Shown: piece by piece, positions 1 through 38,490 of the stretch
How positions within the stretch are numbered: position 1 is the first letter of the stretch
How the letters are laid out: every line of letters begins with the position of its first letter
Assembly (NCBI GenBank): GCA_020631155.1
Contig: JAHDHV010000012.1
Span: 1-38,490 of the forward strand
Direction: 5' to 3'
DNA length: 38,490 nt
DNA from: Bacteroidota bacterium
Lineage (GTDB): Bacteria; Bacteroidota; Bacteroidia; Chitinophagales; UBA2359
Notes under the pieces: generated by a model
The model's input: only the letters and a program-made list of their open reading frames with translations
What the model was told of the DNA's origin: nothing
Database searches by the model: none
Position numbers and translations under genes: made by a program

Positions 1-53
1 TCACCCAAACTCGTATTTTTGAATCGAAAAAAGCTTAATGTACCATTGTCAAG

Positions 54-1382
54 TACCCATAGTTGAGATTATTTTTATCATATATGATAAAGTAAGCACA
101 AAAAAAGTAGGAAAAATGCCATAGAATTATGAGTTTTGTTTTTTTTAAACCACTAAAAAAAGACTCACTTATGGAATTCCTTCCTACTACTGCCGAAATT
201 AGGAAATTTTTTCCACATATACCAGTAGCATTTCTTAGAACCTTTATTGGAATGCTTTTTTGTGTCATTACCAAAAGCACTGTGAACTTAAATAAATGTA
301 AAAAAGCTTTAGGCAAAGGCGTTAAAGAACCTAAATTAAATGCGGATGCTGCCTATAAGTGCCTAACTCGTTTTTTTGCTATGTCTTGTGCAAACTTATT
401 TGTTCTTTGTGTAAGTTACTTAATTTTTTTTTTAGTCGGTCCATTGCCTAGTGATACTATCTACTTAGCTATAGACCGTAGCAATTGGCAGTTGGGCGAT
501 AAAGTCAAGATAAATATAAATGTGTTAATGCTTGGTATAGTACTTCCTAATGGCTGTTTTGTTCCTTTAATTTGGCAAAATCTGAACAAAAAAGGGAGTA
601 CTAATGAGACAGAACGAGCTGATTTTTTGAGCTTATTTATAAACCATTTTTTGGATTATTTGCCTTATCACTTTGGGAATAAAGACTTCATTTTATTAGG
701 AGATAGAGAGTTTGTCGGCAAAAAATGGTTTGCTGTCCTTAGGGAAATTATGAACTTTATCATTCGAGTTAGAAAAGATGACTATTTATTTGAAGTCGCA
801 CAAAGTTTAGGCACAACCGTAGCTAAAGTTCAAGAAAAAATAGCCAAACGAGTCAAAAGAGATGGTTTTTTCTCTTGTAAGATTCAATTAAATGGTATCA
901 CCTATCAGTATTGGGTATTTCCCAATAAGGATAAGAAAGCCAATGACCTTTTTGTTCGATTTGTCAGTACATTAACTAAACTCAAAGTGGTGGCAAATGC
1001 CTACTACAAACGATGGAAAATTGAAGTCTTTTTTAAACAGTGTAAAACAGGGGGCTTTAATCTTCAAGACTTGAATTTAAAAAAGGATAAGCAAATCATG
1101 CTCATGGTAGCGATAGTAGGCTGTGCTTATGTCTTGGCACTTAGAGAAGGTATGATTGAACATAAAAGGAAACCTATTAAACAACAACACTATGCTAATC
1201 AGGGTAAAACACATGAAAGAAAATCAATCTTCACACTCGGCTATGAAGTCCTAGAAACAAAACTATATTCCGCTTTTGACCTACTAAAAATCATTAATAA
1301 AGCCATCAAAAAAAGAAAGATTATTAACCCTAACTTATTGCTAAATAAACATATGAGTGTTATTAAATCTTAATTACGGGTA
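54..1382 (+). mobile_element. IS4-family insertion sequence (YREK type)
   Basis: The element is bounded by imperfect terminal inverted repeats: 54-70 and the reverse complement of 1366-1382 match at 14 of 17 positions (TACCCRTARTTRAGATT). It contains one transposase gene filling almost all of it, and the transposase stop codon (1371-1373) lies inside the right inverted repeat. Total length of about 1.33 kb is normal for IS4 relatives. I looked for a flanking target duplication just outside 54 and 1382 and did not find a clear one, so the exact outer ends could be off by a few bases or the element could have recombined. Confidence 0.75.
171..1373 (+). CDS. IS4-family DDE transposase
   Basis: Cut-and-paste transposase with an RNase H-like DDE catalytic core. 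Counting from the ATG at 171, the first Asp is D102 in YLAIDRSNW, the second is D178 in LLGDREFVG, and the Glu is E285 in YYKRWKIEVFFKQCK. That last stretch fits the IS4 signature Y-(2)-R-(3)-E-(6)-K exactly. The frame is open upstream to an ATG at 129, but the extra 14 residues are low-complexity and the 171 start (MEFLPTTAEIRKFF) looks more like the usual N-terminus of the family; the choice is uncertain. The frame is intact with no stop or frameshift, so the enzyme may be active. It is the only gene between the inverted ends described for this element and points towards gmd, 155 bp downstream. Confidence 0.88.
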   Translation: MEFLPTTAEIRKFFPHIPVAFLRTFIGMLFCVITKSTVNLNKCKKALGKGVKEPKLNADAAYKCLTRFFAMSCANLFVLCVSYLIFFLVGPLPSDTIYLAIDRSNWQLGDKVKININVLMLGIVLPNGCFVPLIWQNLNKKGSTNETERADFLSLFINHFLDYLPYHFGNKDFILLGDREFVGKKWFAVLREIMNFIIRVRKDDYLFEVAQSLGTTVAKVQEKIAKRVKRDGFFSCKIQLNGITYQYWVFPNKDKKANDLFVRFVSTLTKLKVVANAYYKRWKIEVFFKQCKTGGFNLQDLNLKKDKQIMLMVAIVGCAYVLALREGMIEHKRKPIKQQHYANQGKTHERKSIFTLGYEVLETKLYSAFDLLKIINKAIKKRKIINPNLLLNKHMSVIKS

Positions 1383-1391
1383 GTAGTGTGA

Positions 1392-1508
1392 TTATTACAA
1401 CAAGCTAATTTTAAAGTAAAAGTCTTTAATCCACAACCCAACAATAACTATGACCACAAGATAAAGGATAAAAATTATTACACAGATTTCTTAGCTACTA
1501 AAGCATAG
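1392..1508 (+). pseudogene. Possible C-terminal gene remnant beside the IS
   Basis: Immediately right of the insertion sequence there is a 38-codon open stretch with no start codon, ending in TAG at 1506-1508. Its conceptual product (LLQQANFKVKVFNPQPNNNY and onwards) has ordinary protein-like composition. The 53 bases left of the element are also open in frame 1. This would fit a gene split by the insertion, but the two pieces are too short for me to recognise a family or to prove that they belong together. It could equally be non-coding DNA. Confidence 0.25.
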
Positions 1509-1528
1509 ACAATACAAAATTCAACTTA

Positions 1529-3856
1529 ATGAAAAAGGCATTAATCACAGGAATAACAGGGCAAGACGGCGCGTATTTGGCAGAACTACTATTGGAAAAG
1601 GGCTATGAAGTACATGGACTAAAAAGACGTAGTTCTATTTTTAATACCAATCGTATTGATCATCTCTATCAAGACCCTCACGATAAAAACTATCGTTTTC
1701 GATTACATTATGGTGATTTAACCGATTCTTCCAACATTATTCGGGTCATTCAAGAAATACAACCCGACGAAATTTACAATTTGGGGGCAATGTCACATGT
1801 AAAGGTGAGTTTTGAAATGCCTGAGTATGCTGCTAATGTGGATGCTTTAGGAACTTTGAGAATATTGGAAGCAGTTCGATTATTAGGTCTGACTAACAAA
1901 ACAAAAGTTTATCAAGCGTCTACATCCGAACTTTATGGCCTTGTTCAAGAAATTCCACAAAAAGAAACAACGCCTTTTTATCCTCGCTCTCCTTATGCAG
2001 TTGCAAAATTATATGGATACTGGATAACTGTCAATTACCGAGAGGCTTATAACATGTTCGCAGTCAACGGATTGCTCTTCAATCATGAAACAACAACTTC
2101 CTTTATGCCAGTGATTTATAAAATTGGGGAAAATGGATTTGTAAATATTAAATCAATTGGTGAAGTTGTTCAATACCATACAAAACCCAATGAAATAGCA
2201 ATTGATGAATCACAAAAACACTATCAAGAAACAGCTGTTTCAACGGATTTATATGTTTGGGATGCTAGTGGTTGGACAAAAGTTTTGTATGCTTCAGCTT
2301 ATCCACATGATGTAAGTGCGGATAACAAATCTCCTCGTTTTTTGGTTGCAAAAAATGCTGCTTATATGGCCACAGGTAATCATGAATGTATTATGGAAAA
2401 TGAACAAGCAAAAGAGTTTAAAGACATAGTGATTGGAGATAAAGTTAATATTATGGATTATCCAACTATAGAGGAAGAAAACTTTGGTATTAGTGAACAA
2501 GAAGCTGAATTATTAGGTGCAATTATTGGAGATGGATATGTTACTAACAAAAAAGTACAATTAACTAGTAAATCTAAAGAAAAACTGGCTTATTTTGAAG
2601 AAATTTGGCTCTCTATGGATATGAGTAATAAGGTAACTTATTGGCAAACACCTTCTGGTTTTAATAAAAGGGAGATGATATGGCAGATGAGGCTTACAGG
2701 AATTGCAAATAAATGGGCTAAAAAATATGAATTGTATACAATAGCTCAGAAAAAGAGAATACCTTTTCAAATACTCAACTCACCTAAAAACATTCAATTA
2801 AGCTTTTTAAAAGGATATAATTATGCAGATGGTCTAAAGTCAAATCCATGTGTTTATGAATTTAAAAACTTCAAAACCAATTCTGCTACTTTAGCGGCAG
2901 GACTTGTTTTCCTATTGAAAAAAACAACTGGACAAGAGTATAACATTAACTTGGAGTATGTACATAACTTTGGTAAAAATCGAATTTACTACTCCATTAA
3001 TATTTTAAGCGATTCTAAAAAAGGACAAAACCATCGTAATTCTATTCAAAAATATGAATTAGTTAAAGCCGCAATTGCAGAAGGAAAAGGGCAAAGACAA
3101 ACTAATAGGGATACAGGAATAAGTAGAAGTTTTATTAGCAAAGTGGAAAAGGGTTATATTCCTGATGGTAGGCACCCTTTAACAAAAGCCAACAATGTCA
3201 TTAAAAAAATAATAGATTTACCTGATTATGATGGTTGGTTTTATGACATTACAACAGAAAGTGGCACTTTTCATTGTGGTATTGGCCAAGGACATGTTCA
3301 TAATAGTCCACTTCGAGGCGAAACTTTTGTTACCCGAAAAATTACGCGAGCTGTTGCCCGTATTGCATTAGGATTACAAGAAAAATGCTACTTAGGCAAT
3401 TTAGACGCTAAACGAGATTGGGGTCATGCTAAAGACTATGTTCATGCCATGTGGTTGATGTTACAACAGGATAAGCCAGAAGATTATGTCATTGCAACAG
3501 GAGAAGCCCATAGTGTTCGGGATTTTGTGAAATTTGCCTTTCAAGAAGTGGGTATGGAGATTGAATTTAAAGGGGAAGGCATTGATGAAAAGGGAACGGT
3601 TAAGGCTTGTAATAATGAAAAATTCCAATTGCCTATTGGCACAGAAGTAATTGCTGTAGATGAGCGTTATTTTCGTCCAACAGAGGTGGAATTATTGATT
3701 GGAGACCCTTCTAAAGCAAAAAAAGAACTCAATTGGCAACCTGAATACACTTTACAAAGTCTAGTTGCTGAAATGGTACAAGAAGATTTGAAATTATTTG
3801 AAAAAGATGTTTATCTAAAAGAAGCAGGTCATCAAGTATTGAATTATTTTGAGTAG
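1529..3856 (+). CDS. gmd: GDP-mannose 4,6-dehydratase containing an intein
   Basis: The extein halves form a GDP-mannose 4,6-dehydratase, which converts GDP-mannose to GDP-4-keto-6-deoxymannose, the first step to GDP-L-fucose. The N-extein (residues 1-187) has the Rossmann motif GITGQDG (8-14), the STSELYG segment (131-137) and the catalytic YxxxK at Y156/K160. It ends in NHE (185-187). The C-extein resumes at residue 593 with [14 protein letters not shown], so splicing restores the very conserved family motif NHES-P[12 protein letters not shown]. Removing the 405-residue insert leaves 370 residues, close to the roughly 373 of E. coli Gmd. The whole 775-codon frame is uninterrupted, which argues for protein splicing and against a frameshifted pair of genes. 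The next gene, fcl, encodes the following pathway enzyme. Start is the ATG at 1529, where the family N-terminus begins. Confidence 0.96.
2090..3304 (+). other. Intein with LAGLIDADG homing endonuclease inside Gmd
   Basis: In-frame intein at Gmd residues 188-592. Splicing block A starts [12 protein letters not shown] (188-199), block B is ATGNHEC (281-287) with the expected T-x-x-H, and block F is [17 protein letters not shown] (570-586) with Asp573. Block G ends HVHN (589-592), giving the penultimate His591 and terminal Asn592, followed by Ser593 as the +1 nucleophile. Between them lie two LAGLIDADG-type helices, [10 protein letters not shown] (328-337) and [10 protein letters not shown] (426-435), each with an acidic residue, so an active endonuclease is plausible. 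Residues about 505-545 ([19 protein letters not shown] region) look like an extra helix-turn-helix. Junctions are fixed by the Gmd family motif; they place Thr, not the usual Cys or Ser, at intein position 1. Nothing seen suggests degeneration. Confidence 0.93.
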
Positions 3857-3884
3857 ATTTTTGTTTAAAAAAACATTTATGTAG

Positions 3885-3927
3885 AATAAAAAAGTATCAG
3901 TATTCTTTTGAGAATCACTTTTTTATT
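3885..3927. terminator. AT-rich hairpin between gmd and fcl
   Basis: Perfect 11-bp arms AATAAAAAAGT (3885-3895) and ACTTTTTTATT (3917-3927) enclose a smaller ATTCT/AGAAT hairpin (3902-3915). The outer stem carries A-runs on one side and T-runs on the other, so it could terminate transcription in either direction. It suggests at least partial termination after gmd even though fcl works in the same pathway. Confidence 0.5.
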
Positions 3928-3953
3928 TTCAATTATTTTAATTAAATTTTTAT

Positions 3954-4901
3954 ATGAAAAAAGATGCTAAAATATATGTGGCGGGTCATCGTGGGATGGT
4001 TGGTTCTGCCATTGTACGTATTTTACAAGAAAATGGATATACCAATCTTGTTGTTCGTACTTCTAAAGAATTAGACCTTTCTAACCAACAGTTAGTTATT
4101 GATTTTTTTGAAAAAGAGCGGCCAGAATATGTATTTTTAGCAGCAGCAAAGGTTGGTGGTATTTTGGCAAATAATACTTATCGAGCTGAATTTTTGTATA
4201 AAAATTTGATGATTGAAACAAATGTCATTCATCAATCCTATGTTTATGGGGTAAAAAAGCTGTTATTTTTGGGTTCTTCTTGTATTTACCCTAAATTTGC
4301 CCCTCAACCAATCAAAGAAGCTTACTTACTAACTGGACCGCTAGAACCTACTAATGAACCTTATGCTATTGCAAAAATTGCAGGCATCAAACTATGTGAA
4401 ACTTATCGTCATCAGTATGGTTGTAACTTTGTTTCAGTGATGCCCACCAATTTATATGGCACCAATGACAATTATGATCTACAAAATTCTCATGTGTTGC
4501 CTGCATTATTACGAAAATTCCATGAAGCTAAATTAGAGCAAAAACCTTATGTCGAAGTTTGGGGAACGGGTACACCTAAACGTGAATTCCTTCATATAGA
4601 CGACTTGGCAAAGGCATGTTATTTTGTAATGCAACATTATAATGAAGCCGAATTAATTAATATTGGTACTGGTAAAGATATTGCCATTAAAGATGTAGCT
4701 TTGTTAATTAAGAAAATTGTGGGCTATGAGGGAGAATTAAAATTTGATACTTCAAAGCCTGATGGCATGTTACTTAAGCGTTTGGATGTATCTAAACTAA
4801 CTAATTTAGGTTGGACAGCAAGTATTAGTTTAGAAGAAGGCATCAAAAAAACTTATAAAGAAGTGCAGGTTTTGTTTAGTAAACAAGAAGAAATTGTATA
4901 A
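3954..4901 (+). CDS. fcl: GDP-L-fucose synthase
   Basis: NADPH-dependent bifunctional 3,5-epimerase/4-reductase of the extended short-chain dehydrogenase family (WcaG/Fcl), converting GDP-4-keto-6-deoxymannose from Gmd to GDP-L-fucose in the cytosol. The 315-residue length is normal. Visible motifs are the nucleotide-binding GHRGMVGSA (11-19), the family segment FLAAAKVGGI (61-70), the catalytic serine region LGSSCIYP (106-113) with the conserved cysteine C110, and YAIAK giving Y137/K141. NEPYAIAK and GTGTPKREFLHIDD are characteristic of this family and separate it from other epimerases. It lies 97 bp after gmd, across the AT-rich hairpin, and 6 bp before a methyltransferase gene. Together with gmd it gives a complete route from GDP-mannose to GDP-fucose. 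Confidence 0.96.
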   Translation: MKKDAKIYVAGHRGMVGSAIVRILQENGYTNLVVRTSKELDLSNQQLVIDFFEKERPEYVFLAAAKVGGILANNTYRAEFLYKNLMIETNVIHQSYVYGVKKLLFLGSSCIYPKFAPQPIKEAYLLTGPLEPTNEPYAIAKIAGIKLCETYRHQYGCNFVSVMPTNLYGTNDNYDLQNSHVLPALLRKFHEAKLEQKPYVEVWGTGTPKREFLHIDDLAKACYFVMQHYNEAELINIGTGKDIAIKDVALLIKKIVGYEGELKFDTSKPDGMLLKRLDVSKLTNLGWTASISLEEGIKKTYKEVQVLFSKQEEIV

Positions 4902-4907
4902 AAAGTT

Positions 4908-5678
4908 ATGGGATTAACACTAAAAGAAAAAAAACAATTAGCTCTTGATGATCCTGCAACAACTATACATCATGGACAGATTATTCAGAGCAAACCTTTT
5001 CTAAAAAAGCTTTATATAGAATGGTATGGTTTTTTGCTGAATAAATTGAAAAATAATCAATTGCCCAAAGAAGGAGATATTGTAGAATTAGGTTCTGGTG
5101 GTGGCTTTTTGAAGGAGTTGTATCCTAAAGTTATTACTTCTGATGTGATGGAATTACCAGGTAATGATCTCACTTTTTCGGCTGAAGCAATGCCTTTTGA
5201 AGAGGAAAGTTTACGAGCCATTTTTATGATTGATGTCTTACATCATATTCCCAATTGTGAAGCTTTTTTTACAGAAGCACAACGTACCCTCAAAAAAGGA
5301 GGGTATATTATTTTATCAGAACCAGCAAATACAATTTGGAGCCGCTTTTTTTATCAAAATTTCCATCATGAGCCATTTAAACCTGAGAGTAAAAGTTGGA
5401 AAATTCCCTCGACGGGACCATTAAGTGGAGCAAATGGTGCCATTCCTTGGATAGTTTTTGAACGAGATATTGACCTATTTCATCAAAAATTTCCACAATT
5501 ACAACTACAATTAGTTCAATATCATACTCCTTTACGTTACTTATTGAGTGGTGGCATGTCTTATAAATCGCTGGTGCCTGGTTGGGCTTTTGGGGCTGTA
5601 ACAGCTTTTGAAAAATTAATTAGCCCTTTAAATCCCTATATTGCCATGTTTCAGTTAATTGAAGTGAAAAAGATTTAA
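4908..5678 (+). CDS. Class I SAM-dependent methyltransferase
   Basis: Predicted soluble methyltransferase of 256 residues. The SAM-binding motif I is VELGSGGGFLKELYP (59-73). An acidic residue follows the second strand (SDVMELPG), the post-motif EAMPFEEESL corresponds to the adenine-contacting loop, and MIDVLHHIPN is the typical motif IV region of Methyltransf_11-like enzymes. The C-terminal 100 residues do not match anything I recognise and probably form the acceptor lid. It begins 6 bp after fcl and ends 25 bp before the methyltransferase-glycosyltransferase fusion, so it is probably co-transcribed with both. A role in methylating a sugar or lipid-linked glycan is inferred only from the neighbours; the substrate is unknown. 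Confidence 0.85.
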   Translation: MGLTLKEKKQLALDDPATTIHHGQIIQSKPFLKKLYIEWYGFLLNKLKNNQLPKEGDIVELGSGGGFLKELYPKVITSDVMELPGNDLTFSAEAMPFEEESLRAIFMIDVLHHIPNCEAFFTEAQRTLKKGGYIILSEPANTIWSRFFYQNFHHEPFKPESKSWKIPSTGPLSGANGAIPWIVFERDIDLFHQKFPQLQLQLVQYHTPLRYLLSGGMSYKSLVPGWAFGAVTAFEKLISPLNPYIAMFQLIEVKKI

Positions 5679-5703
5679 GTAACTAATTCGGCATTATAAA
5701 AAT

Positions 5704-7212
5704 ATGACTAATACAGATACACTTATAGAGCCAGTGACTATCAATAAACAAGAAGAGCATTTAGCCATCAATACCAATGTGAGTAAAACGAAAAGAAAAA
5801 AACGTTGGTTAGCGCATTTTGATACATTAGCACCTGAATATGTGTCTTATCGAAAAGATAATGCTTACTATTGGGATAGTATCACTAAGTATTTCAACTA
5901 TTTTATTCATGAAGATGATAGTGTTTTACAAATAGGATGTGGTACAGGTAATACATTGGCTGAGTTGAAGGGCTGTGAAAAAGTGGGAATTGATTTTAGC
6001 CCAGAAATGATTATTCGGGCAAAAGTGCAATTTCCTCACTGTGATTTTAAGGTAATGGATGCCGAAAATTTGCAATTAGATGGGCGAAAATTTGATGTAA
6101 TCATTATATCTAATGTGGTTGGTTTTTTTGAAAATGTATTAGACGTTTTCAAAGAATTACACAAAGTTTGTCATCCCAAAACACGTATTATGGTATCTTA
6201 CTATAGTCGTTTGTGGGAGCCAATGGTTAAATTAGGGGAAAAAATGGGTATCAAAAAACCATCTCCACAACAAAATTGGCTTTCTCAAGAGGATATTAAA
6301 AATCTTTTGCATTTAGCTGGTTTTGAGACCTTTAGAACAAATATGCGTGTATTGATGCCTTTTGATATTCCTGTTGTATCTACAGTATTCAATAAATACA
6401 TTGCTCGTTTGCCATTAATCAATAATCTGTGTTTAAATCAGTTTGTTGTAGCACGACCTGCCCCTAATCCAAGCGAGGATATTAGCAATAAATACAGTGT
6501 GAGTGTGGTGGTACCTGCCCGAAATGAGAGTGGTAATATTGAAGATGCCATTTTACGAACTCCTAATATGGGCAAAGGGACAGAGTTGATTTTTATTGAA
6601 GGAAATTCCACAGATGATACTTGGGAAAAAATCCAAGAGATGTATGAGAAGTATAAAGACACACACAATATCAAAATAGGGCAACAAGATGGCAAAGGTA
6701 AAGGTGATGCAGTTCGTAAAGGCTATGACATAGCAACAGGAGATATTTTGATGATTTTGGATGCTGACTTGACAGTTCCACCAGAAGATTTGAGTAAATT
6801 TTATGAAGCTTTGGCTAGTGGAAAAGGAGAGTTTATCAATGGTTCACGTTTGGTTTATCCAATGGAAAAACAAGCTATGCGCTTTTTAAATACACTAGGA
6901 AATAAATTCTTTAGTATGGCTTTTTCTTGGTTACTGGAGCAACCTATTAAGGATAGTTTATGTGGCACAAAGGTATTGTTGAAGTCAGATTATGAAAAAC
7001 TAAAAAAGAATCGCAAATTTTTCGGAGAGTTTGATCCCTTTGGTGATTTCGATCTTTTATTTGGTGCTTATAAATTGAATCTCAAAATCATTGATTTGCC
7101 TATTCGCTACCATGAACGCACCTACGGAGATACCAACATTTCACGTTTTCGACATGGAGTTATTTTATTGAGAATGTGTGCTTATGCAGCTACTAAAATT
7201 AAGTTTTGGTAA
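5704..7212 (+). CDS. Methyltransferase-GT2 glycosyltransferase fusion
   Basis: Two-domain cytosolic protein of 502 residues. The N-terminal half (about 35-250) is a class I methyltransferase with motif I LQIGCGTGN (75-83), an acidic GIDFSPEM and a post-I MDAENL. The C-terminal half (about 265-490) is a GT-A family 2 glycosyltransferase: SVVVPARNESGNIE (267-280), the GDAVRKGYDIATGD segment and the metal-binding DADL (353-356), and a downstream ERTYGDTNISRFRHG region like that of polyprenyl-phosphate glycosyltransferases (DPM1 type). I see no membrane segment at the C-terminus, unlike GtrB/ArnC-type enzymes. It follows the stand-alone methyltransferase by 25 bp and is followed by a strong hairpin terminator, so it is probably the last gene of the gmd-fcl unit. 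Acceptor and donor sugars are unknown. Confidence 0.88.
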   Translation: MTNTDTLIEPVTINKQEEHLAINTNVSKTKRKKRWLAHFDTLAPEYVSYRKDNAYYWDSITKYFNYFIHEDDSVLQIGCGTGNTLAELKGCEKVGIDFSPEMIIRAKVQFPHCDFKVMDAENLQLDGRKFDVIIISNVVGFFENVLDVFKELHKVCHPKTRIMVSYYSRLWEPMVKLGEKMGIKKPSPQQNWLSQEDIKNLLHLAGFETFRTNMRVLMPFDIPVVSTVFNKYIARLPLINNLCLNQFVVARPAPNPSEDISNKYSVSVVVPARNESGNIEDAILRTPNMGKGTELIFIEGNSTDDTWEKIQEMYEKYKDTHNIKIGQQDGKGKGDAVRKGYDIATGDILMILDADLTVPPEDLSKFYEALASGKGEFINGSRLVYPMEKQAMRFLNTLGNKFFSMAFSWLLEQPIKDSLCGTKVLLKSDYEKLKKNRKFFGEFDPFGDFDLLFGAYKLNLKIIDLPIRYHERTYGDTNISRFRHGVILLRMCAYAATKIKFW

Positions 7213-7273
7213 AAAAGCTTCTAAAAAAATAAGTATCTTTGTTGTAAAGCATAATATTAAACCAGACTTATTG

Positions 7274-7312
7274 ACACCTAAATCCTTAAATAGTAACCTT
7301 TTAGGTGTTTTT
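7274..7312 (+). terminator. Rho-independent terminator after the fucose block
   Basis: ACACCTAAA (7274-7282) pairs with TTTAGGTGT (7300-7308), followed by a run of T to 7312. The position, 61 bp after the fusion gene and 81 bp before the transporter gene, marks the boundary between two transcription units. Confidence 0.75.
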
Positions 7313-7393
7313 ACATCTAAATAAGACATTTTAAAACTAGCCTAGTGTATATTATATTTTAAGTAAACTAATTGCTTGGCTATAAGTGCAGAT

Positions 7394-8626
7394 ATGAATA
7401 AACAAGAGAAAAAAGCAGGTATTGGGCAGTTATTTTATACTTTTTTTTCTATTGGGTGTTTTGCGTTTGGTGGCTTTATGTCCCTTATTGCAGTGGTCAA
7501 TAGTGTGATTGTAGAGCAAAAAAAGTGGTTGAGTAGTGAAAAAATACTGGATGGTATCACCATTGCAAATCTACTGCCTGGTCCAATGGCGGTAAATGTG
7601 GTTAGTTATGTAGGGTATAAAATAGGTGGTTGGAAAGGAGCATTAGCCAGTTTTGTAGGAGTAATTTTACCTTCTTTTGTGTTAATTATTCTGTTTGCCA
7701 TCAACTATGAATATATCAGTCAATCTAGGTGGATTACAGAATTTTTGTTTGGAGTATATCCTGTATTAGCAGCCATCATTTTACACACTTTTGTTAAATT
7801 ATCTAAGAAAATTGTACGACAACAAATTCAGTGGGGGTTAATTTTAGTACCAGCCACTATTTTATTAATAGCTCCTATTTCCTTTCATTTAAGCATTATT
7901 TTCATGTTGATGATAGCTTATGGGATATTGGGAGGCTATTTATATACAGGAGAAGTAACTCAAAAAATTAATACTCAACAACTATTGAAAAGTGGAAAGT
8001 ATTTGTTGATTTTCTTTGCTTTTATATTATTCTTAGCAGGCATTTCATTGACAAATCCATCTTCAATAAATTTAAAGTTATTTTCCTCCTTTGGTAGTTT
8101 AAGTGTAATGTTATTTGGTGGTGGATATGTATTTATTCCAATGTTAGAAGACTTGGTTGTTCACCAAAATCATTGGGTTAGTCAAAAAGAGTTTATTGAT
8201 AGTATTGCCATTGGACAAGTTACACCTGGCCCAATAGTAATTACAGTTTCTTATATTGGCTATAAAGCAGGTGGTTTAATTGGAGCAATATTGTCTACCA
8301 TTGCCATTTTCGGAATACCTGCTACTTTGATGATACAGGTAGGAAATATTTTTCACCTTATTGCTGCCAATGAGAAATATCAATCAGTTATCAAATATTT
8401 GCGTTTTTGCGGAATTGGCTTAATCCTCTATGCAGGTATTTTTTTAATTCTAAAAAATTATCAAATATTACCTGATCACTACACATTACGTACTGTTATT
8501 AGTATAATTCTATTGGGCATTAGCTTTTTAGCACTGCGAAAATGGAATACCAATATATTTCTACTCATCCTTTTAGGTGGAGTGGCACAAATTATTTTTT
8601 ATACAATTATTTTAGCAACAAGATGA
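7394..8626 (+). CDS. chrA: CHR-family (ChrA-like) ion transporter
   Basis: Inner-membrane transporter of the CHR superfamily, in the long form with two homologous CHR halves. Each half shows the family core. The first has FGGFMSLIAVV followed by TIANLLPGPMAVNVVSYVGYKIGGWKGAL. The second has FGGGYVFIPMLEDLVV followed by SIAIGQVTPGPIVITVSYIGYKAGGLIGA. About ten to twelve hydrophobic segments are visible across 410 residues. Characterised members export chromate, and others are linked to sulfate or oxyanion transport. The frame extends to a TTG at 7376, but the ATG at 7394 is the more natural start. Its stop codon overlaps the start of a sulfotransferase gene (ATGA at 8623-8626), which suggests a functional link to sulfur metabolism and not only to metal resistance. 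No chrB-type regulator is present. Confidence 0.9.
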   Translation: MNKQEKKAGIGQLFYTFFSIGCFAFGGFMSLIAVVNSVIVEQKKWLSSEKILDGITIANLLPGPMAVNVVSYVGYKIGGWKGALASFVGVILPSFVLIILFAINYEYISQSRWITEFLFGVYPVLAAIILHTFVKLSKKIVRQQIQWGLILVPATILLIAPISFHLSIIFMLMIAYGILGGYLYTGEVTQKINTQQLLKSGKYLLIFFAFILFLAGISLTNPSSINLKLFSSFGSLSVMLFGGGYVFIPMLEDLVVHQNHWVSQKEFIDSIAIGQVTPGPIVITVSYIGYKAGGLIGAILSTIAIFGIPATLMIQVGNIFHLIAANEKYQSVIKYLRFCGIGLILYAGIFLILKNYQILPDHYTLRTVISIILLGISFLALRKWNTNIFLLILLGGVAQIIFYTIILATR

Positions 8627-9627
8627 AAAGAATTTTTATAGTTGGCACACAACGTAGTGGTTCTAATCTACTACGGATGATGTTGAATAGTCATTCTGAA
8701 CTGTTAGCTCCACACCCGCCTAATGTTCTAAAGCACTTTGTGCCTTTAGAACATATTTATGAACAAAATCCACAACTAGGACAACAAGCCTTGTTTGAAG
8801 ATATTTTACAATTAGTTAAATACAATCCTATTGACTGGGAAAATATTTCTTTTGATGTAGAAGATATTATAGGAAAGCATAAAGTTAATAATGTATTTGA
8901 ATACTTTTTGTACTTAATGGATGCTTATGCTAAACAAGAAGACTGTAATGGATGGGTTTGTAAAAGTACTCATAATTTTATTTATATGGAGGAATTGTTG
9001 AAAGCCGATAAAGGTGTATTCTTTATACATTTATATCGTGATCCTCGTGATGTAACACTCTCTTTTATGAAAGCAGATGTAGGTAATAAACATCCTTATA
9101 GTATTGCCAAAGAATGGTCTGATACACAAGACCACTGTATTCAAACACTTCAAAGCATCCATCCAGATAACTTTTTTACCATTCAATATGAGCAATTAAT
9201 AGAAGAACCACAAGTAATAATGGCGGAATTGTGTAATAAAGTAGGACTTACCTTTGAACCCCAAATGATGGAATTTTATAAATCAAAGAGTGCAAAAGAT
9301 TGTTCTAAAGCAGGTAAACGCTGGGAAAACTTGAAAAATCCTGTTATGTCTAACAATTACAAGAAATATAAAAAAGGATTATCAACAAAGCAAATAAAAA
9401 TGATTGAATATGTTGCTCAAGCTGCCATGAAACATTTAGGTTATGAATTAGACAACTATTTAAATGGATATAGAATAGACCAGAGAGAAATTGAAACTTA
9501 TCAAAATGAGAATAGATTTTTAATAAAAGAAAAAAATCGAAAGGGAGGAAAACAGAAAGAGTTTTTAGCTCAATTAAAGTCTAATTTAGAGTTAAAAGCT
9601 AAGATTTTACAGGAAAAACTAGCCTAA
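8623..9627 (+). CDS. PAPS-dependent sulfotransferase
   Basis: Cytosolic sulfotransferase of 334 residues that should transfer sulfate from PAPS to a hydroxyl group, probably of a sugar. The start at 8623 puts the PAPS-binding P-loop-like motif at the very N-terminus: MKRIFIVGTQRSGSNLLRMM. The 3'-phosphate-binding region is FFIHLYRDPRDVTLSFMKAD, with the conserved Arg and the downstream Ser. The frame is open further upstream inside chrA, but those residues overlap coding sequence and have no family match, so they are excluded. ATG and the chrA stop share the bases ATGA, a classic coupling arrangement. The C-terminal tail is Lys/Glu-rich and probably coiled. It is more distant in sequence from the three tandem sulfotransferases at 24.7-27.4 kb than those are from each other. 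Confidence 0.9.
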   Translation: MKRIFIVGTQRSGSNLLRMMLNSHSELLAPHPPNVLKHFVPLEHIYEQNPQLGQQALFEDILQLVKYNPIDWENISFDVEDIIGKHKVNNVFEYFLYLMDAYAKQEDCNGWVCKSTHNFIYMEELLKADKGVFFIHLYRDPRDVTLSFMKADVGNKHPYSIAKEWSDTQDHCIQTLQSIHPDNFFTIQYEQLIEEPQVIMAELCNKVGLTFEPQMMEFYKSKSAKDCSKAGKRWENLKNPVMSNNYKKYKKGLSTKQIKMIEYVAQAAMKHLGYELDNYLNGYRIDQREIETYQNENRFLIKEKNRKGGKQKEFLAQLKSNLELKAKILQEKLA

Positions 9628-9670
9628 ATATCAATACAAAATTCACAATACATTTTTTAACCCTAACTAA

Positions 9671-11122
9671 ATGAATATGTATTTAAAATTACTGGCTTTC
9701 TACATATCAATATTATTGGTAAATGTTGAATTATTTGCAGAATCAACAACATATTATCCAAAGAAAAGAAAGGAATACTTTATAAAAAAAAGTAAAGCCA
9801 AAACATTAAACATTCCTCAAGATAGTGTTCACTTAAACCCTTATGGAACTGCTCCACTAACTGCCTTAGTTCGTTTTCAAACTAAAAAGAAAGGATATAT
9901 CAAAATTCGAGTAGTTGGACAGGATGGAGAAGCCTCTGATATTACACATCAATTTGATAAGTATGGAACACGACATGAAGTTCCAATTTTAGGTTTGTAT
10001 CCTGATTATGAGAATCAAGTAGAATTAATGTTAGTAAACAAAAAAGGCAAAATAAAGGCTCGACAAACCCTTAACATAAAAACAGATACTTTACCTAAAG
10101 AGTATAACAAACCAGTAGAAATTATTATTAATAAACTTCCCAAAGAGGATAAAGGAGTATATTTAGATATTACATCACGAGTAGCATTTGACAAATTTGG
10201 TAAAATACGTTGGTATTATAAAGGTACTAAAAAAACTCAAGTTTTTAGAAAAACTCTAGATAGGAAAAATCTTTTGTGTTTAAGGGGATATCGCCCTGCT
10301 AAGGTAAGTATTATTTCTCTACTAGGTGAACTATTGGAATCATATCCCTATAAACTAGCTGGTAGACATGATGTAAGAGAATTACCTAGTGGAAATTTTA
10401 TAGTTGCAGCTAGTAAGAAGGGACCAGGTACAGAAGATATGGTTATAGAAATAGATAAAAATACTAAAAAAATTATTAACACATGGGACTTTACCACTAT
10501 TTTAGACACTACAAGAAAACATAATTATGGAGCTAAACAAAAGAATGACTGGCTACATATGAATTGTATTTTTTATGATGAAAAAGATGAAGCATTAATT
10601 ATTTCTGGAAGACATCAAAATGCAGTAGTCAAAATTAATATTAAAACTAATAAAATAAAATGGATATTAGGTCCCCACTATAATTGGAAACCAAAATTCC
10701 GAAAATATTTGCTTAAACCTACTAACTTTAAGCAAAGTGAATTTAATTGGGGGCAACACAGTCCTTTAGTCTTGCCTAATAGTAATATACTTTTATTTAA
10801 TAATGGTAATTTCAGAAGTATAGAAAAAGGAGTAACAAGTCCTACATACAGTAATGTTGTAGAGTACAAAATTGATGAGGAGAAAATGACTGTTGAATTA
10901 GTATGGCAATATGGAAAAGAAAGAGGTATATTTACGAAAGCCAGAGGAGATGTAGATTATCTTGAAGCTTCTGGTAATAGACTTATTTCTTTTATGTCAA
11001 CGTCTCCTACAAAGTCCACACCACTTATTATAGAAATAAATTCTAAAAATGAAGTACTTTTTGAGGCAATATTTGATCGGGATGTCAAACACTATCGAAT
11101 TGAAAAAGTAAACTTTTATTAG
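9671..11122 (+). CDS. Arylsulfate sulfotransferase (ASST)-like secreted protein
   Basis: Predicted exported protein of 483 residues with an N-terminal signal peptide (MNMYLKLLAFYISILLVNVELFAES). The body resembles PAPS-independent aryl-sulfate sulfotransferases, beta-propellers that move sulfate between phenolic compounds in the periplasm. Propeller-like repeats include GRHDVRELPSGNFIVAA (about 231-247), WLHMNCIFYDEKDEALIISGRHQNAVVKIN (about 294-323) and WGQHSPLVLPNSNILLFNNG (about 361-380). These carry His and Arg residues at places comparable to the catalytic His/Arg set known from E. coli AssT, but I cannot align them rigorously. It follows the cytosolic sulfotransferase by 43 bp. Either sulfate transfer outside the cell or a structural role without catalysis is possible. 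The gene is noticeably more AT-rich than the glycan genes at 16-23 kb. Confidence 0.78.
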   Translation: MNMYLKLLAFYISILLVNVELFAESTTYYPKKRKEYFIKKSKAKTLNIPQDSVHLNPYGTAPLTALVRFQTKKKGYIKIRVVGQDGEASDITHQFDKYGTRHEVPILGLYPDYENQVELMLVNKKGKIKARQTLNIKTDTLPKEYNKPVEIIINKLPKEDKGVYLDITSRVAFDKFGKIRWYYKGTKKTQVFRKTLDRKNLLCLRGYRPAKVSIISLLGELLESYPYKLAGRHDVRELPSGNFIVAASKKGPGTEDMVIEIDKNTKKIINTWDFTTILDTTRKHNYGAKQKNDWLHMNCIFYDEKDEALIISGRHQNAVVKINIKTNKIKWILGPHYNWKPKFRKYLLKPTNFKQSEFNWGQHSPLVLPNSNILLFNNGNFRSIEKGVTSPTYSNVVEYKIDEEKMTVELVWQYGKERGIFTKARGDVDYLEASGNRLISFMSTSPTKSTPLIIEINSKNEVLFEAIFDRDVKHYRIEKVNFY

Positions 11123-11348
11123 TCATAACCCACAGCTGTTTTTATCAGCTAGTTTAAAAAATGATACTATGGGAAAAATTATGGGTATAGTCCTAAATAT
11201 TTACAATAAAATAACACTATATAAACGATAGTGTTGGGCAAACAAATGTTTTTTCTTACAAACAAGCATACAAAAATAGGATGCTAAATAACAACCCCTA
11301 CAACAAAGATAATTATTTTTTCTAAAGCTTTTTTCACCTAAATTTAAT

Positions 11349-11388
11349 TTTAGCCCAAGTTGTCTTTAACAAAACAGCTTGGGCTAAA
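11349..11388. terminator. Strong bidirectional terminator hairpin
   Basis: TTTAGCCCAAG (11349-11359) pairs perfectly with CTTGGGCTAAA (11378-11388). The stem continues inward (TTGT with ACAG through one G-T pair) to about 15 bp, and T-rich sequence follows to 11398. It can end rightward transcription from the sulfotransferase/ASST unit and leftward transcription from the opposite side. Confidence 0.75.
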
Positions 11389-11479
11389 TACTTTTTAAGT
11401 AAAAAAAATATCTACTTATAAACTTAAACAAATAAAAAAGTTTTTACTTATAAAGTTAAATACCCAAAAAATAAAATAC

Positions 11480-11668
11480 TTATAAAATAGTAAATACTTT
11501 ATAATACTCATTTGAGTAAAGCCAACAAAAACTCAGTAACCATAATAGTAACCAAGCAATAATGACTAACAAACGTACTCCATAAGTAGTATTTTTAAGC
11601 ACCAAATACCGACCATTCGGCATGGGCAAATACAATTCTACTGACTTCAATGCATTTTTAATCAACAT
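11480..11668 (-). CDS. Possible small single-pass membrane protein
   Basis: A 62-codon minus-strand ORF in an otherwise empty region. The product has a plausible layout: a polar N-terminus, then one strongly hydrophobic segment VRLLVIIAWLLLWLLSFCWLY (about 31-51) and a short tail. It is not a shadow of another gene, and the bidirectional hairpin at 11349-11388 lies downstream where a terminator would be expected. I recognise no family and see no clear promoter, so it may be a chance ORF in AT-rich DNA. Confidence 0.28.
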   Translation of the reverse strand: MLIKNALKSVELYLPMPNGRYLVLKNTTYGVRLLVIIAWLLLWLLSFCWLYSNEYYKVFTIL

Positions 11669-11946
11669 GATGAGCGATTTTTGATGTACTTAGGCAACAA
11701 AAATTCTTGCCTAAAAATAAATTTGATATACACCTAAATAACATCGAATCAGTTACTTACTTAAAGAAAGTACACCAAAATAAAAATAATTTAAAAATTT
11801 TTCAGGTGTTTCTTTAAGTTTTTAATCAACTATATGTTATAATAATAAGTGCCTCACTTGATAGTAGATTTAATATTTATAAAACTTATTAAAAAGATAC
11901 AATAAGAAAAAGTAAAAACAGATTATTAAACAAAAAGGAACTACTT

Positions 11947-11997
11947 ATGGAAACCCCAGCAGAAAAGAGCCATTTTTTAAAAGGTAAAAACTATTAA
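11947..11997 (+). CDS. Sixteen-residue leader ORF before the sigma gene
   Basis: A short ORF (METPAEKSHFLKGKNY) starts at 11947 and ends in TAA at 11995-11997, two bases before the ATG of the sigma factor gene. The 2-bp spacing would favour translational coupling, with ribosomes finishing the leader reinitiating on the sigma gene. I see no attenuator-type amino acid run. This is inference from position only. Confidence 0.3.
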   Translation: METPAEKSHFLKGKNY

Positions 11998-11999
11998 AA

Positions 12000-12548
12000 A
12001 TGATCGTTGCAAAAAACATAAAACAGATATATAATGTTTATAATCAGAAATTAGTCGAGTTCTGTATTACATATTTAAAATTATCTGAACAAAATGCTGA
12101 TGATTTAGTCCAGGAAGTATTTTTAAAATTACTAGAAAAGGAAAAAAAAGGATATTTGCCAAAACATATGAATTATAAATATTTGCGAAAAGTCCTTGTA
12201 CGTGTTTTTCTAAATCAAATTGATAAAGGCAAAAGAACACAAAAAAAGTTAAATCACTACCAACAAACTAGAGGGCGTTTACCAGTACGAGACACTGAAA
12301 TAGATATGAAACGTCTACATAGTTTGATACAAAAAAGAAGTTTACTTAATAAAACAGAAGCTAAAATTTGGCAAATTTATTGTCAACAAAATTATGATCG
12401 ACAAAAAACTGCTCAATATTTACACCAAAATCTTAATTATGTTGACCAATATCTCTATCGAATACGGCAAAAAATTAAACTACATGTTGATCCATTAACT
12501 GTTACAGTGTCTTACAAAGATTTGTATGAACAGATGAAAGAACCTTAA
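12000..12548 (+). CDS. ECF-type RNA polymerase sigma factor
   Basis: Sigma-70 family protein of 182 residues with only regions 2 and 4, as in extracytoplasmic-function sigma factors. Region 2 includes LKLSEQNADDLVQEVFLKLLEK (about 26-47), matching the conserved DLVQEVFLK core that binds the polymerase clamp and the -10 element. Region 4 spans about 118-163 (LNKTEAKIWQIYCQQNYDRQKTAQYL and onwards), a helix-turn-helix for the -35 element. The linker is basic and longer than usual. The start ATG is two bases after a 16-codon leader ORF. A small unknown gene follows by 15 bp. No standard anti-sigma with a membrane helix is present nearby. Its regulon is unknown; control of the neighbouring polysaccharide or phosphatase genes is only a guess. 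Confidence 0.82.
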   Translation: MIVAKNIKQIYNVYNQKLVEFCITYLKLSEQNADDLVQEVFLKLLEKEKKGYLPKHMNYKYLRKVLVRVFLNQIDKGKRTQKKLNHYQQTRGRLPVRDTEIDMKRLHSLIQKRSLLNKTEAKIWQIYCQQNYDRQKTAQYLHQNLNYVDQYLYRIRQKIKLHVDPLTVTVSYKDLYEQMKEP

Positions 12549-12563
12549 AAAAACACAAAGAAT

Positions 12564-12803
12564 ATGGCTACAAGTATACTATCAAAAAAAACGCTGTCTA
12601 GGTTTAAAAATTTAAGTGAACAAGACCTAGAAATGATATTTGAATTTCTATTTCTACTAGATGATTTAGAAAATGGAGCAACTATAAAAGCCGCTGATGA
12701 ACAGTATTTGTCCTTATTAAAGGAGGAAAAAAGTAATTGTAATCAGACTTATCAAATAAAAATGACTCAATTATTGCAGAACTTTAGTTATTCCAAACAA
12801 TAA
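12564..12803 (+). CDS. Small hypothetical protein downstream of sigma factor
   Basis: A 79-residue acidic, helix-rich protein (MATSILSKKTLSRFKNLSEQ at the start) with no transmembrane segment and no cysteine/histidine zinc motif of the usual ZAS anti-sigma type. I do not recognise a family. It begins 15 bp after the sigma gene and is followed directly by a terminator, so the two genes form a closed two-gene unit. A role as regulator or partner of the sigma factor is suggested by the arrangement alone. Confidence 0.6.
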   Translation: MATSILSKKTLSRFKNLSEQDLEMIFEFLFLLDDLENGATIKAADEQYLSLLKEEKSNCNQTYQIKMTQLLQNFSYSKQ

Positions 12804-12812
12804 GTCTTTTCT

Positions 12813-12862
12813 AAAAATGTGGTTGTATAGGTTGACCCATAGACCTTCAACTACATTTTTTT
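12813..12862 (+). terminator. Terminator after the sigma unit
   Basis: AAAAATGTGGTTG pairs with CAACTACATTTTT through one G-T wobble, with an inner AGGT/ACCT stem, and ends in a T-run at about 12855-12862. It closes the sigma-factor transcription unit. Confidence 0.7.
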
Positions 12863-13036
12863 AGGAATTTTTTAGCCTCATAACTTATGTTATGTTAAAT
12901 AGAATTATGAAAAACCAATCTACCATAGCTCTGTCTCTACTCCCCTACTTACCCAATATTATCAAATTCCATTATCTTCTATCTTTCCTAAATTAATCAT
13001 TTTCTAACACTTCTATAAAATATTTATTTTTTAACT

Positions 13037-13044
13037 TAACTTTG
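13037..13044 (+). promoter_or_regulatory. Bacteroidota-type -7 box upstream of phoD-like gene
   Basis: TAACTTTG matches the TANNTTTG -7 consensus of Bacteroidota sigma-A promoters and lies 41 bp before the ATG at 13086. A clear TTTG -33 element at the usual spacing was not found, so support is partial. Confidence 0.4.
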
Positions 13045-13085
13045 CGCTCCCCCCTTCAACTACAACGCCTGTTAATACTCATAAA

Positions 13086-15659
13086 ATGAAATTTTTCCCT
13101 TACTACATATTTTTATTTACTACACTATTACTGTCTTTAAAAAGTTGTCAACAAAATTCAACAACTATTGATGCAGTATTCCAAAGTAAATGGACAGTAC
13201 AACAAAACACTCAAAGCGTGTGGCTAGGTGCTGACTACTGGAGCAACCCATTGCAAGATTGGCAACTCAATAAAGGGCGTTTGGAATGTTTGTCAAGTCG
13301 CCAAAACCGCAATGTGCAGTTGTTAACTCATTATTTGGGAACACAAAAAGGGGATTTACAAATGACTGTTTCCATTGGTTCTTTAGAAACCGAACCACTA
13401 AAAACGGTAAATAGTGCTTGGGCAGGTGTTGCAATTGGAGTGAAAGGACAATACAACGATTATCGTGATGATGCTTTGAAAGGCAAAGGCATTAAAATGG
13501 GTATAACTACAACAGGGCAATTGTTTGTTGATACACTTAAAGCTCCTGACTTATTAACTAATTTCTCTTTTGAAAAAGGTATCCAATTGCAAATTAATGC
13601 TAAAGTTGCCGATTCTAGTCACTATGACTTAATGTTAAAAGCCTACGATTTGTCAACTGGTAATTTTTTAGGTGAAATCAAAGACTATCAAGTAAATGGT
13701 GAATTATTACAAGGGAATATTGCTTTGGTGAGTGATTTTCCTAATCGTTATAATAAAAAACTAAAAAATACGCCCAAACATCCTAGTTTCTGGTTTGCTG
13801 ATTGGACTATTGGCGGCACTAAAATTAGTAGTGATCCTAATCGCGCTTTTGGGCCAATCTTATTTGCTCAATATACTTTATCCCAAAAAACATTAAAATT
13901 AACAACTCAACTTGCTCCCCTCCCATTTCAAGATAATGATAAAGTACTTTTACAAGTCCCATCCCAAAATGAGGAGTGGAAAACCATCGCTGAAGCTCCT
14001 ATTGCTGCCTTATCACGAACAGCTACTTTTGTTGTTAAGGACTGGAATAATACACAAACTACTCCTTATCAATTGGTCTATGATGCTAAAATTGGTCAAC
14101 AAAGCCAATCATTTTCCTTAAAAGGTACCATTCAAAAAGAACCTACTGATAAAGACAAAATCAAAATTGCCGCGCTTTCTTGTGCCAAAGACATTGGTTT
14201 TCCTCATCAAGATGTGGTGAAACATGTACAAGCACATCAAGCGGATTTGCTCTTTTTTGCAGGAGACCAATTGTATGAGGGAAGTGGTGGTTATGACTTT
14301 ACAGATTGGACAGCGGATTTAGAAGAAGCAACTTTAGACTATTTGCGAAAGTGGTATTTATTTGGCTGGGCATTTAGAGATTTAACTTTACACATTCCAA
14401 CTGTAATAATTATTGATGATCATGATGTATATCAAGGAAATATTTGGGGAGATGGTGGTATACAGGCACCTCATTCTGGTTCAAAAGCAAATAATGAGAA
14501 AGAGGGCGGTTATGTGATGCCGCCTAAGTGGGTTAATATGGTACAACAAACACAGACTAGTCATTTGCCTAATCCTATGGATGACCGCCCTGTACAACAA
14601 GGCATTAAAAATTACACTTGTGAACTCAATTATGCAGGTATCAGTTTTGCCATTTTAGAGGATCGGAAATTTAAAACGCCCCCTTCTGTTTTATCAGCTA
14701 GAGATCACAAAAAACAACGCTGGGATGAGCCGGGAGCTAGATTATTGGGGAAACGACAATTAGATTTTTTAGAAAAATGGGTAACTCACTGGCAAGATGA
14801 TACACATTTTAAAATACTGTTGTCCCAAACAATTTTTGCCAATGTACTCACTTACCCCCAAAGTGGCAATAGAAAAGAAACTTACCCTAAAGATGTTTAT
14901 CCCAAGCATCAATTTATGCGTGACTTTGATACCAATGGCTGGCCGCAAACCCCTCGCAATGAAGCACTTAAAATACTTCGCAAGGCTTTTACCTTTCATA
15001 TAGCAGGTGATCAACATTTGGGCATGAGCCTTCAATATGGCATTGAAAAATGGCAGGATGCCGCCTATGCTTTTGCAGCCCCTTCCATTTCTAATGCTTA
15101 TATGCGTTATTGGTTCCCCCCCCAAAAAGGGGCTAACTATCAAGAGGGACAAATTTTATATACAGGTGATTTTAAAGATAGTTTTGATAATTTTGTTTCT
15201 GTTTATGCAGCTTATAACCCTACCCAAACAGGTGTTGCACCTGCTCATTTATATGATAAGGCTACAGGTTATGGTATTATTGAATTGGACAAAAGCACTC
15301 GAAAAATAACAATGGCAGTGTGGGCAAGACACACCAACCCTACACAAGCCGATGCACTTCCCTGTACAGGTTGGCCAATTACTATAGAGCAAACCAATAA
15401 TTATGGTGGGGAAGTTGCTTGGCTGCCAACACTCAAAATTGAAGGAATGAAAGACCCTCTCATTTGGGTGATTGATAATGTAAGTCAAGAAACTGTTTAT
15501 ACTTTGCGAATCGCAGGACAAACTTTTCGTCCAAAGGTGTTTAATGAAGGGAATTATGATATCAAAGTAGGGAAACTGGGAACTCCCAATATTCAAACCT
15601 TTAAAAATATTAAAGCAACTGCTAAAGATGTAGATAAGGAAATACTTGTAAAGTTTTGA
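13086..15659 (+). CDS. PhoD-like phosphatase lipoprotein with N-terminal extra domain
   Basis: Exported lipoprotein of 857 residues. The signal peptide ends in the lipobox LLSLKSC with the acylated cysteine at residue 21. Residues about 25-250 form a beta-rich region (WLGADYWSNPLQDWQLNKGR and onwards) resembling a concanavalin-like or jelly-roll domain. A PhoD-type calcineurin-like metallophosphatase begins near residue 357 (IKIAALSCAKD). Its metal-binding signatures are FFAGDQLYEG (about 393-402), IIIDDHDVYQG (about 441-451) and HIAGDQHLG (about 637-645). PhoD enzymes hydrolyse phosphomonoesters or diesters outside the cytoplasm. The gene stands alone between a terminator on the left and repeat-rich DNA on the right. 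Its relation to the surrounding glycan genes is unclear. Confidence 0.85.
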   Translation: MKFFPYYIFLFTTLLLSLKSCQQNSTTIDAVFQSKWTVQQNTQSVWLGADYWSNPLQDWQLNKGRLECLSSRQNRNVQLLTHYLGTQKGDLQMTVSIGSLETEPLKTVNSAWAGVAIGVKGQYNDYRDDALKGKGIKMGITTTGQLFVDTLKAPDLLTNFSFEKGIQLQINAKVADSSHYDLMLKAYDLSTGNFLGEIKDYQVNGELLQGNIALVSDFPNRYNKKLKNTPKHPSFWFADWTIGGTKISSDPNRAFGPILFAQYTLSQKTLKLTTQLAPLPFQDNDKVLLQVPSQNEEWKTIAEAPIAALSRTATFVVKDWNNTQTTPYQLVYDAKIGQQSQSFSLKGTIQKEPTDKDKIKIAALSCAKDIGFPHQDVVKHVQAHQADLLFFAGDQLYEGSGGYDFTDWTADLEEATLDYLRKWYLFGWAFRDLTLHIPTVIIIDDHDVYQGNIWGDGGIQAPHSGSKANNEKEGGYVMPPKWVNMVQQTQTSHLPNPMDDRPVQQGIKNYTCELNYAGISFAILEDRKFKTPPSVLSARDHKKQRWDEPGARLLGKRQLDFLEKWVTHWQDDTHFKILLSQTIFANVLTYPQSGNRKETYPKDVYPKHQFMRDFDTNGWPQTPRNEALKILRKAFTFHIAGDQHLGMSLQYGIEKWQDAAYAFAAPSISNAYMRYWFPPQKGANYQEGQILYTGDFKDSFDNFVSVYAAYNPTQTGVAPAHLYDKATGYGIIELDKSTRKITMAVWARHTNPTQADALPCTGWPITIEQTNNYGGEVAWLPTLKIEGMKDPLIWVIDNVSQETVYTLRIAGQTFRPKVFNEGNYDIKVGKLGTPNIQTFKNIKATAKDVDKEILVKF

Positions 15660-15661
15660 TA

Positions 15662-15706
15662 ATTGCTTTTTGGCTATTTAGCTTTTTGGCTATTAGAAAT
15701 TAGCAT
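15662..15706. repeat. TTTGGCTATTTAG intergenic repeat, copy 1
   Basis: Contains TTTTTGGCTATTTAGC followed by TTTTTGGCTATTAG, then GAAATTAGCA. Related sequence appears directly after the GT4 gene (21860-21926) and, inverted, before the second GT4 gene (23428-23466). All three are non-coding and sit next to gene ends. Confidence 0.6.
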
Positions 15707-16028
15707 TTAAGATTTGAAATATATGCTATAGTATTTTCTTACAAAAAAATATTACCACAATTTACAATAAAAAAAGTATTTAAAATAAAATCTAATACTA
15801 CTATCTAGGCTACTCTTTTTAGAAAAAAATGGGAAATGACAATAAGGATTACAAAATTCAAAGAAAATGCGATAATTTTGCGGCCATTTTCTAGCTGACT
15901 ACCTACATTTACATAACTATCTAATCGCCCTAAGTAATTAGACATAGGATTTGAAACAAGTGATTTGAGATAAATAAGTACTACACAGTAATTAAACGGG
16001 ATACCTTGTTTGATTAAAATAACGAAAG

Positions 16029-16079
16029 TCAATACTTTAGGACAAAATTGTGCACAATTAATTAGGGCTTGGCACTTAA
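16029..16079. repeat. 51-bp dispersed repeat, left copy
   Basis: Matches 38022-38072 at 47 of 51 positions in the same orientation, starting TCAATACTTTAG and ending CTTGGCACTTAA. The centre of this copy holds the perfect palindrome AATTGTGCACAATT. Sequence on either side of the two copies is not alike, so the repeat has sharp edges. Confidence 0.8.
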
Positions 16080-16108
16080 CTTGGCAATTTTCACGAAAAA
16101 ATACATTT

Positions 16109-16143
16109 GTCTCAAACCTTATATCTCCTATCTTATATCTAAA
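16109..16143. repeat. Heptamer array (RTCTNNN units)
   Basis: Five consecutive 7-base units, GTCTCAA, ACCTTAT, ATCTCCT, ATCTTAT, ATCTAAA, the complement orientation of the AGAYNNN arrays found elsewhere in the window. Confidence 0.65.
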
Positions 16144-16165
16144 ATAGGCGTTTTGTTACTAAACA

Positions 16166-16209
16166 GGTTCTACTCCGTCACAATTTCGTTTTATTCCAAA
16201 GGTAGAACC
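16166..16209. other. Inverted repeat upstream of GT2 gene
   Basis: GGTTCTAC (16166-16173) and GTAGAACC (16202-16209) are perfect inverted copies with 28 bases between them, 39 bp before the GT2 start. It may be a regulator site or an RNA leader hairpin; nothing decides between these. Confidence 0.4.
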
Positions 16210-16247
16210 ATTTTCTAATATACTATCAATAAATCACCAAATACGCA

Positions 16248-17180
16248 ATGAGTCATCAGGTTTCAATTGTTATACCTGTTTATAATGAGGAAGGAAATGT
16301 GGCAGAGCTGCATGAGGAAGTCAAGCAAGTTTGTGAGCAAAACAACTATACCTATGAGGTTATTTTTATAGATGATGGTTCTTCTGATAATACAGTGGCC
16401 ATTGCTCGACAATTATCTCCTGTTAAAGTAATTCAATTTAGGAAAAATTTTGGACAAACGGCCGCAATGGATGCGGGCATCAAGGCGGCGCAATATCCTT
16501 ATATTATTACAATGGATGGCGACCGACAAAACGATCCTACGGATATTCCCAAATTAATTGCTCATTTAGAAAAACACGACTACGATATTGTGTCGGGTTG
16601 GCGCAAGGATAGAAAGGATAATTTTTCTAAGCATTTTGTGTCTAGGGGGGCAAATTTTTTGAGAAAGATTTTGATTAATGATGGGATTCAGGATAGCGGT
16701 TGCTCGCTTAAAATTTACAAAAAAGAGTGTTTTGATACCTTGAATTTGTATGGCGAAATGCACCGTTTTATCCCTGCCTTATTGCGAATCAAAGGATTTA
16801 CCATTGGCGAAGTAGAGGTTAATCATAGGGCGCGAACCGCAGGCGTTACTAAATACAATTGGCAGCGCACCATCAAAGGCTTAATTGACATGGTATCGGT
16901 TTGGTTTTGGAACAAATTTGCTACTCGTCCTTTACATTTACTAGGCGGCGCAGGTTTTTTTCTCATCATATTAGGTGTGTTATCTGGCATAGCTACCCTT
17001 ATCAGTTTTTTTAGTGGTCAAGGCATGTCGGAGTCCGCTTGGCCAATGTTGACCATGTTTTTAACCCTTACAGGTATTCAGCTATTTGTGTCTGGATTAA
17101 TTGCGGACATTATGGTAAAAAGCTATTTTGAAAATACCGAAGACCGTCCCTATAGCATTAAAGAAATCATTGAAAATTAG
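16248..17180 (+). CDS. GT2 polyprenyl-phosphate glycosyltransferase, membrane-anchored
   Basis: Family 2 glycosyltransferase of the GtrB/ArnC/DPM1 type, 310 residues. The N-terminal GT-A domain (about 4-225) shows SIVIPVYNEEGNV, FIDDGSSDNT, the signature VIQFRKNFGQTAAMDAGI and the metal-binding MDGDRQNDP. Further on it has DSGCSLKIYKK and FIPALLRIKG. Two hydrophobic segments follow (about 228-255 and 263-290, HLLGGAGFFLIILGVLSG and LTMFLTLTGIQLFVSGLIADI), the usual membrane anchor of enzymes that load a sugar onto undecaprenyl phosphate. Its neighbour 70 bp downstream is a GT39-like membrane protein, the class that commonly uses such lipid-linked sugars as donors, so the two may act in sequence. 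Confidence 0.92.
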   Translation: MSHQVSIVIPVYNEEGNVAELHEEVKQVCEQNNYTYEVIFIDDGSSDNTVAIARQLSPVKVIQFRKNFGQTAAMDAGIKAAQYPYIITMDGDRQNDPTDIPKLIAHLEKHDYDIVSGWRKDRKDNFSKHFVSRGANFLRKILINDGIQDSGCSLKIYKKECFDTLNLYGEMHRFIPALLRIKGFTIGEVEVNHRARTAGVTKYNWQRTIKGLIDMVSVWFWNKFATRPLHLLGGAGFFLIILGVLSGIATLISFFSGQGMSESAWPMLTMFLTLTGIQLFVSGLIADIMVKSYFENTEDRPYSIKEIIEN

Positions 17181-17250
17181 GACTTTGTTTTGCAAATAAA
17201 AGTCAAGGCAGTTTCTAATACATTAATCAAACCAACAACTTTTTGTATAC

Positions 17251-20200
17251 GTGAAATCATTATTATCAAAATTTTCTTTTTGGTTAAAAGGCTTATTACC
17301 CTTTTTAGCCATTTTTATAATAATGTTGATATTGGGAAATCGAGCTATTCAAATTAATCGCTTTCTCATTATTCCATTTTTTATAGGTGGAACAGCACTA
17401 TACAGTTTATTATTTGTGTTAATAGAGCGATTTCGCAACTCCCCCAAGTTGATACATTTTCAAAAAGGTAGTTACTATCTTTTTTTATTGGTACTACTGC
17501 TCAATTTATTGCTAAACATTGACTTCAACCTTTTTATAGATAATACAGACAGTCCATTCTATCTTTTAGTAGAAGCATCAGAAAGGCTAAAAGTAGTTAA
17601 TTTGCAATTGATTCTCTTGTTGGGCTTTTTGACTAGTGTCAACATTGCTACTAATTACTTACCTGCTCAACTGCAAAATGTCCCTTCTCTTTCTTCTGAT
17701 ACTAACACCTCTAAATATTCTACCTACAAAAAATATTTTGCTTTCCTTTCCCTTATTTTACTAACAGCCATCGGTTTAGTCTTGCGCCTCTGGAATCTGG
17801 ACCTGCTCGACTCCTATCGAGATGAGGATCACCATTTATCTAGTGTGCGTTTACTGTTTGATACAGGGGCTTTTGAATATACGCGCGCCCAATTGGTGAC
17901 CTATACATCTGCCTTTTTCATTTGGTTAGGCGGTGGCGTTTCCTATTACGATTTTTTGTATTGGGGGCGTGTGCCAAGTGCCATTATGGGAGCTTTAACC
18001 ACCATTCCTATTTATTTATTGGGGCGAAAAATTTCTAAACCTGTGGCAATGGTGTCTGTTTTGCTGTGGGTAATTTCGCCTTGGGCTATTGGTATTGCGC
18101 GCAATATACGAGAACATAGTTACTATATTTTTATCATTTTGATATTGGTATTGTTGGCTTTGGCAATTATTGAAATGGTGCTTAATTTTGATAAAAAACA
18201 GTTGCCTAAGTTCATCGCTTACAACTTGATTATGGGTGGTGTATTGAGTTATGCCTTTTTTATTGATTGGCTCTCTACCCTCAAAGTAAGTGGTGTTATT
18301 TTAGCGGCGGTTGTTGGTGCTTATACTGTTAGTAATATTGATAAAGTAGGGAGACTGTTGTGGAAGCGGAAAATACTATTGGTTTTGGCGATTTTAGCAT
18401 TAATTGGTTTGTTATTACCCATTAGTGGAAGTAAATTTTTAAGTGCCGATAAAGTGATTAACTATAAGTGGGCAGATACTTTTTTTAATCCAAACACCAA
18501 TACCCCTATTCAGTGGTGGAAATCTATTACTCGCAACTCCTATTTAGTTTACTTCATAGTTTTAATTGGTTTATTTGTTTCCATTATCAAAAAACACCGA
18601 CATTATTCTATTTATTTACTCACTTTTTTATTTATTGTTTTAGGGTATCACTTCTTTTTTGATCGTTACTACTCCCCTCGATACATTTCTTTTGCTTTGC
18701 CTTTTTTCACTATTTGCACAGCAGCCACAGTCGTTTATTTATTTAATATAATAGGAACCATTGGGCGAAAATGGCTGCGTTATCCCTTGCAAATTGCTTT
18801 AGTGGCCATTTTATTCAATATTTTTTATTTGCCCAATACAAGTAAAGCCATTACTAACCCAACTATTTTGGATAAAAGTTTCACCTTAGAAACAACAGGC
18901 GAGGTACATAATGATAAAAAAGAACTACTCCGTTTTTTAGAAAAATTACCTAAACAAGAGCTAGAAAAACAGCACATCATTACCTCTATTTACGAAAATG
19001 TGCTACAACATGAATTATGTGTAGACTCTACTAAATTACACAAATACAAATATAAAAAAACAGGACGTTTTTCTAGTGTAGATAGTATTATGAATAAATA
19101 CGAAAGTGGTTTTTTGATACTGGACAGCCATCGCAATGGTATTTGGCGAAATGGTTATGCTAAAGAAAGAAATGCCATTTTCAATGTGGGTAATGCTCAA
19201 GTACAGTTGATGCAAAACCGCAAATTGTGTCAAATCTACCAATGGAAAACCGACCTATTGACTAGCAAAAAATACGATATACCTGCTACCATGCGCCATT
19301 TTACTGATTTCAGTATTGACATTGGCAAGCCTTTTACGCTTTCTTTTTGGGTAAATATTCCTAAAATAGCAGATGCCCCTTTGATGTTTATTGGAAATAT
19401 AGAAGATAATGGAATTGTGGTAGATGCAGTTACAGATCAAGACAATAACAGCAAATTGCGTTTTAATTATGGCTCAACAATGGAGGGTTATTTCTCACAA
19501 ACCCCTCCTTTAAATGATCAGGAATGGCATCATGTGGTACTACATCATTATGGTGGTGCTAAAGGCTCTCCATTTTTTATTTATGTGGATGGTCAAAAGC
19601 AAGAGCCTTTTGCACGTGTACCTGTCCATAAATCCAAAATGCTAGAAGTCATTTTATCACAAGCTTTTCAAGGAGATGTACAAGATATTCGCATTTATAA
19701 TAAAGCCATCAAAGCACAGCAAATTGCAGATATTTATGAAAAAAATACCGCAGATACCCTAGCTTTTAACTCTCTCACGCCAGTAGGCACCAGTGAAGCC
19801 CAAGAAAAAGTTGAATTGGTAGAAAAAGAAGCTAAAACTAACTCAAATGATAGCTTAACAACAGCAAAGGATGCTGAAAAAACGGTAGTTGATGATACTA
19901 AGGAGGAATTAGTAGCAGAAAATATAGAGGATAACACAAATAATAAAGATGATATTGTTGTTGAAAAAGAGGTGAATAATACCGCTTCTAATGAAAAGAA
20001 AGTCCCGATTTCTGAAGAGAAAAAAGCGGAATTGCTAAAAGCGGCGACTGCTTTTCCAACATCTCCAACTACAGATTCCACAGAAGTTACTCCCTCACTT
20101 TCAAAGGCTGAAACAGCAACAACTATTAAGGAAGAAAAGCCTGAAACAGCACAGCCTATTGAGGAAAAAATGGCTGAACCATTACCCAAAAAAGTTGAGA

Positions 20201-20625
20201 ACAATAAAACAACTCCTGAACCTGTAGTTGCATCATCAAGCCCAAAAGAAACTATTAAGGAATCTAAACCAAAAGAAACGTCTAAAAAAGAAACACCTAA
20301 AGAAAAAACCAAACTACAGAGGCATAAACTGTATGTAGTTCAAATAGGAGCCTTTAAAAATGTAGATCACAAGAAGTTAAAATCATTGACTAGCGTAGGG
20401 CAATTATATAGTGAAAAATCAGGCAGTTTAACAAAAATATTGGTAGGACCTTACACCAATTCATCAGCAGCACAACAAGCAGCTAATAAAATCAAAGCCA
20501 AAGGATTTGCCGCTAAACAAAGAAGCATTACCATTAAATACCCAACCATTACGACAAACATCAATACCCAAGAACTGAAAAAAATAAAGCGCGAACCTAA
20601 ATTATCTACTCTAAGAAAATTGTAG
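17251..20625 (+). CDS. GT39-like membrane protein fused to LamG-like and SPOR domains
   Basis: A 1124-residue fusion starting at GTG 17251. Residues 1 to about 530 contain a dozen or more hydrophobic segments and resemble GT39/PMT-type lipid-sugar-dependent transferases. The first large loop after RLWNLDLLDSYRDEDHH has the acidic DE pair typical of the family. About 540-680 is a soluble extracytoplasmic stretch. About 684-832 resembles a LamG/concanavalin domain (FTLSFWVNIP, LNDQEWHHVVLHHYGG, FFIYVDGQ, FQGDVQDIRIYNKAI). About 833-1020 is a disordered Lys/Glu/Pro/Thr-rich linker. About 1027-1092 is a SPOR domain (LYVVQIGAFKN, ILVGPYTNSSAAQQAANKIKAKG), known for binding peptidoglycan stripped of stem peptides. 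The architecture suggests a transferase tethered to the cell wall, perhaps at division sites. The frame is continuous, so it is not an assembly of adjacent genes. Confidence 0.88.
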   Translation: MKSLLSKFSFWLKGLLPFLAIFIIMLILGNRAIQINRFLIIPFFIGGTALYSLLFVLIERFRNSPKLIHFQKGSYYLFLLVLLLNLLLNIDFNLFIDNTDSPFYLLVEASERLKVVNLQLILLLGFLTSVNIATNYLPAQLQNVPSLSSDTNTSKYSTYKKYFAFLSLILLTAIGLVLRLWNLDLLDSYRDEDHHLSSVRLLFDTGAFEYTRAQLVTYTSAFFIWLGGGVSYYDFLYWGRVPSAIMGALTTIPIYLLGRKISKPVAMVSVLLWVISPWAIGIARNIREHSYYIFIILILVLLALAIIEMVLNFDKKQLPKFIAYNLIMGGVLSYAFFIDWLSTLKVSGVILAAVVGAYTVSNIDKVGRLLWKRKILLVLAILALIGLLLPISGSKFLSADKVINYKWADTFFNPNTNTPIQWWKSITRNSYLVYFIVLIGLFVSIIKKHRHYSIYLLTFLFIVLGYHFFFDRYYSPRYISFALPFFTICTAATVVYLFNIIGTIGRKWLRYPLQIALVAILFNIFYLPNTSKAITNPTILDKSFTLETTGEVHNDKKELLRFLEKLPKQELEKQHIITSIYENVLQHELCVDSTKLHKYKYKKTGRFSSVDSIMNKYESGFLILDSHRNGIWRNGYAKERNAIFNVGNAQVQLMQNRKLCQIYQWKTDLLTSKKYDIPATMRHFTDFSIDIGKPFTLSFWVNIPKIADAPLMFIGNIEDNGIVVDAVTDQDNNSKLRFNYGSTMEGYFSQTPPLNDQEWHHVVLHHYGGAKGSPFFIYVDGQKQEPFARVPVHKSKMLEVILSQAFQGDVQDIRIYNKAIKAQQIADIYEKNTADTLAFNSLTPVGTSEAQEKVELVEKEAKTNSNDSLTTAKDAEKTVVDDTKEELVAENIEDNTNNKDDIVVEKEVNNTASNEKKVPISEEKKAELLKAATAFPTSPTTDSTEVTPSLSKAETATTIKEEKPETAQPIEEKMAEPLPKKVENNKTTPEPVVASSSPKETIKESKPKETSKKETPKEKTKLQRHKLYVVQIGAFKNVDHKKLKSLTSVGQLYSEKSGSLTKILVGPYTNSSAAQQAANKIKAKGFAAKQRSITIKYPTITTNINTQELKKIKREPKLSTLRKL

Positions 20626-20633
20626 GTTAGAGG

Positions 20634-20734
20634 TAAGACACAAGATGTAAGATGTAAGACACAAGACACAAGATGTAAGATTTAAGACACAAGATGTAAG
20701 ATGCAAGTCTCATATCTCCCATCTCACATCTTAA
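20634..20734. repeat. Heptamer array with inverted tail
   Basis: Ten perfect-period 7-base units of the form YAAGAYN run from 20634 to 20703 (TAAGACA, CAAGATG, TAAGATG and so on). From 20707 the units turn into their complement (GTCTCAT, ATCTCCC, ATCTCAC, ATCTTAA). The last forward and the reverse units can pair as an imperfect hairpin. The array starts 9 bp after the GT39 stop and ends 12 bp before the GT4 start. Confidence 0.88.
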
Positions 20735-20745
20735 ATAAATCACCC

Positions 20746-21858
20746 ATGAACATACTTTTCCTAAATTACGAATTTCCACCACTAGGCGGCGGTGCCAGCC
20801 CAATTAGCTTTGAAATAGCCGAGCGATATGTACAGTTAGGCCATCAAGTGAGTGTGGTAACGATGGGCTTTAAAGACCTGCCTGATGTGGAAGTAGTGAG
20901 TGGAATTAAAGTATTTCGAGTGCCTTGTATTCGTGCAAAAAAAGAGATTTGTCATCCGCACGAAATGCTGACTTTTGTATTTAGTGCCATCCGATTTTTG
21001 CGCCGCCATTTGCAACAATACAACTACGATGTTTGTCATACACATTTTGCCATTCCTACAGGTTTAGTGGCTCAATGGGTCAAAAAACAGTACAGCATCA
21101 ACTACATCATCACCAGTCATGGCAGCGATATACCGGGCTACAACAACGACAGATTTCTATTTTTACACCATTTTACCAAGCCCATTTTAAATTATGTCCT
21201 CAAAAATTCCTCTGGCAATTTTTCAGGCTCACAATATCTAGCCAATTTGGCCAATACCAACGTTCAGCCCCCTATCCCCTATCAAGTAATTCGTGAAGGT
21301 TTTAAAAGTCATCTATTTGAACCTAGAGAAAAGCAAAAAATCATTCTATCCACAGGGCGGCTACTGCGGCGAAAGGGGTTTCAATATTTAATCAAAGCCG
21401 TTTCAGGGCAAGACATTGGTTATGAGGTGCATATTTGTGGAGATGGCCCAATGATGGAAGAATTAAAGGCTTTAGCACAAAACTCCAAAACCAAAATTGT
21501 TTTTCACGGATGGATTAGTAACAAAGGGGAAAAATACAAGGAATTGCTGGAGTCAGCAGCGATTTATTCGCTGGTTTCTGCTAAAGAAAACGCCAGTAAA
21601 TCCCTATTAGAAGCCATGAGTGCGGGCTGTGCAGTCATCACTTCCAATATAGCAGGCTGTCCCGAATCGGTCGGCGATGCTGGCATTACCCTTCCCCCAG
21701 AAGATGAAGATATTTTGCGAAAAACCTTGTATAATTTGGTGGTTAATGAGCATAAAATTGAGGAACTAGGACAAAAAGCACGACAACGAATTTTAGAGGT
21801 TTACAACTGGGATACCCTCATTAAACAATACGAAAAGGTGTTAATGGATATTCAATAA
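20746..21858 (+). CDS. GT4 family glycosyltransferase
   Basis: GT-B fold retaining glycosyltransferase of 370 residues. The N-terminal domain starts MNILFLNYEFPPLGGGASP with the glycine-rich acceptor loop. The C-terminal donor-binding domain has STGRLLRRKGFQYLIKAV, HICGDGPMMEELKAL and the family's acidic helix region ENASKSLLEAMSAGCAVI, where the E-x7-E pattern contacts the nucleotide sugar. The frame extends upstream to 20701, but those 15 codons are heptamer repeat sequence, so the ATG at 20746 is chosen. It transfers an unknown sugar in the cytosol, probably onto a lipid-linked glycan intermediate. Confidence 0.92.
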   Translation: MNILFLNYEFPPLGGGASPISFEIAERYVQLGHQVSVVTMGFKDLPDVEVVSGIKVFRVPCIRAKKEICHPHEMLTFVFSAIRFLRRHLQQYNYDVCHTHFAIPTGLVAQWVKKQYSINYIITSHGSDIPGYNNDRFLFLHHFTKPILNYVLKNSSGNFSGSQYLANLANTNVQPPIPYQVIREGFKSHLFEPREKQKIILSTGRLLRRKGFQYLIKAVSGQDIGYEVHICGDGPMMEELKALAQNSKTKIVFHGWISNKGEKYKELLESAAIYSLVSAKENASKSLLEAMSAGCAVITSNIAGCPESVGDAGITLPPEDEDILRKTLYNLVVNEHKIEELGQKARQRILEVYNWDTLIKQYEKVLMDIQ

Positions 21859-21859
21859 A

Positions 21860-21926
21860 AATTGCTCTTTGGCTATTTAGACTTTTAGATATTTAGCTTT
21901 TGGAAATTGGAGCTCAGAAATTAGAT
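21860..21926. repeat. TTTGGCTATTTAG intergenic repeat, copy 2
   Basis: Begins ATTGCTCTTTGGCTATTTAG straight after the GT4 stop and continues with TTTAG and TTGG elements spaced 7 to 8 bases apart, ending GAAATTAGA. Related to 15662-15706 and, inverted, to 23428-23466. The remaining DNA to the uxs start shows nothing further. Confidence 0.6.
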
Positions 21927-22094
21927 ATTGATATTCAACTACTTAAACAGATAATTCAATGAATCAAAAATTCATGAATTGTTAAATATAGCCAAACTGC
22001 TTGGTTAAAAAACACATTATTTGAAACATACTGAAAACTCGAAACTAAAACCCCACAACTCGCAATCCAAAACCAACAAACCCAACAATAATAT

Positions 22095-23051
22095 ATGCAA
22101 AAACGAATACTTATCACAGGTGCAGCAGGCTTTTTAGGCTCTCATTTATCCGATAGATTTATTGCAGAAGGCTATCATGTCATCGGTATGGATAATCTAT
22201 TAACAGGCAATTTGGCCAATATAGAACATCTATTTCCGCTTGAAAATTTTGAATTTTACCATCATGATGTGTCGAAATTTGTGCATGTTCCGGGGAAATT
22301 GGACTATATTCTACACTTTGCCTCTCCTGCCAGTCCCATTGATTACCTAAAAATGCCCATCCAAACCATGAAAGTTGGTTCATTGGGTACACATAATTTG
22401 TTAGGTTTGGCAAAGGCTAAAAAAGCCCGAATTTTGGTGGCATCTACCTCTGAGGTTTACGGCGATCCACAGGTGCACCCACAAAAAGAAGAATATTGGG
22501 GCAATGTAAATCCTATCGGGCCGCGTGGCGTGTATGATGAAGCCAAGCGTTTTCAAGAAGCCATCACAATGGCCTATCACACTTTTCACGGTTTAGAGAC
22601 GCGAATTGTGCGAATTTTTAACACCTACGGACCTAGAATGAGGCTCAATGATGGTCGTGCTTTGCCTACTTTCTTTCGACAAGCCATTGAAGGTGAGGAC
22701 ATTACCGTTTTTGGCGATGGCTCACAAACGCGCTCATTTTGTTATGTCAGTGATTTGGTAGAAGGCATTTATCGTTTGTTGTTGAGTGATTATGCACTGC
22801 CTGTTAATATTGGAAATCCGCAAGAAATCAGCATCAAAGAGTTTGCCGAAGAAATCATCGAATTTACAGGCACCAGTTCCAAAATTGTCTACAAACCCCT
22901 ACCCAAAGACGACCCTCAACAACGACAGCCAGACATTACCAAAGCTCAAAATATTTTAGGTTGGCAACCAAGGGTTTCCCGTAAAGAGGGCTTTATCAAA
23001 ACCTACGCTTACTTTAAAGAAATATTGGAGAAAAATAAAACATTGGTTTAG
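22095..23051 (+). CDS. uxs: UDP-glucuronate decarboxylase (UDP-xylose synthase)
   Basis: Extended short-chain dehydrogenase of 318 residues, predicted to oxidise and decarboxylate UDP-glucuronate to UDP-xylose with recycled NAD. Diagnostic signs are [10 protein letters not shown] (nucleotide binding, about 9-18), [51 protein letters not shown] with the catalytic Y-D-E-A-K, and [11 protein letters not shown]. The [14 protein letters not shown] segment separates this family from UDP-glucose epimerases and RmlB. Its substrate can come from the UDP-glucose dehydrogenase encoded at 30879-32237 on the other side of the replication origin. It is flanked by repeat-rich spacers and probably has its own promoter, which I could not identify. 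Confidence 0.93.
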
Positions 23052-23547
23052 TGGTTTAAAAGGTTGGAAAGTTACAAGACTTTAAGGTTTCTTCGTATTA
23101 GGCTTTTGACAAAAATCATAACTAATTGATAATCATATATTTATGAGAATCATTCACAAAATCACAACTCATTGACTATCAGGAATTTACAGATATAACT
23201 ACCTGAATCAGTCGACAATCTAAATACCGAATTTTTCCACCTAACAGTTTGTACTTATTTTAACAGCTCGTAGAACAGTGATTCGTGTTTAGGCAAATTT
23301 ATGGAGAATAATTATTTTTAAGTGAGTTGTGTAACGACAGTTTTAGCTGTCATAGTTCTCCCAAACATTTAATAAACAAAAATTTATGAATATTAAGGCA
23401 TTTAAAATTAATTACTAATTTTCATACGCTAAATAGCCAAAAGGCTAAATATCTAAATAGCAATTTTAGAAATAAAGTGTTAGGAGAAAAATAAAACATA
23501 CTGTAAAAGCTAAGAATAACAACTCAAAAAATCAACAATTCCAAACA
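23052..23547. other. Intergenic region before second GT4 gene
   Basis: A 496-bp gap. It contains a degenerate GGTT-rich stretch after uxs (about 23052-23092) similar to 35445-35490, a small hairpin GACAG/CTGTC (23336-23351) and an inverted copy of the TTTGGCTATTTAG repeat (23428-23466). No ORF worth calling and no recognisable promoter were seen. Confidence 0.55.
23428..23466. repeat. TTTGGCTATTTAG intergenic repeat, inverted copy
   Basis: GCTAAATAGCCAAAAGGCTAAATATCTAAATAGCAATTTT in two pieces: CGCTAAATAGCCAAAAGG then CTAAATATCTAAATAGCAAT. Read on the minus strand it matches the start of the copies at 15662 and 21860. Confidence 0.6.
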
Positions 23548-24666
23548 ATGCGAATTTTGCATGTCATAGATACCCTAGGTTTAGGCGGTGCACAGACGAT
23601 CCTAAAAGCTGTTTTTGATCAACAATCGGAACAGGACAATATTTTCATTTTTGCACTTCGACAAAGGGATATTACCATTGAAATCAATCACCCCAATATT
23701 ACCATCTATGAGTCTACTGCAAAATGGTCTTTAGCTCCCATTATTGCCTTAAAAAACTTTGTTAAAGAACACAATATAGATATTTTACATTGTCATTTAT
23801 TTAAATCTTCTGTAATTGGCTACCTCACAAAAAAGCTATTTTGTCCACAAGTAAAATTGATTTTTCACGAGCACGGCCAAATTGTAGGGAGTGACACCAA
23901 TAGTAAAACCCTTGACTTTGTTTATGATAATTTCAACCGTTTCGCTAGTTCCAGTGTAGACCTTTTTATTGCGGTATCCAATGCGATGAAAAATCTTTTG
24001 GTGGAAAAAGGCAAAGTTCGAGAAAGCAAAATACTGACCTTGTATAATTTTGTGGATTTAGATAAATTTAAAAACACTTTTACACAGAAAGAAATAGACG
24101 AATATAAAAAAGAACTCAATCTTAATAATAATGATTTTATTGTTGGATTTGCAGGTCGTATCATTCCCAGAAAGGGCTGGCGAACCTATATTGAAACTGC
24201 TAAAATATTGTGTTCTCAGTATGATGATATTCGCTTTTTAATTGCTGGCGATGGTGCCGATCGGGAGGAAATGTTGGCTTTAATTAAACAGTATAATTTA
24301 TCTGAAAAGGTACATTATTTGGGCTATGTTAAACAAATGCCTAAATACTATTTGTCCCTAAATTGCTTTGTGATGCCTTCCCATTTTGAGGGTCTGCCCA
24401 TGTCTCAATTAGAAGTCATGGCTTTGGGTGTTCCCTTAATTACAACAACAGGACCGGGTATGGATGAAATTCCACAGGACAATATAGATGCATTATTTGT
24501 TAAAATGAAAAATCCAACAGATGTAGCAGCTAAAATTATTATGTTGAAAGAACAAACCTCACTAGCCCAACAATTGGGGCAAAATGCACAAAGCAAGGTA
24601 CAAAAACACAGTGTTAAAAATTACATAGAAAAGTTAAATAAAACTTATCAAGTGTTTAGGGTGTGA
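23548..24666 (+). CDS. GT4 family glycosyltransferase
   Basis: GT-B retaining glycosyltransferase of 372 residues. The N-terminus MRILHVIDTLGLGGAQTILKAVF is the typical glycine-rich loop of this family. The C-terminal domain has GFAGRIIPRKGWRTYIETAK, LIAGDGADREEMLAL, and the sugar-nucleotide-binding MPSHFEGLPMSQLEVMALGVPLI with the E-x7-E pattern. It begins a probable five-gene operon: three sulfotransferases and a flippase follow with gaps of 27 bp or less. It is more distant from the GT4 at 20.7 kb than a recent duplicate would be. Donor and acceptor are unknown. Confidence 0.92.
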   Translation: MRILHVIDTLGLGGAQTILKAVFDQQSEQDNIFIFALRQRDITIEINHPNITIYESTAKWSLAPIIALKNFVKEHNIDILHCHLFKSSVIGYLTKKLFCPQVKLIFHEHGQIVGSDTNSKTLDFVYDNFNRFASSSVDLFIAVSNAMKNLLVEKGKVRESKILTLYNFVDLDKFKNTFTQKEIDEYKKELNLNNNDFIVGFAGRIIPRKGWRTYIETAKILCSQYDDIRFLIAGDGADREEMLALIKQYNLSEKVHYLGYVKQMPKYYLSLNCFVMPSHFEGLPMSQLEVMALGVPLITTTGPGMDEIPQDNIDALFVKMKNPTDVAAKIIMLKEQTSLAQQLGQNAQSKVQKHSVKNYIEKLNKTYQVFRV

Positions 24667-24693
24667 AAATTTTCATATTTAAAAAATAAAAAT

Positions 24694-25596
24694 TTGAATC
24701 CATCTGCCATCTCCGACTTATCCAACACTTCTTTTCAATTACATTTTACAGGTATTGGTGCCGAAAAAGCAGGTACAACCAAAATAGCCGATTTGCTTGC
24801 TGCTCATCCTGATATTTGTTTATCAGAACCCAAAGAGGTACATTTTTTTAATGAAAAATTGGGCTATAATCACCAATTTGTAAACAAAAATTATGGTCAA
24901 TCTTTGATGTGGTATGAAAAACATTTTGCCCATGCAAAAAAAGGCCAATTAGTTGGAGAATTTTCAACGGGCTATTTGCCTGATCTTGCAGCTCCTAAAA
25001 ATATTCATGCACTTTTCCCCAATATCAAATTGATTGTATGCCTGAGAAACCCTATTAAGCGCGCCTACTCGCAGTACATTATGTATCGTTTTTATTTTAA
25101 AGCAGAAAATCGAAGTTTTAGCGAAACCATACGGCAAGAGCCTGAATACATCGAAAAAGGGCTATATGCAAAGCAAGTAAAACGATATTTGCAATATTTC
25201 AAACAAGAACAACTACACATTATTGTATTAGACGATTTTAAAAAAAATCCAACTACAACAATTCAACGACTCTATCACTTTTTAGGTGTAAATGATGCCT
25301 TTATTCCGCCCAATTTAACTGAAAAATCTAATGCTGCAAAAGCCATTAAATCGCCTTTTATCTCCAAATTAATGGGCTGGTTTTCTGCGGTAATGGTTGC
25401 TTTAAAATTGTCTGCCGTTTTGGGTTATTTAAAAGACTTAGGGCTTAAAAAATGGGTCATGAAACTAAATACTTCTAAAGTAGAACACCCTCCTATGACA
25501 GCAGAAGATAAAGCCTTTTTGCAACTTCAATTTTTAGATGATATACAAGAATTGGAACAACTGATTAACAAAGACTTATCAGCTTGGAAAAAATGA
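24694..25596 (+). CDS. Sulfotransferase, tandem copy 1
   Basis: PAPS-dependent sulfotransferase of 300 residues in the carbohydrate sulfotransferase group. The 5'-phosphosulfate-binding motif is GIGAEKAGTTKIADLL (20-35). The 3'-phosphate-binding segment is KLIVCLRNPIKRAYSQYIMYRF with the usual Arg and Ser. The only start giving the full domain is TTG at 24694; no ATG lies before the PAPS motif. It follows the GT4 gene by 27 bp and overlaps the next gene by four bases (ATGA). Long runs such as SEPKEVH and KLMGWFSAVMVAL are shared with the next gene, indicating tandem duplication. It probably sulfates a sugar of the locus product in the cytosol. Confidence 0.9.
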   Translation: MNPSAISDLSNTSFQLHFTGIGAEKAGTTKIADLLAAHPDICLSEPKEVHFFNEKLGYNHQFVNKNYGQSLMWYEKHFAHAKKGQLVGEFSTGYLPDLAAPKNIHALFPNIKLIVCLRNPIKRAYSQYIMYRFYFKAENRSFSETIRQEPEYIEKGLYAKQVKRYLQYFKQEQLHIIVLDDFKKNPTTTIQRLYHFLGVNDAFIPPNLTEKSNAAKAIKSPFISKLMGWFSAVMVALKLSAVLGYLKDLGLKKWVMKLNTSKVEHPPMTAEDKAFLQLQFLDDIQELEQLINKDLSAWKK

Positions 25597-26474
25597 GTAA
25601 AAATCCCTCTTTACATATTGATTTTCTAGGTATTGGCGCACCAAAAGCTGGTACGACAAAAATAGCGGATTTTCTAGCAGCACATCCACAGATTTGTTTA
25701 TCAGAACCTAAGGAAGTACACTATTTTAACGAATTTGTTTCCTACATTCATCAAGAAAAAAATCCAAATTATGGGAAGCCTTTAAATTGGTATGCCAAGC
25801 ATTTTGCCCATGCAAAAAAAGGGCAAAAAGTAGGGGAGTTTTGTACAGGTTATTTATACGATAAAAAAGCTCTTTATCAAATAAAAAATACATTTCCTGC
25901 TGTAAAACTAATTGCTTGTATTCGTCAACCTGTGGATCGTGCCTATTCTCAATATATTATGCACAGCTTTTACTTTAAAAAGGAAGTACGTACTTTTGAG
26001 GAAGTTATTCAAGCTGAAAAAGAATACATTGGTAAAAGTTTATTTTATAAGCAGCTAAAGCCTTACTTTGAGCATTTTGATAAAAAGCAAATTTTGGTGA
26101 TCCAATTAAAGGATATTCAGAAGAATCCAAAGGCAGTTGTAAAATGCTTGTATCAATTTTTAGAAGTAGACACTTCTTTTGTGCCTCCTGATTTAATGGA
26201 AAAATCCAATGCTGCAAAAGCGATAAAATTTCCCTTTGTTTCTAAGTTGATGGGTTGGTTTTCTGCGGTGATGGTTGCCTTACGACTGTCATTTGTACTT
26301 CAATGGTTAAAAGAAAAAGGCTTGCGAAAGTGGGTACTAAAATGGAATAGTCAACCGATGGATTACCCAGCAATGAAAACGGAAACAAGGGCTTATTTGA
26401 ATGAAGTGTTTAAGGAAGACATTGAACAATTGGAAGATTTACTAAATATTGATTTATCACATTGGAAATCTTAA
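25593..26474 (+). CDS. Sulfotransferase, tandem copy 2
   Basis: PAPS-dependent sulfotransferase of 293 residues and close paralogue of the preceding gene. PAPS-binding motif GIGAPKAGTTKIADFL (13-28) and 3'-phosphate segment KLIACIRQPVDRAYSQYIMHSF are present. Shared stretches with copy 1 include SEPKEVH-FNE and the C-terminal KSNAAKAIK region followed by SKLMGWFSAVMVAL. The frame continues upstream to TTG 25584, but the ATG at 25593, overlapping the previous stop as ATGA, is the natural coupled start. The two copies differ enough between those runs to suggest they now act on different positions or acceptors, which is inference. Confidence 0.9.
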   Translation: MSKNPSLHIDFLGIGAPKAGTTKIADFLAAHPQICLSEPKEVHYFNEFVSYIHQEKNPNYGKPLNWYAKHFAHAKKGQKVGEFCTGYLYDKKALYQIKNTFPAVKLIACIRQPVDRAYSQYIMHSFYFKKEVRTFEEVIQAEKEYIGKSLFYKQLKPYFEHFDKKQILVIQLKDIQKNPKAVVKCLYQFLEVDTSFVPPDLMEKSNAAKAIKFPFVSKLMGWFSAVMVALRLSFVLQWLKEKGLRKWVLKWNSQPMDYPAMKTETRAYLNEVFKEDIEQLEDLLNIDLSHWKS

Positions 26475-26476
26475 AT

Positions 26477-27379
26477 ATGGATGTTAAAAACCCCAATTTT
26501 CGGGTAGATTTTATAGGTATTGGCGCAGCAAAGTCAGGGACTACATGGCTCGCGAATAACTTAAAACAACACCCTCAAATTTGTTTTTCTCCTACCAAAG
26601 AAATCACCTATTTTAATGAATATCTGGTGCGAATGCCTGATGTTAAAAATCCACATCATAGCAAACCATTAAGCTGGTATCATCATTTTTTTGAGGCTAA
26701 AAAAGCAGGGCAAATCACTGGAGAAATTTCTGTTCAATATTTAATGATGCCGGGTACTGCTCAAAAAATTTACAATTACAATCCAAATGTGAAAATATTA
26801 GTCATTTTGCGCGACCCACCACAACAGGTTTTTTCTTGGTATTTGTACAGTATTCAAAGAGGAGTTGTTAATTATGCCACCTTAGAAGAAGCAATTAAAG
26901 AACGTCCAGACCTATTTGCTAATACCTTTTACTATCAGCAGTTAAAAATTTATTTTGACTTATTTCCAAAAGAAAACATTAAAGTTTTATTTTTTAAATC
27001 TATAAAAGAAAATAATAAAGCTTTTTTTAAAGAAGTATTAGATTTTTTAGGAGTAGATGAATTTTACCCTGAAAGCCTCACAAAAAAATCAAACGAAACA
27101 AAAACACTCAGATTTAAATCACTAACAAGGCTCATTCAAGGAACTCGTCATTTTATCACAAAACACAATTTGGAATTTATCATTCCTCTCCTTCGTTCAA
27201 TAGGAATTGTACAACTAGGTACCTTTATTCGAGATAAGATGAATGTGAAAAAAATGAAGGAAAAACCAAAACTGTCTTCAGAGTTAGAAGCAAAATTAAG
27301 GGCTTTTTATCAGGAGGATATTGAACAATTAGAAAGCTTATTAAATATTGATTTAAATCACTGGAAATCAAAAAAATAA
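26477..27379 (+). CDS. Sulfotransferase, tandem copy 3
   Basis: PAPS-dependent sulfotransferase of 300 residues, more divergent than the first two. The PAPS motif is GIGAAKSGTTWLANNL (13-28), the classic K-x-G-T-T-W form, and the 3'-phosphate segment is KILVILRDPPQQVFSWYLYSIQRG. The C-terminal DIEQLESLLNIDLNHWKS matches the ending of copy 2 (DIEQLEDLLNIDLSHWKS) almost residue for residue, so all three share ancestry. The upstream in-frame TTG at 26462 overlaps the previous gene. The ATG at 26477, two bases after its stop, is chosen. The flippase gene follows after 6 bp. Confidence 0.9.
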   Translation: MDVKNPNFRVDFIGIGAAKSGTTWLANNLKQHPQICFSPTKEITYFNEYLVRMPDVKNPHHSKPLSWYHHFFEAKKAGQITGEISVQYLMMPGTAQKIYNYNPNVKILVILRDPPQQVFSWYLYSIQRGVVNYATLEEAIKERPDLFANTFYYQQLKIYFDLFPKENIKVLFFKSIKENNKAFFKEVLDFLGVDEFYPESLTKKSNETKTLRFKSLTRLIQGTRHFITKHNLEFIIPLLRSIGIVQLGTFIRDKMNVKKMKEKPKLSSELEAKLRAFYQEDIEQLESLLNIDLNHWKSKK

Positions 27380-27385
27380 TACACT

Positions 27386-28633
27386 TTGTCTAAACTAAAA
27401 GATAAACTAATAAAAGAAACTTCTTGGAGCTTTGCATTAAAGGCTTGTACCTTTCCATTATTTTTTATTCTAAACATATTCTTGGCAAGAACATTAGGGG
27501 TTGATAAAATGGGGGAATGGTCTTTTTTCTTTTCCATTTTTACTACCCTTTTGCTGTTGTCCAATTTTGGAATCAAGGCTTCCATGAAATTTATTGCTCA
27601 ACACAATCATACAGATAATTTGATACAAGTCCTAAACGATGCAACAAAATTAAGGGTTATTTGTATCAGTATATTTTCTGCTATCTTGTTGATTTTCAGT
27701 GATCAATTGGCAATTTTAATTAATCGAGTAGAATTTACAAATTTATTTCGCTGGGCAGCTTTGTTATTACTTGTAACTGGTTTTGTAGAGTATTTAAAGC
27801 ATGTTTTTACTGGTTTACACCGAATTAAATACACTTTTATTGTTAACGTATCTGAATTAACTCTTAAAGTAGTATTTGTTATATTATTATTAACATGGAG
27901 TTTAGATTTGAAAAACATCATTTGGGCCTTTACCTTAGCAGTGACAATTAGCGTTTTGGCTGGTTTTTATTTATTATACAAAAATTTTTATACTAAAGAA
28001 AATACATCTACACAAAAATATTTTAAAGAAATTTTTGATTATAGTATTCCGTTATTTTTGGTAAGCATTGGTTTTTCTATTGCGACAGAAGTGGATACTA
28101 TCATGTTAGGTTTATTGTCAACAGATGCTGAAGTTGGCGTTTATGCCATTGCCAAACAGATAGTAGTGAAGTTACCTCATTTTAGTTACGCAGTTGCAAT
28201 GGGTACAATGCCTGTATTTGCAAAAATAACAATGGATAATCAATTGAAATTAAAGCGATTATTTTTTAGATTACTAGGCGTTAATGCATTGGTTTTTATT
28301 CCTGTTGTATTGGGAATTTTGTTTTTAGGACCTTATTTAATTCCTCTGATTTATGGAGCCGAATATGCTGCTGCTGTACTTCCTTTACAAATTTTGACTG
28401 TTTATTTGTTGGTTTTTACATTTACTGTTTTCTTTAATCAACTCTTAGATTATCAAGGACTTGCAAAGATAAGAGCCATTAATATTTTTATTTCTACGAC
28501 ATTAAATATTGTGTTAAATTATTACTTGATTCCTAAATATGGGGCAGTTGGGGCTGCTATTTCTACGTCAATTTCTTATTTTCCATATTTGATTTTAAAT
28601 GCTTGGGAAGCTCGAAAACTCTTTCCATATTAA
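27386..28633 (+). CDS. wzx: Wzx-type polysaccharide flippase
   Basis: Integral membrane protein of 415 residues with about twelve hydrophobic segments, of the polysaccharide transporter (RfbX/Wzx, MOP superfamily) group that flips undecaprenyl-linked repeat units across the inner membrane. Family-like features are the N-terminal NIFLARTLGVDKMGEWSFFFSIF (about 31-53), EVDTIMLGLLSTDAEVGVYAIA in the middle, and the C-terminal LNYYLIPKYGAVGAAISTSISYF. The start is TTG at 27386, 6 bp after the last sulfotransferase; the first residues SKLKDKLIKETSW are typical of flippase N-termini. It is the last gene of the GT4-sulfotransferase operon and lies immediately left of the replication origin. No Wzy polymerase was recognised nearby. 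Confidence 0.9.
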   Translation: MSKLKDKLIKETSWSFALKACTFPLFFILNIFLARTLGVDKMGEWSFFFSIFTTLLLLSNFGIKASMKFIAQHNHTDNLIQVLNDATKLRVICISIFSAILLIFSDQLAILINRVEFTNLFRWAALLLLVTGFVEYLKHVFTGLHRIKYTFIVNVSELTLKVVFVILLLTWSLDLKNIIWAFTLAVTISVLAGFYLLYKNFYTKENTSTQKYFKEIFDYSIPLFLVSIGFSIATEVDTIMLGLLSTDAEVGVYAIAKQIVVKLPHFSYAVAMGTMPVFAKITMDNQLKLKRLFFRLLGVNALVFIPVVLGILFLGPYLIPLIYGAEYAAAVLPLQILTVYLLVFTFTVFFNQLLDYQGLAKIRAINIFISTTLNIVLNYYLIPKYGAVGAAISTSISYFPYLILNAWEARKLFPY

Positions 28634-29096
28634 AGCGATTTTAAGGAGCTCTAAGCGTCTTTTTTTATTTTACACAAAAGGAATTGTCTTTTTTAAAAAA
28701 AGTTGTCTTAGAGTGTTTTAAATGGGTCTGATGATGAAATTGTAAGTTATGCTTTATTAGCTTTTATACCGAGTTCTGTTTTTGTGAACTATTAAAGGTA
28801 AGCATTTGATAGTGAATAGATGTATTTGAAGTATCAAAAATTTGTGCTTTTAATTGTATTAAAGAATTGACTATCAGATATTTAATTGCTAAAAGGTAAG
28901 TATTTGATAGTTGATGAATAATGGTGATTAGTGGTGTTTGTTTTCAGACTTAGAGTGACGAAATACAAAAACACATACATTGAGCAATGATTATCAATTT
29001 AAAATACAGATAAATAAAAATAATTGGAAATAAAAAAATATATCTTGGTTTGTAAACACCTAACTTTCGTTTTTCGTTTTCATGTTTGGTTTTGGC

Positions 29097-29166
29097 TTAT
29101 CCACAGGCCAAACAAATTTTAAATATTTTTCCATCAAAAACGACATTCATTTCAAAGTTATCCACA
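29097..29166 (+). promoter_or_regulatory. Pair of perfect DnaA boxes
   Basis: TTATCCACA occurs at 29097-29105 and again at 29158-29166, both matching the consensus DnaA box. An inverted perfect copy (TGTGGATAA) lies at 29433-29441 and a one-mismatch copy (AGTGGATAA) at 29406-29414, both inside the iteron block. They flank AT-rich DNA suitable for strand opening. Confidence 0.85.
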
Positions 29167-29289
29167 TATTTTTTCTAATTTTTTTCCCTAAAAACTCAAC
29201 ATTAAAAGATCGAGTAGTTTTAATAACTCTTTTAATTCGAGTATTTTAGAGGCTTGTAAAGCCTATGATTATCATTGTGTTACAACGGT

Positions 29290-29699
29290 TTTGGTAAGAG
29301 CTTGATAGTCAGAAAGGTAAGTAACTGATACTGAAAGGTAAGTAATGGGGAGTTATTTTCTTTCGAAAAACGCATTAAAAGGTAAGTATTTGATAGTCAT
29401 TGGTAAGTGGATAAAAACATACTTACCTTCAATGTGGATAAGTTGCTAAAGGTAAGTGTTTGATAGTCAAAAGATAAGTATTTGATAGTAAGAGAACAAA
29501 CTTTAAATTTCGCTTTTATACCCAATAATTTATAGTAAAGGTAAGTATTTGATAGTGGGAATGTAATATCTTCTGTTTGTACAGAAAGGTAAGTATTTGA
29601 TAGTAGAGGAATAATATTTTGTTGTTGTGTAAAAGGTAAGTATTTGATAGTGGGAATGTAAAATTTTCTGTTTGTACAGAAAGGTAAGTAATTGATAGT
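29290..29699 (+). repeat. Main iteron block
   Basis: Direct repeats of the 20-mer AAAGGTAAGTATTTGATAGT. Exact copies start at 29378, 29537, 29585 and 29632 (also at 28892 outside the block). Copies with one change start at 29448, 29470 and 29680 (also 28794). More divergent copies start at 29290 and 29313, and a truncated one at 29334. All point towards rep. Spacing varies from about 21 to 70 bp. A longer unit of roughly 48 bp (iteron plus GGGAATGTAA spacer plus TTTGTACAG) recurs in the right half. Confidence 0.93.
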
Positions 29700-29778
29700 A
29701 AAAGTGTAAAATTTTCTGTCATTGTTATTAGATGTTATTGGACGAATGTGTTATTTTTTTACAATCATTTTTTTCTAA

Positions 29779-29825
29779 AAAAAGGTAAGTATCTTAGAAA
29801 TAGTTTACCTTTTTCTCTAACTTTG
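29779..29825 (+). promoter_or_regulatory. rep promoter with inverted half-iteron operator
   Basis: AAAAAGGTAA (29779-29788) and TTACCTTTTT (29805-29814) are perfect 10-bp inverted arms built from the first half of the iteron. They directly precede a -7 type box TAACTTTG (29818-29825), seven bases before the rep ATG. Rep proteins of this class typically bind such inverted repeats as dimers to repress their own gene. Confidence 0.7.
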
Positions 29826-29832
29826 TTGTGTT

Positions 29833-30729
29833 ATGGAAAAAAATGATCATCAAATAGCTCAAGTTAGCAATGCATTAATTGAATCTCGACATGAACTAAC
29901 AACACTACAAAAAAAGATCATGTTATTTTTGATTTCGAGGGTCTCTAAAAGTGATAAACCCTTTCAACAATATAGTCTGAAGATTTCGGAGTTTGCAGAT
30001 ACCTCAAATGTTGTAAGTCCTCAGTTGTACAGCCGAATTAAACAGTCTACTGCGGAATTGCTGATGAAAGTATATGAAATACAGGAAACAGACGGTATTT
30101 TGCAGGTTGGTATGTTATCAAGTGCAAAGTATTTAGATGGTAAGGGGACAGTTCAAATTCGCTTTGATCCTGCTTTGATGCCTTATATTTTGGCTTTGAA
30201 GGAGCGTTTTACTTTTGTTCCGCTTCGGCATGTTTTGGGTTTTCGCTCTATACATTCTATCCGAGTATATGAAATGTTGCGTCAATTTAGAGGACCTGGG
30301 TATTTTGTCATTAGTATTTATGATTTAAAATATCGCTTATGCGTTGAAAATAAATATGTAAAATACGCTGCCTTTAAAAAATATGTGCTTTTACAAGCGC
30401 AAAAAGAATTAAAAGGTACAGATTGTGAGTTTACATTCGAGGAATTTAAAAAAGGGAGGCGTGTAGATCGGATTAAATTTTCGATTGTATCTCCTAAAAA
30501 AATTGAGTTAAGTAAAAAGGAAACAAAACTGTTGAATAAATTGGTGAAAGAATATCAATTAACATTGCCACAAGCGCGAAAAATCATTTTACACCTCTCT
30601 CCTACCATCATTCAACAAACTTTATATGAAATTCAAACGGCGAAAGTAAACAATGTCATCAAAACAAATTTGGGGGCTTTTACAGTAGGTGTTTTTAAGA
30701 AAAAATTTGAATGGTTGTATGAAAATTGA
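29833..30729 (+). CDS. Rep_3 family replication initiator
   Basis: Plasmid-type replication initiation protein of 298 residues (Rep_3/RepB superfamily), with two winged-helix domains that bind iterons as a monomer and the operator as a dimer. The N-terminal signature VSNALIESRHELTTLQKKIMLFLISRV (12-38) is the usual opening of the family. Later parts include VQIRFDPALMPYILALKERFTFVPLRHVLGFRSIHSIRVYEMLRQF (about 112-157), the core of the first winged helix and its junction. The second domain follows to about 230, and a basic C-terminal extension runs to 298. The upstream iterons, DnaA boxes and operator support the call strongly. The gene is intact. It lies between a flippase and ugd, so it separates two parts of the glycan gene set. 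No ParA/ParB partition genes are visible here. Confidence 0.93.
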   Translation: MEKNDHQIAQVSNALIESRHELTTLQKKIMLFLISRVSKSDKPFQQYSLKISEFADTSNVVSPQLYSRIKQSTAELLMKVYEIQETDGILQVGMLSSAKYLDGKGTVQIRFDPALMPYILALKERFTFVPLRHVLGFRSIHSIRVYEMLRQFRGPGYFVISIYDLKYRLCVENKYVKYAAFKKYVLLQAQKELKGTDCEFTFEEFKKGRRVDRIKFSIVSPKKIELSKKETKLLNKLVKEYQLTLPQARKIILHLSPTIIQQTLYEIQTAKVNNVIKTNLGAFTVGVFKKKFEWLYEN

Positions 30730-30745
30730 GTTTGCTGTATCTTTG
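30714..30745 (+). promoter_or_regulatory. Probable promoter of ugd
   Basis: A -7 type box TATCTTTG (30738-30745) is preceded 21 bases upstream by TTG (30714-30716), close to the TTTG-N19-TANNTTTG pattern of Bacteroidota. It overlaps the end of rep and lies 133 bp before the ugd ATG, leaving a long leader. Confidence 0.4.
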
Positions 30746-30878
30746 TGACCGTTTTGTGTAAACAGCCGTCAAACAACGGTCTTAGGCGAGTTTAAGCTGG
30801 GAAAACAATGGATAAAATCGTGATTTGTGCCCATTTAGCCGCCTAATTTGCAGTTTAAAAAATAAAAAATATAATTCG

Positions 30879-32237
30879 ATGAAAATAGCAGTTGTTGGAA
30901 CTGGATATGTTGGTTCTGTAACAGGAACTTGTTTTGCTGAAACAGGGAATCAAGTTACTTGTGTAGATATTGATGAAAAAAAGGTGGAAATGCTCCGAAA
31001 TGGAGAAGTGCCTATTTATGAACCCGGCTTAGAATTGTTGTTACAACGCAATTTGAAACAGGGTAGAATTCAATTTACGACTGATTTGGCGGAAGCTGTA
31101 GAAGATGCGGAAATTATTTTCTTGGCTTTACCAACACCTCCCGGTGAAGATGGTTCTGCTGATTTAACCTATGTATTAAATGTTGCTCATCAATTAGGTA
31201 CATTGATTAAAGATTATAAAGTTATTGTCAATAAAAGTACAGTTCCTGTAGGTACTGCGGAAAAAGTGGCCAATACGATTCGCAAACATACAGATGTAGC
31301 ATTTGATGTGGTTTCCAATCCTGAGTTTTTGCGTGAAGGTGCTGCTGTAGACGATTTTATGAAACCTGATCGGGTGGTGATTGGCAGCAGTTCTGAGCGT
31401 GCAGAAAAAGTGATGCGCCGTTTGTATGAGCCTTTTGTTCGACAGGGAAATCCTATTTATTGTATGAATGTGCGCTCGGCAGAATTAACTAAATATGCTG
31501 CCAACAGCTACTTAGCTACACGTATTTCTTTTATGAATGAAATTGCAAATATTTGTGAGCGTGTAGGTGCAGATGTGGATCAGGTACGTATGGGTATGGG
31601 AAGTGATTCACGAATTGGTAAGCGATTTTTGTTTGCAGGTGTTGGTTATGGAGGCAGTTGCTTTCCTAAAGATGTATTGGCATTAACCAAAACGGCGAAG
31701 CAATACGATTATAACTTCAACATACTCAATGCTGTAGTTGGCGTAAACAAACAACAACGCATCAACTTTGTGGATAAGGTAAAAGCACATTTTAACAACA
31801 ACTTACAGGGCTTAAAATTTGGCGTATGGGGCTTGGCTTTCAAACCAAATACAGACGATATTCGCGAAGCTCCTGCGGTAGACATTATTCGGGAATTGTT
31901 GGCACAAAAAGCAAATGTTGCAGCTTATGATCCTGAAGCAATAGACAATGTAAAGGCGATTTTTGGCGATCAGGTAACCTTTACCAATGATCCTTATGAA
32001 GCTTTAATTGATGTGGATGCACTCTTAATTGTAACAGAGTGGAACGCTTTCCGCACGCCTAGCTTCAAAATTATGGATAAATTGATGAAGAATAAGGTGA
32101 TTTTTGATGGTCGTAATTTATACAATGTTGAAGAAATGAAAAAATTAGGTTTCTACTATAATAGTATTGGGCGTGAAGTTGTGGAGAGTAAAACGGTTGT
32201 ACTAGACGGGAGACATGAGACGGGAGATTTGAGATAA
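30879..32237 (+). CDS. ugd: UDP-glucose 6-dehydrogenase
   Basis: NAD-dependent enzyme of 452 residues making UDP-glucuronate from UDP-glucose in two oxidations. Visible motifs are the N-terminal Rossmann MKIAVVGTGYVGSVTGTCFAE, the segment FLALPTPPGEDGSADL, NKSTVPVGTA, SNPEFLREGAAVDDFMKPDRVVIG, and the catalytic-cysteine segment GVGYGGSCFPKDV. The C-terminal nucleotide-binding domain has GVWGLAFKPNTDDIREAPA and TEWNAFRTP. The frame is open from 30825 but the Rossmann strand begins at the ATG at 30879, which is chosen. The last eleven residues (LDGRHETGDLR) are encoded by a heptamer repeat array and look like a late addition to the normal end near YYSIGR. The product can feed the UDP-glucuronate decarboxylase at 22.1 kb. 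A strong terminator follows. Confidence 0.96.
   Translation: MKIAVVGTGYVGSVTGTCFAETGNQVTCVDIDEKKVEMLRNGEVPIYEPGLELLLQRNLKQGRIQFTTDLAEAVEDAEIIFLALPTPPGEDGSADLTYVLNVAHQLGTLIKDYKVIVNKSTVPVGTAEKVANTIRKHTDVAFDVVSNPEFLREGAAVDDFMKPDRVVIGSSSERAEKVMRRLYEPFVRQGNPIYCMNVRSAELTKYAANSYLATRISFMNEIANICERVGADVDQVRMGMGSDSRIGKRFLFAGVGYGGSCFPKDVLALTKTAKQYDYNFNILNAVVGVNKQQRINFVDKVKAHFNNNLQGLKFGVWGLAFKPNTDDIREAPAVDIIRELLAQKANVAAYDPEAIDNVKAIFGDQVTFTNDPYEALIDVDALLIVTEWNAFRTPSFKIMDKLMKNKVIFDGRNLYNVEEMKKLGFYYNSIGREVVESKTVVLDGRHETGDLR
32203..32237. repeat. Heptamer array inside the 3' end of ugd
   Basis: Five consecutive units: TAGACGG, GAGACAT, GAGACGG, GAGATTT, GAGATAA. The last unit supplies the ugd stop codon. The units keep the AGAY core every seven bases as in the array at 20634-20703. 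Confidence 0.8.
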
Positions 32238-32260
32238 AAAATTGACTATCAAATATTTAT

Positions 32261-32308
32261 AAAGCCTAAAGGATGTGAGTATCTTTTAGGCTTTCTTTTT
32301 GTTTTTTT
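32261..32308 (+). terminator. Rho-independent terminator of ugd
   Basis: AAGCCTAAA (32262-32270) pairs with TTTAGGCTT (32285-32293), followed by TCTTTTTG and a second T-run to 32308. It stands 24 bp after the ugd stop. Confidence 0.85.
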
Positions 32309-32432
32309 GAAAAAATACCTAAAATAATGGTTGATTAGTGAACTTGTAAAGAAGCTAGTACATGGGATAAATCTAAAACTATTTTAAAAAAATAGTAGTC
32401 CAATATTTTACAATTTTATTTGTTATATTGGG

Positions 32433-32447
32433 TTATACATTGTATAA
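32433..32447. promoter_or_regulatory. Operator-like palindrome before toxin-antitoxin genes
   Basis: TTATACA and TGTATAA form a perfect inverted repeat around one base, 12 bp before the antitoxin ATG. AbrB/MazE-type antitoxins and their toxin complexes usually bind such a site to repress their own operon. Confidence 0.6.
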
Positions 32448-32459
32448 TTATGTTTAAAA

Positions 32460-32714
32460 ATGTATACTATGACAGTAACTGTAAATAAATGGGGTAATAA
32501 TTTAGGTATTCAATTTCCTAAAGTAATTGCTGAAGCTGCCGATTTGTCCGCAGGTAAAAAGTTATTAATTACTATAGATGGAACAGGGAAACTTATTTTA
32601 CAAGTAGAAGAAGACAATATAACCCTTGATGATTTGATTAAAGGAGTGACACCAGAAAATAGACATGATGTTTTTATTAATAAAACAGTAGGTAAAGAAG
32701 GATGGAACTATTGA
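32460..32714 (+). CDS. mazE: MazE-like (AbrB-fold) antitoxin
   Basis: Small protein of 84 residues. The first half, VTVNKWGNNLGIQFPKVIAEAADLSAGKKLLITI (about 6-39), is a swapped-hairpin AbrB/MazE DNA-binding domain; the W-G-N-x-L-x-x-x-x-P pattern is diagnostic. The second half (about 45-84), with DNITLDDLIKGVTPENRHDVF, is the flexible tail that wraps and neutralises the MazF toxin. The ATG at 32460 is used; a second ATG at 32469 is also possible. The reading frame overlaps the toxin start by 13 bases, a coupling that keeps antitoxin ahead of toxin. A perfect palindrome upstream is the probable binding site for autorepression. Confidence 0.9.
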   Translation: MYTMTVTVNKWGNNLGIQFPKVIAEAADLSAGKKLLITIDGTGKLILQVEEDNITLDDLIKGVTPENRHDVFINKTVGKEGWNY

Positions 32715-33043
32715 CAGAAGCTCCCAAACGAGGAGACATTATTTGGTTGGATTTTGACCCCAAAAAAGGACGAGAACAAAAAGGCCATCGCCCTGCCTTG
32801 GTCTTATCACATTTCAAACATAATAAAGCGTTTCAATTAGCCATTGTAACACCTATTACAAGACAAGTAAAAGGCTTTGGTATAGAAGTTCCCTTACCAA
32901 ACAACTGTTCATTGGAAGGTGTCATTTTAAGTAATCAGGTACACACAATTGACTGGAAAGTGCGTAAGGCTGCCTATGCAGGACAGGTAGACAGTACAAC
33001 TTTGGATGCTGTTATAAGGCGCATCAATATTTTGATTCAGTAA
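32702..33043 (+). CDS. mazF: MazF/PemK-family toxin
   Basis: Endoribonuclease toxin of 113 residues, cutting mRNA at short single-stranded motifs when free of antitoxin. Family marks are RGDIIWLDFDPKKGREQKGHRPALVLSH (about 10-37), with the R-G-D-I/V start and the G-H/R-R-P-A-L-V-L core, then AIVTPITR, and GVILSNQVHTIDWKVRKAAYAG near the end. The gene is complete and starts inside mazE. The next gene converges on it from the minus strand with 13 bp between the stops. Location within about 2 kb of the rep gene suggests an addiction role for the replicon. Confidence 0.92.
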   Translation: MELLTEAPKRGDIIWLDFDPKKGREQKGHRPALVLSHFKHNKAFQLAIVTPITRQVKGFGIEVPLPNNCSLEGVILSNQVHTIDWKVRKAAYAGQVDSTTLDAVIRRINILIQ

Positions 33044-33056
33044 TTTATTTCTTCTA

Positions 33057-35426
33057 TCATTCTTTTTGTCTTTGATGATAGACTGAAAAAGCTATCACCC
33101 CCAAATAAACCAACAAAGCCACTAAAGAAATGATCATACCCACCTTAAAAAATGGCGGTTCAAACTTCAAAATAACTTCACTTCTGCCCTGTTCAAGCAT
33201 CAATCCCATAAAGCCAAAATTCACCAATTCTAAAGGTCGCTTTTCTCCATTTACATACGCCTTCCAACCTCTATCATAGGGGATACTAAAAAACAACAGC
33301 TGCGGTTTAGGTACTTCAATACTGCCCACAATTCGATTTTGTGTGTGAGACTGTAATTGTAAATAATGTTTGGGCTGATAGTAATTGTCCCAACTGTTTT
33401 GATGTAGGGTATCTTGTAGTGTTGTTAGGTCAAAATTGGTGAGTTCTTGGTATTGTTGTACATTTTCTTTTTTTGGAATAAATGCCTTTAAAAGTGTTTT
33501 GTCTTTTTGTGCTTGTGAAAATTGATTAAACTCACTTTCTAAAACATATGTATCATAACAAAATCCAAAAGGCAGATGAAATTTATTTTCATAAACCATC
33601 ACATCCCCCATTTGTTTGAGGACTGTTTTATTGGTATCTGCTAAATCTACCAAAGTAACCGATTTATCCAAATGGTATTTAACACTAGCTAAACGCTGCA
33701 AAATGGGTCGCTTTTTTAGCCCTCTTACCCATCGGGTTGCTTCTTCTTTGCTAGAGTCAATCACCCCCATTTTTTGTAGAAAATGAACATAGTATTTTTG
33801 GTTAAAAGAGGCATAAGTTGTGGTACTATAATAGCCTTGAATTTTGCCATCGTTCAAACTTTTGTGCTCTGCATAACCCGAAGTATAACCTTTGCTTAAT
33901 CGGTAAAAACCTGTATCTTTTTCCTTTAAAAATTTTACAGCATCCACTGTATAATCTTTATACCCTAAACTCTGTTCAAACCGTTTGGCATTAACGGATT
34001 TTCTTTTGTGAATACTTTGATAATTAAATAACAATAATTCACCAATAATACAGAACAATAAAGCTATTTTAACAAAGTACCGTATTTTTTCTACTCGCCA
34101 TAGAAAAATTAAACAAGTGTAAATCATTAGAAAAATGACAATATAAATTCTAAGACTGGGATTTATTTTTTGAGTGGCTTTTGCCCCAAAGTGAGGAAAA
34201 AATAAGAATACAATAAACAATATAATTGTGCTTAATAAAGTAATGTAATTCAGTAGTTTAAAAGATTTTATTTCAGGTATTACTTTTACTAGGCAAAATA
34301 ACAAACTGATGGGAATAAAAACAGATAAAGCGGTTTTATAATAATCTCCAGTGAATAAATAAAAGGCATATCGAAAGTAGGGAAAAATCAATAATAAGGT
34401 CCAAAAACCTAAAAATGCGGTATATATCCAGCGTTTTTTACCCTTGATCACCAAAAAAATTTGAGGCAATAGCAACAAAGGCAATAAGCCACAATAAAAA
34501 AGAGGAGCTTCTAAATAATTGCTCCAGCCTGTAAAATCACTGCCATTTCCCAATAAATCACTCGCAAAAAAGCGCGAAAATACAGTGATATAATGAAGTG
34601 GTTCCTCTAGCCCAAAGATGGGTTTTGAAGCCAATTCACTAAAATAACTCACTGTTCCACTAACACGCGGACTGTCCCAAATTCGGTAAAAAACGGAAGG
34701 CAAAAAAGGAGCTTTAAACGCCAATCCTAAAACGGATAAACCCAATAATTTTAGCCCCAAATTATCTATCACCTCCCAATTAAACTGCTCATCCAAACTC
34801 AACCTAAATAAGCCATATATCAGCAGAAAAACAGCCGAAAAATACAAGGAAGTAGTGGCCAATAAAAACACAGCTATCGGAAACAGCCAATAGGAATTAT
34901 CTTGATACAGTTTTTCAAAAGCCAATAACAACAACAAAGTAGACAGCACAATCATAGAATGACCATACCAACTCCCCCCCACTATTACATAAGCCGAAAA
35001 AGTAATTAAAAGTGCAGTAATAAATGAATATTCAGTAGAATTTGATATTTTTTTAAAGTATAAAAAAGCAATTAAGCCAATAAAAAACAGCTTCAAAACT
35101 TCTACATAGATGAACCCATACGGTAGCTTTTCAACACCTAAAGTAAACAACAACCAATTAAAAGGATTTTCAATACCAGAGGGCACCAAATTCTGCCCCA
35201 TGCCCTGATTAAAAGACCATTTGGGTAAACCTTCTGTCCGCAAATATTCGGAAATATGAGCTAAATGTGGGTAAAAAATATTGATGGTATCACTCCCAAC
35301 ATCAGTAAATAAATACAGTTGCTGCCCTAATAAAAAATCCCAAAACAAGGCCGCCGACATGCCCAAAATCAGCGCACCCAAAGACAACAGCCACCATTTT
35401 TTTGTTCTATTTTTTTTAGGATTCAC
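33057..35426 (-). CDS. YfhO-family membrane protein
   Basis: Large membrane protein of 789 residues in the YfhO family (GT-C-like fold). About 12-13 hydrophobic segments occupy residues 10 to about 460. The first loop contains the acidic FTDVGSDTINIFYPHLAHI (about 38-56), a typical YfhO feature. It is followed by LPKWSFNQGMGQNLVPSGIENPFNWLLF. A soluble extracytoplasmic domain follows (about 470-750), ending with the signature FSIPYDRGWKAYVNGEKRPLELVNFGFMGLML and a last membrane helix (about 765-783). In Gram-positive relatives YfhO glycosylates lipoteichoic acid; in Bacteroidota the role is usually unknown, but a sugar transferase is likely. It is read leftward, with the TMTC-like gene 104 bp upstream in the same direction. 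Confidence 0.9.
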   Translation of the reverse strand: MNPKKNRTKKWWLLSLGALILGMSAALFWDFLLGQQLYLFTDVGSDTINIFYPHLAHISEYLRTEGLPKWSFNQGMGQNLVPSGIENPFNWLLFTLGVEKLPYGFIYVEVLKLFFIGLIAFLYFKKISNSTEYSFITALLITFSAYVIVGGSWYGHSMIVLSTLLLLLAFEKLYQDNSYWLFPIAVFLLATTSLYFSAVFLLIYGLFRLSLDEQFNWEVIDNLGLKLLGLSVLGLAFKAPFLPSVFYRIWDSPRVSGTVSYFSELASKPIFGLEEPLHYITVFSRFFASDLLGNGSDFTGWSNYLEAPLFYCGLLPLLLLPQIFLVIKGKKRWIYTAFLGFWTLLLIFPYFRYAFYLFTGDYYKTALSVFIPISLLFCLVKVIPEIKSFKLLNYITLLSTIILFIVFLFFPHFGAKATQKINPSLRIYIVIFLMIYTCLIFLWRVEKIRYFVKIALLFCIIGELLLFNYQSIHKRKSVNAKRFEQSLGYKDYTVDAVKFLKEKDTGFYRLSKGYTSGYAEHKSLNDGKIQGYYSTTTYASFNQKYYVHFLQKMGVIDSSKEEATRWVRGLKKRPILQRLASVKYHLDKSVTLVDLADTNKTVLKQMGDVMVYENKFHLPFGFCYDTYVLESEFNQFSQAQKDKTLLKAFIPKKENVQQYQELTNFDLTTLQDTLHQNSWDNYYQPKHYLQLQSHTQNRIVGSIEVPKPQLLFFSIPYDRGWKAYVNGEKRPLELVNFGFMGLMLEQGRSEVILKFEPPFFKVGMIISLVALLVYLGVIAFSVYHQRQKE

Positions 35427-35499
35427 GAATTTTTCAGGTTTAGAGGTTTTAAAGTTAAAAGGTTGGAAGGTTAACTTTTCAATTTTACAACCTCCAAAA

Positions 35500-35534
35500 G
35501 TCTTATATCTTATGTCTTAAATCTTGCATCTCAT
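35500..35534. repeat. Heptamer array at the end of the TMTC-like gene
   Basis: Five units in the complement orientation: GTCTTAT, ATCTTAT, GTCTTAA, ATCTTGC, ATCTCAT, running into the stop codon of the minus-strand gene (35531-35533). On the minus strand it reads as AGAYNNN like the arrays at 20634 and 32203. Confidence 0.8.
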
Positions 35535-37276
35535 CTATTCATCTCCTTCAATAAAACCCCTCGATTTTTCAGGGCAGAACCATATCTTGGATTGATTTGC
35601 AAAGCTCGGTTGTAATTTTCCAAAGCCTTATCATACTGTTTATCCAAATGAAAAATGATCGCTCGGTTGTTGTAAGCCATATAATAATTGGGGTCTAGTG
35701 AAATCGCTTTGTCGTAATCAGGAAGGGCTTTTTGGTAGTCTTTTAACTGATAATAAACATGCCCTCGACCATTGTAGGCCACCGCATTACTACCATTCAA
35801 TTCAATGGATTTATTATAATCTTTTATGGCTGCTTGATACTTTTTTAGCTTAAAATTTGCCAAGCCACGACTAGCATAGGCTGGCGCATAAGTATCATGA
35901 CTTTCAACGGATTTTGTATAATCATTTAATGCTTTAGGATAATTTTTTTGCTGGTAAAAATGCTCCCCCCTTTTGAGGTACGCCAATGGATTTTCGGGGT
36001 ATTTATCTACTACATCCGTCCATAAAGTTTCGCTATTTTCCCAGACCTTAGACCGTTGAAAAGTGAGAATAGTAAACAATAAAATAGCTCCCAATACAGT
36101 CGCCAATACAGGTGTTTTCCAATTTTTTAACTGCGGAGCTGTGTTATCATACACCGCCTGAACGAAGTACGCCAGCACAAAAAACAGCCCAATATACGAC
36201 AAATAGGTGTAGCGATCCGCCATCACTGCATTACCAACTGCCACAAATTGCAAGACCAAAATAATGTTGACCAAGAAGAATAAAAAGCCAAATAAAACCA
36301 CCCGATGATAGCGTACAGAATAAGCAACTGCCCCCAAAACCGCCAAAGCAATCAACGGCATGACCGCATAAATAACGGGCAAGCCTTCCGCCATTGAATG
36401 AATGGGATAAGGATATAATGCCGATAACTTAAAGGGAATCAAGAGTTTACACAAATACATGACCATACCATAAGAAGCAAAGCATATTTTTTGCCCCAAA
36501 CTATAAGCCGCAATATCTCCGATGGCTGTATCCGCTTGAATACTGATGGTGACCAAACCGAAGATGACCGACAGCACGAAAAAAGGGATTTTTTCCACTA
36601 TCAAAGTCATTGAAAAAGGGCGTTTTTTAAAATAATCAATCAACAATAAAACCAATGGAAACACCACCGCGGCAGGCTTAGACCAGAGCGAAAACAAAAA
36701 TAATAAACCGCAGACAATCAAAGGCTTAATTTGCTTTCTGGACAAATAATTGAGGTAGGACAACAGCCCCCCCAAAAAGAAAGCCGCATACAAAACATCC
36801 TTGCGCTCGGCAATCCATGCGACCGACTCTACATGCATAGGATGGATGCCAAATAAAACCGCCGTTATTGCACCAACCAATGTTTTGCCACCTGATAAAC
36901 GATAAGCCAACCAAAACACCAAAAAGGTATTGAGCAAATGCAATAATAGGTTAAGTAGATGATAACCAAAGGCATTGGTACCTGAAAAAGCATAATTAAA
37001 GGCTAGGGAAAGCATGGTAAACGGAAAATAGTTGTCCACGACCTTGCCCGAAAACATGGTCTTTAGGTTGTCAAAGGAAAAGCTTTGGATAACGGGATTT
37101 TCCAATACATATACGCCATCATCCCAATTGGTGAAGCCATTTTGTAGGGATGGCAGAAAAGCAATAAAGGTCAATATTAAAATGCCGAGCAGTAGCCCCC
37201 ATTTTCGCTGCTCTAAAGCGGAGATGGTTTTGCTCTTAGCTTTGTTTTTAAAAGTTTTTTGTTTTTTCTTCGCCAT
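35531..37276 (-). CDS. TMTC-like membrane protein with C-terminal TPR repeats
   Basis: Protein of 581 residues. The basic N-terminus (MAKKKQKTFKNKAKSK) is followed by about ten hydrophobic segments (about 30-410), with the GT-C-like first-loop motif NGFTNWDDGVYVLENP (about 46-61) and the conserved GIHPMHVESVAWIAERKDVLYAAFF (about 143-167). These are shared with eukaryotic TMTC O-mannosyltransferases and their bacterial relatives. The C-terminal 150 residues contain four to five tetratricopeptide repeats in the pattern AYxxRGxxxxxLKxYxxAxxDYxxAIxLxP. A protein O-glycosylation role is plausible by homology; acceptor and donor are unknown. It is transcribed leftward and is probably the first gene of a two-gene unit with the YfhO gene. 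Confidence 0.88.
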   Translation of the reverse strand: MAKKKQKTFKNKAKSKTISALEQRKWGLLLGILILTFIAFLPSLQNGFTNWDDGVYVLENPVIQSFSFDNLKTMFSGKVVDNYFPFTMLSLAFNYAFSGTNAFGYHLLNLLLHLLNTFLVFWLAYRLSGGKTLVGAITAVLFGIHPMHVESVAWIAERKDVLYAAFFLGGLLSYLNYLSRKQIKPLIVCGLLFLFSLWSKPAAVVFPLVLLLIDYFKKRPFSMTLIVEKIPFFVLSVIFGLVTISIQADTAIGDIAAYSLGQKICFASYGMVMYLCKLLIPFKLSALYPYPIHSMAEGLPVIYAVMPLIALAVLGAVAYSVRYHRVVLFGFLFFLVNIILVLQFVAVGNAVMADRYTYLSYIGLFFVLAYFVQAVYDNTAPQLKNWKTPVLATVLGAILLFTILTFQRSKVWENSETLWTDVVDKYPENPLAYLKRGEHFYQQKNYPKALNDYTKSVESHDTYAPAYASRGLANFKLKKYQAAIKDYNKSIELNGSNAVAYNGRGHVYYQLKDYQKALPDYDKAISLDPNYYMAYNNRAIIFHLDKQYDKALENYNRALQINPRYGSALKNRGVLLKEMNR

Positions 37277-37498
37277 AAATATTGTGGATATTCAGTGGAT
37301 AGGGAAAATAAATGGTGAAGATAGGGATTTTTTTTGGGGATGGGATTTTGAGGAATTGAAAATGGAAAGTGGAGAATTGAAAATGAGAGATAGTATCAGT
37401 TAGTAGGTTAGTGTTTCAACCCTTGTTTTAAATAAACAAATAATTCACCTTTCACATTAGTTTCTCTGTAAGAAACTTTTTTAAAAACAACTAAACGA

Positions 37499-37640
37499 CT
37501 ACCTACTGGAAGTAGGTAGGTTTTGCCATTTCGACTGAAAGTCGCTGCAAGGCCATCTCATAAGGCATTTCTGCCACTCGCAATTGCCTTTATTACCACT
37601 TGCAAAATTATTTAAATGAATTTATCGCACTGAAAGTGCG
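37499..37640. repeat. Three REP-like hairpins with shared ACTGRAAGT core
   Basis: Perfect small palindromes at 37499-37519 (CTACCTACT-GGA-AGTAGGTAG), 37532-37544 (CGACT-GAA-AGTCG) and 37626-37640 (CGCACT-GAA-AGTGCG). Each has ACT-GRA-AGT at the tip while the outer stem differs, and the first and third are followed by AGGTTTT or GGTTTT. Confidence 0.75.
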
Positions 37641-38021
37641 AGGTTTTAAACCGAAATCTGAGACCAATAAATGCATTTTCACTTTAAATAAACTAAACAC
37701 AATATATAACTATCAAATAACCAGTTTCAGTATAAATTGAATACACTAATATAACTGAACACACACATTTAATCAAAAAACAATCTCAAAATGACTTTAA
37801 AATGACAAAAAAAAATTTAAAAACGGTTACCTTTTCGATATGAGATTGATTATGCTATATGGGTAGGATTTGCAATTTTCTAAAAAAATAAATGTAATTA
37901 ACATACAATAAAATCAACTAAATATAAGTAACAATGTAAAATGGAAGGAATTCAAAGGGTAGTAAAATAAGTTCTTAAGAAAAATTAAATAATACTATTT
38001 TTTTATTAGTGCAATGAAATT

Positions 38022-38072
38022 CAATACTTTAGAACAAAATTTTGCACAATTAATTAGTGCTTGGTACTTAAA
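38022..38072. repeat. 51-bp dispersed repeat, right copy
   Basis: Same orientation as 16029-16079, with four mismatches. Its right edge runs into the A-run that forms the T-tail of a leftward terminator. Confidence 0.8.
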
Positions 38073-38100
38073 AAAAACCCAAGAGGTACCAACTCTCGGG
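38071..38100 (-). terminator. Leftward rho-independent terminator
   Basis: Read on the minus strand, CCCGAGAG (from 38100) pairs with CTCTTGGG across a 7-base loop with one mismatch, followed by seven or more T (38077-38071). This is a good intrinsic terminator for a transcript entering from the right. Confidence 0.75.
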
Positions 38101-38163
38101 AATTTTGGTTTCACCATCTACAAAATCTGGAGAAGAATTAGAATGGTGAGATAAACAATTTTC

Positions 38164-38206
38164 AAAACAATCATAATGACAGTCAAGGTCATTATGGTTT
38201 GTTTTG
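38164..38206. other. Long imperfect hairpin, possible small RNA element
   Basis: CATAATGAC (38172-38180) and GTCATTATG (38188-38196) are perfect arms around a 7-base loop. The stem extends outward through AAAACAA/TTGTTTT after a short mismatch. Sixty-four bases to the left is the leftward terminator, so both could belong to one structured leftward RNA. No promoter was identified. Confidence 0.4.
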
Positions 38207-38490
38207 ATGGTCATTTTTTGAAAAGCATGTATTAAATATAAGAATTTACTTAACAAAAACCAATTCTTTTTTACTTGAATAAGTAAAGTAAAAATTATAC
38301 TTTATAATAAAATGCAGTTCTCACTATCTATCTACATATTATAATTTAGTTTTATTTGGGATAAAATCAAACTTGTCTTGCAAACATACTCTTTTTACAA
38401 ATCAATGACACTTCATTCTTTTTCATTCATTCTCCCCCTTCCCCAATCCTTTTTTCACCACCTCTTTAATTTGCTGTAAGAAATTAGTAG

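Follow-up and report, generated by a model that had tools for sequence, protein, structure and literature searches.

A predicted GT-C glycosyltransferase with a LamG-like domain and, in one genome, an added SPOR tail

The locus and its reading frame

The window (the whole stretch of DNA that was analyzed, 38,490 nucleotides) comes from a MAG assembly of 666 contigs that is 92% complete with 3.5% contamination. The gene of interest lies among genes for glycan synthesis, all on the plus strand:

16248..17180 (+), GT2 glycosyltransferase of the polyprenyl-phosphate-sugar synthase type (ArnC/PgfS-like), the likely donor-making partner
17251..20625 (+), the complete gene, encoding 1124 aa from a GTG start and uninterrupted to the stop
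17278..17706 (+), four N-terminal TM segments preceding the GT-C core (aa 10-152), found in relatives too
17707..19254 (+), predicted GT-C glycosyltransferase core plus a small soluble alpha/beta domain (aa 153-668), from structural matches
17818..17835 (+), RDEDHH motif (aa 190-195), candidate catalytic or metal-binding acidic loop, invariant in 9 of 9 sequences
19306..19728 (+), jelly-roll domain of LamG-like or concanavalin-like type (aa 686-826), from Pfam, in 8 of 9 members, Z about 13
19753..20319 (+), E/K/T-rich low-complexity linker, predicted disordered (aa 835-1023), pLDDT below 50, this genome only
20326..20511 (+), SPOR domain (aa 1026-1087), from Pfam, whose Q1031 and A1034 occupy glycan-binding positions
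20701..21858 (+), GT4 glycosyltransferase, conserved as the following gene
22095..23051 (+), extended-SDR nucleotide-sugar enzyme (Pfam Epimerase / GDP_Man_Dehyd), conserved neighbor
24694..27379 (+), three sulfotransferases in tandem
27386..28633 (+), Wzx/MATE-type polysaccharide flippase

The initial annotation described a single 1124-codon frame, and there is indeed no break between the GTG and the stop at 17251-20625 (+). In a codon log-likelihood test trained on 13 other genes of the window, codon usage preferred frame 0 in 28 of 28 full 40-codon blocks, including those at the LamG, linker and SPOR junctions. In the linker, both alternative frames are rich in stops and conceal no signal peptide. 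No hydrophobic stretch was found in the tail (the linker maximum was KD 0.41 over 15 aa), and its SPOR part carries no export signal or signal peptide of its own. Synteny on both flanks, unbroken coding potential and the absence of a signal peptide from the tail make an assembly join unlikely. With the gene syntenic on both sides, a chimeric contig at the tail is likewise improbable.

Distribution of the protein and its tail

Among 40 genomes near the source, we found eight long matches, each falling within residues ~6-833 with 34-42% identity; the frames that contain them are 827-870 aa long. Of the 20 genomes of one Chitinophagales family, 10 encode the combined GT-C and LamG protein; these comprise the source genome itself, one genome with a fragment and eight with comparable relatives. 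A sample of 294 other genomes from across the class contained no copy. A single-sequence scan of genome contigs found no relative, and an alignment-based scan returned eight loci, all coinciding with the relatives already known. In the alignment, the linker and SPOR domain (residues 835-1124) occur solely in the window's protein, and all eight comparable relatives, which belong to other genera, end shortly after LamG. As judged from these comparisons, the architecture is two-layered: a family-restricted GT-C and LamG enzyme, with a SPOR tail apparently added in one genome. With a tail added in one genome to an enzyme confined to one family, the link that the initial annotation drew between sugar attachment and the cell wall or septum cannot be claimed as a general one.

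Membrane part and GT-C core

Hydropathy analysis placed all hydrophobic segments within residues 10-527, giving 13 segments for the protein's own sequence and 15 for the alignment average. We modeled the body with AF2 from a nine-row alignment. The pLDDT was mostly 65-93 up to residue 832, while the tail fell below 50 in the full-length model. Structural matches begin at residue ~153, after the four N-terminal TM segments. When residues 153-668 of the model were compared by VIA-align, the match to OST/STT3 had a Z score of 23.2 (rmsd 4.5, 427 aligned), followed by Pmt4 (21.5), ArnT with undecaprenyl phosphate (19.6) and PglB (19.6). Overall, STT3, Pmt4, ArnT, PglB and ALG12 matched at Z of about 19-23 across 340-460 residues, and EmbB and AftD were also among the matches.

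On the strength of this model, the core is a GT-C enzyme whose predicted fold is generic among STT3, Pmt4 and ArnT. The proposal of a multi-pass sugar transferase is therefore borne out by the 13 or 15 hydrophobic segments, the predicted fold and the conserved motifs. The more specific GT39 label is not: no PMT or GT39 Pfam model matched the window protein or its eight relatives at E ≤ 1. The best NCBIfam match of glycosyltransferase type was TIGR03663 Agl23, at 24.3 bits against a cut-off of 126.

The RDEDHH motif sits directly past the first core TM segment. In GT-C enzymes, the loop that follows the first core TM carries acidic residues for catalysis or metal binding, and by analogy RDEDHH would be the catalytic or metal-binding loop. 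A second motif, REH at 287-289, is also invariant in 9 of 9 aligned sequences. The protein thus resembles ArnT (GT83), PMT (GT39) and STT3-PglB in its predicted fold, in the acidic motif after the first core TM and in having a soluble external domain beyond its last TM. It differs from them in its lack of a significant Pfam sequence match, its four extra N-terminal TMs and its appended LamG and SPOR domains.

Topology and the LamG-like domain

The catalytic loop of a GT-C enzyme is expected to be external. Between the RDEDHH loop and the soluble C-terminal part, we counted eight segments in the protein's own sequence and 10 in the alignment average. Because the number is even by either count, LamG and SPOR should lie on the same side as the loop. 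The AF2 model also aligns with STT3 and ArnT through the external soluble domains of both. Hydropathy parity and fold homology together support a periplasmic C-terminus, rather than the cytoplasmic one that would have spoken against the original idea.

The concanavalin-like domain was confirmed by a Laminin_G_3 Pfam match at residues 686-826 (52.5 bits, curated cut-off 27.6), and Pfam finds LamG in 8 of 9 family members. Residues 677-838 of the AF2 model match jelly-roll lectin-like domains at Z ~13. Foldseek matches of the jelly roll included lectin-like domains of clostridial neurotoxin complexes, which we attribute to the common fold only. The arabinosyltransferase EmbC likewise has a lectin-like module for carbohydrate binding on the periplasmic side, C-terminal to its GT-C core (PMC3044687), and EmbB and AftD, found among the structural matches, share this arrangement. 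These enzymes come from other species, use another module family and have no SPOR domain.

Linker and SPOR domain

A long charged linker had been noted, and residues of about 835-1023 are indeed rich in E, K and T. The SPOR domain that follows was recovered by Pfam at residues 1026-1087 with 30.3 bits (curated cut-off 21), and a predicted SPOR fold agrees with this part of the initial annotation. We folded the domain separately from the body, together with 34 SPOR relatives, so the placement of tail and body relative to each other is outside the model. The pLDDT was 92-96 throughout the domain, and the elements run beta-alpha-beta-beta-alpha-beta. The top Foldseek match was the SPOR domain of CwlC, and a profile built from the 35 SPOR segments picked out CwlC, FtsN and DedD among solved structures. 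A weak Pfam match to Acyl_transf_1 in the linker and NCBIfam matches to DedD/TafC were put down to low-complexity or single-domain matching.

Q1031 and A1034 coincide with Q270 and A273 of RlpA, which contact glycan (PMC6895207). The basic patch (RlpA R302/R309/R311), aligned by eye, is only partly kept, with K at R309 and L at R311. SPOR domains bind bare glycan strands, known SPOR proteins function in division or morphogenesis, and most combine a small SPOR domain with disordered regions and an N-terminal TM anchor (PMC6895207). By analogy with this general behavior, and given the conserved key Gln, the domain would be expected to bind peptidoglycan (PMC6895207). The same two considerations suggest that it may localize to the septum (PMC6895207). 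FtsN, DedD, DamX and RlpA likewise terminate in a SPOR domain that is attached through a flexible low-complexity linker and lies outside the cytoplasmic membrane (PMC6895207). However, they are single-TM or lipoprotein division proteins, whereas the protein that carries the SPOR domain here is a multi-pass enzyme encoded in a surface-glycan locus.

SPOR domains were found in 19 of 20 family genomes, with up to 15 matches per genome. About 65 other distinct SPOR frames in the order all have 0-1 apparent TM segments, and the window's frame alone is multi-pass; this sample consists of the family set plus 20 loci elsewhere in the order, mostly picked for length and taken from the best matches listed, and it includes some frames that end at a contig edge and few short ones. 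We found no paper in the open-licence literature that links SPOR with a mannosyltransferase or oligosaccharyltransferase, and the fusion seen here is not an established architecture, though GT-C and SPOR fusions may occur elsewhere.

The family also shows an expansion of secreted-looking multi-SPOR proteins, often with tandem domains; L002, L005, L017, L019, L073, L080, L081, L083 and others have two or three SPOR domains each. Since SPOR domains are numerous and often tandem in this family, not all of them need be septal.

Conserved gene neighborhood

The GT2 gene is directly upstream in six of the eight relatives, and the contig of one further relative starts there. GT4 is directly downstream in five of eight. 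Beyond it, the order in the relatives is commonly an SDR sugar-nucleotide enzyme, a second GT4 and sulfotransferases, with a flippase in two loci; the gene order of the window is the same. By inspection, the product of 22095..23051 appears to be UDP-glucuronate decarboxylase-like. No separate SPOR gene was found close to the relatives' genes. The pairing of a polyprenyl-phosphate-sugar synthase with an adjoining GT-C enzyme and a flippase is also seen in Gtr-type three-component periplasmic glycosylation (PMC11127046). The window locus differs in that no dedicated donor flippase was identified, and the LamG and SPOR modules are absent from the Gtr description.

Four cytosolic-type sulfotransferases and an arylsulfotransferase (ASST, 252 bits) are encoded at 8542-11122 and 24694-27379 (+) of the window. 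From this gene content, the product of the locus is likely to be heavily sulfated.

Proposed mechanism and alternatives

We favor, with a probability of roughly 0.6, a periplasmic GT-C glycosyltransferase that depends on a polyprenyl-phosphate sugar and has secondarily acquired a tether to denuded peptidoglycan, probably at the septum. The upstream GT2 would put a sugar onto undecaprenyl phosphate, the loaded donor would be flipped, and the GT-C enzyme would then transfer the sugar in the periplasm. The acceptor may be a surface glycan or protein produced by the surrounding locus; we infer both donor and acceptor. The jelly roll probably grips the acceptor, the role proposed for the lectin-like module at the C-terminus of EmbC. 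The disordered 190-residue arm and SPOR domain, added at the periplasmic C-terminus in this species alone, would tether the enzyme to peptidoglycan strands without stem peptides, concentrating it at the wall and probably at the septum. The arm should be long enough to reach the wall. Since the relatives manage without a tail, it is not needed for the core reaction, and it more likely changes where the enzyme acts. A stronger version, in which SPOR targets a surface-glycan glycosyltransferase to the division septum and so couples glycan modification spatially to division, is a tentative proposal that we lean against.

Because the tail occurs in one genome, and that an incomplete MAG, near-neutral acquisition is a serious rival. 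The tail would then be a recent, functionally minor gain from the lineage's SPOR repertoire, with a SPOR domain that folds yet gives little localization or binds another glycan, and the enzyme would work as it does in its tail-less relatives. Its absence from all eight comparable relatives and the abundance of SPOR domains, often in tandem, in the family's secreted proteins fit this account. However, frame, codon usage, predicted fold and binding-site Gln are all intact, and we consider it somewhat doubtful. Distinctly less probable is that SPOR positions peptidoglycan, or a peptidoglycan-bound polymer, as the acceptor, with the glycan being synthesized on the wall or linked to it. The binding of bare glycan strands by SPOR (PMC6895207) and the ability of GT-C enzymes such as EmbA/B and AftD, found among the structural matches, to make wall polymers speak for it, but SPOR is missing from relatives that share the operon, which means that the core reaction can proceed without it, and the locus contains nothing dedicated to peptidoglycan attachment. 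Finally, the fusion of two adjacent genes by an indel or misassembly, as might be suspected of a tail unique to this MAG, is very improbable given the syntenic flanks, the best coding score for frame 0 throughout, the stop-rich alternative linker frames, the missing signal peptides and the lack of a separate SPOR gene near any relative.

To our knowledge, SPOR domains have been described almost solely in division and wall-remodeling proteins. A SPOR domain on a multi-pass GT-C enzyme would physically link surface-glycan assembly to peptidoglycan, and would be a natural case of moving a membrane glycosyltransferase by domain addition, for which the tail-less relatives offer a ready comparison. 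The weight of the case is limited by a tail known from one genome.

Other features of the window

A GDP-mannose 4,6-dehydratase gene at 1529-3856 (+) is interrupted by a long insert, in frame, that bears a LAGLIDADG_3 domain. The insert ends in VHN before SPLRGE and looks like an intein; FNHE, the upstream extein residues, are followed by an unusual Thr. Two more multi-pass proteins are encoded near the glycan locus at 35531-37276 (-) and 33057-35426 (-); one has a hydrophobic N-terminus and TPR repeats and appears TMTC-like by inspection, and the other is YfhO (202.8 bits). Within the glycan locus, 29833-30729 (+) encodes a Rep3 plasmid-type replication initiator (112 bits), and the contig may be plasmid-borne or contain an integrated plasmid. 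A PemK/MazF-like toxin gene (85.6 bits) lies at 32702-33043 (+).

Follow-up and report, generated by a model that had tools for sequence, protein, structure and literature searches.

Tandem sulfotransferases of two subfamilies in a putative glycan-sulfation operon of a Bacteroidota bacterium

Six bacterial genera are reported in a 2024 review to make sulfated polysaccharides (PMC11625862). A close precedent for the locus analysed here is the xss cluster for synechan in Synechocystis sp. PCC 6803, which, as described in the report on it (PMC8205485), lies on a megaplasmid, is of the Wzx type and combines glycosyltransferases with two sulfotransferases from different subfamilies, for a product with about two sulfates per repeat. 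In Vibrio sp. KMM 8419 (PMC11641403), cysNDC and sulfotransferases are described for surface glycans, namely a sulfated capsule and an O-antigen, and a sulfotransferase stands beside Wzx in the putative O-antigen cluster. A third example is archaeal: the Agl30 and Agl31 proteins of Halobacterium salinarum (PMC11980604) are two different sulfotransferases, one of them membrane-associated, which act on two sugars of one short glycan in N-glycosylation.

The locus studied here resembles xss in combining a Wzx-type flippase and glycosyltransferases with sulfotransferases of two subfamilies, and it lies on a contig with a plasmid-type origin. It differs in carrying a membrane protein with a Laminin-G-like (LamG) domain and a YfhO-family protein, neither of which is named for xss in the portion of that report drawn on here (PMC8205485). 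The Vibrio system (PMC11641403) shares with it the sulfotransferase beside Wzx and the presence of cys genes, but has a capsule ABC transporter, cys genes within the cluster, and sulfotransferases in three regions rather than in tandem. Reading the present locus as one for glycan sulfation is well founded and has close precedents; what is distinctive is the second sulfotransferase subfamily, which we named ST-B.

The window, that is, the whole stretch of DNA analysed, is the complete 38,490-nucleotide contig C293 of a draft genome of 6.48 Mb in 666 contigs. Mechanical ORF calling from the earliest TTG gave three consecutive ORFs on the plus strand (24694-25596, 25584-26474 and 26462-27379), designated ST1, ST2 and ST3. 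The likely start of ST2 is the in-frame ATG at 25593, which overlaps the ST1 stop codon as ATGA (-4 bases), and that of ST3 is the in-frame ATG at 26477, 2 bases past the ST2 stop (+2); the flippase ORF begins 6 bases past ST3. All three proteins exceeded the PF00685 cut-off of 22 bits (Table 1), so that the arrangement which an earlier note had read from the DNA alone, three tightly packed sulfotransferases with overlapping or near-overlapping starts ahead of a flippase, was confirmed. Global identity was 59.0% for ST1-ST2, 39.8% for ST2-ST3 and 32.5% for ST1-ST3, with z values of 159, 90 and 51, respectively, against 100 shuffles each. As the note had also observed, ST1 and ST2 share long identical stretches (six runs of 8-14 residues, the longest being SKLMGWFSAVMVAL), and ST2 and ST3 end almost alike, where it had counted 18 residues and we found 17 of the last 19 identical. 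The common C-terminus, however, is recognisable in the distant solved relative 3rnl and, judged by alignment, is largely a conserved family tail; it is therefore weak evidence for a recent duplication.

Table 1. Features of the sulfotransferase locus, with coordinates in the window
Feature	Coordinates	Strand	Evidence
GT2, ArnC/PgfS-related (polyprenyl-phosphate sugar synthase type)	16248..17180	+	PF00535 127 bits; two C-terminal hydrophobic segments
Polytopic membrane protein with C-terminal Laminin-G-like and SPOR domains	17251..20625	+	12 hydrophobic segments; Laminin_G_3, SPOR
GT4a glycosyltransferase	20701..21858	+	PF00534 85 bits
Extended SDR	22095..23051	+	PF16363, PF01370; NCBIfam matches shown all below cut-offs
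GT4b, glycosyltransferase directly upstream of ST1	23548..24666	+	PF00534 131 bits
ST1, first ST-A sulfotransferase, 300 aa	24694..25596	+	Start TTG; PF00685 62.4 bits; ST-A group in tree
ST2, second ST-A sulfotransferase	25593..26474	+	PF00685 57.5 bits; ST-A group in tree
ST3, ST-B sulfotransferase	26477..27379	+	PF00685 46.8 bits; ST-B clade 100/100; AlphaFold2 pLDDT 90.8; Foldseek
Wzx/MOP-type flippase	27386..28633	+	Polysacc_synt PF01943 117 bits
YfhO-family membrane protein, possible GT2 partner	33057..35426	-	PF09586 203 bits; PgfM2 far below cut-off

The structure model of ST3 is confident (pLDDT 90.8) and resembles glycan sulfotransferases. Its best Foldseek match was 3rnl, a bacterial protein from Alicyclobacillus (TMq 0.68, E 1.1e-15), followed by the human heparan sulfate (HS) 3-O-sulfotransferases (3-OSTs) and NDST1 (0.54-0.64), and the other sulfotransferases listed, mostly cytosolic SULTs, scored 0.35-0.45. 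Sequence profiles agreed with these fold matches; the best solved relatives of ST2 were likewise 3rnl, NDST1 and the HS 3-OSTs. Identity to these proteins is low (16-23%), but they share with ST3 the predicted fold, and with the array the PSB and 3'-PB motifs and a Glu on an E-x-x-x-F loop. ST1 has the motifs GAEKAGTT, EPKEVHFFN and RNPIKRAYSQY. The alignment used for the fold drew on 15 of the 20 named loci, L021, L023, L026, L028 and L029 being left out. In a set of 25 aligned sequences, ST1 to ST3 included, the PSB Lys, the Lys-Glu pair and the 3'-PB Arg and Ser were invariant throughout. The array Glu falls opposite the Glu in the EIHFF loop of 3-OST-5 and is taken, from this correspondence, to match the catalytic Glu90/Glu184 of 3-OST-1/-3; as described in PMC8341778, 3-OSTs use this Glu as their catalytic base, and the His two residues beyond it is one of those with a demonstrated role in activity. 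ST1, ST2 and ST3 all have the Glu; the neighbouring His is present in ST1 and ST2 and replaced by Thr in ST3. The His is also absent from four sequences on the ST-A side (C533 of the own genome, G012, G007 C366 and G006), and in two of them the catalytic Glu is replaced by Asp. The identification of the array as sulfotransferases is thus supported, and the type indicated is that of the glycan enzymes (3-OST/NDST); the operon around them also holds glycosyltransferases and a Wzx-type flippase.

To place the three copies, we searched 20 genomes of the host family, the own genome included, with a profile of the array; 12 of the 20 gave a match at E <= 1e-70. A tree of 25 sequences, made from the family loci and L017 only, put ST3 in a clade to which nine genomes contribute one sequence each (ST-B, support 100/100) and ST1 and ST2 in a separate group (ST-A), so that the two subfamilies are distinct across genera; ST-B was found in nine of the 20 family genomes. 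A larger tree of 58 sequences omitted L016 (a copy of L067), L010-L015 (loci already represented) and L026-L029, and included an unrelated ORF of L064 (2579-3196) on a very long branch, which was removed for the 25-sequence tree. Loci L010-L016, which are of the same kind and come from metagenome-assembled genomes titled Bacteroidetes or Chitinophagales bacterium, overlap some of the genomes numbered G, and all counts given here refer to the G genomes only. ST-A directly adjoins ST-B in G004, G008, G010, G013 and G015; other ORFs lie between them in G003 and G009, G007 has ST-B without ST-A on the same contig, and in G014 ST-A is on a 3.5 kb contig and is followed by an unrelated ORF. A distinct subgroup with kinship to ST-A is represented at another place in the own genome (C533) and also in G012 and G007.

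More than one array-type ST-A together with one ST-B was found in the own genome only among the 20, several of which are incomplete (61-86%), so that extra copies may be missed. The ancestral state of the locus is therefore most simply an ST-A and ST-B pair, to which, on these sequence comparisons, an extra ST-A would have been added here. The extra copy is not young, because dN between ST1 and ST2 (0.35) is about equal to that from either to the G003 orthologue of another genus (0.36-0.37). The earlier note had taken all three genes as products of duplication. For ST1 and ST2 this may stand, as possible lineage-specific duplicates: an ST1+ST2 clade was not rejected (p-AU 0.276), and the two are sisters at 83/58 in the 58-sequence tree, though not in the best 25-sequence tree. 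A single recent burst that produced all three does not stand, because ST3 belongs to an older subfamily and an ST2+ST3 clade was rejected (p-AU 4.7e-42). Over the last 22 alignment columns ST2 and ST3 are 77% identical, compared with at most 68% in 81 cross-genome pairs of ST-A and ST-B; within-genome pairs gave 73% in G013 and 36-59% in six others. Third-position matches at the 3' ends (13 of 20) were no higher than in several other pairs and, with these not raised and the tail a family feature, gene conversion between the ends of ST2 and ST3 is not firmly supported by the sequences. In the four of eight pairs with finite dS, all of them ST-A, dN/dS was 0.07-0.15, indicating purifying selection; dS was saturated in the other four, which include all three ST-B pairs.

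The neighbouring genes form an operon that is conserved in related genera. The order common to the related loci is the ArnC/PgfS-like GT2, the membrane LamG protein, GT4a, the SDR, GT4b, ST-A, ST-B and Wzx, although several of these loci are cut by contig ends and that of G009 is rearranged. GT4a orthologues are 74-80% identical in six related loci, the SDR is 84-85% identical in four, and a GT4b orthologue lies upstream of ST-A. The SDR, which we take to be probably a UDP-glucuronate decarboxylase, is found in five of the nine ST-B genomes, and Wzx follows ST-B directly or closely in five of the nine, the own genome being included in both counts. At two loci, those of G015 and G007, the neighbour of ST-B is a sulfatase gene and not Wzx. 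Genes for PF00884 sulfatases adjoin ST-B or lie in its vicinity in G007, G013 and G015, and none was detected among the 24 window ORFs scanned. The NCBIfam scores of the GT2 for ArnC (151 bits) and PgfS (141 bits) were both below cut-off. The YfhO-family protein is near the flippase in the own locus and in G008 and G013 (loci L063 and L067), and it also lies near ST-B-like and flippase-like genes in the more distant G415 (L113).

The membrane LamG protein was sought in all 119 genomes of relatives and found in nine, which are the same nine in which ST-B was found; the search for ST-B had covered the 20 family genomes and 60 of the 119. The chance of a random nine-in-nine match among the 20 family genomes is 6e-6, but as the genomes are related this figure overstates the co-occurrence, and common descent explains it in part. 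The topology of the LamG protein and an RDEDHH motif in it are suggestive of a GT-C transferase. The membrane part had no convincing match in Pfam or in a PDB sequence search, the structure model was poor (pLDDT 47.8), and hhalign against four PMT_2 proteins gave a best probability of 15% and at most 0.2% for the others, with 0.1% for the controls Wzx and ChrA. A GT-C identity is possible but was not supported by these tools.

A search for PAPS synthesis genes (cysDNC), which the earlier note had proposed as a check, found cysC, cysD and cysN adjacent on contig C87 of the own genome, and another gene with a PAPS-reductase domain on contig C364. The bacterium can therefore make PAPS, but sulfate assimilation alone could explain the presence of these genes.

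On balance we think it probable that the array encodes cytoplasmic, PAPS-dependent enzymes of the HS 3-O-/N-sulfotransferase type, of two ancient subfamilies, which sulfate one glycan at two or more positions before its export. The glycosyltransferases would build an oligosaccharide on a lipid carrier, to which ST-A and ST-B would add sulfate at two different positions, or at three if ST1 and ST2 have diverged; the third gene may add a third sulfate or change the dosage. PAPS is cytosolic, so the lipid-linked glycan would most likely be sulfated before it is flipped by Wzx. Thereafter the ArnC-like GT2, with the LamG or the YfhO membrane protein or both, might attach one more sugar at the periplasmic side of the inner membrane. 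Modification enzymes in general are described as acting before flipping in the synechan report (PMC8205485), and it is by analogy that the ancestral pair may be thought to place two sulfates. Because three neighbouring sulfotransferases stand in an operon for assembly of a sugar chain, a surface sugar chain is probably sulfated at more than one place. This part of the earlier proposal, sulfation of one glycan at several positions, would fit the enzyme type and the operon.

The same note had expected the product to be a highly charged surface polysaccharide, and here the gene content gave no support. The window has 28 ORFs of at least 100 aa, and a Pfam scan of 24 of them (the remaining four overlap with larger ones) detected no Wzy polymerase, priming transferase or PCP/OPX protein, whereas xss as described (PMC8205485) has a polymerase, a co-polymerase and a priming transferase. 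Nor did it detect a ligase, an oligosaccharyltransferase or a gene for outer-membrane export; a polymerase of divergent sequence could escape such a scan. It is a serious possibility, though we do not rate it as high as an even chance, that the same enzymes serve to make a short oligosaccharide carrying sulfate, destined for protein O-glycosylation or for a glycolipid, and not a polymeric capsule. The lack of polymerase and capsule-export genes among the scanned ORFs agrees with this, and the short N-linked tetrasaccharide of H. salinarum, modified by two different sulfotransferases, indicates that two such enzymes need not mean a polymer (PMC11980604). Yet an oligosaccharyltransferase or ligase was not found nearby either, and with contigs this short the missing genes may sit elsewhere, as the synechan export gene does according to its report (PMC8205485).

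Two further alternatives concern the sulfotransferases themselves. ST-B might be an accessory protein that is no longer a sulfotransferase, leaving sulfation of the glycan to the ST-A copies. In all nine ST-B sequences the His after the catalytic Glu has given way to Val or Thr, and in the 3'-PB motif RxPxxR the second Arg has become Gln (RxPPQQ in ST3); as this His is conserved in the 3-OSTs, the activity of ST-B could differ. But the PSB Lys, the catalytic Glu and the 3'-PB Arg and Ser are kept in all nine, the predicted ST3 fold is intact, and the conservation of ST-B equals that of ST-A in both of the genome pairs that were compared (85% against 80%, and 63% against 60%). We consider loss of function unlikely and, because of this equal conservation, read the residue pattern as that of a changed acceptor site in what would be a working enzyme, not as decay. 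Still less probable, in our judgement, is that the array sulfates a lipid, a secondary metabolite or another non-glycan molecule. PF00685 is functionally broad and cytosolic SULTs are among the weaker fold matches of ST3, but the nearest folds and the nearest sequences of known function are glycan sulfotransferases, and the operon is composed of glycosyltransferases and a flippase.

Among plasmids the Rep3 protein of the window had distant relatives only: 4550 records, all at less than 60% identity, with 30.5-40.4% for the 20 matches listed. The segment 23548-28633 had no match among the plasmids searched, and comparison of the two contig ends gave no overlap. In the literature, mostly papers free of subscription, no description of this operon was found among the matches listed for sulfotransferases of Saprospiraceae, Chitinophag- and Bacteroidota, sulfated glycans, flippases and exopolysaccharide clusters. 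We tentatively suggest, as an idea that may well need revision, that the operon is an undescribed sulfated-glycan module confined almost to one Chitinophagales-type family, in which a His-less ST-B would sulfate a second position and an unclassified membrane-LamG transferase is always present, with a third sulfotransferase added here on an iteron-type plasmid or an integrated one. A conserved operon in which two sulfotransferase subfamilies can be recognised offers concrete marker genes for producers of sulfated polysaccharides, and ST-A with ST-B makes a natural pair in which to study the placing of two sulfates on a single glycan by bacteria.

Beyond the family, a sample of 395 genomes of the class, the own genome included and with at most five candidates scored in each, contained eight that matched the ST-B profile at E <= 1e-40; in this sample only G415, besides the own genome, scored better than 1e-80. 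The array profile as a whole had matches at E <= 1e-20 in 34 of the 60 genomes of the relatives search, own included, and the earlier remark that sulfation of the cell surface is not common in bacteria needs qualifying in this light. Other families of the order have arrays as well: G021, G041 and G053 each hold five or six sulfotransferases in a stretch of about 10 kb, and G058 holds four, so tandem sulfotransferases are not rare in the order.

The iterons, the DnaA-box-like sites and the gene for a Rep3 initiator, the only PF01051 match in the genome, together constitute a predicted plasmid-type origin lying within the contig. The iteron GGTAAGTATTTGATAGT occurs in 11 copies when up to 3 mismatches are allowed, and of the 5 DnaA-box-like TTATCCACA sites in the window, 3 (at 29097, 29158 and 29433) are near the iterons and the Rep3 gene. 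This region is flanked by the flippase gene on one side and by a UDP-glucose-dehydrogenase-type gene on the other. The coordinates of these and other features are summarized in the table.

Features of the window with their positions
Feature	Position	Strand	Basis
GDP-mannose 4,6-dehydratase gene broken by intein-like insert	1529-3856	+	TIGR01472, 586 bits
Distant further sulfotransferase, beside the ASST gene	8542-9627	+	PF13469
Arylsulfate sulfotransferase (ASST), beside the PF13469 gene	9671-11122	+	PF05935
Membrane-LamG protein, 1124 aa	17251-20625	+	
Iterons, DnaA-box-like sites and Rep3 initiator gene	28797-29699 and 29833-30729	+	
PemK/MazF-type toxin ORF	32702-33043	+	
Polytopic membrane protein, TPR repeats at C-terminal end	35531-37276	-	Pfam scan, hydropathy scan, one hhalign comparison

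The PF13469 sulfotransferase/ASST pair is located downstream of a chromate-transporter-type gene. Four loci from other families of the same order (L073, L074, L075 and L076) each carry 4-6 PF00685-type sulfotransferases within 10 kb, accompanied in 3 of them by a flippase-like gene.

The membrane-LamG protein, a polytopic membrane protein with a Laminin-G-like domain, has a long linker and a SPOR domain at its C-terminal end. In the 4 relatives scanned, 2 of them truncated on the upstream side of their locus, Laminin_G was matched but SPOR was not. The membrane-TPR protein is reminiscent of TMTC-type O-mannosyltransferases.

The intein-like insert in the GDP-mannose 4,6-dehydratase contains a LAGLIDADG_3 match and ends with the residues VHN, followed by a Ser of the host protein; it was found in 1 of the 60 genomes searched, namely its own.

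Follow-up and report, generated by a model that had tools for sequence, protein, structure and literature searches.

The window, i.e., the whole stretch of DNA that we analyzed, is one entire contig (C293; 38,490 bp) of an assembly (MAG) of 6.48 Mb in 666 contigs. Its open reading frames start with a transposase gene, followed by gmd with an intein-like insert, an fcl-like epimerase gene, methyltransferase and glycosyltransferase genes, and a chromate transporter gene. The middle part encodes a sulfotransferase, an arylsulfotransferase, a PhoD-like protein, glycosyltransferases, an epimerase, three sulfotransferases, and a flippase, after which come the origin and rep. To the right of rep are ugd, a mazEF-like pair, and, on the minus strand, genes for YfhO-like and TPR membrane proteins. 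The origin thus sits between the flippase gene and ugd, as stated in the original prediction (Table 1). The window's ugd is the only close copy within the bin, and a homologue of at least 64% identity is present in 17 of the 20 genomes of our family search (the window's own genome counted). The PF04014 match of the mazE-type gene falls just below its cutoff.

Table 1. Positions of the replication features and the genes surrounding them in the window
Feature	Position	Strand	Details
Three sulfotransferase genes of the glycan set	24694..27379	+	PF00685/PF13469
Wzx-type flippase gene, left neighbor of origin/rep	27386..28633	+	PF01943, E = 1.3e-33
Isolated distal iteron	28794..28813	+	1 mismatch
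Isolated distal iteron	28892..28911	+	Perfect
AT-rich stretch, candidate unwinding element (putative role)	28970..29060		21% GC; 12% GC over 60 bp from 28986
DnaA box	29097..29105	+	TTATCCACA
DnaA box	29158..29166	+	TTATCCACA
Main iteron array, dense	29290..29699	+	10 copies of AAAGGTAAGTATTTGATAGT; spacings of 21-23, 44-48, and 67-70 bp
DnaA box within the iteron array	29433..29441	-	Reads TGTGGATAA on the + strand
Inverted half-iterons, candidate autoregulatory operator (putative role)	29781..29812		AAAGGTAA (29781-29788) opposed to TTACCTTT (29805-29812)
Bacteroidota-like -7 box between the half-iteron operator and the rep ATG	29818..29825	+	TAACTTTG
rep, Rep_3 replication initiator	29833..30729	+	298 aa, WH1+WH2; PF01051, PF21205, 1REP match
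ugd, UDP-glucose 6-dehydrogenase gene, right neighbor of rep	30879 (ATG)..32237	+
mazE/mazF-type toxin-antitoxin pair, between ugd and the YfhO-like gene	32460..33043	+	PF02452, E = 3.4e-24; PF04014, E = 5.6e-5

The DDE transposase gene occupies the extreme start of the contig (positions 129 to 1373, plus strand) and is the likely cause of the contig break. The gmd gene (GDP-mannose 4,6-dehydratase; 1529 to 3856, plus strand) is interrupted in frame by an intein-like insert that matches LAGLIDADG_3 (E = 2.7e-5); its junctions appear to have Thr at position 1 and to end in HN. If true, both the presence of an intein in a sugar-nucleotide enzyme and its Thr1 would be uncommon. Four sulfotransferase genes and the arylsulfotransferase gene belong to one glycan set (8542 to 11122 and 24694 to 27379).

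Upstream of rep, about 11 to 12 iterons with the consensus AAAGGTAAGTATTTGATAGT are spread over positions 28,794 to 29,699, starting on the plus strand at 28794, 28892, 29290, 29313, 29334, 29378, 29448, 29470, 29537, 29585, 29632, and 29680 (the copies at 29290 and 29334 are weak). Five of them match the 20-bp consensus perfectly and four deviate from it at one position, which bears out the roughly ten near-consensus 20-bp copies originally predicted. When up to six mismatches were allowed, the region 5′ of rep held 15 matches, compared to a mean of 0.52 and a maximum of 4 in dinucleotide-shuffled copies. Across the whole bin, the 17-bp iteron core (at most one mismatch) is confined to C293. 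Two isolated iterons stand ∼400 to 500 bp upstream of the dense array. All three predicted perfect DnaA boxes are present, whereas ∼0.02 would be expected, and the proposed operator of inverted half-iterons exists as a sequence between the array and rep. The motif TAACTTTG, which we take to be a match to the Bacteroidota −7 promoter element TAnnTTTG, belongs to a type with about 30 matches on the plus strand of the whole window. As far as the sequence can tell, the iterons, DnaA boxes, AT-rich stretch, operator, and Rep_3 gene together support the prediction of a textbook plasmid-type origin.

The initiator is intact, again as predicted: a single ORF carries both Rep_3 winged-helix domains above the Pfam cutoff, PF01051 (Rep3_N) at residues 11 to 149 (112 bits) and PF21205 (Rep3_C) at residues 161 to 218 (49 bits). 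The closest solved structure is the F-plasmid-type RepE, 1REP (E = 2.8e-11 over residues 3 to 218 [by phmmer against the PDB]), and the window's copy is the sole Rep_3 gene in the bin. A close relative of Rep was not found among 72,556 plasmid records; 4,550 of them match, all with less than 60% identity, and the best listed reach 33 to 40%. A viral or phage origin of Rep was also considered and rejected. A single-sequence scan of viral contigs gave no relative, an alignment scan yielded just generic Rep_3 matches of 27 to 36%, and the five matching phage records were all below 28% identity.

To place Rep among its relatives, we scanned one genome per species and found nine MAGs, all Saprospiraceae, with a Rep of ∼300 aa that is 43 to 46% identical to that of the window. 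As the closest named relatives of Rep are from Saprospiraceae, the window's host most likely belongs to this family or one near it. Each of these genomes has one copy of this short Rep (split over two contigs in one case), and several also hold Rep_3 genes that are longer and more distantly related. One further genome, G618, came from a wider family search, for a total of ∼10 family genomes with a related Rep. Repeats precede rep in all nine of the Saprospiraceae relatives checked (4 to 10 copies, versus 1 to 3 in shuffles); nearly all checked family genomes with a related Rep have an iteron array, and most have parA upstream. In the loci tallied, parA is near rep in seven of eight relatives. 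Purifying selection on Rep is strong in the relatives, judging by the one pair whose dS is unsaturated (dN/dS = 0.025).

Some Rep_3 genes outside the short-Rep set are unusual. G618 has three Rep_3 genes of the wider group (on contigs C56 and C372), two of which share a contig and flank a parA and small-gene pair, possibly a fused or mosaic replicon. Rep_3 genes with three internal TGA codons occur in G577 (near position 573,082 of C1, a 577-kb contig; locus L171) and G510 (near position 32,031 of C45, a 116-kb contig; locus L174). These may be pseudogenes after integration or may belong to a TGA-reading host.

A polysaccharide flippase gene is near rep in six of nine loci (window counted). 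Measured as a PF01943 match within 3 kb of rep, the linkage holds in 6 of 10 genomes, against an expectation of 0.5 to 1.1% per genome. Five of these six form one sub-clade, and the counts are therefore nonindependent and the naive probability of 3e-11 is not to be taken literally; the flippases adjoining rep are also not all orthologous. In the short-Rep set, PF13440 was found in five of eight loci besides the window. The same tally for nine longer Rep_3 loci, used as a control, returned ParA and resolvases and no flippase among the listed families (those with at least two members); the control loci show at most one flippase. Since the loci are few, the contrast is suggestive rather than strong. 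A chance neighborhood of rep and flippase is disfavored by both the flippase counts and the control loci.

Some relatives share a gene order around rep with one another. Five genomes (G486, G489, G490, G491, and G492) have the order deacetylase (minus strand)-flippase-ParA-small gene-rep, with the qualification that the small plus-strand gene of G486 is not among its listed genes. By eye, the relatives' small gene between ParA and rep has the look of a ribbon-helix-helix ParB, for which Pfam gave no confirmation. Beyond rep, the contig of G489 (50.7 kb) carries an SLBB/Wza-type exporter, a UDP-sugar dehydrogenase, CysD/CysN-like sulfate-activation genes, flippases, and glycosyltransferases. 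The rep contig of G484 has a locus similar to that of G489, two sulfotransferases, an APS kinase, and metH, and both contigs consist mostly of sulfated-polysaccharide loci. The sulfotransferases of the window, together with the sulfate-activation and sulfotransferase genes on the relatives' rep contigs, suggest that the glycan set makes a sulfated surface glycan. That this Rep clade has polysaccharide genes as neighbors in several relatives speaks against one chance integration event, and it is suggestive of one Rep clade being recurrently linked with sulfated-glycan loci rather than of a one-off arrangement. Our limited literature search found no prior report of this linkage in Saprospiraceae, which may still have been reported.

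When the bin was searched with the relatives' ParA, a 213-aa ParA was found on another contig, C381. Its gene is preceded by an AT-rich array of 42-bp tandem repeats, which is partly a run of N, and followed by a small basic gene of 106 aa (locus L229, positions 8650 to 10626). The surroundings include MBOAT acyltransferases, sulfatases, a UDP-sugar epimerase, a glycosyltransferase, and a PhoD-like protein that shares 46% identity with the one in the window. Two pairs of an MBOAT gene and its partner near parA are apparently duplicated. The cassette resembles a partition locus whose replicon bears sugar genes as well, and it is possibly the one missing from the replicon of C293. In the sample of contigs compared, no shared contig ends link C293 to C381 or to 26 other bin contigs. 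The original prediction had proposed looking for parAB or mobilization genes; the bin does hold this plasmid-type, parAB-like cassette, but the scanned ORFs of the window include no parA, relaxase, or T4SS gene. None of the genes found supports the accompanying suggestion that the surface-sugar genes could be mobile; dosage control of these genes, the other suggestion, is possible. As for circularity, C293 shows no terminal overlap and dnaA is on a different contig, C139, in an assembly that is fragmented.

Plasmids and chromids that replicate from iteron origins form a well-established class (PMC6090056). The origin belongs to the Rep_3/iteron class by its sequence and should work like one. 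By analogy with well-studied iteron plasmids, Rep monomers would occupy the iterons next to DnaA and unwind the AT-rich stretch, and Rep dimers would bind the inverted half-iterons and repress rep. Pairing (coupling) of Rep-bound iterons or origins would limit initiation and cap the copy number. The parA and small-gene cassette on C381 may segregate the replicon of C293.

As to where the module resides, metH has a single match per genome where found. In G484, rep lies ∼9 kb from this match on the same contig, which puts a chromid or a location in the chromosome on a par with a small plasmid; in G489, the rep contig begins within a metH homologue (a fragment). In G485, G487, and G488, metH adjoins the same EPS genes, and the contigs concerned lack rep. 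Furthermore, two genes border the ParA pair in G484, and their homologues in G485 are directly adjacent, with no ParA in between. Either the module has moved or the region has been rearranged, which fits a chromid with core genes and also fits a module in the main chromosome. The rep contig of G485 (67.6 kb) additionally carries PEP carboxykinase, RtcB, and CoA transferase genes. The window itself has no core genes, and the tetranucleotide composition of its 5-kb pieces is within the range of the bin. A switch in GC skew or gene strand at rep was rejected as a sign of an active origin, as it was seen in G484 (from −0.15 to +0.12), where operon direction can explain it, and was absent in the window and most relatives.

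We favor, with a probability of roughly 55%, the reading that the window contains the complete, selectively maintained Rep_3/iteron origin of a low-copy secondary replicon, either a large plasmid or a chromid, on which genes for sulfated surface polysaccharides are located. The long conservation of Rep, the repeats, and ParA implies that the origin works, which tips the balance toward a secondary replicon. A serious contender, to which we give distinctly less than even odds, places the module in the main chromosome: a plasmid would have integrated, or a rep-ori-par module would have been acquired, in the polysaccharide region and been kept as a second, regulated or silent origin. This would account for the short distance between rep and the single-copy metH in G484, for the same metH-EPS neighborhood without rep in G485 and G488, for the three additional genes on the G485 rep contig, and for the bin-like composition of the window. 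A chromid, however, may likewise hold core genes and have a chromosome-like composition, and unused origins would be expected to decay, yet Rep, iterons, and ParA are all kept and Rep is under selection. A more far-reaching reading, to which we also give distinctly less than even odds, is that certain Saprospiraceae possess an iteron chromid (or a second working origin in the main chromosome) whose Rep_3-ParAB module is stably linked to the sulfated-exopolysaccharide locus and metH.

It is improbable that the contig is a chimeric assembly or a misbinned plasmid fragment and the adjacency of rep and glycan genes partly an artifact. The MAG is fragmented, a transposase gene lies at the contig start, and the tetranucleotide composition of the 2.2-kb replicon segment is unusual, with just 4% of genome pieces deviating as strongly, but the rest of C293 matches the bin, the intergenic spacing on either side of the segment is ordinary, and the same sort of adjacency recurs in separately assembled MAGs. 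Even less credible is a small mobile plasmid that shuttles glycan genes between strains; the iteron origin, the mazEF-type pair, and the transposase would suit it, but the ORFs scanned in the window include no relaxase, T4SS, or parA gene, and the plasmid records hold no close relative of Rep.

The origin shares its WH1-WH2 initiator, iterons, DnaA boxes, and inverted half-iteron operator with Rep_3/RepB-type iteron plasmids (the F mini-replicon with RepE, pPS10 with RepA, and Runella pRUNSL01). In these plasmids, par genes are near rep, as in the window's relatives; the window differs in having no par adjoining rep, in the low identity of its Rep to even the best listed plasmid records, and in having its origin embedded in a glycan locus. 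For the complete Bacteroidota relatives pRUNSL01 and Spirosoma oryzicola unnamed7, the gene table, which is incomplete, lists no locus for glycan synthesis within 15 kb of rep. As cited in PMC10090131, Michael et al. (2016) described roseobacter biofilm plasmids, extrachromosomal replicons with polysaccharide biosynthesis genes. These resemble the window in combining such genes with replicon functions. They come from another phylum and are closed molecules, whereas the window is a contig that is not closed, and their replicon types differ from that of the window. A known Bacteroidota example of a second chromosome with a plasmid-type initiator is chromosome II of Flammeovirga, which is enriched in carbohydrate genes (PMC8653839). 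Iteron chromids and second chromosomes such as Vibrio chromosome 2 and Flammeovirga chromosome II combine a plasmid-type initiator and ParAB with a chromosome-like composition (PMC8653839, PMC6090056), whereas the window has no core gene and is not closed. Flammeovirga chromosome II is, moreover, noted for polysaccharide degradation, whereas the genes of the window are for synthesis.

Saprospiraceae are abundant in wastewater treatment plants (PMC9304909). If the chromid or second-origin reading is true, their genes for sulfated-coat synthesis would replicate under plasmid-type control. Should a secondary replicon encode the synthesis of these sulfated coat polysaccharides, the coat type could be acquired, lost, or changed in dosage as a single unit, in the manner of the roseobacter biofilm plasmids. 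To our knowledge, genetic tools for Saprospiraceae are few, and the replicon module is a candidate origin for building them.
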